A DNA stretch of 64,000 bases, taken from contig OX424558.1 in NCBI GenBank assembly GCA_949152475.1, positions 41,036,751 to 41,100,750 of the forward strand, written 5' to 3'. Shown here piece by piece: positions 1 through 64,000 of the stretch; within the stretch, counting starts at the first letter, position 1; each line of letters begins with the position of its first letter. The notes beneath the pieces were generated by a model that saw nothing but the letters and a program-made list of their open reading frames with translations, did not search any database and was not told where the DNA came from. A program made the position numbers and the translations under genes. The DNA comes from Terebella lapidaria (Eukaryota; Annelida; Polychaeta; Terebellida; Terebellidae).

Positions 1-1314
1 TAGACTAGAACTTCGTTTTTTGAGCTAATAAATCGATGTCCTTGTTTTAAATTAGTTTCCCCAAATCTTTCGAGTGCGTAATCATACGCACTGGCCGTGA
101 TAGCACTGCGTAAATTTCAAAAAGTCATGCGTAATTACGCATTATTTTACGCTATCGGGAGCCCTGAATCTACATTTGGTAATTTTTTACGAGTACTCGG
201 TTACGTTACGAGTCGAGTCACAACACCCGAGTACTCGAGTTACGAAATCTGTACTTGTGCTGACCCTATTTTTACATGTAAGCAAAATCAACGATTTATG
301 GGCTGGCAAACCAAGTCGTCTTTGAGTATTCCATAATTCGGCGGCCGCATGCCTTGGCGGCCGGATCGGGAGTCGCGTCGTCCGTTAGAATAGATCTAGA
401 TCTACCACGTGCTACATCATGCACTTTTACTTACATTTTGTGACGGATGCGGTTTCACATCATATATATCTAGAGAGAAAACGCATGGAACTTGCGTCAG
501 TTTATCGCAAAATAAGATAGAGATCTAGATAAAATCTGAACACAAAATTCCACTCGCATCAAAACATGGCCGCCATTTGCAAAACATGCGCGACGATGCA
601 ACTGAGTATTTCGTTCTTGCATGTCTTGCTTTTCATCACAACCGGGACCCCTCCATCCGTAACAACTGGAATCCGATTTCCGTAACCGACGCACTAGTTC
701 GTATAGGGGCATGATTAGATTATCCTTTATAAATAGAACAGTCCTGAAGCATCGGGCGACAAATCTCGGAAATCCCTTGAAAACAGAATCCCATATAGTG
801 CCCCTTTAGGCTACTGTATATTAATTATATTGGCCATTCAACTCAATGTTAAATGATCTTACTTTGACGGTCCATAACACCTTCCTAAAAAAAAATCCCA
901 GCCTAACCACTATGCTAGTTTTATCCCTCAACGTATTGGGCATCGCGTGGTAAGCATGAATATATTTGACGACACATGGGATTTTTCGCTATTCTGCCTT
1001 GAATGGACCCGGTGTGAAAATACCCAAAATTATAGGTACTGATGCCCATGCAAAACCCCTTTGATTCCCCAGCTCCTGAGAAGAACGCCAACAAGATACT
1101 GCCTTGAAAACCGGGTCATTATATCCCAGCACTGCGTTCTTTCAGGTGAATATACACTCGTCCAGAAGTCTGGCCTAAAAAATATATGAGGCGATGTTTA
1201 ACAACAGTTTCCCTTTAAATTGCCTAAGTGAGGTGAACGCTCGCTGATTGGCTGAGCGAATTACTGTACACTGCCCTTAAACTTGATGTATCCTTGTGAC
1301 GTTTCTGTGATTGA
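1..1314. other. Intergenic, no gene seen
   Basis: AT-rich sequence without a convincing exon or recognisable domain. The open frames here (79 and 71 codons) have no recognisable similarity and no splice context. Confidence 0.6.
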
Positions 1315-1777
1315 TATAATGACAAAACTAGGTGAGTGTGTTTTCCAGCACACGGGAAAGATCGAGTTTGAACTGGCGGAAGAATACAAGAGAGCACGAG
1401 ACCGAAGGTCGAGTGCTTTCTGATGTTCTTCCGCCAGTTCAAACGAGATCTTTCCCGTGTGCTGGAAAACACACGAAACAGGTTTTGTTTTTATCACATG
1501 CTATGAATTTATGATTCTGAAATATTCGGAAACCCAACCCCTGTAAATTAAAGTAAAGTTGTAACAAAGATTGCAAGAACTTCTTACAATCTTTGATTGT
1601 ACTCAAGCACCCTGAGTAGAAGACCCTTAAACATGTGCGTTGCTAGGAAACAATATATACAATGCGGATCACCCGGTCGTCAAATACTTTGTATCATTTT
1701 TTATTTACACGTATCTCATGTATAATATTTGTCTGTATGTTGGTTATTATGTACCCTGTACATTTACGCCAATAAAC

Positions 1778-1833
<56 letters not shown>

Positions 1834-2110
1834 ATAATGACGTCACAGTGGTTGTACGTTTTCTAAATGGTTATATGTTACTAAGGCTGAATCGCGTGAT
1901 GTTTCATTGTGACGTCATAGAACACTCGTGCTTTAAAGAAAAACACATTCTAGACAAGTGCATGTGAATATGTGAAATGTGAAGCAAAAATGTGAAGAAA
2001 AAAATAGTGCAAACATGATGTTTCCGGCAAAGGTTATCACACTGTCGGAAATCACTATGTGTTCTCACTGTTTGTAGTTTAAGATAAATTCATAGCATGT
2101 GATAAAAAAA
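1315..2110 (+). repeat. Foldback-type dispersed repeat, copy 1
   Basis: Positions 1336-1383 and 1427-1474 are near-perfect reverse complements (48 bp each, stem beginning GTGTGTTTTCCAGCACACGG), and the spacer adds further pairing, so the start folds into one long hairpin. The following ~640 bp, down to a GAATTTAT/CATAGCATGTGAT motif near 2090-2107, recur in reverse orientation at 50472-51120. The 60-80 codon ORFs over the hairpin are shadows of the inverted repeat. It looks non-coding and non-autonomous. The family is not known to me. Confidence 0.8.
1695..1830 (+). mobile_element. Short retroelement insertion with (TTGA)n tail
   Basis: This segment is absent from the second foldback copy at 50.7 kb, which gives an empty site. 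It ends in AATAAACTTGATTGATTG... with about 13 TTGA units and is flanked by TGTAT at 1690-1694 and 1831-1835. A 3' simple repeat plus a 5-bp target duplication fits a LINE-mobilised SINE or a severely 5'-truncated LINE. The source family is not identified. Confidence 0.65.
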
Positions 2111-2130
2111 CGAGAGGCCATAGGCCACAC

Positions 2131-3444
2131 ACTTGCCGGAATGAGTACGTAATTATGACGTCATTTGTCGTCAATTCTATACTGCAAACTTACTGTGAAT
2201 GGAGTTCTTTAATATGCATGATAAAATCGTTTTCATATATGTCATATTATACCCGTACAAGATCATAATATCTTGAAATGATGAGTTTCCTTTGAAATTT
2301 TACCAATTTGTTGCCACAAAAACGTCAATTACGTCCAAACGGATATACCGATTGAGCTAAAAATTGGCAGAAGCCATCACAGGACGACTCCACATCGTTT
2401 GCATATGCTAGATCTGCAGTATATGTTATAACTTTCCACATCTGATACTCAAAAGGCCTAAATGTCAGTCTGAAATCACATTTGACGTCATTATGACGTC
2501 AATTGACGTCCGATTCCAAAAATGACAACATATTTGGAAAGTACTCTCGAAGACCTTTCAAACGAGCTACTACTCGATATTTTTGCAAAAGGTCAAGGTC
2601 AAGGTCATTTTTGAGGTCAACTTCGACCTCAGGCGCTTGCAAAGGCTATCGGTCATACGCCTTACGTGTAAATGCAAAAGTTGTTAGGCTAAGTGAGTGC
2701 AATACTCTGGATTTACTTTCGTGTCTCTATCTTGCTTACTTCCCGAGATATAGTGACCCACATGGTTTTCACTTGCAGATCAATATTGACCTTGACTTTT
2801 GACCTTTGACCTTGAAATTTCCTGGAACAAAAGAACTTATTCTTGACTAGAAACTGGTGTATTATCAGAATTTTACGCTCATTATTGACGCTTTTATCAG
2901 CATCGACAGCTTGAAACATGCAATTTCGCTTATAATGGGGCTGATTTCGTTGCCATAGAAACGTCAATTACGTCATAACGAATTGGCCGATCGGGCTAAA
3001 AATTGACATTGAGCATGATGGACCGGTCTCACATCGTTTCCAAGCATCAGATCGAAAATCGGAGGAGGTGACCTCCAAGGTCAAATATTCGACCTCAGGC
3101 GAACTTCTCAAGGTCAAGGTCAAAGGTCAAGGTCAAGGTCACGGAAGATAGAACTCGAGTAACTGTTTTCTAAGATATGAACTTGGTTTGAAGTCTCTAG
3201 CACAAATAGAACCGGAGTTATGGCCACTTAGGTGTTTTCAACGTTTTGCGTGACCTTGACCTTGACCTTTGACCTAGATACACCAAAATAGGACGTTTTC
3301 TGCCCGGTGTCCTAGAGAATATGTACACCAACTTTGAGAGAAATCAAGTAAGAATTGTGGACGCTAGGCTGGACACAAACAAACAAATCCACAAATCCAC
3401 GAACGAACCAACATACTTGCCGAAATCTTTAGATTCCGGCAAGT
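2131..3444. mobile_element. Non-autonomous TIR element with GGTCAAGGTCA core
   Basis: The ends are perfect 12-bp inverted repeats, ACTTGCCGGAAT at 2131-2142 and ATTCCGGCAAGT at 3433-3444. The right end carries its own subterminal hairpin (3415-3444). The interior has many GACCTTGACC/GGTCAAGGTCA hexamer runs (2590-2630, 3105-3140, 3250-3280) and no coding capacity. I could not find a clear target-site duplication. Confidence 0.6.
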
Positions 3445-3743
3445 AATAATGGGCCCTATCACATGAAGCCTGATCATAGAACATCATAGTACCATAGTCA
3501 TAACATGTATCCAGGCACTATGACAGCTATACTATACATACGCCCAATAGCAACGTGGTTGATAAGGGCTTTAATTATGCTGCGTTCACTAGAATATGTG
3601 AATATCATGAGGTCACAAGTAAACTTTTGAACACAACTAGTGACAGTTCAAGTGACACATATGACCGAACTCTTGAAATTTGGTGCTCCTGTCCGTCCGC
3701 ATGAGTACAATGTCATACCATTACGAATAGGAGCTTAGCAGCT

Positions 3744-5060
3744 TTGGAGCTTATCATGCACCAAGAGGTCATTAACAAGGAGGTGCAGAAGATGCTCGGG
3801 CCAGACATCCTCAAACCCAGTGATAGCCCTTGGGCCAGTCCTGTGGTCATGGTGAAGAAGAAGGATGGCTCGAAGAGATTCTGCTTTGACTCTCCGAAGC
3901 TTAACAATGTCATGCGGAAGGACTCATATCCTCTCCCCCACAGCAAGGACACCTTCGATTTTTGTGCTTTACACCTGGCCTCAGGGTATTGGCAGGTCGA
4001 GTTGGACGAGAGTGATCGGGCTGAAACAGCCTTTGTCACCAAGCATGGGCTCTACCAATTTAAGGTAAAGCCGTTCGGGCTCTGTAACAACCCCATGACA
4101 TACTAGCATGAAATGGTGCTAAAAGGGTTTCTCTGGAGGTGATGGATGGTCTATATCGACGATGTCGTCGTGTACGGCCGGTCGTTCGAGGGAACCCTCA
4201 CCAACCTCCAAATGATGCTCCATCGCATCCGCGATGCAGGTCTTAAACTCAAGTCTAACAAGTGCGAGCTCTTCACCCAGCAGATCTGGTACTTGCGCTT
4301 TATGGTGACAGGCACATGTGTTCGTCCAGACCCTGCGAAGATCGAGGTCATACAGCACTGGCCCCCGCCTTGTAATGTGGTGGATGTGAGGTCCTTCTTC
4401 GGCTTCGCAAGCTACCACCGCTGGTTTATTCGAGGCTTCACAGAGATCACGCGCCACCTCACTCTCCTCACAGAAAAGGGCGCCGATTTCATCTGGGAGG
4501 CTTCCAAGGTGGTATCTTCTGCGAACCTCCGGAAAGCTCTGGTGGCAGCACCTGTGCTCCGGTACCCGCTTCCCGAATGTGAGTTCATTTTGGACACAGA
4601 CGTGAGTAATTTCGGGCTCGGCGGTGTCCACTCACAGATCGTGGATGGACAGGAGCGTGGAGCGCTCTGAGCCACTCTCAAATGAATTACTACTGCATGA
4701 CTCACCTCGAGCTCCTCGCGGTTGCTACAATGGACAAGCGCTGCCGGCGTTACTTGTTGGGGCGACATATCCAGTTGCGGACTGACCACAGTTCACTTCG
4801 CTGGCTACTCAACTTCAGTGAGGCAGATGGTGGTGGCCTGGTGGCTCGCCAACACCGCGCCAGAATGCAGCATGGCAATGCTGACAAACTATCACGTTGT
4901 CAGAAGTGCAAGAATCCGGATTGCGCAGGAATAACACCATTCCAGCGTGGCGAGGATTCTTCCTCAGACTCGGAACTAGACCTTCCGGGGAGACCGCAGG
5001 CTGCTGACCCTTTAGTACCACAGCAGTCTGGGCAACAAGAGTCAACCCCTCTGCGTGGAT
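3744..5060 (+). pseudogene. gypsy reverse transcriptase and RNase H remnant
   Basis: From 3744 the frame shows the gypsy RT signature SPWASPVVMVKKKDGSKRFC, then LASGYWQVELDESDRAETAF and FGLCNNPMTY. A stop at about 4104 interrupts it. The same frame resumes at 4146 with the catalytic YIDDVVVY box and the thumb/connection motif VDVRSFFGFASYHRWFI. After another stop at about 4668 the frame shifts, and 4682 onward encodes an RNase H-like stretch (THLELLAVATMDKR, LRTDHSSLRWLL) followed by a low-complexity tail. The polymerase motif is intact but the reading frame is not. Confidence 0.85.
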
Positions 5061-5486
5061 GCACCGGTACTGATGCAACCAGCCCGCGTATGATCCAGGG
5101 GTGCTACTCAGCCCCAGCGAGTCCTCCTCGACACCGGCGATGTACTACTCGTGGGTACCCTCCCCGTCCTCGGATGAGTATGCGCGGCAGTTGCCCCCTG
5201 TGGTAATGGCCACTGGCGCGCAGCCGGACGTGACGGATGAGGAACCGACCTACTTGGGTGGCTACTTTCTGGAGCAACTGGCTGCGAGGCAAAGGGCGGA
5301 CAGCACCCTGGAGCCAGTAATGAAAGCCCTTGAGGTGGAACAGAAACCTTCCATGGCTGAGCAGGAGACCTACAAGAAGAGACGCAATCCCTAGTCCCCC
5401 CAGTGGGAATGGCTCGTCCTCCGAGAAGGCCTCCTTTACCGTCGTTGTGTGAGCCTCCACACCCGTTGCCTTCTATTTGGTAACTG

Positions 5487-6330
5487 GTGCTTCCGGCAGA
5501 ACTGCACAGAGACGTGCTCCACCAACTGCACGACCTCCGGGTCACCAGTCATCTCGGTATACGGAGGACCATCCATCAGCTGCAACAGCACTTTCATTGG
5601 CCTGATAGCAGCCTGGACATGCAGAGGTGGTGCACAGCTTGCTTGCGGTGTCAGGCTCGCAAGGGAGTTCCGGCTCCTGACTGCCACCCCTTGACCACAT
5701 TCAAGGTTGGCGTGCCTTTTGACTGGATCACCTTGGATATTCTGGATACTCATCGGGTCCCTTCGCGTGGGTTCAGGTACATCCTGGTGATCTCGGACTA
5801 TTTCACCAAATACACTGATGCCTACCCGCTGTGGCGCCAGGCCGTGGACGAGGTGGCTTGGTTACTGGTGAGTAGGTGGGTGGTGTACCATGGCGTACCT
5901 AAGCAGGTATACACTCGGATCAGGGCACGCGATTTGGAAGCAACCTGTTCCGGGGCCTAGCACAGATGCTGGGGAGTACCAAGGTCCGCACCACCCCTTA
6001 CTGGCCCCAGTCTGACAGACAGGTCGAACACTCCAATCGATTTATCCAGAATATGAGGAGGCCTTTGAAAACGATCGTGCAAATGACTGGGAGTACCACC
6101 TCTGGTCCGTCTTAATGGCGTATAGGTCATCGGTCCACGGCTCCACCGGGATGACGCCGCACGTGATGTTGTACGGCCGGGAATTAAATCTGCCCATTGA
6201 TATCATGTATCCAACTGCAGCAGAAACCGGAGCAGTACCACAGTGCAGTCCCAGTATGTGGAGCCGATTTCTGGGGAGCGCCCACGACTTTGAACGAGCA
6301 CGACTAGATAAGTCCCCTGTTCGGTAAAAG
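5487..6330 (+). pseudogene. gypsy integrase remnant
   Basis: 5487-5960 encodes an HHCC-like zinc-binding start (HLGIRRT..H, CTACLRCQARK) and the beginning of the integrase core (FDWITLDILD, YILVISDYFTKYTDAYPL). The frame is broken near the second catalytic acidic residue. 6115-6327 resumes with MAYRSSVHGSTGMTPHVMLY, the usual end of the core. Frame breaks between the two blocks make it non-functional. Confidence 0.8.
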
Positions 6331-6560
6331 CATGGCTATGATGACCATGTCAAGTGTAGACCCGCTTTTGCGGAAGGTGACAAGGTGCGTTATTACTATC
6401 CACCGGCCGAACAGGGCAACAAGTTTGCACAGTCGTGGATCGGTCCATTCACCCAACAGGTGACTGAGGTGGACTACATATACGTCATATGTTGGGCCTT
6501 CCGGACCTGTTCAACTTGTCGGATGAGAGTCCGGACAACTTACAACTAGTTCTCGGTGAT

Positions 6561-8199
6561 CCGCAGGTACCTCTGTAGCCTCCGGGACATGCGGATGGAC
6601 AGCGACCATGTCGTCAAGCTCGTGTGCCATCACGATATGGGTGGGACTGACTTGCGGTATCCATCTATCCCCCAAGGATGGATTTCAAGTCGTTCTGCGG
6701 GAGTCCGGACAACTTAATGCCGCGATCACTTCTTTGTGGTAATCCGTGTGAGTGGTCTAGACACTTTGTATCATAGCGCCGCAGTCCGCATCCACCCTCC
6801 CATTGTTTCTAGTGCTAAGGGCGTGCGCCAAGCCTATTTGCATCATGTGAACTGCTGTCCGGCGCAGTTAACCCAATGCCTGGGCTGGCCGGATCACTTT
6901 TGTGGATTTGCCGGATGCCCCAGGGTCCCATTTTATAAGGTCAATATGCCATCCTATGGTGATTGTCTGAGGCTGGACTCCGTCCGCACACAGTTCCGGA
7001 CCACTGCCGGCTATTGATTCATCATATTTTGCATTCTATAGATTGGACGCCGGCATGAAGGGAACACCTCCAAACCACTGAGGTTATGGACCTTTTGACT
7101 TCTCGTCTAATTCTATTGGACCGCGCTCCTGTGGTCTATTTATGGCTCTGGGTTTGAACGGTGCATTGCTCCATGGCTTTATTGTACACTATGGTTGCTA
7201 TTGGGCGCTTAGCTAACTCCAATAGGGCGCACATATGTCTGTAGGGCTACAATGGGCATACACGCTCACCCTGTAAGCATAACTTCGGCTTTGGGGAGTG
7301 GTTATATTTATTCACCCGTATTTCATGTTATTATTTATGAGTGGACTATTTAAACCACAAATATCCAGCAAGTCTCTGGAGAAGTCTGTTCTTGCTCAAT
7401 TATTACACAATTGAGATAAGTTTCGTGAAATTTCTTTCCTGGTGCAACAGAGGGTTGGAAATCAGGTGATTTTCACTCTCGCAAGAAGATTGTAAGGAAT
7501 TGTGTTGATTTTGACAGTGGCGGCGTTCTGTGATATATCGGAAAAGACTGGAGAGTGACAATTTATTGTTGTTTTCGTCTAGCATATTTGTTCCATCCAC
7601 AAGTATACGCTGCTGTCAATTTAAGCACAGTTTCTACCTTCCTGTTGGCAATAGTTTCTCATCATTGACCGCCAGCGCGGCAGCTATAGCTAATGACAGA
7701 TATTATTGCTTGTATTTTAATTGCGAGGTCGCCTGGGATAGGAATTTTCTTTTTCTACCCGTATCCACATATTGATTTGGAGTCACTGGGAGGAAATGCC
7801 TGCCCCCACATGAGTTATATAGCGTATGTTTTTTGATCCGGGCAGTGTGTTATTATGACCGAGGACAGAAGTCTTCAGAACACCACAAACGTTACTGCCG
7901 CAGGTAGCATTGCTGTCCTGTTTGATGTATTTACAATGTTGTATCAGATTTTAATGAATCTCCAGTTATTTGCGCATTGATGTTGTGCAACTCACACTTC
8001 GTCCGCTGCTGCAGCGCCGGATCCGGCGGGGTCTGGCGCGGCCGGCGTTTTGGTTGTTAGTGATATTAACAGTCGCATGCCCGGCACTCGGCCGTCCGGA
8101 GGTTCGTGTATGTTCAGATGTCCGCATCTGCAGATGTCCGTCCATATGTGCGCATCCGCTCTGGCCGCCCGAGTAGCATGTGGAGCGGCCACCTCGTTG
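6561..8199. other. Intergenic, no gene seen
   Basis: No recognisable coding exon. 8000-8170 is noticeably more GC-rich than its surroundings and leads into the tandem repeats that follow. It is probably mostly decayed repeat DNA. Confidence 0.5.
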
Positions 8200-8455
8200 C
8201 CTCGTGGCCTCGCTTTAGTTCATATGCGAGGCCACGAAGCGAGACAACGAGGCCACGAGTCGAGGCTACGAAGCCATGAAGCGAGGTTGTGAGGCCACAA
8301 GGCGAGTTCACAAAGCAAGTTCACAAGGCCACGAAGTGAGTTCACGAAGCGAGTTCACGTGGCCATGAAGCAAGTTCACGAAGCGAGTTCACGTGGCCAT
8401 GAAGCAAGTTCACGAAGCGAGTTCACGATGCCACGAAGCGAGTCCATGAGGATAC
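8200..8455 (+). repeat. Tandem repeat, AAGCGAGTTCACG units (34-bp period)
   Basis: Degenerate copies of GAGGCCACGAAGCGAG and GAAGCAAGTTCACGAAGCGA fill this stretch. Two units at 8361-8394 and 8395-8428 are almost identical with a 34-bp period. A short block in the opposite orientation lies at 8838-8895. Confidence 0.8.
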
Positions 8456-8837
8456 GGAACGACACCAAAAACACATGGTCATGAAACATTTGTCCCTACA
8501 GACTCATGCACGAAATTGTGAGTGGCACTCCTCAATATCTTTCACAACATCGATGTAGACAAGTTTACTTTTTATGTGTGATTATTTATTAAGGGAAGTA
8601 CGTTTTTTGTCAATCAAGCATAAGCTGACCTAAATATTTCTTACGAGGTCATACAAATGCAGAGGTTTGCGTCTTCTAGAAAGCCGACAAGTTACTTGAG
8701 GAATTTTCTAATTGCTATTAATTATGAAAAGCGAACTTTTGTCCTTGGCACTCAGAGGATTGAATAACAAGACAAATTATACAGGAGGGGTTTAAATATT
8801 TTTCAGTCTCGACAAAAGATTACACATTACATCGCTT

Positions 8838-8895
8838 CATGACCTCGTTTCCTCGCTTTGTGGCCTCGAAACTCGCTTCGTGAACTCGCTCCTAC
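8838..8895 (-). repeat. Inverted partner of the 8.2 kb tandem repeat
   Basis: GACCTCGTTTCCTCGCTTTGT and CTCGCTTCGTGAACTCGC are reverse complements of the units at 8200-8455. The pair could fold around a ~380-bp loop. Confidence 0.65.
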
Positions 8896-9089
8896 TACTC
8901 ATGACGAGTGTACGATGCCACAAGATGGCCGCCATCGTACACCATAGGGAACTGGTGTCACGCGGCTTGCCGCGTTGACTGTTGTCGCTGTCTTCTTGGT
9001 GGTGGAAGACAGCTGTCCGCAGTTACATGTACGTTCGCGCGGACTCTCCGGAGTCGCTCCCTGTGACTCCGCATGTACAAAATTAAATC

Positions 9090-9696
9090 TGGCGATTTTG
9101 CCCAAAGATCGCGGCAGGAGATTTGTTGTTAACACTTTTCATGTTTTGGCTACTTGGTGTTCGAAGCACTGCGCTGCTTAGCAATGCTCTCTAATCCTCT
9201 CGCTCCACTATACTGAACAATGGTTTTACGTCATCCCTCGTGCTCTTTGGCTGCTGACAGCCTGCTTTGTTCTACTCGGAGTTGTCTCAGAGCTGGCAAG
9301 GCGAGAGGACGACGGAGGGCACGGCCATGTGCTCCACGTCCCTTTTCGGCTAGTGGGCCAGTAAGGCCCCGGGGACGATTTCCAATTGGGTGCCCAGGAG
9401 GGGGACTGTTGCTGACCCAGGGCTCGTCCCTGGATCACCAGTCTCCCGCCCTGGGATGGTGCGACACAGGCTCTGGCAGACCGTTGGGCTATTCGGGGTT
9501 CTATCCCCGCGGCGGACCGTCGGCGAGCCGTTCAAGTACAGTTAACACCACAGTGATGATGCTATCTGAGTGGTGTCTTACCGTCCGGGCTTGCTCAGCG
9601 GACTGCTACGTTCTAAAGTAATTACCTACGACCGCAATGACCCAAAGTGAGTGGCCTAGCCACGAGGATCCGGGATAGCGGACGTCAAACTTTACA
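9090..9696 (+). repeat. Dispersed repeat, possible solo LTR, copy 1
   Basis: Begins TGGCGATTTTGCCCAAAGAT and ends GACGTCAAACTTTACA. It is collinear with 51209-51962 over its full length, including the segments GGCGAGAGGACGACG, AAGGCCCCGGGGACGATTTCC and GCGGACCGTCGGCGAGCC. TG...CA ends and non-coding content suit a solo LTR, but no target duplication is evident. GGGGTTCTATCCCCG near 9495 resembles a tRNA T-arm/B-box, so a SINE-type origin is an alternative. Confidence 0.6.
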
Positions 9697-10768
9697 TAAA
9701 GTTTAACTGTAATTGTATTCCAAAGAACTCAGGAGAATTGCATACACTTTCTCTGCTATCACGCTCTTTCAATATATGTGAGCATGTAAAATATATTATA
9801 TTCACTTCATTCGAAATGGTATATTCTATCCAGAAGAAACAAGAAATGGAAAAGTCAGTGGGTTGAACTCAGTCAAAACACCTTGGAGATCCAAGGGATA
9901 TTATCAGCGTTGTCGATATGTTTTAATTCGACTGACAATAAACAGATAGATATTCCATACATGTTTGACTTGGAGACATCATTGGATAGGCAATACAATT
10001 CCCCTTTCAATGGTATAGAACATGTTGTCATCAGTGTCATGAAACCGACACAGCAGGCTATTCGCCAAGTGTACCCTCTTAATTTGAGTATACGTAAATC
10101 ACGAAAGATGTGTTTGAGGGGACAACCTTTCAAAGGGTGTCAGCAATGAGGTTCTATCCCTACATATTTACTTATATTCATTAATTTAGTGGGTCGAAGT
10201 TTAAAAAAATACACAAGTGGATTGAGAATTTGACTGGTTCACATGAGATAAACTCATCCCACATAATACACATATGGGGGATTCGGGGAAATTTTTCAGT
10301 GTTGTCGTTGAAAAATTCCTGCTGAAAATTTTGCTAGGCTTGTTCCCATCAATCGAGTCGATCATCGATTATATTTTAGCCAATTTATCTACAGCATATT
10401 CCAGCTTTACATTATGCTAGTTTAAATAATTCTTTTGTGGATAGGGAAGACATGAAATAGCAGACGATATACGACAGTAATATAAATGATGATAAGAGAG
10501 CACAATCGATCAGCTGTTATCATATTGATAACGCACGTTGATCTTTGTCCCCTCCTCACACCTTTCTGATATAACAAACCCCGGGACACGCCTCATCCAG
10601 CCATGTGCGGCGGGGGTAATGATACCATTTAATAATACATCGCGCCGTTTTAAGTAGGCCTATACAATCAAAGTTTTACGAAACAATTCCAATTAACGGA
10701 TTTCGATTAGGCCTAATTGTTGTCGAGTACGTGTAGACTTCACGTACTGACGTGGGTCGGTTGTTGCC
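9697..10768. other. Upstream of the ceramidase gene; one unrecognised 88-codon ORF
   Basis: The frame 9883-10149 (+) is open for 88 codons but has no recognisable domain, signal peptide or splice context, and I do not call it a gene. The last ~200 bp before 10769 should contain the ceramidase promoter and 5'UTR; no TATA box is obvious. Confidence 0.5.
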
Positions 10769-13195
10769 ATGACGACGTCAGGATGGGAGCGGTTTGTTCG
10801 TTCCCTGAGGCCGGGTACCTCGGATGTGGATTGGTGTGAACCTAACTACGTCGTGACCTCGTACATCACAGAGTTCTACAACACGGTAAGTCAGACATGT
10901 ACATCACAGAGTTCTACAACACAGTAAGTCAAACATGTACATCACAAAGTTCTACAACACGGTAAGTCAGACCTGTACATCACAGAGTTCTACAACACGG
11001 TAAGTCAGACCCGCGCCGCCCTTAGCGCCTCGATCGTTGTCAGGGCACTCATACATGCGGTCACTGTAGTGTCGTGGAACCGATGTGTCTCCTAGGTGAC
11101 GAACGCGCTGTACGTGTTGCTGCCGCCGGTGATGATGTGGTTGTTCCGGGAGTACGCGCGGCGTGTGGGGCCGGCTTGCCACGTGGTGTGGGGCCTGCTG
11201 ATGGTGGTGGGGGCGGGGTCGGCTTACTTCCACGGCGCATTGAGTCTGGCTGGACAGCTGATAGACGAGCTTGCTATTCTCTGGGTGTTCTGTGCTGTCC
11301 TCGCTCTCTGGATACCCAAGTACTTGCTGCCGAAGTATCTCGTCACCAACAGGTACTTCGCAAGAACCTCAGTCGCTGCTTATTTGGGCCATAGACATAC
11401 TTAAGATATATATATCTGGAATATAAATGTATATACATTTGATTCACCAGTACAACATAGCAGGTAACTTTTGCTCGAGGAGCACCGATACCATCTGGTG
11501 TGTTCGCAGGCGTGTGTTCCAGACGATCATGTTAGCGCTGACGATCCTGATGACATGGCTTGGATGTCTCTATCCCGTCACCAACCACATCGTGTTGATG
11601 TCCTTCAGTGTCCCGGTGGCCGTGGTCGTGTACAAGGAGGCTCACAGGTACTGTACAAGGAGGCTCAGAGGTACACGCTCCTGGCTGTCCCAAAGCGTGG
11701 AGTAGACCAATTCATCTATATTATGTGATAACACACATTCAAATATAAAACAAGCTCAAGGGTATGAATCTAAAGGATACAATTCCAACACATCATCTTT
11801 GCAACGAGTAAAGTTGTTTGCGCCATTCTTGTCAAAGCCGAATATCAAATTGAACGTGTTCCGGTTATCTACGATTTATCTTGAAAAGTGCACTCCATCT
11901 TATAATATTGTGCTCGAAGCGATTAATGACAACTCCATGAGCCACAACTCTAGCGTCTTACGGGTCTGTCTAGTATAAAAACAGGACGGATCCATGGAGT
12001 AATTCATGATAGCATCTGACCTGCCACTGCGGCCATGCACTTGCTGCTTGGCAAGGAAAGTCACTCACAGACAAGGCCCGACTGTGAGCTGTTTGCTTCA
12101 AGAAAATCTCTATCGGAAGTATTGTAACCGAGAAACGATATTGATATTTCATGAAGCGTTAGTGCTTTTGTCCTTACCATCATACAAAATAAAAAGGTCA
12201 TTTTGGGAGGCATTAATGGCTCGATGGCTCGAGAAGGTCTTGGGGGCGATTAGTTGGCAATCAGAGACGCTGAGAAATCCAAATAAAGACTTTGTCGATC
12301 GATGTTGTTCTAAGATTTTGATAGAAGCAGTCCGAGGTATTGGTTGCGAGAGCTCGGGCTGATCACAACGAGACCATTGATGGTTAGACCTGAAGCTTCC
12401 ATGCAAACATCCGGCTACATCTGCCCGATTTGGTGATGGCATCATAATGAACCGAAGCACGTTTTGTTCGGGTCCTACTGTACTTCCACTTCTCACGAGA
12501 CTATTCTCACAAGGACACAGAGCACAAACATCACATTTGTCCACGCTACGAGTCGATCGTGTGGCACGTTTAAAACTTGGCACGAAAATCCTCACGGCAT
12601 TTCAAAAACTGGTTCACACAAGTAGGCTATGTGGGACGCATACCTGGTAACTCAAACTAGACAGGATAGGGACGAACTAATCCATCACCGAGAAAAATGA
12701 ACTCATACACGTGGCAAACAAATTACCCACACAAATCAGAGTGACAAGGCGCTAGGAATGACGCAAGAAAAGCCTCAATATACCAGATTGGCATAAGAAG
12801 GATTGCCAAATTATATGATAACCGTTGAATCTCTATTCTATCTATTCCCCCACAGCTCATCGGAGGAGCGAGTACGGTGGCTGGGTCGGCGATCCTGCCT
12901 GGTCTGGGCCGTGGCCTTCACCTGTTGGATCAGCGACCGAACGATGTGTGGACTCTGGCTGTACCTGGGGTTCCCATACCTTCACAGCGTCTGGCACGTC
13001 ATCATGGCTTTCGGCGCCTATGACGTCGTGTTGTTTCTGGCCTTCAAGGACACGGCGCGGGAGCATGGACGTCTGCGGCCTGAACTCGGACTGTGGCCGA
13101 CCGGCTGGGAGAGCCTCGGGGTCATGTACATCACCTTCAAGTCAGCCCTCCCCGTGTACACAGACAGTAACAGTAACAAACTGAGGAGGGAATAA
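10769..13195 (+). CDS. ACER: Alkaline ceramidase (ACER family), complete, four exons
   Basis: Integral-membrane amidase that hydrolyses ceramide to sphingosine and fatty acid in the ER/Golgi. Exons: 10769-10885, 11096-11352, 11510-11647, 12856-13195, giving 283 residues (family members are about 265-275). The start is the first ATG in frame with the family hallmark DWCEPNYVVTSYITEFYNT. Zn-site and catalytic residues are all present: Ser81 and His85 in SAYFHG, Asp96 in IDELA, and His214 and His218 in PYLHSVWHV. The motif CWISDR is at 194-199. Hydrophobic segments are spaced as expected for a seven-helix protein. Intron phases are 0, 2, 2. Two of its three 5' splice sites sit in short tandem duplications (10862-11013 and 11630-11675); only the first donor in each keeps the frame. 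The 1.2-kb intron 3 holds a chance 148-codon antisense ORF. The ACER1/2/3 subtype cannot be settled by eye. Confidence 0.93.
10862..11013 (+). repeat. 38-bp x4 tandem duplication across ceramidase exon 1 / 5' splice site
   Basis: Four consecutive 38-bp copies start at 10862, 10900, 10938 and 10976. Each contains the last 24 exonic bases (TACATCACAGAGTTCTACAA then CACG, or CACA in copy 2) followed by GTAAGTCA. Four near-identical consensus donors therefore follow one another. Reading on past donor 1 meets an in-frame TAA within copy 2, so only donor 1 yields the ceramidase frame. Confidence 0.95.
11630..11675 (+). repeat. 23-bp x2 tandem duplication across ceramidase exon 3 / 5' splice site
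   Basis: GTACAAGGAGGCTCACAG|GTACT at 11630-11652 is followed by a near copy, GTACAAGGAGGCTCAGAG|GTACAC, at 11653-11675. Both contain an AG|GTAC donor. Use of the second adds 23 nt and shifts the frame. Confidence 0.9.
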
Positions 13196-13829
13196 TCTTC
13201 AGAAGGAAGATCCGAGGGAATATTTTCCTAGTCATTTCAATGGTGAAAGCAGTATCCTGTACTTTCTTTCAGAAATCTGTATAGCCGTGTCAAAATCGAG
13301 TTCTATTGCGCTCGACTTTGGTTGCCAGATCGAATTTTAACTATTCAAGTCTGGTTCAAAACTCAACGAGGTTCAATATGCCAGGTTGGAGCTTCTTCGG
13401 ACAGAAGGATTTATATTGCTCCTTACAACAAGGTATATATACGTGACCCTTTTACCAGACAATTCATGTTCATGTATATGCATTGACGTGTGTGATATTG
13501 GAACTGTCATATGCAATGTTGTCTGTGTTATATATATATTTTTGTAAAATTTGTTGTGTATACACGAAAACATCTTTGTCAACATAGAAAACCTGAATTT
13601 CCATATATACCAAATCAAAAATAAAGAATCTTTCAGTTGATCAACATATGAAAAGTTGAATAGGAGGTTGTCAGGGAAATAGTCTGAGTAGAGTTTGGGT
13701 CCCACAACAATAAAATAAAGCAACTTTCCTTTGCCTCATAAGTTGTCATGATATAGATGACATGACAAACGAGACAATCAGAGATTGCAGACCCGCGCCC
13801 CTTCAGATTTAGTTACTAAAATCAAAGCT
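13196..13829 (+). other. Ceramidase 3' flank with AATAAA
   Basis: No coding feature. AATAAA at 13620-13625 and again near 13711 are candidate poly(A) signals for the ceramidase transcript. Confidence 0.45.
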
Positions 13830-15200
13830 AATGACCCTTATTTGTCGACCTTGGGTGATAGAAGGGAATTTGGATCGTACGGCCATCGATCATATAAAAA
13901 ATGCTGTGGAATTGACTATAGAGAAATACAAAATTAATAAAGGAAATTAATAATGAGTATTTAAGCAGAGCTATTGCGACTTTTCGATTTTGACCTTTTC
14001 TGTGACCTTGAACTTGTCGCTCGATATTGTGCTATAAAATTTCGCAATGTTGTTTCTATTATCAAGATATGTCTCCTGGATGAAAACGGTTTAAAAAGAT
14101 TGAAAATGGCTTCACAGCATGTCATGGTGTTGAATCTCAGAACACCTAAAGTCATAAAATCGTGACCCCCAATTTTTCGACATTGGGCAATAATAGAGAG
14201 TTGTCGTCGTACTACCAACGGCCATACACCATACGATCGGGAATTGGTCAAAGTTAAACACAAAAATAATATGAAGTAGAACGGGAGTTATAGCCAACGG
14301 AAAAAGTTATCACTTTTTCCGTTGCCATGGCAAACTTTTTCATTCGATTTTGACAAAATTTGAATGAGACCAAGCCACTGCAAAAGCGCTTCGGCCCTAT
14401 AAATTTCAGATTGATCGGACGTTTTGGCTTTGAGTAGCACTGAAAAGTCGCTGGCAAAAAAATAACCGAAATCGTGACCCCCAATTTTTCGACATCGAGC
14501 GACAATGGAGAGTTTTCATCCTACGATCATCGGTCGTACACCACACGATTGGAAATTGACCAAAGAAGAATACAAAAATAGTTGGGAAAAATAATATTAA
14601 GTAGAACTGGAGTTATAGCCGATTATGTGATTTTAACGTTTTCCGTTGCCATGACAACCGTTTTTATCCGATCCCGACAAAATTTGCAGAGAACAGCGCT
14701 ACTGCAATAGCGCTTCTGCAATAGCGCTTCTGTCCTATAAATTTCAGAGTGATCGGACGGTTTGTCTTTGAGTTATGAGCGCAGACATTAGCACTGAAAA
14801 GTCGCTGGCAAAAAATAACCGAAATCGTGACCCCCAACTTTTCGACATCGGGCGATAATGGAGAGTTTTCGTCGTACGACCATTGGTCGTACACCACACG
14901 ATCAGCAATTGGCCAAAGAAAAATACAAAATTAGTTTGGAAAATTTTATATCAATTAGACCCGGAGTTATGGCCATTTATGTGATTTTCACGTTTTCCGT
15001 TGCCATGGCAATCATTTTTATCCGATTCCGACAAAGTTTGAGGAGGACCGAGCCACTGTCATACCGCTTTATCTCTATAAGTTTGAAGTCTATTGAACTA
15101 TATGTTGTCGAGTTATGCGCGCGGAAGGACAGACAAACAGACAGACAGACCCAAATGCACCACCTTCTCCCCCTATGGGGGGCGAGGGTAATTATTCGTT
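13830..15200 (+). repeat. Tandem repeat, ~310-355 bp units, about four copies
   Basis: The landmark CGTGACCCCCAATTTTTCGAC recurs at 14161, 14473 and 14826, with a diverged earlier copy near 13843. Each unit also carries a GTCGTAC..CCAT..GTCGTACACCA block and TTTTCCGTTGCCATG. The array ends with an ACAGACAGACAGACC run and CCCCCTATGGGGGGCGAGG (15128-15190). ORFs in this stretch are repeat shadows. Confidence 0.85.
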
Positions 15201-16268
15201 TATGGTCTCACAGATGACACGACTTGCAATAGCAAACTTGCACAATATTCCAGACAAATCACCAGCCTTAAGTATTGTCATTTAAACTATCAATTCCTAT
15301 TATAAGTAAATTACTAGACTACAGTAAGAATCCGATATCCAATTGCATCTTGGCCGAGAGGGTAGGACAGTGGCTCCTAAGTTCAGAGGCACCACCCCAG
15401 AGGCGTTACTGGCATGAAGTAGGTGTATGGCGTTATCATTCTAGTGACAATGGATATGTTTCTCCGTCCAATATGCTTGTCAAATTCTGAATTGTCAATC
15501 GAGTGGGGATGAGGAATTCAGGCAGAATCGTCATGAACCGTACATAAAAATCTGGACATTCCATTCAGTGGGTATGCTTTTCTGGAACAGGACAATGCTT
15601 CCGAGTATTGGGGTTTTGCTTGAAGCCATACTGTTGTGATTACATCAATAGTGTACACGATGCCTCCCGAATTCAAACCTCTTGGGTGTGTCGCTGCATT
15701 TCTACAAAGTAAATTGTATTTATACAAAGTGAGTTCGCCGCTGATTTCTCTACACTTGAAATGATTGTCCACAAGATTGCCGTGTGTGTCTTCACTACTT
15801 AATTGCTAATCATCATAATGTTAATTTGCCCTATTTAATATACCTCTGGCGACTGAGTGTCAATTATGATGTGTAATAAGGAAGCCTAGCGTGTTCCCTG
15901 ACAGTATACTTAATCACGCCGAGCCGGTCCGCCGGTACGTGTACAGACCACGTGTGTCGGTGTGGTTGGGTCGTCGTGTCCGGTACGAGGCAGTCTTTGC
16001 TGACATGTCCCTGTCATTCTGATGGCGGTGACAGCCGGCCTCTAATGTATCCTGGGACCGGACAAGGGCTCCCCGCCCCGCCCAGGGAACAGCTGTTGCT
16101 GGGGGAGTCCGGTAACTATGGACACGACCGGACAGTGTGACGTGACCTGGCGGTCTGTTGTGAGAGTGAGAGAGTCTGGCCAAAACGGGCGAGACAACCA
16201 AGTACGGGATACACAGCAAGTTTTTGACTCAGATTTATAGAGATTTAAACAACACATATCAGGATATA
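15201..16268. other. Upstream region of LCUB-A
   Basis: 15201-15900 shows nothing recognisable. 15920-16240 is GC-richer and directly precedes the start codon, so it probably holds the promoter and 5'UTR of LCUB-A. No TATA box is evident. Confidence 0.4.
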
Positions 16269-18465
16269 ATGAAGAAATTGCACAAAATGCAACTGTTATT
16301 ACTTGGCTTAACGTTGCTTTGCTTGGGAATTTTTGCACAATTTCCAGGTAAGAATTTTTTTTTTATATAAATATATTTCCCCATATTTGGAAAAGTGAGT
16401 GATAAATATTTCTTGACGGTACATCTTTCCACGAGTCTTCGATATTATCCCACGCATGCTGACATATATTGTCACATAACCACCTCGCCCTGTGTCCCGC
16501 TGACAGAGACGTACAAGGCCAGTCAGTGCTTCAAGAGTCCTGGTATCCCACAAGTATCCTTCTCGTGTCCGCCTGACAACATGATCAAGATCAGCAAGGC
16601 GTTCCACGGGATCGCGGCGGACGAGCGCCGGGGACCGGAGTCGGCCTGCGTGCCCAGTCCGGGCCACGAGCACAAGAACTGCACGTTCTGTGCCGGCGAC
16701 TGTGTGGACGACTCGATGAACCTCGTGTACGACTGGTCCACCTGTATGGGCAACAGTTCCTGTCACCGCACCGTCATGCAAAGCTATATGCCGGAGTGCA
16801 AGGGCCCGGACAAGTTCAGCGACTACCTGCAAGTCGAGTACCAGTGTGTGCCCAGTGAGTCCAATAATACCGTAGAACATAAGTAAAACAAGTGAGAACA
16901 GGAAGTCCGAATCTATCAGTCATTGAACGAACGGATCCAGACTCTCAATGCCAGATTTATCCATTTATCACAATTTAAAAATTCACACTTTTTTTTTAAT
17001 TCGAGCAAACGGTATGTGATTATTACTTTGATATTGCCTCGAGACAAATCCTTATAATGCCCATGATTACCCCGTCTCCTACCTTCTGACAGGGAACTCT
17101 GTCGTTGACATCTGCAGCCACGTGGAGGAACAGTGGCAATCTGAAGGCGGCTTCCTGATGTCACCTAATTACCCTCGCCACTACCCCACGGATCAGGACT
17201 GCGCCTGCACGCTGAGTACCGACCCGGGCTCCAAGATCGTCCTCAGCTTCTACGACCTGCTGCTCGAGACCCGCAAGGGCAGGTGCCGCGCCGACTGGCT
17301 CATGCTGAGACAGAACGACCAGGTCAGCAATCAGTCTTAGCATGCCAAAAAACAATCCAAGGCACTGAATGTAAACTATGCCAAATACTATACCCACAAT
17401 GGTTTTTAGTTTTTGTTGACAATTATATTACACCAGAAAATTGTGTGTATATATTATGAGACAGAGTAGCACTTTGAGGGACTAACTGGAGTAGTCATTG
17501 TGTTTTTCAGAAACATCGTCATTGTGGCGCCATTATGACGGGAACCAAGAACATCACGTCCGCCACCAGCTCCCTGCAACTCCAGTTCCACTCTGACTCC
17601 AACAACAACATCACCCAGACCTTCCAGTACTTCACGAGGGTGCTCAAGGGCTTCTGGCTCTACTACTCAGGTATGTAGTCTCTACTACTCAGGTATGTTG
17701 TCTCTACTACTCAGGTATGTAGTCTTCACCACATTGGGCTAAGTAGGAGGCATCATCCGTCGAGTGCATTATATCATACCTGTCTTTGTTTCTGAATTTC
17801 TTTCTTGGTTGATTTGAGTTCGCATTTTGTTGTGTTTCACTGTAGCAAGCATGCGATCACATCGGCATATACCGGCTCCACGGATAGGTTATTTTACTGT
17901 TCCATACAAACTTCATGTTTATGTTAACAATCTGATGTTTTTGTGTTGATCACCTCTGATATATACGTGTAACTGTTCAGCTGTTCCGCGGTCGAGTGTC
18001 AAGATAAGCTGCCGAGTGCTGAACCCTAACGACCCTTCAGTACGCGAAATCTGGTTGGACGACTCGGACTATGACGAGCTAATCAACACAAAGGAGACAA
18101 AGGGGCCAGACGATTCGACCAATCAGGGAGCTGGTGACATTGAGGACCCGGAGACTGATCGGGCTGGAGCGGACGGGAAGGATGAGGACGAGAAACTGTC
18201 AGATCCGGACAGCAAAGAGAATGAAATTTTGGAAAAACCCGACAAAACAGACTTGGGAAAAGACAATGGTGGTTAGTACAAGACTGTATGATAATTGTCT
18301 GATACGTTAAATGACAGAGCTGGCATAACAACGAACTCACAAGCTATCTTATCTTTTACAGCTGACTTTCAGGAAGGCAAGGAACCTCACAAGTCATCGA
18401 GCTGCAAGACTGGGGTCTCTGTGACTACTCTACTATCGCTCACCTTTATGATGGCGATTCACTGA
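16269..18465 (+). CDS. LCUB-A: GPI-anchored lectin-CUB protein, six exons
   Basis: Exons: 16269-16347, 16507-16854, 17093-17322, 17511-17670, 17981-18271, 18362-18465; 403 residues; intron phases 1,1,0,1,1. Residues 1-23 are a signal peptide (KMQLLLLGLTLLCLGIFAQF). Residues ~34-141 match the SUEL/Gal_lectin fold, with ten Cys, YDWSTCMGNSSC and YLQVEYQCVP. Residues ~149-272 are a CUB-type domain (GGFLMSPNYPRHYP, CAC, CRADWLML, HCG) split by a phase-0 intron. Residues 290-365 form an acidic linker. The C-terminus (SSSCKTGVSVTTLLSLTF..) has small residues then a short hydrophobic end, as in a GPI signal. Probably an outer-leaflet recognition protein; the ligand is unknown. The usual lectin YGR and DPC motifs are absent. 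The donor of exon 4 is in a 22-bp x3 repeat. First of four paralogues. Confidence 0.85.
17658..17723 (+). repeat. 22-bp x3 tandem duplication across LCUB-A exon 4 / 5' splice site
   Basis: CTCTACTACTCAG|GTATGTAGT repeats at 17658, 17680 and 17702 (copy 2 has GTATGTTGT). Each copy carries the end of the CUB exon and a GTATGT donor. Reading through donor 1 gives TCA GGT ATG TAG, an immediate stop after the CUB domain, so donors 2 and 3 would encode a form lacking linker and anchor. Confidence 0.95.
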
Positions 18466-18535
18466 GTGGGCCTGGAGAGCAGCAGTGATGAGAATGTGTG
18501 GGTTGAATGCATGCCAGTATACTGTATGCTGAGTG

Positions 18536-18541
18536 AATAAA
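18536..18541 (+). terminator. Poly(A) signal of LCUB-A
   Basis: AATAAA 71 bp after the stop codon; a second AATAAA lies near 18709. Confidence 0.6.
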
Positions 18542-18916
18542 GTTTGAATGTTTGTGTGCTTCATTCATAATACACTTTGTAAATGTTTGATAGATTGAGG
18601 AAGTGAAAATATAAGTCGGGTAATGAAGCTAGATACGAAATAAAATCACTTGTAACTTGATTTACCGCAATGTAATGTAGATAATATTATGCATGTATAT
18701 GTTTTGTGAATAAATACTTCGTGTAACTTACACATGTCTGGTTCATTTGTTCACTTCAGCTTGATAGCATGTATGTCAAAGGTGAAGATTACATCAATGT
18801 TGTCCTATACTTCATTCAACATTAGTTCATAGATTTTTCATGCAACATCTACATTCAGACAAATTAAATGTGTTTTCGCTACTATTGAACAGAAATGTCC
18901 ACACTTCACGATACTG

Positions 18917-18938
18917 CCCCCCCCCCCCCCCCCGCCCC
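18917..18938 (+). repeat. Poly-C tract
   Basis: Seventeen C, then G, then CCCCC. Confidence 0.9.
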
Positions 18939-20085
18939 CGGCGCTCGCCACAGCACAGCTGTTACCCGTACAGTTCTATGTCTGCCACAGCGCCTGAACT
19001 GACAGCCAAATGAACCGAGATCGATAATACTGCATCAAATGGAACAGCAGTTTAGTCAGATTGTGTTGTGTTACGTGGACATATAAAGTAACTTCAACGT
19101 CCAAGCAGGAAAATTTGAAACTACTATACGAGATATCTCCAGACACGGAGGATACTTTGTGGAACATAACACAGATATAAATCCGGACCATGTGTACGAG
19201 TTATGGATGTTTTGACCTGGTGACAAAACTACTGTCAGGGCCGGAGCGTTGTAGACAACACCTCAGGTGAGATCCTGTTCGTGCAAGTCCGGGATATGTC
19301 AGTGATATGAGGAATTGACCTGATTTGATGCGCTTTTCGATACCAAAGATGCCTAATGATTTCACGATGACACATGTATATGATAGTACCAGATAATTCG
19401 CGAATATCCACTAATTTCAGACCTGTGTAAAATAACTTTCCGGTGTCTTTCCAATGATTTAGGCTGAGTTCGGATTGGCTGCTTTGTGTTCCTATGACCT
19501 TGTTCGGGTTTTTCGGTGAATAATAACAAACAAGGAAAAACAAACACAATTGAGCAAAAAAAAGGGGATTAAAGTACCATTGTCTCTGGCTCATTTAATC
19601 TCGCCATCTGATGTTCAATTCAACTGAAGCCTTCATGTCATAGTTCGTGTTTTGTAAATTGACAACGTTGTTTAAAATTTATCCCTATTATTACCCCGGG
19701 TATATAAGGGATTGATTTGTGTTGATGTGTTTCCCACAAAGCTAAAACCGCGGAGAGAATATATGTGTCATCAGTAGACACACATATATATATATAACTT
19801 CGGACAGAAGCTGAAATACGGATGGGAATTATGTTTTTCCCCAAAATTTCCCGATGACTGTTGAATATTCATGGCAACTGATGGGTGATTTCCATAAATT
19901 CTGACATGGTTGACGAGGTCTCTAAAGTCAGGAAGACACACAAAATATCATCTATAAAAGAATCATTCCATATATCATATTCATTCGTGAATGAAGTTTG
20001 AAAGCTAGTCTAAAAAACTACACAATACAAGATGATGAACAAGATGATATATGGTAAGTGGAGACGCCTGAATATCTACTTTAAT
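18939..20085. other. Intergenic, nothing recognised
   Basis: No exon or known element seen. A short (TA)n run lies near 19786-19796. Confidence 0.5.
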
Positions 20086-20815
20086 TCCTCAGCGGTGTAC
20101 AAGAAGCTATTCCAATGTGATTGGAATCATTCATTAGAGACCCGACTTCCATTTAACGCCCTCCTCGAGCGAAAGTGTTCGACACAGAGCAATTGTTCAT
20201 GGTACAAGACTGCTACATGTTGGAAGAGTCATGTTGGACGGTGCAAATTATGCATGGATGATAGAAGATCTGTCAAGATTTAGATGTCCGCGCACGTGAT
20301 CACCCGCTGCTCAAACTTCATTTGACTGGATATAAAAACACTTTACGTATGATAAAATGACGGTTCACTTTGAAAAGTAGGTATTTGGAGTTGATGCAAT
20401 ACCAAATCAACTGTGAAATAATGCATAATGAACTGATTCCTCAGCGGTGTAAAAGAAACTATTCCAATGTGATTGGAATCATTCATTAGAGACCCGACTT
20501 TCATTTATCGCCCTCCTCGAGCGAAAGTGTTCGACACGGAGCAATTGTTCATGGTACAAGACTGCTACATGTTGGAAGAGTCATGTTGGACAGTGCAAAT
20601 TATGCATGGATGTTAGAAAATCTGTCAAGATTTAGATGTCCGCGTACGTGATCACCCGCTGCCCAAACTGTACAGGACAGTGTGGATCAATGCTGCTTCT
20701 TGGGCAAAACTTCATTTGACTGGATATGAAAACACTTTGCGCATGATAAAATGACAGTTCACTTTGAAGAGTAGATATTTGGAGTTGATGCAATACCAAA
20801 TCAACTGTGAAACAA
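20086..20815 (+). repeat. Direct tandem duplication, ~350-bp unit
   Basis: TCCTCAGCGGTGTA..GAA.CTATTCC at 20086 and again at 20438 starts two copies that stay above ~90% identical to the shared end TGCAATACCAAATCAACTGTG. Copy 2 has a ~43-bp extra segment near 20665-20708. Translations are Cys-rich in one frame (SNCSWYKTATCWKSHVG) but contain stops. Origin unknown. Confidence 0.9.
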
Positions 20816-20979
20816 GCGTGAATATCCGAGGTTCTGGGGCTGGTGAGGTTGTACCTATGGAGCCACACGTATCCACGAGCAAAGGGCCCGGTGTGTCTAT
20901 TCTGTGGGTTATTGGTATTGTTATCATTATTATTTTTAGGTGTTTATATAGTATGAGTCAGTGGTATGATTTTATTTGA
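20812..20979 (+). pseudogene. Orphan linker plus transmembrane segment
   Basis: Immediately after the tandem duplication an open frame encodes a polar G/S/E stretch (SVNIRGSGAGEVVPMEPHVS) followed by a strongly hydrophobic segment (SILWVIGIVIIIIFRCLY) and then a stop. This resembles the linker-TM exons of LCUB-C and LCUB-D, and an AG|GTG donor-like site follows the hydrophobic part at 20938. No upstream lectin or CUB exon was found, so it may be a relic of a lost paralogue or chance. Confidence 0.25.
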
Positions 20980-21513
20980 TACAAAACGTAGGGGTTTGAT
21001 AGTGATAGGCAATATAACTTATAATATGTAAATTATGGAACTAATAAATACATATATTCATGCATATATGATCGGATACTAGATGGACTTCCGGGTGAGA
21101 TACTGCTTTCAGCTACATTGAAGTCTGCGGGCAAATATCGACAGATGGGGTCCCATCATAAGCCCTCGTAACTACGGGCCATGCTCAATGAGTCATAAAA
21201 CCGCTTGGAAAATAAATCGATTGATAAAACCGCGGGGAAAATCCAAATGGTTGAACTGCAGATCATCACCGTGCAGTTGCATCAATAAAAGGCCATAATC
21301 CTGTGGGATCTTGATAACACGTTAGTAAACGTCACGCGAACACAGTAAAGATGGCAACACACTATATTTTAACAGGTAACTATTACAAACAGTACAGTTA
21401 TGCCACGCTAGAGCCTCCTAACTTACACATGACAGAGGTGACTTCAACCCACGTGTTAGGTAACCTATAACCATGGTTATATTGCCTATACACTGTAGGT
21501 TTGATTGAAGACC

Positions 21514-22447
21514 AACAAGAAAATGCAGCAAACTGCGGAAGACGACATTAGAGCTTGAGCACATCATCAGCACCACGACAGCTGAATGTATCTTACACAA
21601 CGTTACCTCCCCCCCCCCCCCCCCAAAAAAAAAAGAAAGAAAGAAAGAAAGAAGAAGCCATAATTTCATCACTGATGTGATTCCAATTCATTTCTGTATA
21701 CTAGGATGAAAAACATGGCCTACTTCATCCATATTACTAAAAAGTAAACATTTATTTTAAAATCGATGAATGGAACAGATAGGCCTGCTAAAATGACATG
21801 GAACCTCATTAAAATATCCTCAAAACATTGGAAAACTATGAGGAATATCTGCATCCGATATCATCAGATATAGCCTAACACATGCCTTTACTGGGCAAAT
21901 TAAAATACCAGTTAAGAATAAAAGACTTCGCAATCCAGCACAGAACACCAGCTTAATTGTCATGTTATATAATACGTCAAATTACGGTAAATGTAGCCGT
22001 GGCATCGCAGACGAATCGCTGTGTTTACTTCATAACGCCAAAAATGTCCACACGCAGATGTCCACATGCATGTATGCAAGCACGAATTGCTGAACAGAAA
22101 TTGTGTTCCAAAATACGCGTGAGTGTGGTAAAATTTGCTTTGCATTCTGGGAACGTCAATTTCCATCGGCTCCGCCATTTTGGGACGTTTTTTGATAATT
22201 TGAACATTTACGTAATTTTCTCAAACCTAGCACATCGATTTATGCCTGATATATCTGTGGAATAGTCAAAGTTTCCCAACAATTCGAGAGATTTTATGTC
22301 AAGGACGAAGAAAATCCTAATTTGAAGTAGGTATCTAAACGTTTACATGCCAAAGCGTGCGTCGATAGGTTGACATGAAACCTCCATAAAAAAGTCAGCA
22401 CATAGACATGTAGAGGGTTGGGGGCTTCGCCCCCAACGCTCTAATGT
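21514..22447 (+). mobile_element. Dispersed element with 3' hairpin (family H), copy 1
   Basis: Begins AACAAGAAAATGCAG and ends with an 8-bp perfect stem (GTTGGGGG-CTTCG-CCCCCAAC, 22417-22437), then GCTCTAATGTC. It is collinear with 30224-31034. A hairpin shortly before CTAA resembles a Helitron 3' end, but the 5' TC end is not clear. An internal C-tract and AAAG run at 21609-21650 interrupt this copy. The ORF at 21957-22265 is a repeat shadow. Confidence 0.65.
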
Positions 22448-23081
22448 CAAAAAAAATACACAAACCGTGGATCAAAATACATTGTAGCCACTCCCAGTAT
22501 TCCGTGTAGTAACAAATATTCGAGTAGGTTTACATCGGGTTAAGATACAATGACGGGATAAGCACTGTATTATCATATTTGTAGGCTCCATCTGTTGTTG
22601 GTTCTTGTTTCAACAGTTAAATGTGAATCAATGTCCCTTCTAAAACACAGAGACACGGTAGTTTTTTGTGAGGAAAGCGCCTCAAAATTTCAACTAGAAT
22701 TGCAATTGAAGTGTTTATATGACGCAAATAGATTAATTCACAAATATTCATGTCTTTTTTTCCCATAAATTTTGGGTTGACCTTGATCCTCAATAATACG
22801 AAATATTGGTCATACGGACAGAAAGATCTAGAGGCTAGATATACAATACAAAAAGAGTATCGCTGGTGATCAGTTCTTGCTATAGCAAAGTGAATATACA
22901 TGTAGATTCGAATCCAAGATCTCATTGTAAGCGTAATTGTGTATTTCTCTGGATGCATATATTTAATGTAGTAACATACAGCAGCACTGAATGTTCACAA
23001 ACTGGATCTGTGAATGGAATAATTGCTTGTGTGATTGTAGGGGAATCTTCCGAGCTCGAATTGGATATTTGACCCATTGTA
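22448..23081. other. Upstream of the cytokine-like gene
   Basis: No clear exon. A good acceptor-like CTGTCTGTGTGTTGCAG lies inside the next ORF at 23101-23117, so a short upstream first exon might exist here, but I could not identify one. Confidence 0.35.
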
Positions 23082-23511
23082 ATGTCACTAAATTCATTCT
23101 GTCTGTGTGTTGCAGTAGCTGCGCTGGTGACGCTGGTGGGAGCGCGCCCCCTAGTGGACGTGACGTCGCCCTGTGGTGGGTCCGAGGTGACTGGTACTGC
23201 CCCACGCGTGGGATCCAAGGCCCGTACGACCCCCCGCCAGACCTTCTTAACACAGTTGACCGCCCTCCGTGACATCTCCACAGACATTAGAAACAAGATT
23301 GTCCACCGAGCATGGGTCAGTACACATGGGTACAGTTCTTGGGAGTACACAGAGGTATTTCCACGTGCGAACGTGATAACCTTAAATGCTTCCATTTATG
23401 TTTTCTTCGCGCATGTCACCTGGTGTGTTTCCATATTGGGGTTACATCACCTAAATAACTTGGTGAACAAGTTCAGACCGTTTGAGGTCGGATTATTCGT
23501 TCAATGGAAAT

Positions 23512-23549
<38 letters not shown>

Positions 23550-25211
23550 CTAACACTGTCACAGTCGTAATAAATTTCTCCTGTTTTTGCACACACAGGG
23601 CAATGATACAGACTCTCTGCCTTTCCTGTCTTGGCACTTCCTACTAGTTCACAAGTACAACACCTCACATGACGGTATCACGGCCGCCTTGAACCACGTG
23701 AGTGTCAGTTTCATTTACACCAAGTCTTATCCAATCATAATTGGTGTAACGCTAGATGTGATCACACGATTCTTGAATTGCCCGAATTTATACACGTAGA
23801 ATATACTCTTCAATATCCTTTTAATCAATAAAAAATTTCTATTCGGAGCATGACTTTTATCCTTATAAGTATAATGTATTCTCTGGCATTTACAGAGGCC
23901 GGAGACGATGCAGGCGTTGATGTGCGGCCTGGCAAATTACACCGCATGGTTCGAGCAGATGACGCGGACGGAGACACTGTGGGGGCGGCCGGATTCCGAC
24001 CAGTACCGTCCGGAGACACTAGCCCTGGAGTACCGTGCTCTGATGGCCCGACTCGCACCGCTCCTCTGTACCACTTCCAACTACCTCGCCGTCTGGGGCT
24101 ACCGACCCCCGACAAACTGTCTCCAACAGGCCAACAGATTCCCATACAGGTGAGATCGCACATATGGTGACATCATTCGAGGCTTATCCCTCAAATTTTA
24201 CACACTGTCTGCCCCAGGTGGCGTCGTGTGGCTTCAAATGATGATGCTTGGTCTGGTTCTGTGCACAGCGCTGCACTGAATACTAGTATGTACATCGCTG
24301 TACCGACTCGACTCCACTGTCTGCAGCTGGCCAGGCATAATGACCATTTTGATCCAAGTATTTGGGAGATATTTAACGTGCTGCTGGTCAATGCATTCCA
24401 AAAACTGCATCAACTGTTGCAGTTACCGTGCAGTCACATCACTGCAGTCTTAGTTCGGCGATCCGGCGATTCCTACCGTAAAACAAACTGACTACTCATT
24501 TCCACATGCATTTCCACATTAGTGGAGGATTTGTTGACATCTGGTGCCATCTTCTGGATAGTTTGCGTGCTCAGGTTAGAGGTCAAATAAGTACTCTGCA
24601 CACTTCATCGAAGTCAAATTATATGTGCATATGTATGCGCATATAAATTGACCTCGACCTAATATGCAAATATTTAGCTGACATCTGACTTGCGCATGCG
24701 CCCAATGGGATATGGCGACTCAAGATATCAACAAAACCCGAAGAAATGTGTGTGAAAATAAATGGACATTTGCATTATTTTGATTGCCTAAGACGGCAGC
24801 GATGTCGCTGCACGCTAGCTGCAACAGCGGCAGATTTCGGAAAGCATTACACGATAAATATGCCTCAAATACTTAGATCAAGATTGTCATTTTATCCGGT
24901 ATGCAAGTATTCAAAACAGCGCCGTGCACAGGAAGGTCTGATCTGTTCCCAGTCCAATAGTATAGCCGCTTTATGCTTTCTATTCGATTCATCCTAATCT
25001 TGTGCCATCCGTAAACGTTGACATAATGGGTGACAACGATGTAAAATTCGATGTTTTAACCACACAGACACGGTCCATAACTTGAGTGTGTTGTATCTCC
25101 CACAGATCCCCGGTGTCGAAAGCCTTCGCCGACATGATGGGCTACGTCCTCATCAACAGCTTCGAACGCAACTACCTCAGCTTCTACGAGTCGTTCATCA
25201 GCCAGGCTTAG
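23082..25211 (+). CDS. Secreted four-helix cytokine-like protein, four exons
   Basis: Exons: 23082-23315, 23599-23697, 23896-24149, 25106-25211; phases 0,0,2; 230 residues. Residues 1-21 are a clear signal peptide (CLCVAVAALVTLVGA). The mature part has four amphipathic, helix-favouring segments at about 51-77, 112-139, 149-178 and 199-228, joined by Pro/Gly/Asn-rich loops, with a long A-B link carrying its own short helical stretch. That is the layout of long-chain class-I cytokines (IL-6/CNTF type). Four Cys (31,121,169,186) could form two disulfides. N-glycosylation sites are at Asn80, Asn99 and Asn125. A DG-I motif just before helix B recalls DGM of CNTF; this is only suggestive. The ORF ATG at 23082 is taken as start; alternatively the TTGCAG at 23112-23117 is a real acceptor and the signal peptide starts in an unseen upstream exon. 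The gene model is firm from frame continuity; the cytokine assignment is inference. Confidence 0.72.
23513..23549 (+). repeat. (CAAT)n microsatellite in intron 1 of the cytokine-like gene
   Basis: About nine CAAT units. Read on the minus strand this is a (GATT)n tail, as on the insertion at 1695-1830, so it probably marks a reverse-oriented short retroelement. Confidence 0.85.
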
Positions 25212-26517
25212 AACCAGCTGCCGAGTCGGGTGTGGTACAACCAGCCACACTTGATACATATATCATAATACATACATCGTACTGTGCTCCCAGGCCAAAG
25301 TTGTAAAGTTGTAATTTTCTAAAAGTATATTTTGTATTTTACAATCATGTAACGCGTTCACTAGTGTCAAGTTCATATATTATATGTAAACGTCAATATG
25401 TACATGTTCTGGGACCCCTTATAGAGTGTGGTTTCAGAAAATAGTCATTCTTAATTGTGGATTATATGTATGAGCCAGTTACAAAAATTGTTTACTATTT
25501 AATATTTTTATTTATGTTATAATGATAATCATTTTGAAAGTTGTATTCACGTTTTTGGGTATTGGATCATTTTTTGGATCGTATTTACAAACAGTATTTA
25601 CACACTCTTATGATATCACTCAGGATTTATTTTTGTGTTTATTTATGCGGGACATTCACAATAAAATTGTTATTGTTATGATTACGTTTATCACTAAACT
25701 AGACATATGTATTTGCTATACACCACAGTATGTGAATGCTCCCTTTATACATACACGTAGGCTATATATTGAAGATGTTTTCGAACTATTTAGGATTGTT
25801 TTGATGATATTTTTGACACCTCCATTTTATATTGTTTATTTATTCAATAAAGATGCTTTATGTCTTCAACAATTAACGTTTTATGCATTGTGGCTTGATA
25901 TTACACTACACTACACTCTACTTAAATACCATTGAGGTGTCGTGCTATCTTCTCGTATGTAGTAAATGACATTAATTTCTAGTCTGTATATTAAAGACAT
26001 ATATGTATAGAACTCGCGCCTTGCGCACTGGTATGCGCTTCAATATTCGAGTGATAAGCCCTGAAAATAATCACTGCTGCTTTCAAACACCAGAGACACC
26101 AAAGATAAACTGGTCGTGTATCTAACGGCATTTTTATCGTCGGTTCTTGTCGCTTCTATTGTCGACCATAAGTACCAACAGGACACCTAGACAGCTAAAA
26201 GTCACTCAGGGGTCTGCCCTAACATTTAGGATTAATAGGATTGATGCTAACAATCAGGACACATTTTTATAAAGAATATTTCTCCAGTGGCTATTTGACA
26301 TCGTATACAACATGATGTAAACAAAACCTTGACTCGAGGTCATTTCAGGTCAATGTCAACAGAAGATACACCTACCGGTACATGTATAGACTTGAGTCTA
26401 CTATATAGGCCAATACAAACTTGAGGTCAAACATATTCCAGATATATCGAGTTAAGTCACTATTTACACGACAGGTGATGATAGACTTTTGATAAATCAA
26501 AAATTGAAAATATTAGT
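25212..26517 (+). other. 3' flank of the cytokine-like gene, AT-rich
   Basis: AATAAA occurs near 25659 and at 25846-25851. A 137-codon frame at 25522-25935 is extremely AT-rich and hydrophobic, with no domain I recognise. I read it as 3'UTR or non-coding. Confidence 0.4.
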
Positions 26518-27841
26518 TTGTCGTCGACAGTTTTCAACAATTTTCCATCAAAAGTACTGTTAAACGAAAGTGCTGACCGACAGTTGTTGTGGGACACTAT
26601 TAAAATGAATACTAGAGGAAGGAGTAGTACAGTGAGTAGATATAGTGCTAATAAAAAACGCTATAAGAACAATTTGTTATCTGCACTGGAAAGGAGACTT
26701 TAAGAATTTACAATCTGAATAATATCATAGAACAAGATGCTGATTTATTGATCTATATTCAGCAGGTTGAAGATAACATAAATGAACAGACACAGGGAAC
26801 AGAACATACACAATAACAAGACAGACACGAGGCTCATTGCGATTGCGATGCAAACGAAAATGGCATGAAGAGGGCGAGAAGTCCTCTAAATATTTCTTGA
26901 AAGATTGAAAGAACATCTCGATATAGTCAGGAGTATAAAGTTACTATGCCCAGTTTGACGACAGATACTCAGGAAATTGCCGTTATTCGTGCATGAAAAC
27001 AGTGGATAGAGGATGATCGGCCTGCCTACATTGCCGGTTGCCACAGTATCTAGACAAATACAAATGACGCCTTGAGACTGTGTGTAGAACTCGCTCGCAA
27101 CGCGGGCCGCTTAGAGAAACAAATTGATGTGACCAACTCGATTTAGGCACGGAATACATATTTTCAGAACCATATTTGTATTGTTTCTCATTCTATAGAC
27201 AAAATAAAGCTACTGCAGAATGAATAATTTTTGTCAATTCTAAAAGTGGTTATAGCTTTAACACTGACTATAAACTCATTGCAGCTACTATAGCTGCTAG
27301 GAAAAAACATTTTTTGAATAAAATAACACATACAAATCAAACAGGTTTTATTAATGGTCGATACATAGGCAAAATCATTCTTAGTATAATCAACTTGATG
27401 GAATACTGTGGTGAAAATGAGTTTATTTATATCTATAGATTTCGAAAAGGCCTTGGACATCCTGCAATGGAACTTTTCAATAAAATGTTTAATCAATTAA
27501 ATAAAATATAATTAATTGAATAAAAATAATATATGCAAATATCTCTAGCTGTATTTTAACCAATGGTTGGTACTCCAAGTTTTTTACTCTTAGTCGAGGG
27601 ATGCGACAAGGTTGTCCCCTCTCTCCTTACTTATTCATTATTTGTGCGGAAATACTGGCTGTTCATATAAATTCAAATCCAGAGATAAAAGGAGTCAATA
27701 TCGGTGGTGCAGAATATAAGGTGAATCAATATGCAAATGGTATGGCTCTAACTCTACAGTACTGTGAGAAATCTCTGCAGACTCTGTTTGAGGTATTTGT
27801 TTGTTTCCAGAAAATATCGGGATTGAAAATTAATAAGAGCA

Positions 27842-29434
27842 GGTTGTCACCAACAGGTTATCGTCATATATGGACCAAAATCAACTGCACGACCCACTGC
27901 AGTCAGCCTACAAAGCGGGACGCAGTACCGAGACAGCACTTACCAGAGTACACAATGACCTCCTGTGTACTATCGATAAGCATGGAGTCGCAATCCTCAT
28001 ACTCATCGATTTAAGCGCTGCCTTCGACACTGTAGACCACAGCGTACTACTTGACAGGATGCAAACCTACCTCGGAGTTGGTGGTACAGCCCTCAGCTGG
28101 TTCAGGTCCTACCTGTCAGGGCGGGTGCAACAAGTCCGTGTCCATGGCTCTGTTTCTTCACAAGTACCCATAAAGTTTGGCGTGCCTCAAGGGTCCGTGC
28201 TTGGCCCGATCTTGTTTCTCATCTACATGCTGCCTCTTCGCCATCTCATCGGGTCACACGGATTGGAGATGCATGGGTATGCTGACGACACTCAGCTATA
28301 CTTCACATTCTCGAAGCCGAAAGACATTTCTTCAGTCAAGGCAGAGTGTGCTAAAATAGAACACTGTTTGTCCGAAATCCATGCCTGGATGACCTCAAAT
28401 ATGTTGAAAATAAATCCGGAAAAAACTGAAGTCATGTTGCTTCGCAGCAAAGCAGCCCTCTCCAAGGTTGACATCTCAACAATACAGTTCGCAGGAACTA
28501 CTGTTCATGTCACCGTTGGTCCTGTGCGGAACCTGGGAGTTAAGTTTGATGCTGCTCTGAGGAATGTCCTCTCAAGTCAACCAAATTGTCAAGTCCGCAA
28601 ACTTTCACCTTCGCAACATTGGTCGGGTTCGTAACAAGCTCACAACAGCTTCAACCAAATCTCTAGTACACTCACTAGTGATCTCCAGACTGGATTATGG
28701 GAACAGCCTTCTCAGTGGTCTAACTTCTGATCAGACCTCCAAGCTGCAAAGTGTGCAAAACAAAGCTGCTCGGCTCGTTACGAAAACCGCACGATGTCAG
28801 CATATAACACCCGTGTTAAAAGCACTTCACTGGCTTCCCATAGAGGCTCGCATCAACTTCAAAGTGCTCCTCTTGATCTTCAAGTCGTTGAACAACTTGG
28901 CCCCACAGTATCTCCAAGAACTGTTGACTAAGCACGAGCCAGCCAGGTCCCTCAGGTCAAGTTCACTTGACTTACTCCAAGTCCCGCGTTCTAACATGAA
29001 AACTGTCGGGGACCGAGCCTTCTCAGTCTTTGGACCCAAACTCTGGAACACTGCCACTCAGTATCAGACAATCAGATTCTGTTTCATCTTTTAAAACTAG
29101 CCTCAAAACCTACTTTTACAAGTTACACTACCTTTAATTGTTCTCTAGTCACTCACAGTCGGTGTATCTTACGTGTTCCTATATCCTGTTATTCTAGTCA
29201 ATGTATTTAAATGTTGGTTTTATGTTCTCTAATTCTCTCTTTGTAAACTGTATTCTCTGTCAGTGTATTTTACATCATTGTCAGTCACGTATACTAGTAT
29301 TTACTCATTGTCGGTTTTAAATGTATTAATTCAAATGTTCATGTATACATCAGTATATACCATGTAAAGCGCCCTTGAACATTGTACCATGAAAAGCGCG
29401 CTATACAAATGTCAATTATTATTATATTATTATT
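27842..29434 (+). mobile_element. CR1/Jockey-like non-LTR element, 5'-truncated, nested in the L1-like element
   Basis: Reverse transcriptase: DLSAAFDTVDHSVLL, FGVPQGSVLGPILF and intact YADDTQLYF (28278), then KINPEKTEVMLL. One frameshift near 28570-28630 separates it from the downstream domain (SRLDYGNSLLSGLTSDQTSK, LQSVQNKAARLVTKTAR, LKALHWLPIEARINFK; 28564-29094). The tail AAAGCGCGCTATACAAATGT plus (ATT)n is typical of this group. The endonuclease is missing. Flanks are AGCA at 27838-27841 and 29435-29438, and removing the insert restores the L1 frame. Confidence 0.9.
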
Positions 29435-30018
29435 AGCAAAACTAATATTATGCCTTTTGGTTCTCTACGTGAACAATATAACATTTTACGCCCTGAACTA
29501 GGAAGTCATTGGGGGCACAGATTCAATACTATACTATACTTCAGTACTATACTTCTATACTATACTTCAATGCTATTCAATACTTAGGCATTAAGTTAAC
29601 ATCAGACTATCATGCTCTGATTACTCCAAATTAATATTTGGAGTCAAAGGGATTTCACACTTTATGAGAAAAGTATTTTAGTTAAATCTTTGTTACTATC
29701 TCAACTAGTTTTCATGATGTCAGTGATGCCAACTCCCCATGATAGTTTTATAGAAAGGGTGAATTCAAAGATTTTCAGTTTCTTTTGGAACAATAAGCCA
29801 ATGTCATGTATAATAAAAGGACAAATGGGGGTCTGTCATTAACCCATTTAGAATCACAGAATGAGGCACTCAAAATTTCCTGGATGAAACGTTTATTTTC
29901 TCGCTTTGTGTACCAAACAAGCCTATGAATGTGAAACAATTTTTGTCGAGTAATCTTAATGGAGGTGATGTAAAAACTTACTGGTGTAGAATATAAATTC
30001 ATTGTAGATGTATTTAAG

Positions 30019-31245
30019 GTGGTCCGCTCCAAACAGTGAGGGGAGGGGGTCAAAAGTTTTTTTCCAAAATAAATGACTGTATTAACAAAATCTAGAGCTT
30101 CAAAATGACATATTTTATAGAGTAACTGTTCAGCATCCTGAAACTGAAAAGAAAATAGGGAGTCACCGTATCCGTTCTCTTGGAAAACAAGATGAAAGAT
30201 GTGAATGTGGGCAAAAAAATGTGTAACAAGAAAATGCAGCTAACTGCGGGGGACGACATTAGAGCTCGAGCACATCATCAGCACCACGACAGTATATTAT
30301 GATGAAAAACATAGGCCTATTTCATTCATATTCCTAATAAGTAAAAATTTATTTTGAACTCAATGTAACAGATACTAATAGATCTAAGCCTACTAAAATG
30401 GTATATCATTTTTAAAAAAAAATAAAAGAAAATATTGAAAACCATGAGAAATATCTGCATCTGATATCATGATACATATGCCTACTGGGCGAATTGAAAG
30501 GCCAGTTTAAAATAAAAATTCGCATCCCCGCATGGAACACCTTAATTGTCATGTGATACAATACGTCAAATTACGGTAAATTTAGCAGTGGCGTCGCAGA
30601 CGTATCATCGTGTTTACTTCACCATAGCGCCAGAGAATGTCACACGCAAGATGAAGAATGCATGCACGTATTGCTGCACAGAAAATTGTGTGTTCCATAA
30701 TACGCGTCATTGCGGTAAAATTTGCTTTGCATTCTGGGAACGTCAATTTCCATCGGCTCCGCCATTTTGGACTTTTTTGGATAATTTGAGGATCTTACGT
30801 TATTTTCTCAATCCTAACACATCGATTTATGCATTATACATCTGTGGAATATTAAAAGTTTGCCATCAATTCGACAGATTTTATGTCAAAGACGAAGAAA
30901 ATCCTCCTTTGGAGTAGGTGTCTGAAGGTTTACCTGCCAAAACGGGCGTCGATAGTTTGGCATGAAACCTCCATGAAAAAGTCAGCACATAGACATGTAG
31001 AGGGTTGGGGGCTTCGCCCCCAACGCTCTAATGTCAAAAATACCATAAATTAAGTCATTTTAGTAAATATTTGTCATTTTTGATCGAATATGTCGAAGAA
31101 ACCAGCACGGTGACCCCATATTTTCTTTTCAGTATTAGAATGCTGATCAGTTACTCTATAAAATATGTTATTTTGAATAGATAATATTCAAGATATAACT
31201 TTTAAATTTTGACAATTCATTACCTCCCTGTTTGTAGCGTACTAC
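30019..31245. mobile_element. TIR element (family T) inserted in the L1-like element
   Basis: GTGGTCCGCTCCAAACAG at 30019-30036 is mirrored by CTGTTTGTAGCGTACTAC at 31228-31245. A longer subterminal inverted stretch pairs 30102-30170 with 31118-31185. The first ~200 bp recur at 63738-63930. A family-H element is nested at 30224-31034. Confidence 0.75.
30224..31034 (+). mobile_element. Family-H element, copy 2, nested in the TIR element
   Basis: Collinear with 21514-22447, with the same start (AACAAGAAAATGCAG) and the same terminal hairpin (31004-31024). The copy of the host TIR element at 63.9 kb runs from GTGAATATGG into GTGCAAAAATGCCATAAT without this insert, giving an independent empty site. 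ORF 30546-30917 is a repeat shadow. Confidence 0.8.
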
Positions 31246-32106
31246 GTCAAAGCCTGGTTTAAGTACACATATGACCCACACCCTACCACGTACGAGTGTG
31301 TAATTAAACGACCGTTATGGTATTACTCTCAAATTAGGGTAGATGAAAGTGTGGTATTCTACCCGAACTGGTATTATAAAGAAATTAGAAATGTCAGTGA
31401 TATGTTGGTAAACAATACTTTCATGTCTTTTGAACAGTTTGTAAATGTATTCAACATCAAAATAAATTATTTGAGCTATTACGGTGTGATAGCAGCAATA
31501 CCTCAATCTTGGAAATGTATTATTCAGACTTCTGGAAAAAAATGAGTGTGAGGACATGGAACAAAGTAAACTACGTAATATTATGAAAATCGACAAGGTT
31601 TGTAGACATTTTTATCCAGATATTGTTAGTACCGTTGTAGAATTTCCATATACGACAAAGGAATATTGGTCAACGTTGTTAAATACTGATATATCTGAAC
31701 AAGATTTGATTCTGTAATTTAGAAAGATGTATACTCTCACTATATCACCACAGTTATTGTATTTCCAATATAGGTTATTACACAATATACCACCTGTTAA
31801 TGTATTTCTACAGAACATAGGTATAAGGGATGCTGCTAATTGTTCACTTTATAACAGAGAGGATGAGACAATAACTCATTTATTTTACAATTGTGATGTT
31901 ACTAAAAAGTTTTGGAACAATTTTGAATATCAAATATCTTCATGGTTCACAGACTTTAGCAGATACGATATTTCTAAAATAATATTAGGAAATATTTTGC
32001 CAGAAAACAATATTGTTGATCTATTATACCTAGTAGCCAAACGATGTATTTACAACTGTAGATTACAAAAATGCTCGCCACAGATGTGTGGGTTCTTGAA
32101 TGTTTG

Positions 32107-33603
32107 AAAATGTATCAAGGAGAAAACTGCACGAAATAAGGGGAAAATTGATGTGTGGGTTCTTGAGAAATGGAGGAATGTTATGTTATGTTATGAGTCC
32201 ATAATCTCAACCTGTCATTAAAGTATATGACATTGAAAGTATGGAGACATTGAAAGTGTACCCTTTTGGATTTCTTATATCAGCTTAGTGCCTAGTAGAC
32301 TTCAACCCCAATGTTATATTTTATACTTCATTGGTATGGGTATGCGCATACAAAAATGTCACAATATGAATCTTTGCCCACATTGTCCAGTGGAAATGAA
32401 GAAATACTATAAAAAAAATTAAAAATTGGGTGAATGAATTTTCACAGCTGGATCGATCGCCTTTCGTAATCAATTTGCTCATTCAGTGTCAAAACAATCA
32501 TTATTGGTGAAAAACGAAGGAACACAAATAATTTAAAGTGCAGTGAATTATTTGTGTGGCCAGCGAAAATGTTTTTTACATTTTGCTAAATCAACATCAT
32601 CAAAAAAAACACAAATGTAGTAAATAGAAATTCCCAATGTATGCATTGATAATATCGGCTTTTCTTCAAGTCACGTGACCATTTAGTGATCTGTCCCTAT
32701 TTTATATTTGCAACTGTACAAGTCGTCTCATGAAATGCACAGCCGGCGCGAGTTAACAACTTGTTTACTGGAATTTTCTCAAGATATTTTCAACTTCCGA
32801 CCGGGAGTTCCTTTTAGAACACGCTGGACAATCATCATACACTCAATGTACACTCGAAGCACCCTGTAGAGAAACCGGGTTGAACTTCGTGGAATCAAAT
32901 TTTAGAATTTAATCTAATCCACTCCATACCAAAGAAGATTCCGTCTATTATTTAAAAAAAATGTTTCAGTGGTATCAAATTGTAGTGCACGTCAGCGTAT
33001 TTTTAAACGTCTAAGCACAAAGAACGCTCTAACTCCATTCTGAATTTGAAACTCCGAACACTTACTCACATAGTTATGTGCATCTACAACAAGATATGGT
33101 GTGTACACATACGTTTCATGAAATCACAGTCTCTTTCTTGGTGTGTAGTATAATTATTGAACCTGTTAGTGCGGGTCCTAGTAATATCGTACACCTCTAT
33201 AAGGAGACATTAGCGGCAACTAGGACGGCGAACGGTGCAATAAACAGAACGTGTTGCCGGCTGACGACTCCTGGCGCATGTCACACGTATAGACGTGTCA
33301 CAGTACTGGGTGTAACAAAACTACCACGGGATCACAGCTGGTGTCCCCGTAATGACTCTGTCACTTCACAGACACAGTGACAAATACTAGTACTGATGTG
33401 TGACACAAGGTACTGACATAGAAAAACTATCCAGCAACTTCAGGGGCCTTGACTCCAGAGCTCATACAGATTCCTGTTACTGGTAACGCCGTGAAAAAAA
33501 TGTCTTGATTGTGGTGTGATCTTCCTATTCCCAATCTTAATGCCTCAACCGGACGAGAACATGGAATAATTTCAAAAATGCCAAGGAGATTATTGGGCGC
33601 GCA
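32107..33603. other. Upstream of LCUB-B, no gene recognised
   Basis: A 100-codon frame at 33078-33380 has no domain and no splice context. The last few hundred bases presumably include the LCUB-B promoter and 5'UTR. Confidence 0.4.
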
Positions 33604-36342
33604 ATGGCTATCATAAACCCTGGACAATGGCGGACACTCGTGTTTGGTTTTGTATCCCTGGTGCTCGTGCTGACCAAATCCTTGCAGACTTCAGGTAATA
33701 CACCCGGAATTCGTGATAAGTTATATCTATAACTTTATAAATGTCCCTTCAGATCCATTATAAATGAGAACAAGTACTATACGAAGATATATTATACTCT
33801 GGAACACGTAAAGTGACCAATCCACACACTGGGACACTCAAATATCATGAATAAAGGCTAATGAAATGGTCGCTATATCTGACACCTATGTCTCACCTAT
33901 GATAACTACCCTCGCCCCCACCCAGAAGCTAAGACGGTTAGTCAGTGTCACGGCTCGCGATCCTTCACCTTCGTGTCGCTTTACTGCGGCTTCAAGAAGG
34001 TGATCCAGATTCAGAGAGCGTTCCATGGCGCGCACAAGAACGAGGTGATCTCGCACTGCGGGTACCTGGCCGAGGACTGCACCATGGATACCACGCACCT
34101 GTACGACTGGGGGCAGTGCGAGGGCAAACACAGCTGTGTACAGATGATCGATCCCAGACAGCTGGAACCGTGTCCCCAGAGACAGATGGCCTACCTACAG
34201 GTCCACTACGCATGCGTACCAGGTATCGATACTTTTTGGTTGAATACAAATTTGTTAATTGTACAATGTATTATAAAACGCACAGAAACAAAACATCACA
34301 GAAATAAATACTTTATCCCATTACTATGCTTGACGCAGGGACAGCGTACATAGCGCGCAAGTCAACCACCACGACAGAGCGTGTGACCGACCCGCCACCT
34401 AGCGTCGATATCAACCAGCTGGGAGAAGCCACGGACTTCCTGCTGCCAGTGCAAGGCAGGAAGCCAGAAGCCAGCCCACAGAAGCCAGGGAGTAGCAGCA
34501 CGGCTGCGATCTCCACCACACACAGCTCAGGTGCTGGTCTCGGGGAGAAAGGTGTTCCGGAAGATAATCCTGAACTAATAATTGTCGTATTGATCCAGAC
34601 GCCCAATATATCAAATACATTAATCGTTTTGGGATTATTGATCTCCCTACCTTCACATTATTTCATTCATGCTTAGCCTATACGTGCTTTCCTCATTCTG
34701 AAAGATATCTTGCTTCAATGCTTCTATACGCTTTGGTGTAGTTTTACTCCATATTTTTTCCACCCACAGACAGTAAGATGAACAGCTGCAAGGCTGAGTT
34801 TAACATTAGAAGTGTGTAACAATTGTTTCTGGACTATCTGACATTTGTGCAGCTGAGGCGTATTCGATTTGCACGAACGAGACATGGACAGCAAGTGAGG
34901 TGTCCATTACCAGCCCAGGCTTTCCAGACTTCTACCCCGCGGACACCGAGTGTCGGTGTGTCGTCAAGGGCCTGTCCGACTCCAAGGTACACTAACTCCT
35001 CAGTTTCCTCAACAGCTGTGGCCTAGGGTCATGTGAATCTGACTATCGACGTCATCAGTATTACCTACGTAAATCTATATAGTGAGTCACACCGATACAT
35101 GATTGGCCTTTGCTGTGCATGTGTGCAGTGCTGTCTGTGCATTGAGTAGTGTTGCCTGTACTCGCCAGGTGGCTGTGACGTACCAGGCGCTGTCCCTGGT
35201 GATGCGGGGAGGTCAGTGCGTGGATTGGCTACTGTTACAGTCCCTCGGCTTCAAGGACTCGGCCGCTGTCACTTGTGGCCAGATGCTGGGCAAGGAGAAG
35301 ACTCTGATGGGCAAAGGCAACTGGCTTCTAATGCACTTCCACACCGCTAGGGGCAGCACTGCGAGATCTACCAGTGACGTCAGAAACATGCAGGGCTTCA
35401 AGGTCAAGGTCAAAAGTAAGTGCCCCGTTCTCATCGTGTTTCCCATCAAGAAATGCGGATTCTGATTAAGCCACCATCACGGCCGTATTTTTTAACCACT
35501 ACAAGTATGTGTGTACCTCCCCGAACAGCACAGCCCAAAGGTCCGTTTGACATTCAGTGCTACCCAACACCCCCGGAAGTTCTGCAAACTCTCAAATATA
35601 AAGACAGTCAACGTGAGTAGACTATATCTATAACTCACATATTGGATCAATAACAACAGGACACAATCAAGATTAATTGCATTGTACAGAGATGAATTAT
35701 GATTCATGTTATTCCATTTTCAGTCGATATTAACAACAATACAATCGTACCTCGATTTGACATTAATGTGTTAGGTCAGGCGTCAGGTAACATAAACCAT
35801 GTTATATCTCGTGTTTGTTGGGTTTTCTGTAACACCTCGTCCATGTGGACATCTACTTCCTGTGATCGGCTGCGCGCGCAATCGCACCTGTCACTCTCAG
35901 TCTTTCACAACTTTCAGTGACTACATCTAGATATTCGGCTGTGTCTCTTGGTGATTCTTTGTCAGACTGTTTAAGCACAATGTCTCCACAGGCATTCTAC
36001 GATATCTCTAAACTTATACAATTAAGATATCATTTGGCTGAATGGCAGATGAATCTTTGAAGGATCATACTCTTATGTTTGGCAGTGGCGTGTCATTTAT
36101 ATTGCCTGTGAAAAGTGTGTGGTTCAGTGAATCGCCGAACCTAATTTAAATTTCTTACCCTAACCTAACTTAGAAGTGTTTGCAATATAATGAAACAGAT
36201 CTTTGAATGTGTTCATGTAATGCGATTTATCATTGACTGTTCCCTACTATTTCCAGGTTCCACGGGATCTGTCCACACTTCTGGTTCACTCTTAATGTGT
36301 GTTGTCTTGTTGCTGGCGGCCCAAGTCTACAGCCCAGCATGA
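33604..36342 (+). CDS. LCUB-B: GPI-anchored lectin-CUB protein, eight exons
   Basis: Exons: 33604-33694, 33926-34222, 34339-34530, 34853-34986, 35169-35415, 35529-35612, 35724-35786, 36257-36342; 397 residues; phases 1,1,1,0,1,1,1. Residues 1-30 form a signal peptide (TLVFGFVSLVLVLTKSLQ). The lectin domain is at ~37-129 (SQCHGS, FKKVIQIQRAFHGAH, YDWGQCEGKHSC, YLQVHYACVP). A S/T/P-rich spacer exon (130-193) separates it from the CUB domain, unlike LCUB-A. The CUB domain (~194-320) has CRC, GQCVDWLLLQ, TCG and a phase-0 intron inside. Two short exons form a second linker. The C-terminus (TSGSLLMCVVLLLAAQV...) fits a GPI signal. The two small linker exons (35529-35612, 35724-35786) are the least certain; frame and phases support them. 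Confidence 0.78.
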
Positions 36343-36602
36343 CCCTGGCAAGGGAAAGCCACTTGACGATATCACCAGCTGAGAACGAATCACAATCTTT
36401 CAAATGATTTATGTGTTTGTATATATATGGAAGGTATGATATTATATATGTATCAACAACTTGTAATATTTTAACTTAGGGATCTACTCAATTCCAACAT
36501 ATTTGTACATCAACAACTTAATGGACTCAGTCGGAGACATCAAGAATATTAACTATTAACTGCATATATATTCGTCAATTATTACAAAACCATATTTGTG
36601 TG

Positions 36603-36668
36603 AATAAATATGACGGTGTAAATAATAGAAACACCCAACGCATAACTTTGTAATATGTGCCCAATAAA
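36603..36668 (+). terminator. Poly(A) signals of LCUB-B
   Basis: AATAAA at 36603-36608 and 36663-36668, 260-325 bp after the stop. Confidence 0.45.
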
Positions 36669-36737
36669 TATTTTGTATCAAAAATGTTTTGTGTGTCTCA
36701 ATCCGTTTATGAATTCCAGATTTTAGAAACCACTGTT

Positions 36738-38045
36738 GAACCTGCAAATATAGTAATTCCCGCAAATATATTACATCCCACAAATTTCAAAATGATTTCC
36801 AACAATTGTTACAACATCCCACAAATTTAGAAAACATTTCCCACAAATGATAGAATTTCTTGCAAATATGGTTCCCACAAATGTTCGAAAGTATGAAATT
36901 ATTTACTTGGTATAAACATATTTATTGAATGAAGACAATACATCGACCAGCAGGGTCGCCCCTATTTGAAGGTCTCTGCTTGTAACATATATACACAGTG
37001 CTATATAACAGAATAACAAATTATTTATTTCATTTGTTAGACCTGAAAAAAGCTCTCAAATGTAGCACCATTTTCTTTCCATTTCCACGAATGTATCATG
37101 ACCTTGATACTGCATCCTACTTATGAACGTTTTTTGTAATCTCAAATCTGTATAAGGAAACACAAATGGTAGCAATTAAAGTCTGGCTATTCCCCTGTCG
37201 GTTACGTACTGGACCATCCCTCACATAACTGATGTACATCAGATGTACCTCCCCAATCTTCCAAATCTGCAATTTCCCTTGCACTTCATGGGAGGAAAAG
37301 GATAATCTAAAGTACTCGTAGATATGCTGATTGTTTCCCCTACTATGCCTACCAGAGGTTACATATCTGATTATAAAAACAATCAAAGTGTTTTTAAGCC
37401 ATTAGCCATTTTTAAACGGAATAGTGATAGTGGATGGTGTTAGGAAATGGTGCACCCAAATGGGAAGTTTTACACATATATCGATTGCTGTGTGACCTTG
37501 AATTTGATCTTTAAAGACCTTGAAAGGTCAACATGGCCATATCCTATATAGAAAAAGGCCATTTTGAGACTTTGTCAGCTCACTAATTGCTGTATATTTA
37601 TTTGATAAATTATCTGGTCATAGGGCTTGTAAGTCACGTGCCGTTACGGTGTGATTCTGGTGGCAAACAAACATACACCTTTTGTGTTACCTGAGTGATT
37701 CGAGCTTTGAATGGAGTTGTTCTACTCGTGTGTTTGTATGCAACGGGAAATCACACCATGACATCACTTGATTTACCATCACTATTGGGTTATTTTTTGT
37801 TGGTTGTATATTCGAGGGAAATTATTTGAAATAGGTGTAGCATTTGCAGGAAAGTGAAATTTGGGTTTTAACATTCTAAGTGGATTACATTTACTATTTT
37901 TATTTTTTTACATTTGCAAAAAGATTTATTTTAGCATTTGAGGAAATGTTTATCACACTTGAAGGAATTTTGCAACGTTTGTGGGACATGTTTGATACAT
38001 TTGAGAGTTTTACCATTGGCGATAATGACTACATTTGCAGGTTCA
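36738..38045. mobile_element. TIR element with CATTTGTGGGA-type subterminal repeats
   Basis: GAACCTGCAAATATAGT at 36738 is mirrored by ACTACATTTGCAGGTTC ending at 38045 (one mismatch). The left arm has repeated CCCACAAAT motifs (36778-36890) and the right arm the complementary ATTTGTGGG/CATTTGCAG motifs (37840-38040). The 89-codon minus-strand ORF at 37117-37386 has no recognised domain. Confidence 0.6.
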
Positions 38046-39740
38046 GCCATTAAATATGTATGTATCCATGTTTATATATCTCCACAATAAGGTCTGGACT
38101 AAACTGACTATAGCGAGACACATATGATCCCAAACATATTTTTTTTTTTAAAAACTAGGTCTCTGAACCAAGCAAGGTACCATACCAGACACTGTTAGTA
38201 AAGTTCGATGTGAATTCATGACCAGGCGTTCTGTGAGAGTGACAATTTTCCTGACCCGTCACGAAATCCCAAGCACAAGGTGTATAATGCAACCAGATTC
38301 AGACCACGACCATAAAAACTCGCCAAAATTGTCAATAATCTCATCGAAGTGAAACAACTTTGTTCGAAGCTGATTAGTTATCATCAAAATTTATTGCAAA
38401 ATGTTGTCTAAAAAAGCGCGTATCTTACTTAAAATCTGTGATAAGTTTCGTGAAACAAAATTGTGAAACAATCACATAAAAATTCAACTACATGGGTGCG
38501 TGACCACATAGAATGGGGACTTCTCGAACCTCATCCCAGATTATTGTGATGATCAACCGAAATCAAGTTCCTATGTACACGTATGAGTTCCTTTAATGCT
38601 TACAGGATTTACAACACATCCTATGTATACGCTTCAGAAAATGGAAAAACTAGGAATTTCAAGACTGGAATTTCACTTTTAGTTCCGCACTTTCCTGAAT
38701 GTTTTAATTACTCAGATACTAAGGCCGAGTGCTGATGTTCCATTCTAAAATAAAGTGTGAGAGCAGCAATAGACCCTATGTCAGCTAATTAGGAGTTCAA
38801 AAATAGATCTGCCAACAATGGAGCATATTTTACAAGGTCATCCACACTTGTAGTGATGCTGCACTCGGCTCTATGTCTGCTACTTTGGAGCACAACAAAT
38901 AAAACTGCCAACAGCGGAGCACATTTTACAGGGTGAACCCTATCTGTAGGGATGTAAATCAGTCTTGTGCCACAAAAGAGTAAGCAGGATGTGTGTTGAC
39001 AACATCCATTTTATATGTACGGGAGAACATTTAACAACTGAAAAGTTTTTGAAAAAATGTTACTTGGTATTGAAGACTTCAATTCTGAATGTTGTGCACG
39101 GGATGGGAAGGACAAAATACTCTAGAGAGTATATGAACATGCAGGCTACACATGATCCATCAATAACTGAGAGTTTTTCCACATTTATATAATGTCGTTG
39201 TGCTCAAAACTGGAAAGTAAATGCAGACACTACCTTAACTATGCATTGGTTAAAATCACATATTTCGCGAAAACGCATCTAGAGGCCTATCTCCAGCTTA
39301 TTGCCTTACTCTGATAACACTGACCTTTGTTTACAATAACAGGCTGATCACACGTTCATGAGGCAATTTTAGTACCAAAACACCTGAGCATATGTGCCAA
39401 ATAAAAAAAAAAACAATTGTCACTGCTTGTTTCTATGGGACGTCACATGCGCGGGTCAGCAAGCGTGTCGCCATGGTAACCATTAACTGAAGCCTATTTA
39501 AGTATGGTGACAGATGGCGCCTGATGAAATAACATACCTGGCGACATACCATTGTTAACCCGGGGTCTCTCTGTTGTTATTTGGACACTGTACACTTGAC
39601 CAATTCAACATGTTCGGGGTTTATTTTCTGGCGAATCTTCGTGTCCCCTGTCCACCCTAACACAGAAAGTTTTCAGACATGGATATTTTTCAGCATAATA
39701 TATAGGACTTTTGTCAGAACGGAAGTGAACAAACACGGAA
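38046..39740. other. Intergenic, nothing recognised
   Basis: No convincing exon. The last ~200 bp before 39741 should contain the LCUB-C promoter and 5'UTR. Confidence 0.45.
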
Positions 39741-42700
39741 ATGTCAACCTGGCGACATACCACGTTATTAGTTGTTCTCCTTCGCGTTTGTGCTGTTGTG
39801 TTCGGACAAAATGAAGGCGAGTATAAATACAATCCCTAAGAAAACTGAATCGTAGAAGAAAACTGAAACATACATATTTGCTTAGTAATCAGAGCAATAA
39901 CGGTGTTTGGTAAATACTTTGACTAAATACTTTGCCACGATCCCGTCATGCAGTGTTTGATGTATCAGAGTTCCCACGTGTCCGGACGGCGAGTCAGTGT
40001 TTTCACGTGGCCGGGATCCCGACGGTACAGTTGCGGTGTCCAGGCGGTCAGCTGGTGCGGATCCAGCAGCCGTTCTACGGGGCGCCGCCCAGTAACGCCA
40101 GCTGTGGGTACACGGCGGGCGCCGGCCACTGCGTACAGCTGACTGACATGACCGACAACTGCATGGGCCGCTACATCTGCTCTGTCTACATCAGCAACCC
40201 ATTCCTCGTCACCTGCCAGACATACGCCAACTACATGCAAGTCAACTACACTTGTGTTCCCAGTAAGACACGCCAACACCACCACAATAACAACAAAAAC
40301 AACAACAACAACAATAACTGTCACAGTCACACACACCATCAACAACAGCAAATACTGAAGAACTTTTAACTTTCTGGTAAAAGAAATTTGAGAAAATCAA
40401 GTTAAGGCGTCAGTATTGATAATACATGGTATATATTTCCACCCCATGCCCCTTAGAGCGGCGGATATTCGACATGTGTCAGGAGCATACGATGACAACA
40501 AGACACGGCTTCTTGAGCACTCCCAACTACCCGGATGCTGACTACGGTCCGAACCAGCACTGCCGGTGTCGGCTTCAAACCCAGGACTCTGGCATACTGC
40601 TTCAGGTCTGTAACAGCTGAGCTAAATTCCGATCCCCGGCCGACACCAATCAAATACCCTCTGTAATTGGATGCACGAGACACCAATTTGTAACAGCTCA
40701 GGGCACTTTCCTGTAATTGTTCAAGCGTGCCAGGTGAATCATTATCATTGTCAAACTGATGTAATGTAAACTGTCCTCTAGCACGACTCAGCCATATGTA
40801 GTAATTGTCACAAATGTTTTAGTTACATGGGCTTCATGAACACGCTGAATGGAAGCTGAAAAAAAAATCGTGAAAGCACAGACGAAAAAAATAAATTTGA
40901 GGAAGTATTATGCGTAGATAAAAATGAAATAGATCCACAATTAGTTCCACAAAAGAGTTCCACAATTCATTTGTGTCTAACAGGAATACGTTGACCCTGT
41001 ATATGACTCCCGCAGCTGTTGGACTTTAGCATCAACCACACGGAGCCGGGTGTGTGTGACACTGATTACCTGCGGGTATCTGACTGGGGAACCAAGTGTG
41101 GCTACATCAACCCCCACCGCCTCCCGGAGTCCCTCAGCTTTAACAAACAACAGGTTTTCCTGGAGTTCCGCTCGGACGCCAGGCATCAGGCGCGAGGCTT
41201 TTGGATAGAGTTCAACGGTACGACAGCGGTGTATATTTACCGTATTAGACATTGGTAGTAACTCCTCCTCTCCTCTCCCTAAAGAATTCGAATTTAAAAA
41301 AAAAGGCTTATACTGAACGTGTCATGTGTAATGTACCTGTTGTCAGGCGCAGAGGGCGGTAAGGTCAAGCTCACGTGTACATCCACCGACCTGTCCGAGC
41401 ATGGTCACAGAGAGGAGATTCCCCCTGAGCGGGGAATCCCCGGCAGTGTGGACCCGAGCCTGGAAATCGAGGAGGCGGCGCCGACCGAGAATGGGCTGGT
41501 CATCATCGAGGACGACCTGGGGGAATACAACCTGGCTGACGGCAACCACATACAGCAGTCAGAGGAGAGTCTAGAGACCGTCCACAAACAGCAGCCGGAG
41601 GACAGTCTAGAGACCGTCCACAAAGTCAAGCAGAGCAGCCTTGACAAAACAGCCGACCACAACGAGGTATCCAGCAAGACTGGGGGTGACGTCAGGGACG
41701 AGGGAAGCGACGACAAGAATTACGACATCGACGAAGGTATCTTCTTCCACTCAGGCAAAACATAATTTCACTGCATATTTTCCGTTGCTTGCCTAATTTG
41801 CAGTCGACTTCTCTATATTGTGTATGTTTGATGACTGACATATTTTCCGTCAAGTAATTTGTATTTGATGGCTGAATGGAAATGACTGTCTGTGGTGTGT
41901 TTCAGTTGAGATTATCACTGGGATCGTGGTGGGAGTCTTGATCCTTATTGCCGTCATCATAATCATCGTCCTCGTCTTCAGGAGGTCAGAGTCTCGCAGC
42001 ACCCATCACGTGGTCATACTGCAGTCATTGTGTGTTTTTAGGTTACCATATTATGGTCCTATAACCTATTGTCATGGCGTTGCATCCGTCGGCCGTCCGT
42101 TGTCCGCCCATCGTCCGTCCACATTTTTATCTTTAAAGTTTACAGGCGATTTTCTCAAAAGCTGTCTGATCAGTTTTGCGATTTTCATTCCAGAAGATTC
42201 CACTCATGTACCTACCTTGATGTGTATGAGTTTTGTTGCTTGTTTGTTTGTTTTTTTCCTTGAATCGCCGGTCCGTGCGTGGCGGCCGAAATAAAAAAAA
42301 ATTGCCCCAAATCGCGTTACTATCCATTTTGGGCCATTTCTAGGCAAAAAAAAAAATTCACCCTTTCGAAAAAAATTGGACTTTTTTCCCTCATAATGGG
42401 AGCTGCCACAAATGTACTCACACAATGCCTGAAGATAGAGCTTAGATATTGGCACTTTCAAAGAGGATGTCATGTATGACGTGTGGTGACCTTGAATTCG
42501 TGTGGTGACCCTGAATTTGACCTTCGGCGACCTTGGAAGGCCAAAACACCCATTTTTAGTCAAAAATGCCTAAATTTGCCTCTACAGATAAAATGCCTGT
42601 AGATAGAGCTGGAACAGCTAATGATGACCTTGAGCTTGACTTATCTTTTGGTGACCTTGATCTTGAATTAAGATGACCTTGAAATGTGTAAATTGTCCTC

Positions 42701-43010
42701 TGTTGATAAAATACTTGTTGATAGAGCTTATATGTTTGTAATGGTGACAACGAAGTTCACAAAGATTACCTTGAGATCAAGGTGATATTTCACCTGCAAT
42801 GCCCAAAACCAAAATTGTCCGGCAACCTATCTTAGCCCTTGGGCTAATTTTTATCATCATATCATCTTAATTATTCATGTTTCAGTGTATTTTTGCTATT
42901 GTTTCACAGGTGATGTTTGTAGCCGAATCTGCTTGAACCGGCCGGACCTAGGACCAAAAGACTGGGCCCATTGGCACTTCATTGTACGTAAATATATGGA
43001 TTCATTTTGA
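39741..43010 (+). CDS. LCUB-C: transmembrane lectin-CUB protein, seven exons
   Basis: Exons: 39741-39816, 39954-40262, 40457-40605, 41016-41217, 41347-41736, 41906-41984, 42923-43010; 430 residues; phases 1,1,0,1,1,2. Signal peptide 1-22 (LLVVLLRVCAVVFGQ). Lectin ~32-128 (ASQCFHVAGIPTVQLRC, CMGRYICSV, YMQVNYTCVP). CUB ~135-245 (HGFLSTPNYPDADY, CRC, CDTDYLRVSDWGTKCG) with a phase-0 intron. Acidic linker 246-375 with a 12-residue direct repeat (EDSLETVHK type). TM 379-399 (ITGIVVGVLILIAVIIIIVL). The tail of ~30 residues (CLNRPDLGPKDW) resembles LCUB-D. Intron 1 appears to use a GC donor (AAG|GCGAGT); the nearby GT would break the frame. For the last exon an upstream AG (42909) would give a stop right after the TM. 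An acceptor at 39968 is an alternative for exon 2. Confidence 0.78.
42050..42850 (+). repeat. Repeat sequence in LCUB-C intron 6
   Basis: Starts with a GTCCGTCC-rich stretch, then has about three diverged ~130-bp units marked by (A/T)GCCTG(T/A)AGATAGAGCT and TGACCTTGA. Related fragments occur near 47.9-48.2 kb. ORFs here are shadows. Confidence 0.5.
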
Positions 43011-43094
43011 TTCGGAACGACTCAGTTGCACCCGATGTCCCGAGTTACCTCTGGCACTGATGGTGATATTTAATGGAAAGCTTGTCCGTGGTAG

Positions 43095-43100
43095 AATAAA
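43095..43100 (+). terminator. Poly(A) signal of LCUB-C
   Basis: AATAAA 85 bp after the chosen stop codon, which supports the last exon at 42923-43010. Confidence 0.6.
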
Positions 43101-43957
43101 GACAATACTACAATATGTCCTGGGCTGATTCTCTGCAACGATAAATTAGTACTCGTGTGTAAATATCTTCAGTTGAAATGTGTGCTTGTACATATAATTT
43201 ATTTTTGATGACACTGGATTGCTAACCATATTAACAATTCATGAATAATATTTGAATCTAGTCTTCTCAGTTAAGGATAGAGTTTCTGTATACAAGTCCA
43301 ATTAGCCGGTCCAAATGTGATAGTTATAACTATACCCATGCCTACCTTCAACGTTTGGATTTTCTAGACATCTGTACCCATTTATGCACTTGTACTAAAG
43401 AAATTGACTATTTTGTGCAATAAATTGCTTTCTTGGAATTGTGTGATTTCCATCATTGTAAACTGTATTCGCGAGTTGGCATACGATGTGACGATTTCAC
43501 GTCTGTGGCACCGCTATTGAGCATTGGATGTTGTCACATTAAGTTGGGCTTGTTACATTTAGGGTCGATGTCACATTTAGCGGTGCCACACACGTCCTCG
43601 TCCAAATCTACAACAGTTGATTACAAAATGTACAAAAGGAATGACAGCAACTGTGACACATTACCACGGGAACACATGGACTATTTCTTGCAAAGTTCCG
43701 CAGAATACATATACAACTGTTTATAATTCAAAACAAAGTTACACGGAATTTCAATCAGGGTCATTATCATGGGTTCACTTCACAATGCTTTAGAAGTAGG
43801 CACTGGAGCCTTAGTTTCATCTCAGCAAATCACGAACAACGCACAATGAACATGGAACCAGTACCCAAGTACAAAGTATTTCGAGAGAACAAAGCCAAGT
43901 CCGTTATCCAATCTCGATGTCCAGGGTCAGTCAAAATTGTTAATATTGTAGGGTACT

Positions 43958-46756
43958 TCATAAAGAGGTGAAATCAGGTGTTTCAGAAAGAGTTTTCCCT
44001 GCCCCACATATGGCACCAGTCAGTAATTCCAAAACATTAACGTGCAAAAGGTCTTGCTGCATGCTGGTGACAGATTTACTGTACTTATCAACCAGATTGT
44101 GATGACGTGCATAGAATTTCCTGAAAGTAGCTATTAGTCTCGTTATAACATATCCTTTCCGCAGCAGTTTAGAGACTAGGTAGCTGGGAACTTCAGTGAC
44201 CAAAGTCCTCATATATGCAACTAGCTCTTGAATAGCGTATGAGTTGTGGAACAAACACGCAATATTCTGGCGCCATAGGAATGTTGCTGCTTAGAAAAGT
44301 GAAATTAACTATGGAAAGATTGAAATCATCACTCTTGTCATATGATCTAATCATGCCAATTGACAAGATAGAATCATCATCAATCTCCAATCTAAATAGT
44401 TGGAAAAATAGAGGAGTCTGTGGTATCTTTAATTTCGAGTTCCTTGGGATATATGACACCCAAATGATCACCAAACTTGGGATTATTCAATGACAATACA
44501 TCAGTTATATATAGGAAAGTGAAATTAAAGCTGCTAGTTAGCTTCTTAGATTCTCCTCTTTGTAGATGTTGAATGAAATCTTACTCATATGAGTATAAAA
44601 ACAGGTCTGCTAGTAACGGTGCACAATTTCTACCATAGGAATACCAATAGTGTTGTTGAAATAGTCGACCACTAAACTCCACAATGATATTATCAATCAT
44701 AAAATTAACCATACTCACAAAATCTGTTTCGGTATATTAAATCTTAATCATTTTTAACAAAATAAGCTGTATTATTAATGATAACTGTAATAGGGGTGAG
44801 GGCAGGGCCCTCGGTCAACCACAGTTAACAACGGTAGTTCGAGTCTAATCTTTATTGACGCATCAACCAAATAACCCTGCAAGTACAGAACAGGTATTAC
44901 TACATTGTCATATATTATATTGCCAATACACAACAGTAATAAACGATTAACTCAGTATTGCACTGCGAACAGCGTCAGATTATGCTAGACTCGAAGTATT
45001 AATTAACCAATGTAAACCTCTAACGTATATTCCAGTATGCCTGAGACACACGTAATCACAGTCACTCAGTACACATTCACACAGTGCATTCACACGTATT
45101 AGGTCCAACATCAAACCTAGCAGTGTTTGTGCTTACCCCAGTTAATGGAGGTTTAGGTTGATAAATCCAGGATGGTGCGTGATGATGATCAAGATGATCT
45201 AAAATACAAGATAACCATATGTAAATGCAAATACACTATGATGCGAATATCACTCTAGCACATCGGAGCCAGGTGTCAAACACTGAATTACCGAAAATGA
45301 CTAAAGCGCCAACTGGCATAATATGAACGCTCTCAAAGCACTTACGATGAACGAATGGGTGCCAAGAAATACGGGGGTTCATGAGTTTCCCTGTCATTTT
45401 TGTTTTCTCTCACTTCGTATGCCTGATATGACTTTCTGTCCCCGGACTATGAGATTGGATAACGGACCCTGTTTTGTTTGCTCGGAATACTTGATACTGG
45501 GTATTGATTCCACGTCTATTACGAATAGTCATGATGATGGATTGACCATCAAATCAAGAGCCGTATGTTGAATATTCCGCTCAACAGATATGGCGACCTG
45601 CCAACAATGTCAAAGTCAAAGTCACAACGTATCTTAAAACGATATGCAGTCAAGACCGTAGATTTCGTTCTTGCCAAAGTAGGCTCAGTGCGTATTCGAT
45701 TAATGTCAACCTATGACATAACAATCATTTATGTACTGATAACGACATTGTCTTTTTTGGGAGAAAAAAGAATAATGCATAAGTTTTTGAATCGAGACTG
45801 TAGTTCTGCATGAGGTATTGTGGTGTAGAGAGTGGAAACGTCAAGAGAGTGGAAAATGTTTTGATGAACGTAACTTTAGTAAGTGTGTGAGTGTGTAGAT
45901 ATTGCAACAAAGATTTGGAATGTTTTAATATCTACATCTGGCTTATGCCTCTTCTAGTATAGATAGTTTTGCAGTATATTGGGGGACCACTGTTTAATTT
46001 TGGGCAATATACCAATAAGTAGTTTAGAGAGAGCTTTGGTTGAACATGATGACAAGCCTGATATATACCTTTGTTCGTATCGATTTTTGTGAAACTTTTG
46101 GATCCAGTATAAACTGGGTAGTTTGGAATCTTCACAAGAAATAATGATACCAAAATGATGCAATACAGACAGCTGATTAGACAATAAATCCTGTTTTGAT
46201 ATACATGCATTACTATCCTGGTATATCCATTAGAATTGTTGTTGTTTGAAATATCCAGTTTATTACATAGACATTAGATATAGTATGCCATACAAACAAA
46301 CAAAAATATTATCAGATGCTTTATCATCCGGAACGATGACAAATGTTTCTTGGAGTTTCAACAAACAATCAGCAACCACCGGATCATCAAAGACAGAACT
46401 GCTTTTAATACTGCTTGATTTTGACAAAACGCGAATGCGTTTACCTAACAATGATTTAATTTGTTTAACCCATTCTGACAGAGAATCAGTTTCTGCCTTT
46501 TTGCCTTTTTTGTCCACTTTCTGGCATGTTCCTCAGCTGCCTCCATGACTTGATTGAATTTATACCTCCATGAAAATAACTTGGGTTCCCTATATTTGAA
46601 ACCTATGTGCAATATATCTCCCAACGTTTGGACAATATATCTTTCTTTGAACAATATATCTTTCATTAAAAGTAGGCACTGAAGCATTAGTGTCAACCAA
46701 AAAAAACCGTAGGATTGGCATATTGATATCATAATGAATTCAACAATTAAAAACAT
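43958..46756 (-). mobile_element. Degenerate reverse-transcriptase element, minus strand
   Basis: Reading the minus strand from 46756 downward gives pieces of one RT polyprotein in order: EEHARKWTKKAK (46.5 kb), DDPVVADCLLKLQETFVIVP (46.35 kb), SLYWIQKFHKN plus SSCSTKALSKLL (46.1 kb), VSTLYTTIPHAELQSRFK (45.8 kb), IGIPM..NCAPLLADLFLYSYE across a frameshift (44.6 kb), ELEIKDTTDSS (44.4 kb), YDKSDDFNLSIVNFTFLSSN (44.3 kb) and QLIRYSRASCIYEDF. The YADD equivalent is ITDV, and frameshifts are many, so it is dead. This lineage is common in marine invertebrate genomes; I cannot assign it firmly to Penelope-like or LINE classes. Confidence 0.75.
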
Positions 46757-49650
46757 TTGAAGATAGGCATATTCGAAAAAGTCTCAATCTCAGAGAATCC
46801 GCGAGCTCATTGATAATTGAGATTCGTGACGCCATCAACTGAATGTTCTAAAAACAAAAATTCAGGAGAAATGTTGAAATGATAAACCCTACCAAAAAGA
46901 ACATGTTTTTAACTGCAGCGAATTTTTATTCAAACCTACCGAAAAGCTGGTTTTTCATACCCACGTATTATCACTACACACACATTTTCTCTCGCTTGAT
47001 GTTGAAACTTTTTCAGAGCAGCAAATATCTATGTCGCCAACATAATAATACTGAAGGTGTGATTGTCTGAAAACTTACAGGCTAATTCTACGGTGGTTCA
47101 TATTCGCCAGATTGAGGCATATAAAAAAAATATTTACAGCGTTATTACGCTCTGATTCACAGCGTTATAACGCTCCAATACAGCGTTAAAACGTTCTAAT
47201 ATATGGTGTTATTACGTTCTAAATTAAACTCTTTCTTCCATCTTTCTATTGCCATCATTTGAAATATGCAGATCTAGATCAGTAGTGATTTTGAGATTTT
47301 CCCACAGAGAATTGAGCTGATGAACTAGCAGGTCCGGTGACACATACGGCAGTGTAAAATTAGAGCGTTATCGCTTTCATTAATAGTTTCATGACGGGTG
47401 CCACAGGTCGGGTAGTAAAAGCTCACCCTTTCCGGAATTTCACAGCTGATATCACATCCTCATGGCTATATGTGTGGGCTCATAAAATTTACTCGATTTT
47501 GACAGTGGGCATTGTGAGATTTGATAACCATGATAACGGACTCGGTTTTGTTCACTCGGACATATCCATGTTTGTACCTAGCTATTTTCCTTCGATGAAA
47601 AAACAGTTTCACCCTTTGTTGACTTGAAGCTGCTGCATCTCATAATGCACCCCTCCAGCCGGCCACAAACACTATCGCCGTTCTAAAGTTTCGTGGACAA
47701 TACATACTGAGTTCAACATTTATTTATCACTAATTGACACATTTATGACATTTGTAACTTAGAGTTAGTGTTCAGACACCGAAAACGCAGATTGAAGTAC
47801 GATTGCATAGCATAATCCATAGTTCTATATATTTGGTGACTTTGAATGAACTTGACCATGATATGATGATGATATCGATTGACCAACCCCAGCTTATATC
47901 TACCACAGAAAGTGTGAAGTGCCTACTAGGGCACAACTCTTGAAGACAGCGCTTATATTTGCATCTTTTGCTGAAGATAACAATGGGTCTCAAACCTGAG
48001 ATTATAACCACCACAAAATTTCATATTTGGTGTATGAGACAAAGTTCACAAAGTTGGAACTCCGCTTGTATCACCAACACTTGGTGATCATATATGGTAT
48101 TCTTCTTTTGATGAACTTGATCTTGAATTGTGATGACTTTGAGTCTCCAAATTTGGGGCTATGTTCACAACAAAACATATCAACGTGTCTCCGAAGGAAA
48201 AAATAAGGTAGTTGAAGCTGGAATTTATTATGAACATATAGGGAATCATACATGATTTTACTTATGAAGTATGATGTACAATCTTGTTCAGTGTGAATAT
48301 GATTTTTGTTGTTATTGCAATATGAACTTGTTATTTGTAACTGATTCTACAATAATGCAAGCGATTATTGTCAGTGATGAAGATGAGAATGATGTTTTTC
48401 CAGAAATGTACAGGAACCTTGGTCTTTTGTTGTACAGTTATACTGTTTTGTTGTACAGTTATACTATTATTCTGTCTTTGAGCAGTTCTCAGGATGCCTA
48501 ATTTATGTTTTGGAAAACGTCCCTGCTTCTATCATATCAATATGGTTTCAAAATGCAATGTTCTCCATCCAAATCAAACTGAAATATTAAGTGAGTTCAC
48601 AACATGTTATTTACGTTATCTGCAGCCAACACAATGTATTGTCATAAAATGTAAGTATCGAACTATTACCACGAACTTATTACCACCAATTAAGACACGT
48701 GTATAACATCGCATCGCAGCCTAGTCCAACACATGTAGTTAAGCATAGAAGTTCCGTGCTTTGTTTATGTCATGTGTTCTTACATTTGTAAGTGCGTTGT
48801 TCGCATATTGTTAATTCATCATGTAAATGGTACATGCTGTCATCCTACTGTCCATATGCCAGTTTTTACTGTTCCTATTTCGTTGTTGCAAAAAAACGAC
48901 TAGTAATACAACGACAAAAGTTGCCAAAATCACAACTTTGGCACCAGTGTAACCCTTGGCAGTAGTCTACATCAACACTCTTATGGCTAACTATGTGGCA
49001 ATGTTTCGTGATCACAATAAATTTTATAACCGATTACCACCAGCCAACATCTTGGATACAAACAGTGAATTCAACAGCAAAAAGACAAAGGTCCAGTGTG
49101 TTTCCGGGGAATTGAGGTATTTATTGTGACCCGTGACTGCGAGTGACATTGTTAGGACATAAAATGTCGGTAATTTTCCTCGTCGCCCGCACCTCACAGG
49201 AGGCGATAGAACGACTGAGCACGCACGTGAGTCTGCCGTCTGGTGCCCTGTTTTTGGCAGACGACACAACGACACGAAACGCACGTAATAGAAAGTGGCA
49301 TGTGACAGTTGGTTACTATGGTCACAGTTACTGGGGTGTGGTGAGATGAGGCCATATGTTACCATTGCCCAATTGTAGTTTTCATGGCGACGTACTCTGT
49401 CGTGATACTGAAGTTACAGTCTCGTTTACCTACTTACAATGAGGACTGCCCGAGAGTTTTGATTACGCTTAATTGTTATATTCAATTAGGGAACAACCAT
49501 CAGAGTCGGAGAAGAAATGGATGTACTTCTTTCGCTCATTGTAGACAAAATACCGCAGAAAACATGAATTATTCTCAAATTTTACATCTGAAAATTTACG
49601 AGTGCCGCTGTATATACATGTTATCCTCAAGTTCCATGTAGTTTGACAGT
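46757..49650. other. Intergenic between LCUB-C and LCUB-D
   Basis: No exon recognised. Contains palindromic units at 47137-47222 and fragments related to the LCUB-C intron 6 repeat near 47.9-48.2 kb. Confidence 0.45.
47137..47222. repeat. Four palindromic AGCGTTATAACGCT-type units
   Basis: AGCGTTATTACGCT, AGCGTTATAACGCT (a perfect palindrome), AGCGTTAAAACGTT and GTGTTATTACGTT follow each other every ~22-27 bp. Confidence 0.8.
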
Positions 49651-52600
49651 ATGGAATATACACAAATCTTTATTGTGTTGGGATTATTTCACCTGACAAT
49701 ACAAGGTAAGTTGTTCAGAAACATGGAACACACTATTTATGATCTCCACGGTGTGCTGTCTACTAGATTGTATTTATATTTATTAGTTTTATATTGATAT
49801 ATACATTCATTTTATTTATTTTATTTTTCAGAAGCTCAAAAATGAAGTTTTTGTTCGGATTTCATTATACTGTTATAAAATTAAAAACAATGTAAAGATG
49901 TCATCCGATGGCATTGAATATCCATTCGACCACAACAGGGGCTTTACAACATTTCACTCAATCCAATAAACCGTGTACTCAATATACTTGACAACTGGAA
50001 CTAATGGTTTGATAAATTGGGTGAACGAATTAATACTACAAATTGACTCAACAATTTCTTGAATTTAGTGAACGATAAAATATATTGAACGAAATCATAT
50101 AGAAACTATATAATTTATTGCACGAACGATTTATTATATTGAGTAAACGGATTAGTTTTGATTTTCCCTCGTCATGTACTAGGGGCTCCGTATGGTAGGT
50201 ATTTGGTTTTATTCCGAGAACGTGGTACTTCAGGTCTTTTTTAGTGGTATCATCAAAATCTAGTTCGGTTGGGGGTAATAAGTTGATACATTGATTGTAT
50301 GATCCTATGTATGCATGAGTTAGAGCATCCCTCAAGCTCGTGAGCTTGGTTGTATATTGTCACATTCTTGTACATGTATGAAAATTACGATGTAGCATAA
50401 ATTATATATAATAATTCATGCATGTGAAGTAGACTAAAACCAAAAGTGTAAATTACAAGGTTGAACTATTGATTTTATCACATGCTATGAATTTATCTTA
50501 CACTACAAACAGTAGGAACACACAGTGATTTCCGACAGTGTGATAACCTTTGCCGGAAACATCATGTTTGCACTATTTTTTTCTTCACATTTTGCTTCAC
50601 ATTTCACATATTCACATGATTTGAAAGAACAATGAAAGAACAATGAGTGTTCTATGACGTGACAATGAAACATCACGCGATTCAACCTTAGCAGCATATA
50701 ACCATGCAGAAAACGAACAACCACCGTGACGTCATAATACAAAGTAATTGACGACCAGATGATCTGCATTGTTTATACTGTTTCCTAGCAACGCACATGT
50801 TTACGGGTCTTCGATCTGCTCAGTACAAGGGTCCTTGGTACAATCAAGGATTGTAAGAAGTTCTTGCAATCTTTGGTACAATTTCACTCTAATGTACATG
50901 GTTTGGGTTTTCAAATATTTCAGAATCATAAATTTATAGCATGTGATAAAAACAAAACCTGTTTCGTGTGTTTTCCAGCACACGGGAAAGATCTCGTTTG
51001 ACCTGGCGGAAGAACATCAGAAAGCACTCGACCTTCGGTCTCGTGCTCTCTTGTATTCTTCCGCCAGTTCAAACTCGATCTTTCCCGTGTGCTGGAAAAC
51101 ACACTCACCTAGTTTTGTCATTGTATCGTTTTATTCGGACGAAAACAACAACACCTGCTTCTCTAATTCTTCGCCCCGATATGATACTGTGGGGCCTGAA
51201 TACTACTGTGGCGATTTTGCCCAAAGATCGCGGCAGGAGATTTGTTGTTAACACTGTTCTTGTTTTGGTTGCTTCTGTTCGAAGCTCGTGAGTTGTCATG
51301 GCGGCTCACAGTCCTTCTCTTTATCCACTATACTGAAAACTGGCCTTACGTCATCTCTCCTGCTCTTGGCTGTAATATAGGTACCACTGCCGCGCTTTTT
51401 ATTTCGGAGTTGTCTCAGAGCTAGCAAAGCGAGAGGACGACGGGTGTGTTCAGCCATGAGCTCCTTGTCACTTTCCGGCTAGAAGTGGGCTGTAAGGCCC
51501 CGGGGACGATTTCCAATCGGGGGCCCAGGACGGGGACCGTGCTGAACCAGGGTTCGTCCCTGTGATCACCGGTCCCTCGCCCTGGGATGGGGAGACACAG
51601 GCTGTCCGGGGTTCTATCTCCGTGGCGGACCGTCGGCGAGCCGGCCACAGCCAACACCACGGTGATGATCCTGTATCTGAGTGGGTGATGATCCTGTATC
51701 CTGTATCTGAGTGGGTGATGATCCTGTATCCTGTATCTGAGTGGGTGATGATCCTGTATCCTGTATCTGAGTGTCCTTACGTCCGGGCTTGCTCGGCGGA
51801 CTGCTACCTGGTTAACGTTCTTAAGTAAATACTGCGGCCGCAGTGACCCTCGGTGAGCAGACTATCCGCGACGATCCGGGATAGCGGTGTGCGCCAGCAG
51901 TGACCCACGGTGAGTGGACTATCCGCGAGGATCCAGGAGAGCGGACGGCGTCAAACTTTACACTACATTAAGACGAAGCTACGACTGAGCTACGACACGT
52001 AACCCCCCCCCCCCCCCCCCCCGACACCCGGCACGCCAGGACAATAATTGGTCCGACTTACATGTAGGCCTAGCTATAGTAGAGCCCCGCTCACTCACAG
52101 CAGACGAATTTTACTGCCGTATCTCTGCCGTAGCTCTGAAGGGAGCTGATCCGGGGTGGGTGTGACTGGGTCATTACGGTGAAAACAAATAGTGAGAAGG
52201 GAGGCAGATCAAGAATTGAAGAAAATTAAGTTGTGTATTATAATAATTGTTGTTTCCATCTGAATAAACCGATGCGACCCAGCTCAAATTAACTTTCTGC
52301 CCGACATGGTTAATTTGATGCTCGAGCATGTGAGGGGCTTCAAAACCATGTTTGTTATACGTCATACCCCAATACGGCGTGATATCTGCCTGAAATCACC
52401 ATAAATCCCATATATCCCGCGAGCCGAGTGGGATATGCTGACTGAAGGCATATATCATGCCGTATTAGGGTCTTAAGTCCATGGTAACGATTTTATCATT
52501 GGATTTTATGGAACTCTCCAAAAGGTCATTTCGTATTACCCGCCTGAAGCTCACGATACAAAAAAAGGCCCAAGTATCATATCCTGCGCCTTCCTCTATA

Positions 52601-55600
52601 TTCAATAAGGATTAAAAAGGTGCGAGACGGATTAAATGGTATGTTTTCAGTGAACGAGTAGTATTAAGGAGCAGTGTACGGTACTTGGGCCCAAAAAAAT
52701 ATCGTGGGGTTGCGTCACAGCTCTACAAATACGACGTGGTATTACCACCAGGGAATTGACCAATCAGGATCGCGCATTTTCAGCAATCCGATCATAAAGT
52801 TCTACATATTATATGCCTATTAGTACTCACTGAGTCATATGGTCTATTAAGGAATTAACTGACTTATTTTAGTACATATATTGTTTCTAAAATGTATCCC
52901 AGACTATTCATCTATATTACACTTGAAACGATGCTGCTGCAAAATGTCCAGCTGTATAGATATTTATTTGTTGCCCAACTGTATAGTAGTTATATGTGTC
53001 TTACAGATCCAGAGCGGCGGTTCGCGTGTTGGGGCGGGTTCGGGCCGCCAGTGATATCGGCCCAGTGCCCCCGGGGTACGGTGATCCAGGTGGTGCAGGC
53101 CGGCTTGAAGGTGCGCCGGGGGTCGCCGAGCTGCCAGTACCAGGATGCCGACTGTGGCTGTGAGTACAGTGCGCCTGGCTGTAATATGCCAAACGTCCGA
53201 GAGCTGTGCATGGGACGCCCCGCCTGCCGCCTTGACGTCACCCAACAGTACATCAACACACAGGACTGCAGAGGATTCAGTGACTACATGTTCATCGACT
53301 TCAACTGCATATCCAGTCAGTCAGACAGTGAAAAATCCATGCTTATATGTCATTCCTTATTCCAAACTCCAACAATAGACACGACCTGCTTTGAGTGATT
53401 TGATATTGTAACAGCTGGTTATACAATATGCAATGTTTCATAGGTTTTCCTTTTCAATCATCAGTGGAGCGGACGTCGGTGCACGATGTCTGTTTGACGG
53501 ATGTCATGGTGTCCCAGGCTGGCTTTCTGCGTTCCCCGAACTACCCACTATCTTACCCAACAAACCGCTACTGTATGTGTAACCTGCGCACTCTGCCAGG
53601 CCACACACTGCACCTCTCCATCCTGGACCTTTCCGAGCGAGCAGACCCCGGGGACTGCCTCCACAGTCGACTGAGCGTGCGGGGACCCGACAACACCCAA
53701 CTGTTCTGCGCCAGCACCGACCAGAAGGAGACACGCGAACTAAACACCGACAGATCAGCCATATCCGTCGTCATGGAAACAGATGAAATCGAGACTTCCG
53801 GGGGTTTCTGGTTACAATACAAAGGTGCGTGTTCAACTTAGTTCATTGTCAACCTGTATCAAAAGTTACGACTGAATTAGTTAACATCCTTTTGCAATAT
53901 ATCTTAGCGGAGCCGGCCGCCACTGTACAGATGGAGTGCTTTGGCCAGTTCAAGAAGGATAATCCAGCAGAGAGCCCGGATATCAAGCTGGAGTCTATCA
54001 TGGAGGAAGCCAGGCCACCAGCTTCTAGCACATTAGACATCGATACCCAGCTGTCACAATCTGGAGTGGATAGTCTGCCACCTAATGAGGCACCAGTCAT
54101 AGAAATCATAGATCAGGATGTCGAAACACCGACAGAAGTTGTAGAGCAATCCTCAGCAGAGAATGCAGAGGGAGAGGAGGAGGAGATTATGCAAACTGCT
54201 GAAGAAATCAACATGGTAGATGACGACCAACCAGTAGAAGAGAGCTTAGTCTTGCCAAGAGACCGAGAAATCCTGTCAAAACATTCTCTGGACACAGTTG
54301 AGCTGGTTACAGATCAGACTGTGGCCGAGGACGACAGTGAGGCTGGAGATCCAGCGATCTACACTCATGAGGAGGACGACTCTGTACACGACTTACAAGA
54401 GTTCATCCGGAAGATCGAGAAACAGGATTTAGCAAGTGAACGGAATCTAGAAAACAGACAAAAAGACACTCAAGACAGTGTAGTCACAGTTATTCCTAAC
54501 CCACAAGAATACGACATTTCAAATATAGAAATTCCTCAAAACTTTGAAACAGAATTTGGTAGGGCACCTGGATTATATGGACGAGATCAGAATGAACTTA
54601 GTGACAATATTCAGAATGAACGCATATCACCTCGAGTACTACCGAGAGATGCTCGAGAGAACAGTGATGCTCCTCGAGGTGACGGCAACAGGCTCGCAAT
54701 AGAATTCAGGAACAAAATCCAAGAATCATTCAATAGATACGGAGATAACCCACAACGGCAGATCGAAATAAACCCTGAACACAGGCACATCCAAAATGAA
54801 ATGAATCCAATTCCGCCACTGCGACGTTTGAGACAAGGACATGGTCAGCGTCAGAACAGGATACCACTTCACATGATCAGCAGCAGTCTTCAACAGAATC
54901 TAGAAACAACGACGGAGCGTATGCCGTGGTGGTGGCGATACACCATCCGAGACGAGTCCCGACCCATGAGACCTGGGAGTGATCGAACACGTGATCAAGT
55001 GCTGCAGCATGACAGAGGCTTTTCTGAAGACTTGTCACACCGCAGAAATCAGAAACCTATCATCAATTCTGAGCACCAACAGCGACTTGACAGAAGTCGC
55101 CACCCGCCGCCTCAGGCGAGAGACCTCGAGGTGCCGCCTCCTGGACTGCACCCGAGTGTACGCGAGCCTGCTGAGGTTCCCTTCCCGGGACCAGAGCCTC
55201 GACTGGCTGCAGACAGACCCAAGTTCTATCATAACCCTGTGGGTGACGGCCCCGTCCAGAACAACCAGCTCTCCCAACCTATAGACGACCGTCCAGCCCC
55301 AGTGGTGGACCATATAGGCAAGTCTGCCTCCTTTCACTCCAGGCACCATACCACAGATAGCAACCCACATAGACTCACTAGACAACACTCCCGTAGTAAT
55401 GTATCCGTGTTGAGAATAGACAGAGACCGAAATAATCCCACCCACCCTCCTAAATATTCATCTATCTATAAACATTCTGGACCTTCTGACCTACCTAATC
55501 ATTATTCACCTTCACTCAAATTAGAATATTCGAAAATATTAAGAGAGGTGTCGGAAAATTATAGCCCTGTAGACGAATTCAATGTAGAACCTAGTTCCAC

Positions 55601-57857
55601 AAAACCTGACAAAGGTCACGTTCAGTTGGATGGCGAAATTCCAGAGGCTCTACCCAATAAGACGGCAGGTACAGTATCATAATTTATTTATCAAACTATC
55701 ACCACCACAACATCCAGGATAATGTAAATAGCACCCCTACACGTGAACATAAATAAATACATGTAAAAACAAAATCTGACAGAACAGGTACATCCAAGCC
55801 ATACTTGGATCATCAAAGGCAGACAGTTTATGATATAGTCTAGCTGTTTCACTGTATATCTGATGTCAGCCAAAAGGCGAGTTCATGTTAAAACTGTTGA
55901 TGAGTACTCTACGACGGAGTGAATCTGGTGCCAATGTTTCAAAGTTCTTAACAATATTTCCTCAAGCAAAAGCCAAAAGGCGAGTTCATGTTAAAATTGT
56001 TGATAAGTAATCCACGACGGAAGGAATCTGGTGCCAAGTTTTTAAAGTTCTTAACAATATTTCCCCAAGCAAAAGCCAAAAGGCGAGTTCATGTCAAAAC
56101 TGTTGATAAGTACTCCACGATGGAATGAATTCGGTGCCAATGCTAAAAAGTTCTTCACAATATTTCTTCAAGCAAAAGCCAAAAGGCGAGTTCATGTTAA
56201 AGTTGTTGATGAGTAATCCACGATGGAATGAATCTGGTGCCAACCTTTTGAAGTTCTTAACAATATTTCCCCAAGCAAAAGCCAAAAGACGAGTTCATGT
56301 CAAAACTGTTGATAAGTACTCCACGATTAAATGAATCTGGTGCCAATGTTTCAAAGTTCTTAACAATATTTCCTCAAGCAAAAGGCGAGTTCATGTTAAA
56401 ACCGTTGAGGAGTACTCCACGACGGAATGAATCTGGTGCCAAGTTTTTAAAGTTCTTAACAATATTTACCCAAACAAAAACCAAAAGGAGAGTTCATGTT
56501 AAGGTGTGATTGCACGTAACTTACCGGTGACTGCACTGAGGCACTTTTCCATTGACTTATAATGTGAAAATAAGGGTAACAAAATCACCAAAACAATACA
56601 ATCCCCTGACCTAAAACTTGGCTAGCACACACACATATACTCATGGATGATGAACCGAGACATGGTTTCATAAATGATATCACGAAAGCTGTGCAATTTG
56701 ATGATTAGATAAATCATTTTATACGTTTCACCAAAACGAAGATTCGAGTGTTGTGCTTGACAAGCACTGGCTGTTGCATATATTTATTCCTTGTTGTCGT
56801 CAAAATAATGAGAATTATCTAGGGCTATACTTTCTGTGAGATGAATACAATGAGCTGAACATTCATAATCCCAAACATCTCGGTGCACCCGAGTGCATAT
56901 CACCTGTGAGTTTTACTGGCCTCACTAGCTATTTGCTGCACAGCATAATCCTTTCGCTCGCCCTGTTGTGAGTATATTTTGTAGACTGAGAAATAGGTCG
57001 GAAAATGGCATATGAAAAAGATGAATTCTACACATTTAACATTGCTTAGCAAGAAACAGAGTCTTGGTTAGTAATCCTTGATGGCTAACAATCAGAAAGG
57101 CAAAGTTTCACGTTGATTGGAAGTGTGTGAATTCATGAATTTGTTACCGTTATTTTTACATTATAAGTGAATGGACAGCTGGTCAATGCCAGGTTCATGA
57201 CGATCACATGCAATCAATCCTTAAAACTGTTGATAAGTACAATGGAATGAATCTGTTGTTTTAAAGTTCTTAACAATATTTTCCAGTGCGAGAAAATCCT
57301 GAAGAATCTTCAGCAGACAAACAGGAAAGTGAGTAGTCCTAGGGATGAAAATATATAGCAGATCCAGTTGATATATTCCCATGCCTCAGGAGTTGGCAGC
57401 CAGCAACGATATACATATTGTACAGTGAAACGAAGGCTGTGGCCACTTTCAGATAGAGTAAGGTGATATGACCGATGTGTTGTTTCAGATACCGTGTCAG
57501 ACACGATTGCTGGCCACGAGTCGATGACGGTCACAATGATAGTGGCTGGGGTGATCGGCTGTATTCTGCTCGTCATTGTCATCGGCGTCCTCATCCGCTT
57601 GTACGTACATAACACCCAATGAGGACGCTTTTGTCCTTTATTAACATACTGTTACCACAATTCTTGCAGTACGACCATTTGTTATAGTCCAGTGATCAAA
57701 CTCAGTGTTTGACTCTCAGTGTTGTTCCTCCCTTGCCAGTGCCATGAACCGGTCGGACCCGCGACACGCTTTGCGCCAGCGCCACAAGAAAGAGTGCGTC
57801 ATGCGCTCGCACAACAAGATGCAGCGCAACCTCGCCAGAGGGAGCAACCTGCCCTGA
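49651..57857 (+). CDS. LCUB-D: large transmembrane lectin-CUB protein, seven exons
   Basis: Exons: 49651-49705, 53007-53315, 53465-53824, 53908-55668, 57287-57328, 57489-57600, 57740-57857; 918 residues; phases 1,1,1,1,1,2. Exon 1 (MEYTQIFIVLGLFHLTIQ) is a short signal peptide ending CAA G|GTAAGT in the right phase, 3.3 kb upstream; it is the least certain exon. Lectin ~22-121 (FACWGGFGPPVISAQC, VRELCMGRPACRLDV, YMFIDFNC). CUB ~126-241 (AGFLRSPNYPLSYPTN, CMC, FCAS), encoded by one exon, whereas A-C have an intron inside. A 587-residue linker in one exon starts acidic (EGEEEEIM, EEINMVDDD), becomes Arg/Gln/Asn-rich and then Pro-rich (RHPPPQARDLEVPPPG). TM ~857-878 (MIVAGVIGCILLVIVIGVL). Basic 40-residue tail (MNRSDPRHALRQRHKKE) without Tyr motifs. 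Poly(A) signal at 57902. Confidence 0.8.
50472..51120 (-). repeat. Foldback-type dispersed repeat, copy 2 (inverted), in LCUB-D intron 1
   Basis: Reverse complement of 1315-2110 without the (TTGA)n insertion. The hairpin arms lie within 50966-51104. ORFs here mirror those at 1.2-1.5 kb. Confidence 0.85.
51209..51962 (+). repeat. Dispersed repeat, possible solo LTR, copy 2, in LCUB-D intron 1
   Basis: Collinear with 9090-9696 with the same ends. It is longer because of an internal 30-bp tandem repeat (51664-51772) and a duplicated segment CAGTGACCC.CGGTGAG...ATCCGCG (51841-51945). Confidence 0.75.
51664..51772 (+). repeat. 30-bp tandem repeat, ~3.5 copies
   Basis: GATGATCCTGTATCCTGTAT then CTGAGTGGGT, repeated; absent from the 9.5 kb copy, which has a single GATGATGCTATCTGAGTGG. 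Confidence 0.9.
52003..52022 (+). repeat. Poly-C tract (20 C)
   Basis: Uninterrupted run of C in LCUB-D intron 1. Confidence 0.95.
55869..56505 (+). repeat. ~103-bp minisatellite, about 6-7 copies, in LCUB-D intron 4
   Basis: The landmark GCCAAAAGGCGAGTTCATGT recurs at about 55869, 55972, 56075, 56178, 56281, 56380 and 56480. Each unit contains AAGTTCTTAACAATATTTCC. The same motifs, in the same order, form the last ~70 bp of this intron before the acceptor at 57286 (TTAAAACTGTTGATAAGTAC ... AAGTTCTTAACAATATTTTC CAG). Confidence 0.92.
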
Positions 57858-57901
57858 TCAGACACGACATCACACGACAGCCGTCCGGATACAGAGACAA
57901 T

Positions 57902-57907
57902 AATAAA
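57902..57907 (+). terminator. Poly(A) signal of LCUB-D
   Basis: AATAAA 45 bp after the stop codon. Confidence 0.6.
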
Positions 57908-60364
57908 CCATTATTTGTTATAGCTTGATCCTTCGTGTCCAGGCGTAAATGTGTTGAGAGAGACCAACAGAACGACACATCGACCACTCGACGGTTCGGG
58001 TGCGCATTCAATAACACAATATCGCTTGCAATAGGGTCAAAATATACAATTGACTCGGCTATCCTTATGGCGGCCGACCACATCCCATGTTTTGGCCAGG
58101 TTTTTACGATATAAAATGTCCTGGAGACACTTCGGAGGACGAGTACAGGTACACCGTCAGGTGTTGTGGCATTTGTTGTTGGAACCGCTACATTAACATT
58201 TTGAACTACATTCAGAGCTGTTGTATAGACTCTGCATTTAGATGATAACGTTACATCAAGTTTACCCGACATCCTTGTGCATGCGAGACATGGTAATTGA
58301 GCTATTTTGTACAGTTGTATGTATTGATGTATAGACCAATGTCCCGAGATGCAATTATTTAGAAAAAAAGGATTTGAAATATGTAACCAAAGGTACTTAA
58401 ATATGGATATTTGAAAAAGCAAACACGGTTCCATTAAAAGGAGGATGGGTGATTTTTTTAAATATGAATTTGTCTGTTTGTCGGTATATATTTGTGTTCT
58501 TATAAAAACAAGTAAACGTCAGGGATCCAGAGTAGCAAAAGTGGTCGCCGCATGAAACAAATGCGTTGGCCAAAATTCTTGCTGTGAGATCGTCAGTCAA
58601 ATAAACTGATAAAATTTAATGATGTTTGTGCTAGAATATCAGTTCGTGCGCTGAGCGGCAGGTGGAAAAGGTGCACTGTGCTAAGCGGCACCGGAAGTTA
58701 AAGTAACTTTGTATTTGATATAGGCCGCCGCTGATGCGGCGACCAAAGAAGTGGCAACAGAATGAGCTACTAGCTGGAGACATCAAAATTTGACATTAAC
58801 ATCATCAGTGTTTAACTTGAATGTATGTAGTTGATATGTGAATATACGGAATAAAATTATATTACTACAGTAAATAAATGTAAGTTTTGTGTATTTTTGC
58901 AAAGCCGATGCACACACATTATAACCCTCACCAACGGTTTTATCAGTCTCATACATGTAATCATGCGGTGAATAAACCCATACTTCAGCAATGTCAACGA
59001 CCGTGATTCTCGTGTTCATTCAGGCTCTTGTGTTGGTTCCGATCTCATTCGAACCCCCGTGGCCGCACACCTAAACTGTAGTTTGGCTGTTGTGATGCAT
59101 TTCATTGATGATTTGTGAGATATTGATGGATGATCAAAAGATACGTTGTGATTCTTTGTGGCGTGTTCTTTGTTTGCAAAATACTCCACAGGTGAAATTC
59201 ATTAGAGTGTGAGGATTACCGAAATGTACCTGAAATTAAATGCTTATGAACGAATCATTGTAGATTTGTTTTGAGGACTTCTCTCTGCGTGTGCCTGTAT
59301 GACCTGAGTTATGTGACAATCCCTTGTCTTGGCCAGGTCTTTTAGTGCGAGTGGTGTAAGTATAAGGAAACGTTTTCCCATATCGGCAGAGCTACATGTA
59401 GTACCATTCACTCACAAATATTTATAGACTCATGATATAAAATGTAAATCACATGCATGTGGCATGAATGATGTGGTGCTTGCTTATTGACGCACTGTGG
59501 ATTTCCTGTTCCCTGGCCAATATAAGGCCTCAAAGTATACAAAAAATAAAATGTCAACCACAGTACAAATGAGAATCAATTCAACAATAGTGATGGTGGC
59601 ATTTAGGGATATTAGTTTTTATTCCTTCCAACAGGCGAGGGATTGCGAGTACAAGTAGTTAGTGTCGTATGTGATAGATTCCCTAAAACACACCTACACT
59701 TGCCATAGCATTTGTCTTAGCGCTCTGGAGGTTACTCAACAGTTCATTGATTGATACACAAGATAATAGGTCCACTGGAGGCATTGTGTATCCAGGCATT
59801 ATACAGCAGTTCCCAGGTCACACCATGGTACTGATTGTCATGTCGCATGTCCCTGTGTTTGAATTGGGAGCGTATACGGTTATTTACACGAAAATGTTTA
59901 GGAGTCCATCTGCATACTCATACCAAGTATTTCATCTACATGTACTGCATTGCAACACATTATTTGGTCTAATATGGCCTTAGTTTGAAACGTTAGTATC
60001 AAACGAGAAACTACAATTGAGATCTGTGCAGCCAGAAAGTTTATTTATTTACACATTCTTTGAATGAACTTTTCATATAATTATGAATGACACTTAACTT
60101 GAAAGTCGCTTTCTTGTGGAAATTCGTATTTAATTCTCTCGTGTATTCACCCTAGTGTTGATAATCCCAATCACAATATAATATAAATCTGACGAGCAAA
60201 AGGACGACAACAATAATAACAACAAAACGGATAACGACAACAACTTTTATATCACGAGATTCTGAACTGCCAATGTATTCCTGTTATTTGGTAAAATTTC
60301 CAATGAACACTACAGACCGCCCACATCACTACAGCTGGTGTAGCGGAAAAATCGTCAGTTGGTG
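57908..60364. other. Intergenic between LCUB-D and the guanylate cyclase
   Basis: No exon recognised. An open frame of 211 codons runs antisense at 57799-58434 and overlaps the last LCUB-D exon; it shows no domain, and I treat it as chance. The convergent 3' ends of LCUB-D (+) and the cyclase (-) face each other here. Confidence 0.45.
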
Positions 60365-61612
<1,248 letters not shown>

Positions 61613-63119
61613 CTAGAGCCAGGGAACAGATCACAGGAGTGAGTCGGATATTCCTACCTATATTCACGTGCTGTTTACGTTCAGGAATCTATTTGATATT
61701 GTATCAATCACTACCAGCAGTATAATGGATTTTATGAGAAATGAGAAGCTGAATAAACGTCATATGGTATTATAATTACCATCTGGGAGAGGGGAGGGGA
61801 GAGGAGAGGAAGGAAGGGGTGGTTCATTTTGCCTCATTTAAAAGTCAACAATCTTCTAATTTAGAGCGGAACGTTGGACAATGTGGTAATTGCAGCTGTT
61901 TTGCTAATAGTTGTGTGACCCATCCTGTGGAGTGTGTAATACGGCCCGGAATCAATAAGTGACTAAATGGTATGTTTTCCGTTTTAATTGTCTCTGCCAA
62001 GCTGTATTTATATACATTTTATATTATGGATATAAAGGTAATCGTAGCTGGCCGTTGTCTCAGTGAAGCCACTGTTATTGGGTATGTAGAAATTACAAGG
62101 ACATTCCGACATGTGATAACCCGCTCATGTGATTGGCCATTAGCAAAGTTGTCACGACAATGTTATAATCCAAAGTGACAGTAATAACACGAACACCCGG
62201 GTCGCTTGGATCAGTAATGATAGAGGGCTAGGTAATAATTACGACAAATTGGTTGGAAATGCGAGAAAGGAGGCTCTATTCGGCCTACAGGTAACAAAGG
62301 GAGCACACGGATAACCACATATATATTCTTGACGCACCACGCCAGACTCACTGAGGATATTGGGAAACGATATTTTTCGGTTGGGAAACGATATGTTCGA
62401 TTGGGAAACGTCAAGCTGCAAGGGGGTATGTGTTGGTTTTCTCAATAAAGTATGCAAAAATAGGTGTAATCGTTGATCTAAAGAAAGACAAACATGCGCT
62501 AATGTTGTAGTGTCGACCAAACCTGCTACACTTAATGTAATATTGTTTTTGTGACGTGAAATGCGATGAAAATAACACCGTTTAGAACAAACGAACACTG
62601 ATGATTAAATATGTGTCTGATGCACACAAAAAGTAACACGAGTCAAGAGAAAGGTGTATTACATGATCCCCATCGAAAAGATAAATTTTACATCGTCTCA
62701 TTAATAAATATTTGCGGATTTTCTGAACCACTGATGTTTTGGTGGGTAAACGATACTGTTCCGATTGGACAACAGTTCTGATATGGGTGTCTCGATTAGT
62801 AAACGATATTCTGTTGGAAATTTATGGCCTGTTAAGGCTCGTTTTTGGCTATTATTCAATCATACTTATTATTTCTTCCAAGAGATGGCGTCTCGCGGCT
62901 TCAACGGCAGGTGTTATCGCTGTCATTCCAAATTTGAAGACTCTAACCACATAGTGAAGCACTTAATCAAGAAAAAGCCTTTTCAATACTGAGACCCGTT
63001 GTGGATGAGGAAACATGGGAAAATAAGCCGAAAGGGTAACAAAGGTTACCGAAGAAATGTACGGTGTTAAGCTCTCAAAATCTGCAATGTTACATTTTCA
63101 ACAATGTCTGCCCAAGGGG
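61613..63119. other. Presumed cyclase intron, nothing recognised
   Basis: No upstream cyclase exon seen on the minus strand. A short plus-strand frame near 62883-62992 has CYRCHSKFEDSNHIVKHL, a compressed C2H2-like pattern (8 instead of 12 residues between Cys and His), probably a fragment or chance. Confidence 0.4.
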
Positions 63120-63720
63120 AACATTGTTTTCTATATACAGTTGATTTTTAAGTTGGAAAGTCGATAATGAGCATGCTCTGACCTTGAAATAAGGTCAATT
63201 TCAAGCTCATGAGATTATTCGGCATATATTATTATGTCCACAGTTGATTCCTAAGTTGTAAGTTGATCACAAGCGAGGTATTAGACACTTTGTTGTCTGA
63301 CCTTGAAAATAAAGTCAGAGGTCAAATTCCAGGTCACGAGAACTTTCAGCATATATCATTCCCTATATGTCCACAATTGATTCCTCAGCTGTAAAGTCGA
63401 TAATAAGCGAGATATTGGTCATTTTGTGCTCTAACAAAATTCTGAAAATGAGATCAAGGTCAAATTCAAGGTCATCAGAAAATTCGACATATATCATTTC
63501 CTATATATCATTTCCTGATGTCTATGATTCCCAAGCTATAAAGTCGATAAGAAGCGAGATATTAACCCTTTTGTCCTGTCACCTTGAAAATTAGGTCGAA
63601 TGTGAAATTCAAGGTCATGAGAATATCCAGCATATATCATTTCCTTTATGTCCACAATTGATTCCTTATCTCTAATCTCAATATTAAGTGAGATATTAGC
63701 AATAATGTGTCCCATTATAG
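63120..63720 (+). repeat. Diverged tandem repeat, ~100-145 bp units, about five copies
   Basis: The landmark (CA)CAGTTGATTCCTAAG, or variants, recurs near 63139, 63240, 63370, 63525 and 63655, each followed by GATATTA and TGACCTTGAAA...AAGGTCA and then CATATATCATTTCC. Confidence 0.75.
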
Positions 63721-63737
63721 CATAAGACAATTTAAGA

Positions 63738-64000
63738 TAGTCCGCTCCAAACAATGAGGAGAGGGGTTAAAAGAGTTTTTTTTTAATAAATAACTGTATT
63801 AACAGAATCTAGAGCTTCAAAATGACATATTTTATAAAGTAACTGTTCAGCATCCTAAAACTGAAAAGAAAATAAGGGGTCACCGTATCCGTTCGCATGG
63901 AAAACATGATGCAAGATGTGAATATGGATAAAAAAAAAAGTGCAAAAATGCCATAATTTATAATTTAATGCCATAATGCCATAATCTATGACCAGGTTAG
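63738..64000 (+). mobile_element. TIR element (family T), copy 2, cut by window edge
   Basis: Starts AGTCCGCTCCAAACAATGAG and is collinear with 30022-30220. It lacks the family-H insertion found in the 30 kb copy. The right end is outside the window. Confidence 0.8.

Follow-up and report, generated by a model that had tools for sequence, protein, structure and literature searches.

A candidate class-I-type four-helix cytokine gene and its paralog family in the annelid Terebella lapidaria

The window, a 64,000-nucleotide stretch of the T. lapidaria genome (OX424558.1:41036751-41100750, contig C4 in a searched genome of 761.6 Mb and 438 contigs), contains a cytokine-like gene that belongs to a family of at least six members: the window gene itself and five intact-looking paralogs. 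Judged from sequence, both gene and family are well supported, and this support comes from the recovery of the exons by a profile built without the window gene, the exon plan of the paralogs, their alignment and the dN/dS of two paralog pairs. The gene probably encodes one of a family of secreted, long-chain, class-I-type four-helix cytokines acting on gp130/LIFR-like receptors, although here the pairing of ligand and receptor is inferred. Such a family is the simplest account of the gene plan, the layout of cysteines and tryptophan, the clustering of the genes and the receptors encoded in the same genome. As a possible non-vertebrate cytokine of IL-6-like kind, the window gene is a good candidate that is still unproven.

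Four exons running from an ATG at 23082 to the stop at 25211 can be joined on the forward strand, and the open frames, GT/AG borders and intron phases (0, 0 and 2) are as the original prediction described them. The splice sites are good when judged by eye, and the GC content of the four exons is 0.605, 0.505, 0.618 and 0.547, versus 0.381, 0.323 and 0.439 for the introns. Both wrong frames are stopped in the first two exons, whereas each of the last two leaves one wrong frame open, which makes open frames weak evidence by themselves. The joined exons encode 243 residues, and the length of 230 given earlier was a miscount. The ATG at 23082, which had been taken as the start, is probably intronic, with the exon beginning at 23116 in phase 1. 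This start is favoured by the TTGCAG immediately 5' of 23116, which constitutes a 3' splice site, by the intron-like GC of 23082-23116 (0.371) and by the presence of a phase-1 acceptor at the corresponding position in all five paralogs; coding from 23116 likewise opens with the last two bases of a codon divided by the intron. The earlier hint that an upstream exon is joined here was right, and the junction it gave, 23117, was one base off.

The likeliest first coding exon, which we infer to lie at 21351-21375 on the forward strand, would supply MATHYILT plus one base and ends in a phase-1 donor (CAG/GTAACT). In a first round of scoring it was one of four candidates tied at the top; in a second it came fourth (7.64 versus 8.67, 8.67 and 8.47), and the three starts that outscored it use one common donor, 3 kb upstream of the 23116 acceptor. 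It is preferred because of its signal-peptide-like reading and its start context, AAAGATGG. Including this exon gives a five-exon gene (phases 1-0-0-2) with a product of 240 residues. Exon 2 (23116-23354, entered in phase 1 and left in phase 0) carries the remainder of the putative signal peptide, a motif termed SPC-G, predicted helix A and the beginning of the A-B loop. This is followed by exon 3 (23599-23697), a 33-residue A-B-loop exon with an invariant Trp and phase 0 at both ends, by exon 4 (23896-24149), which holds predicted helices B and C, an invariant Cys within helix C and a phase-2 end, and by exon 5 (25106-25211), which encodes predicted helix D and the stop; all are on the forward strand. 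A probable 3' UTR spans 25212-25865 of the same strand, with AATAAA at 25660 and 25846. It contains eight ATTTA motifs versus 4.1 expected from shuffles (P 0.046, a weak excess), and the 3' flanks of the five paralogs contain 2 to 5. AU-rich elements were rejected, being weak here and without a counterpart in the paralogs.

A run of SUEL/rhamnose-binding lectin-type exons surrounds the cytokine-like gene, at 16371-16886, 33883-34353, 39923-40369 and 52859-53398 on the forward strand (one above and three below the Pfam cut-off), and a CUB-domain exon at 53404-53841 (forward) comes after the last of these. The window also holds a ceramidase-family exon (12797-13195, forward), a reverse transcriptase (Pfam RVT_1; 27837-28634, forward), a guanylate cyclase catalytic-domain exon (61210-61653, reverse) and, at 3705-5960, a region that resembles a retrotransposon polyprotein by eye.

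A genome search that took the window protein as its query gives 14 matches at E <=10: four to itself, five to paralogs and five others. The paralogs lie at 14.657-14.797 Mb of the same contig, 26 Mb from the window gene, and match it at E-values of 3.3e-11, 3.6e-8, 2.7e-7, 1.8e-5 and 0.118 with 25-32% identity; each match places helices B, C and D within one stop-free exon. Three of the other matches (L010, L012 and L013; E 2e-4, 0.144 and 0.144) were rejected as chance matches with internal stops and the motif absent, and two further ones, on C15 (E 0.144) and C3 (E 1.15), fall outside that rejection. A search with one paralog returns the five cluster genes and the last exon of the window gene (E 0.03), and no match at E <=1 on other contigs. 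Upstream paralog exons and decayed copies were read from 200 kb around the cluster. At least three decayed copies, at 14.668-14.670, 14.799 and 14.804 Mb of contig C4, sit beside the intact-looking genes, and the cluster seems to turn over through duplication and loss. By eye, the cluster region is also rich in transposon ORFs.

An alignment of the six proteins, in which the paralogs are 23-28% identical to the window protein, shows three features that are invariant in all six. These are a Ser-Pro-Cys and Gly before helix A (the SPC-G motif), Trp100 in the A-B-loop exon, and Cys179 within a Leu-Leu-Cys of helix C; Cys28, too, is the same in all six (240-residue numbering). Since this alignment includes the window gene, a profile was rebuilt from the five cluster genes alone and searched against the 1,671 ORFs of the window. 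The three best matches are the forward-strand exons 25106-25211 (E 6.7e-9), 23896-24149 (E 3.8e-6) and 23116-23354 (E 9.1e-6), with the next-best ORF at E 0.18; three of the four exons searched for are thereby recovered, and the 33-residue A-B-loop exon at 23599-23697 is not among them. The dN/dS of two close paralog pairs is 0.18 and 0.49, calculated with the first exon excluded and without a significance test. Hydrophobic starts could be modelled in four of the five paralogs, and within each close pair a short hydrophobic exon 1 is held in common (MIGFAVIS/MIRFAVIS and MDRVLSTIFVF/MNRVISTLFVF). As the pairs are recent copies, this likeness lends weak support to the proposed exon 1 of the window gene.

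Two gp130/LIFR-like class-I cytokine receptor loci are found in the same genome, L046 at C3:52.50 Mb and L047 at C9:6.49 Mb. These were kept from four IL6Ra-bind (Pfam) matches, all below the cut-off; L048 was dropped as unlike a receptor by eye and L045 for having no ORF of >=55 aa nearby. The C3 exon matches 56 distinct PDB sequences at E <=10 (best E 1e-5), and 53 of these are class-I cytokine receptors, the rest being NDUFA8 and two titin chains. For the C9 exon the figure is 21 of 22 at E <=0.1 (best E 5e-5), with PTPRF as the exception; in both counts many entries are versions of the same few chains. The chains matched include common gamma, gp130, LIFR, CRLF1 and the prolactin receptor, and the two exons score 25.0 and 25.5 bits with Pfam LIFR_D4, for which the cut-off is 25. 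Downstream of one receptor, further fibronectin-III-like exons are seen by eye within 3 kb, and a WSXWS motif was not found in those 3 kb. Exons upstream at both loci look Ig-like; Ig-type Pfam matches occur at L047 only, all below the cut-off. In addition, the genome contains a STAT gene (L044, C14:8.70 Mb), whose Pfam STAT interaction domain is above the cut-off at E 2.3e-13. The seven internal stops in this match fall between two readable exons, the first of which looks STAT5-like and the second of which, by itself, matches STAT_int below the cut-off (E 1.2e-4, 22.9 versus 26 bits). Together, the receptor exons and STAT give indirect support to membership of the window gene in the IL-6/CNTF type.

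The window protein, at 240 or 243 residues, has by eye a hydrophobic N-terminus with either first exon, in keeping with the length of about 180-240 residues and the secretion expected of a long-chain class-I cytokine. The four cysteines and three N-glycosylation sites noted originally are indeed there, at 31, 134, 182 and 199 and at 93, 112 and 138, respectively, with two more cysteines in the first 12 residues (243-residue numbering). The layout consists of helix-length segments: the A-B loop is long, the B-C link is short, a C-D loop follows, and helix D ends at the stop. A single-sequence AlphaFold2 model of low confidence (pLDDT 42, pTM 0.35) has long helices at 51-82, 126-148, 163-190 and 211-242, plus shorter ones, and the long helices follow the order expected for a four-helix bundle. 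Helices C and D, previously placed at 149-178 and 199-228, were off by about 13 residues relative to this model. Averaged over the family, the hydrophobicity of helices B, C and D has a periodicity of 102, 100 and 92 degrees, respectively (single P 0.063, 0.005 and 0.087), and the 100-degree periodicity is absent from helix A (P 0.9). The four segments combined give P 0.0066, with the segments having been picked after the model was known, and for the window protein alone the helical moments of all four helices are no better than those of shuffles. The picture of a secreted, helical protein with a long A-B loop and a C-terminal helix D is supported by the paralog alignment, the periodicity of B, C and D, though not of A, and the low-confidence model.

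The family has no clear relative among known sequences. The window protein alone finds nothing in Pfam, PDB sequences or 5.8 billion proteins. The six members have no real match in Pfam, and their profile gives only two chance helical matches in PDB sequences, one to Thermoglobin (E 0.027) and the other to an uncharacterized protein (E 0.11). The profile was further compared by hhalign with 19 human sequences, of which 13 are class-I cytokines and six are other helical proteins, including IL-10. Here, IL-11, CLCF1, IL-6 and GH1 take ranks 1-4 of the 19. The best score, 19.6 for IL-11, is reached by 0.8% of 240 shuffles (with 13 cytokines tried), and those of CLCF1, IL-6 and GH1 by 1.7%, 7.1% and 8.3%. 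The paths of IL-6 (B to B and D to D) and IL-11 (A and B to A and B) are in register, and the CLCF1 match spans only 10 columns. Shuffles score as high as 27.7, and CNTF in reversed order, at 26.2, scores higher than every real cytokine. The IL-11 and CLCF1 matches were therefore set aside as evidence, even though both exceed 95% of shuffles. In sum, the IL-6/CNTF-type membership assigned in the original prediction was not established by these searches, as neither Pfam nor PDB sequences gave a real match and no profile match to the 13 human cytokines is convincing.

This lack of detectable kinship in Pfam, PDB and hhalign would be compatible with the family being instead a lineage-restricted set of secreted helical proteins, such as hormones, carriers or humoral effectors, that are not class-I cytokines and do not act through gp130-like receptors. 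The missing periodicity of helix A and the pLDDT of the model fit this reading as well, as does the frequent occurrence of phase-1 introns close to the signal peptide among secreted proteins (PMC1626468). It is nevertheless an unlikely explanation, because the correspondence of exons to helices, the long A-B loop and the positions of Cys and Trp are those of long-chain cytokines, and because matching class-I receptors exist in the genome.

The gene plan was judged against the vertebrate one. In IL-6 and G-CSF, a phase-1 intron interrupts the signal peptide, the A-B loop is on a phase-0 exon of its own and helix D comes last; in LIF, a phase-1 intron in the signal peptide and a phase-0 intron after helix A are followed by B, C and D in one exon. 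The family agrees with the former in its five-exon plan: all six gene models have a phase-1 acceptor inside the signal peptide (those of the paralogs read by eye), and five of the six have a separate A-B-loop exon of 33-34 residues with phase 0 on both sides, which is fused in the sixth. It agrees with LIF/OSM in the phase-1 and phase-0 introns and, in the five paralogs, in the single exon for B-C-D. It differs from LIF/OSM in having the A-B-loop exon and, for the window gene, a phase-2 intron that splits off helix D. The phase-0 introns earlier taken as typical of class I are real, yet the plan does not single out that class, since phase-1 introns near the signal peptide are common in secreted proteins and class-II IFN-lambda 2/3 have a similar plan, in which a phase-1 intron comes after a short first exon and the introns beyond it are phase 0 (PMC2654155).

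The latter resemblance bears on whether the family belongs to another branch of helical cytokines, either GH/EPO/leptin-like or class-II, IL-10/interferon-like. Sequence does not discriminate among these, with GH1 standing beside IL-11, CLCF1 and IL-6 at the top of the 19 and none convincing, and genes of the IL-10 family have introns between helices that leave codons whole (PMC2654155). Such a placement is improbable all the same: the receptors found match class-I chains, in a search that covered class-I receptors, and having one Cys ahead of helix A and another within helix C is a LIF/OSM-like arrangement. In LIF and OSM, the segment preceding helix A is disulfide-tied to helix C (PMC10022904); in the present family this pairing is predicted. 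Similarly, the invariant A-B-loop Trp parallels the conserved site-1 tryptophans CNTF W64, CLCF1 W94 and IL-27 p28 W97 (PMC10022904). Like LIF and OSM, the family has a long A-B loop; unlike them, it shows no convincing sequence or profile similarity to known members. Its predicted disulfide placement sets it apart from IL-6 and G-CSF. LIF, CNTF, CLCF1 and OSM contact LIFR through an FXXK motif (site 3) where helix D begins, and by eye this motif is found in none of the six aligned proteins; the window protein has an F without K at +3, and two paralogs have a Trp nearby. Finally, it is scarcely credible that the gene is a mere chance exon chain or a decayed copy. Several cluster copies have decayed, the gene is known from DNA alone and it has no close paralog for dN/dS; against this, its exons are recovered in order by the paralog profile, their frames are open, splice sites are present, and the protein retains the invariant Cys and Trp.

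In the preferred reading, a class-I-type cytokine family, the window protein would be secreted through its signal peptide and would fold into helices A-B-C-D, the A-B crossover being long, and a Cys28-Cys179 disulfide (240-residue numbering) would link helix C to the stretch ahead of helix A. The glycosylated ligand would then cross-link class-I receptors of the gp130/LIFR/Dome-like kind, which would result in STAT signalling, and a role in immunity may be supposed. By description, this resembles the insect Upd proteins, which are secreted invertebrate ligands of the gp130-like receptor Domeless (PMC7378365); Upd2 homologs have been annotated in Drosophila species only (PMC5385356). The gp130/LIFR-like receptor exons and STAT also recall the IL6R/Domeless-type receptors with JAK and STAT of Mollusca. 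In contrast, a 2026 survey that used BLAST at E 1e-5 and 30% identity found IL6 in vertebrates only and allowed for alternative ligands in molluscs (PMC13203501); the family would fail these criteria. A survey from 2021 did not locate any invertebrate member of the IL6 superfamily; it cites earlier reports of IL6-like proteins, namely Drosophila unpaired-3 and a protein of the sea star Asterias forbesi (PMC8226699). Among the matches listed from the open-licence literature, none names a family of class-I-type cytokines from molluscs or any other lophotrochozoan group.

More tentatively, and at somewhat less than even confidence, the family may be the ligand set of an invertebrate gp130/LIFR-like receptor-JAK-STAT pathway and homologous to vertebrate IL-6/LIF cytokines. 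If it is, both the ligand and the receptor of IL-6-type signalling would be older than the split between protostomes and deuterostomes. The family supplies query sequences that are out of reach for BLAST-based surveys, and since one genome combines a clustered, ligand-like family with STAT and matching receptors, just a few proteins would suffice to test how IL-6-type signalling arose.
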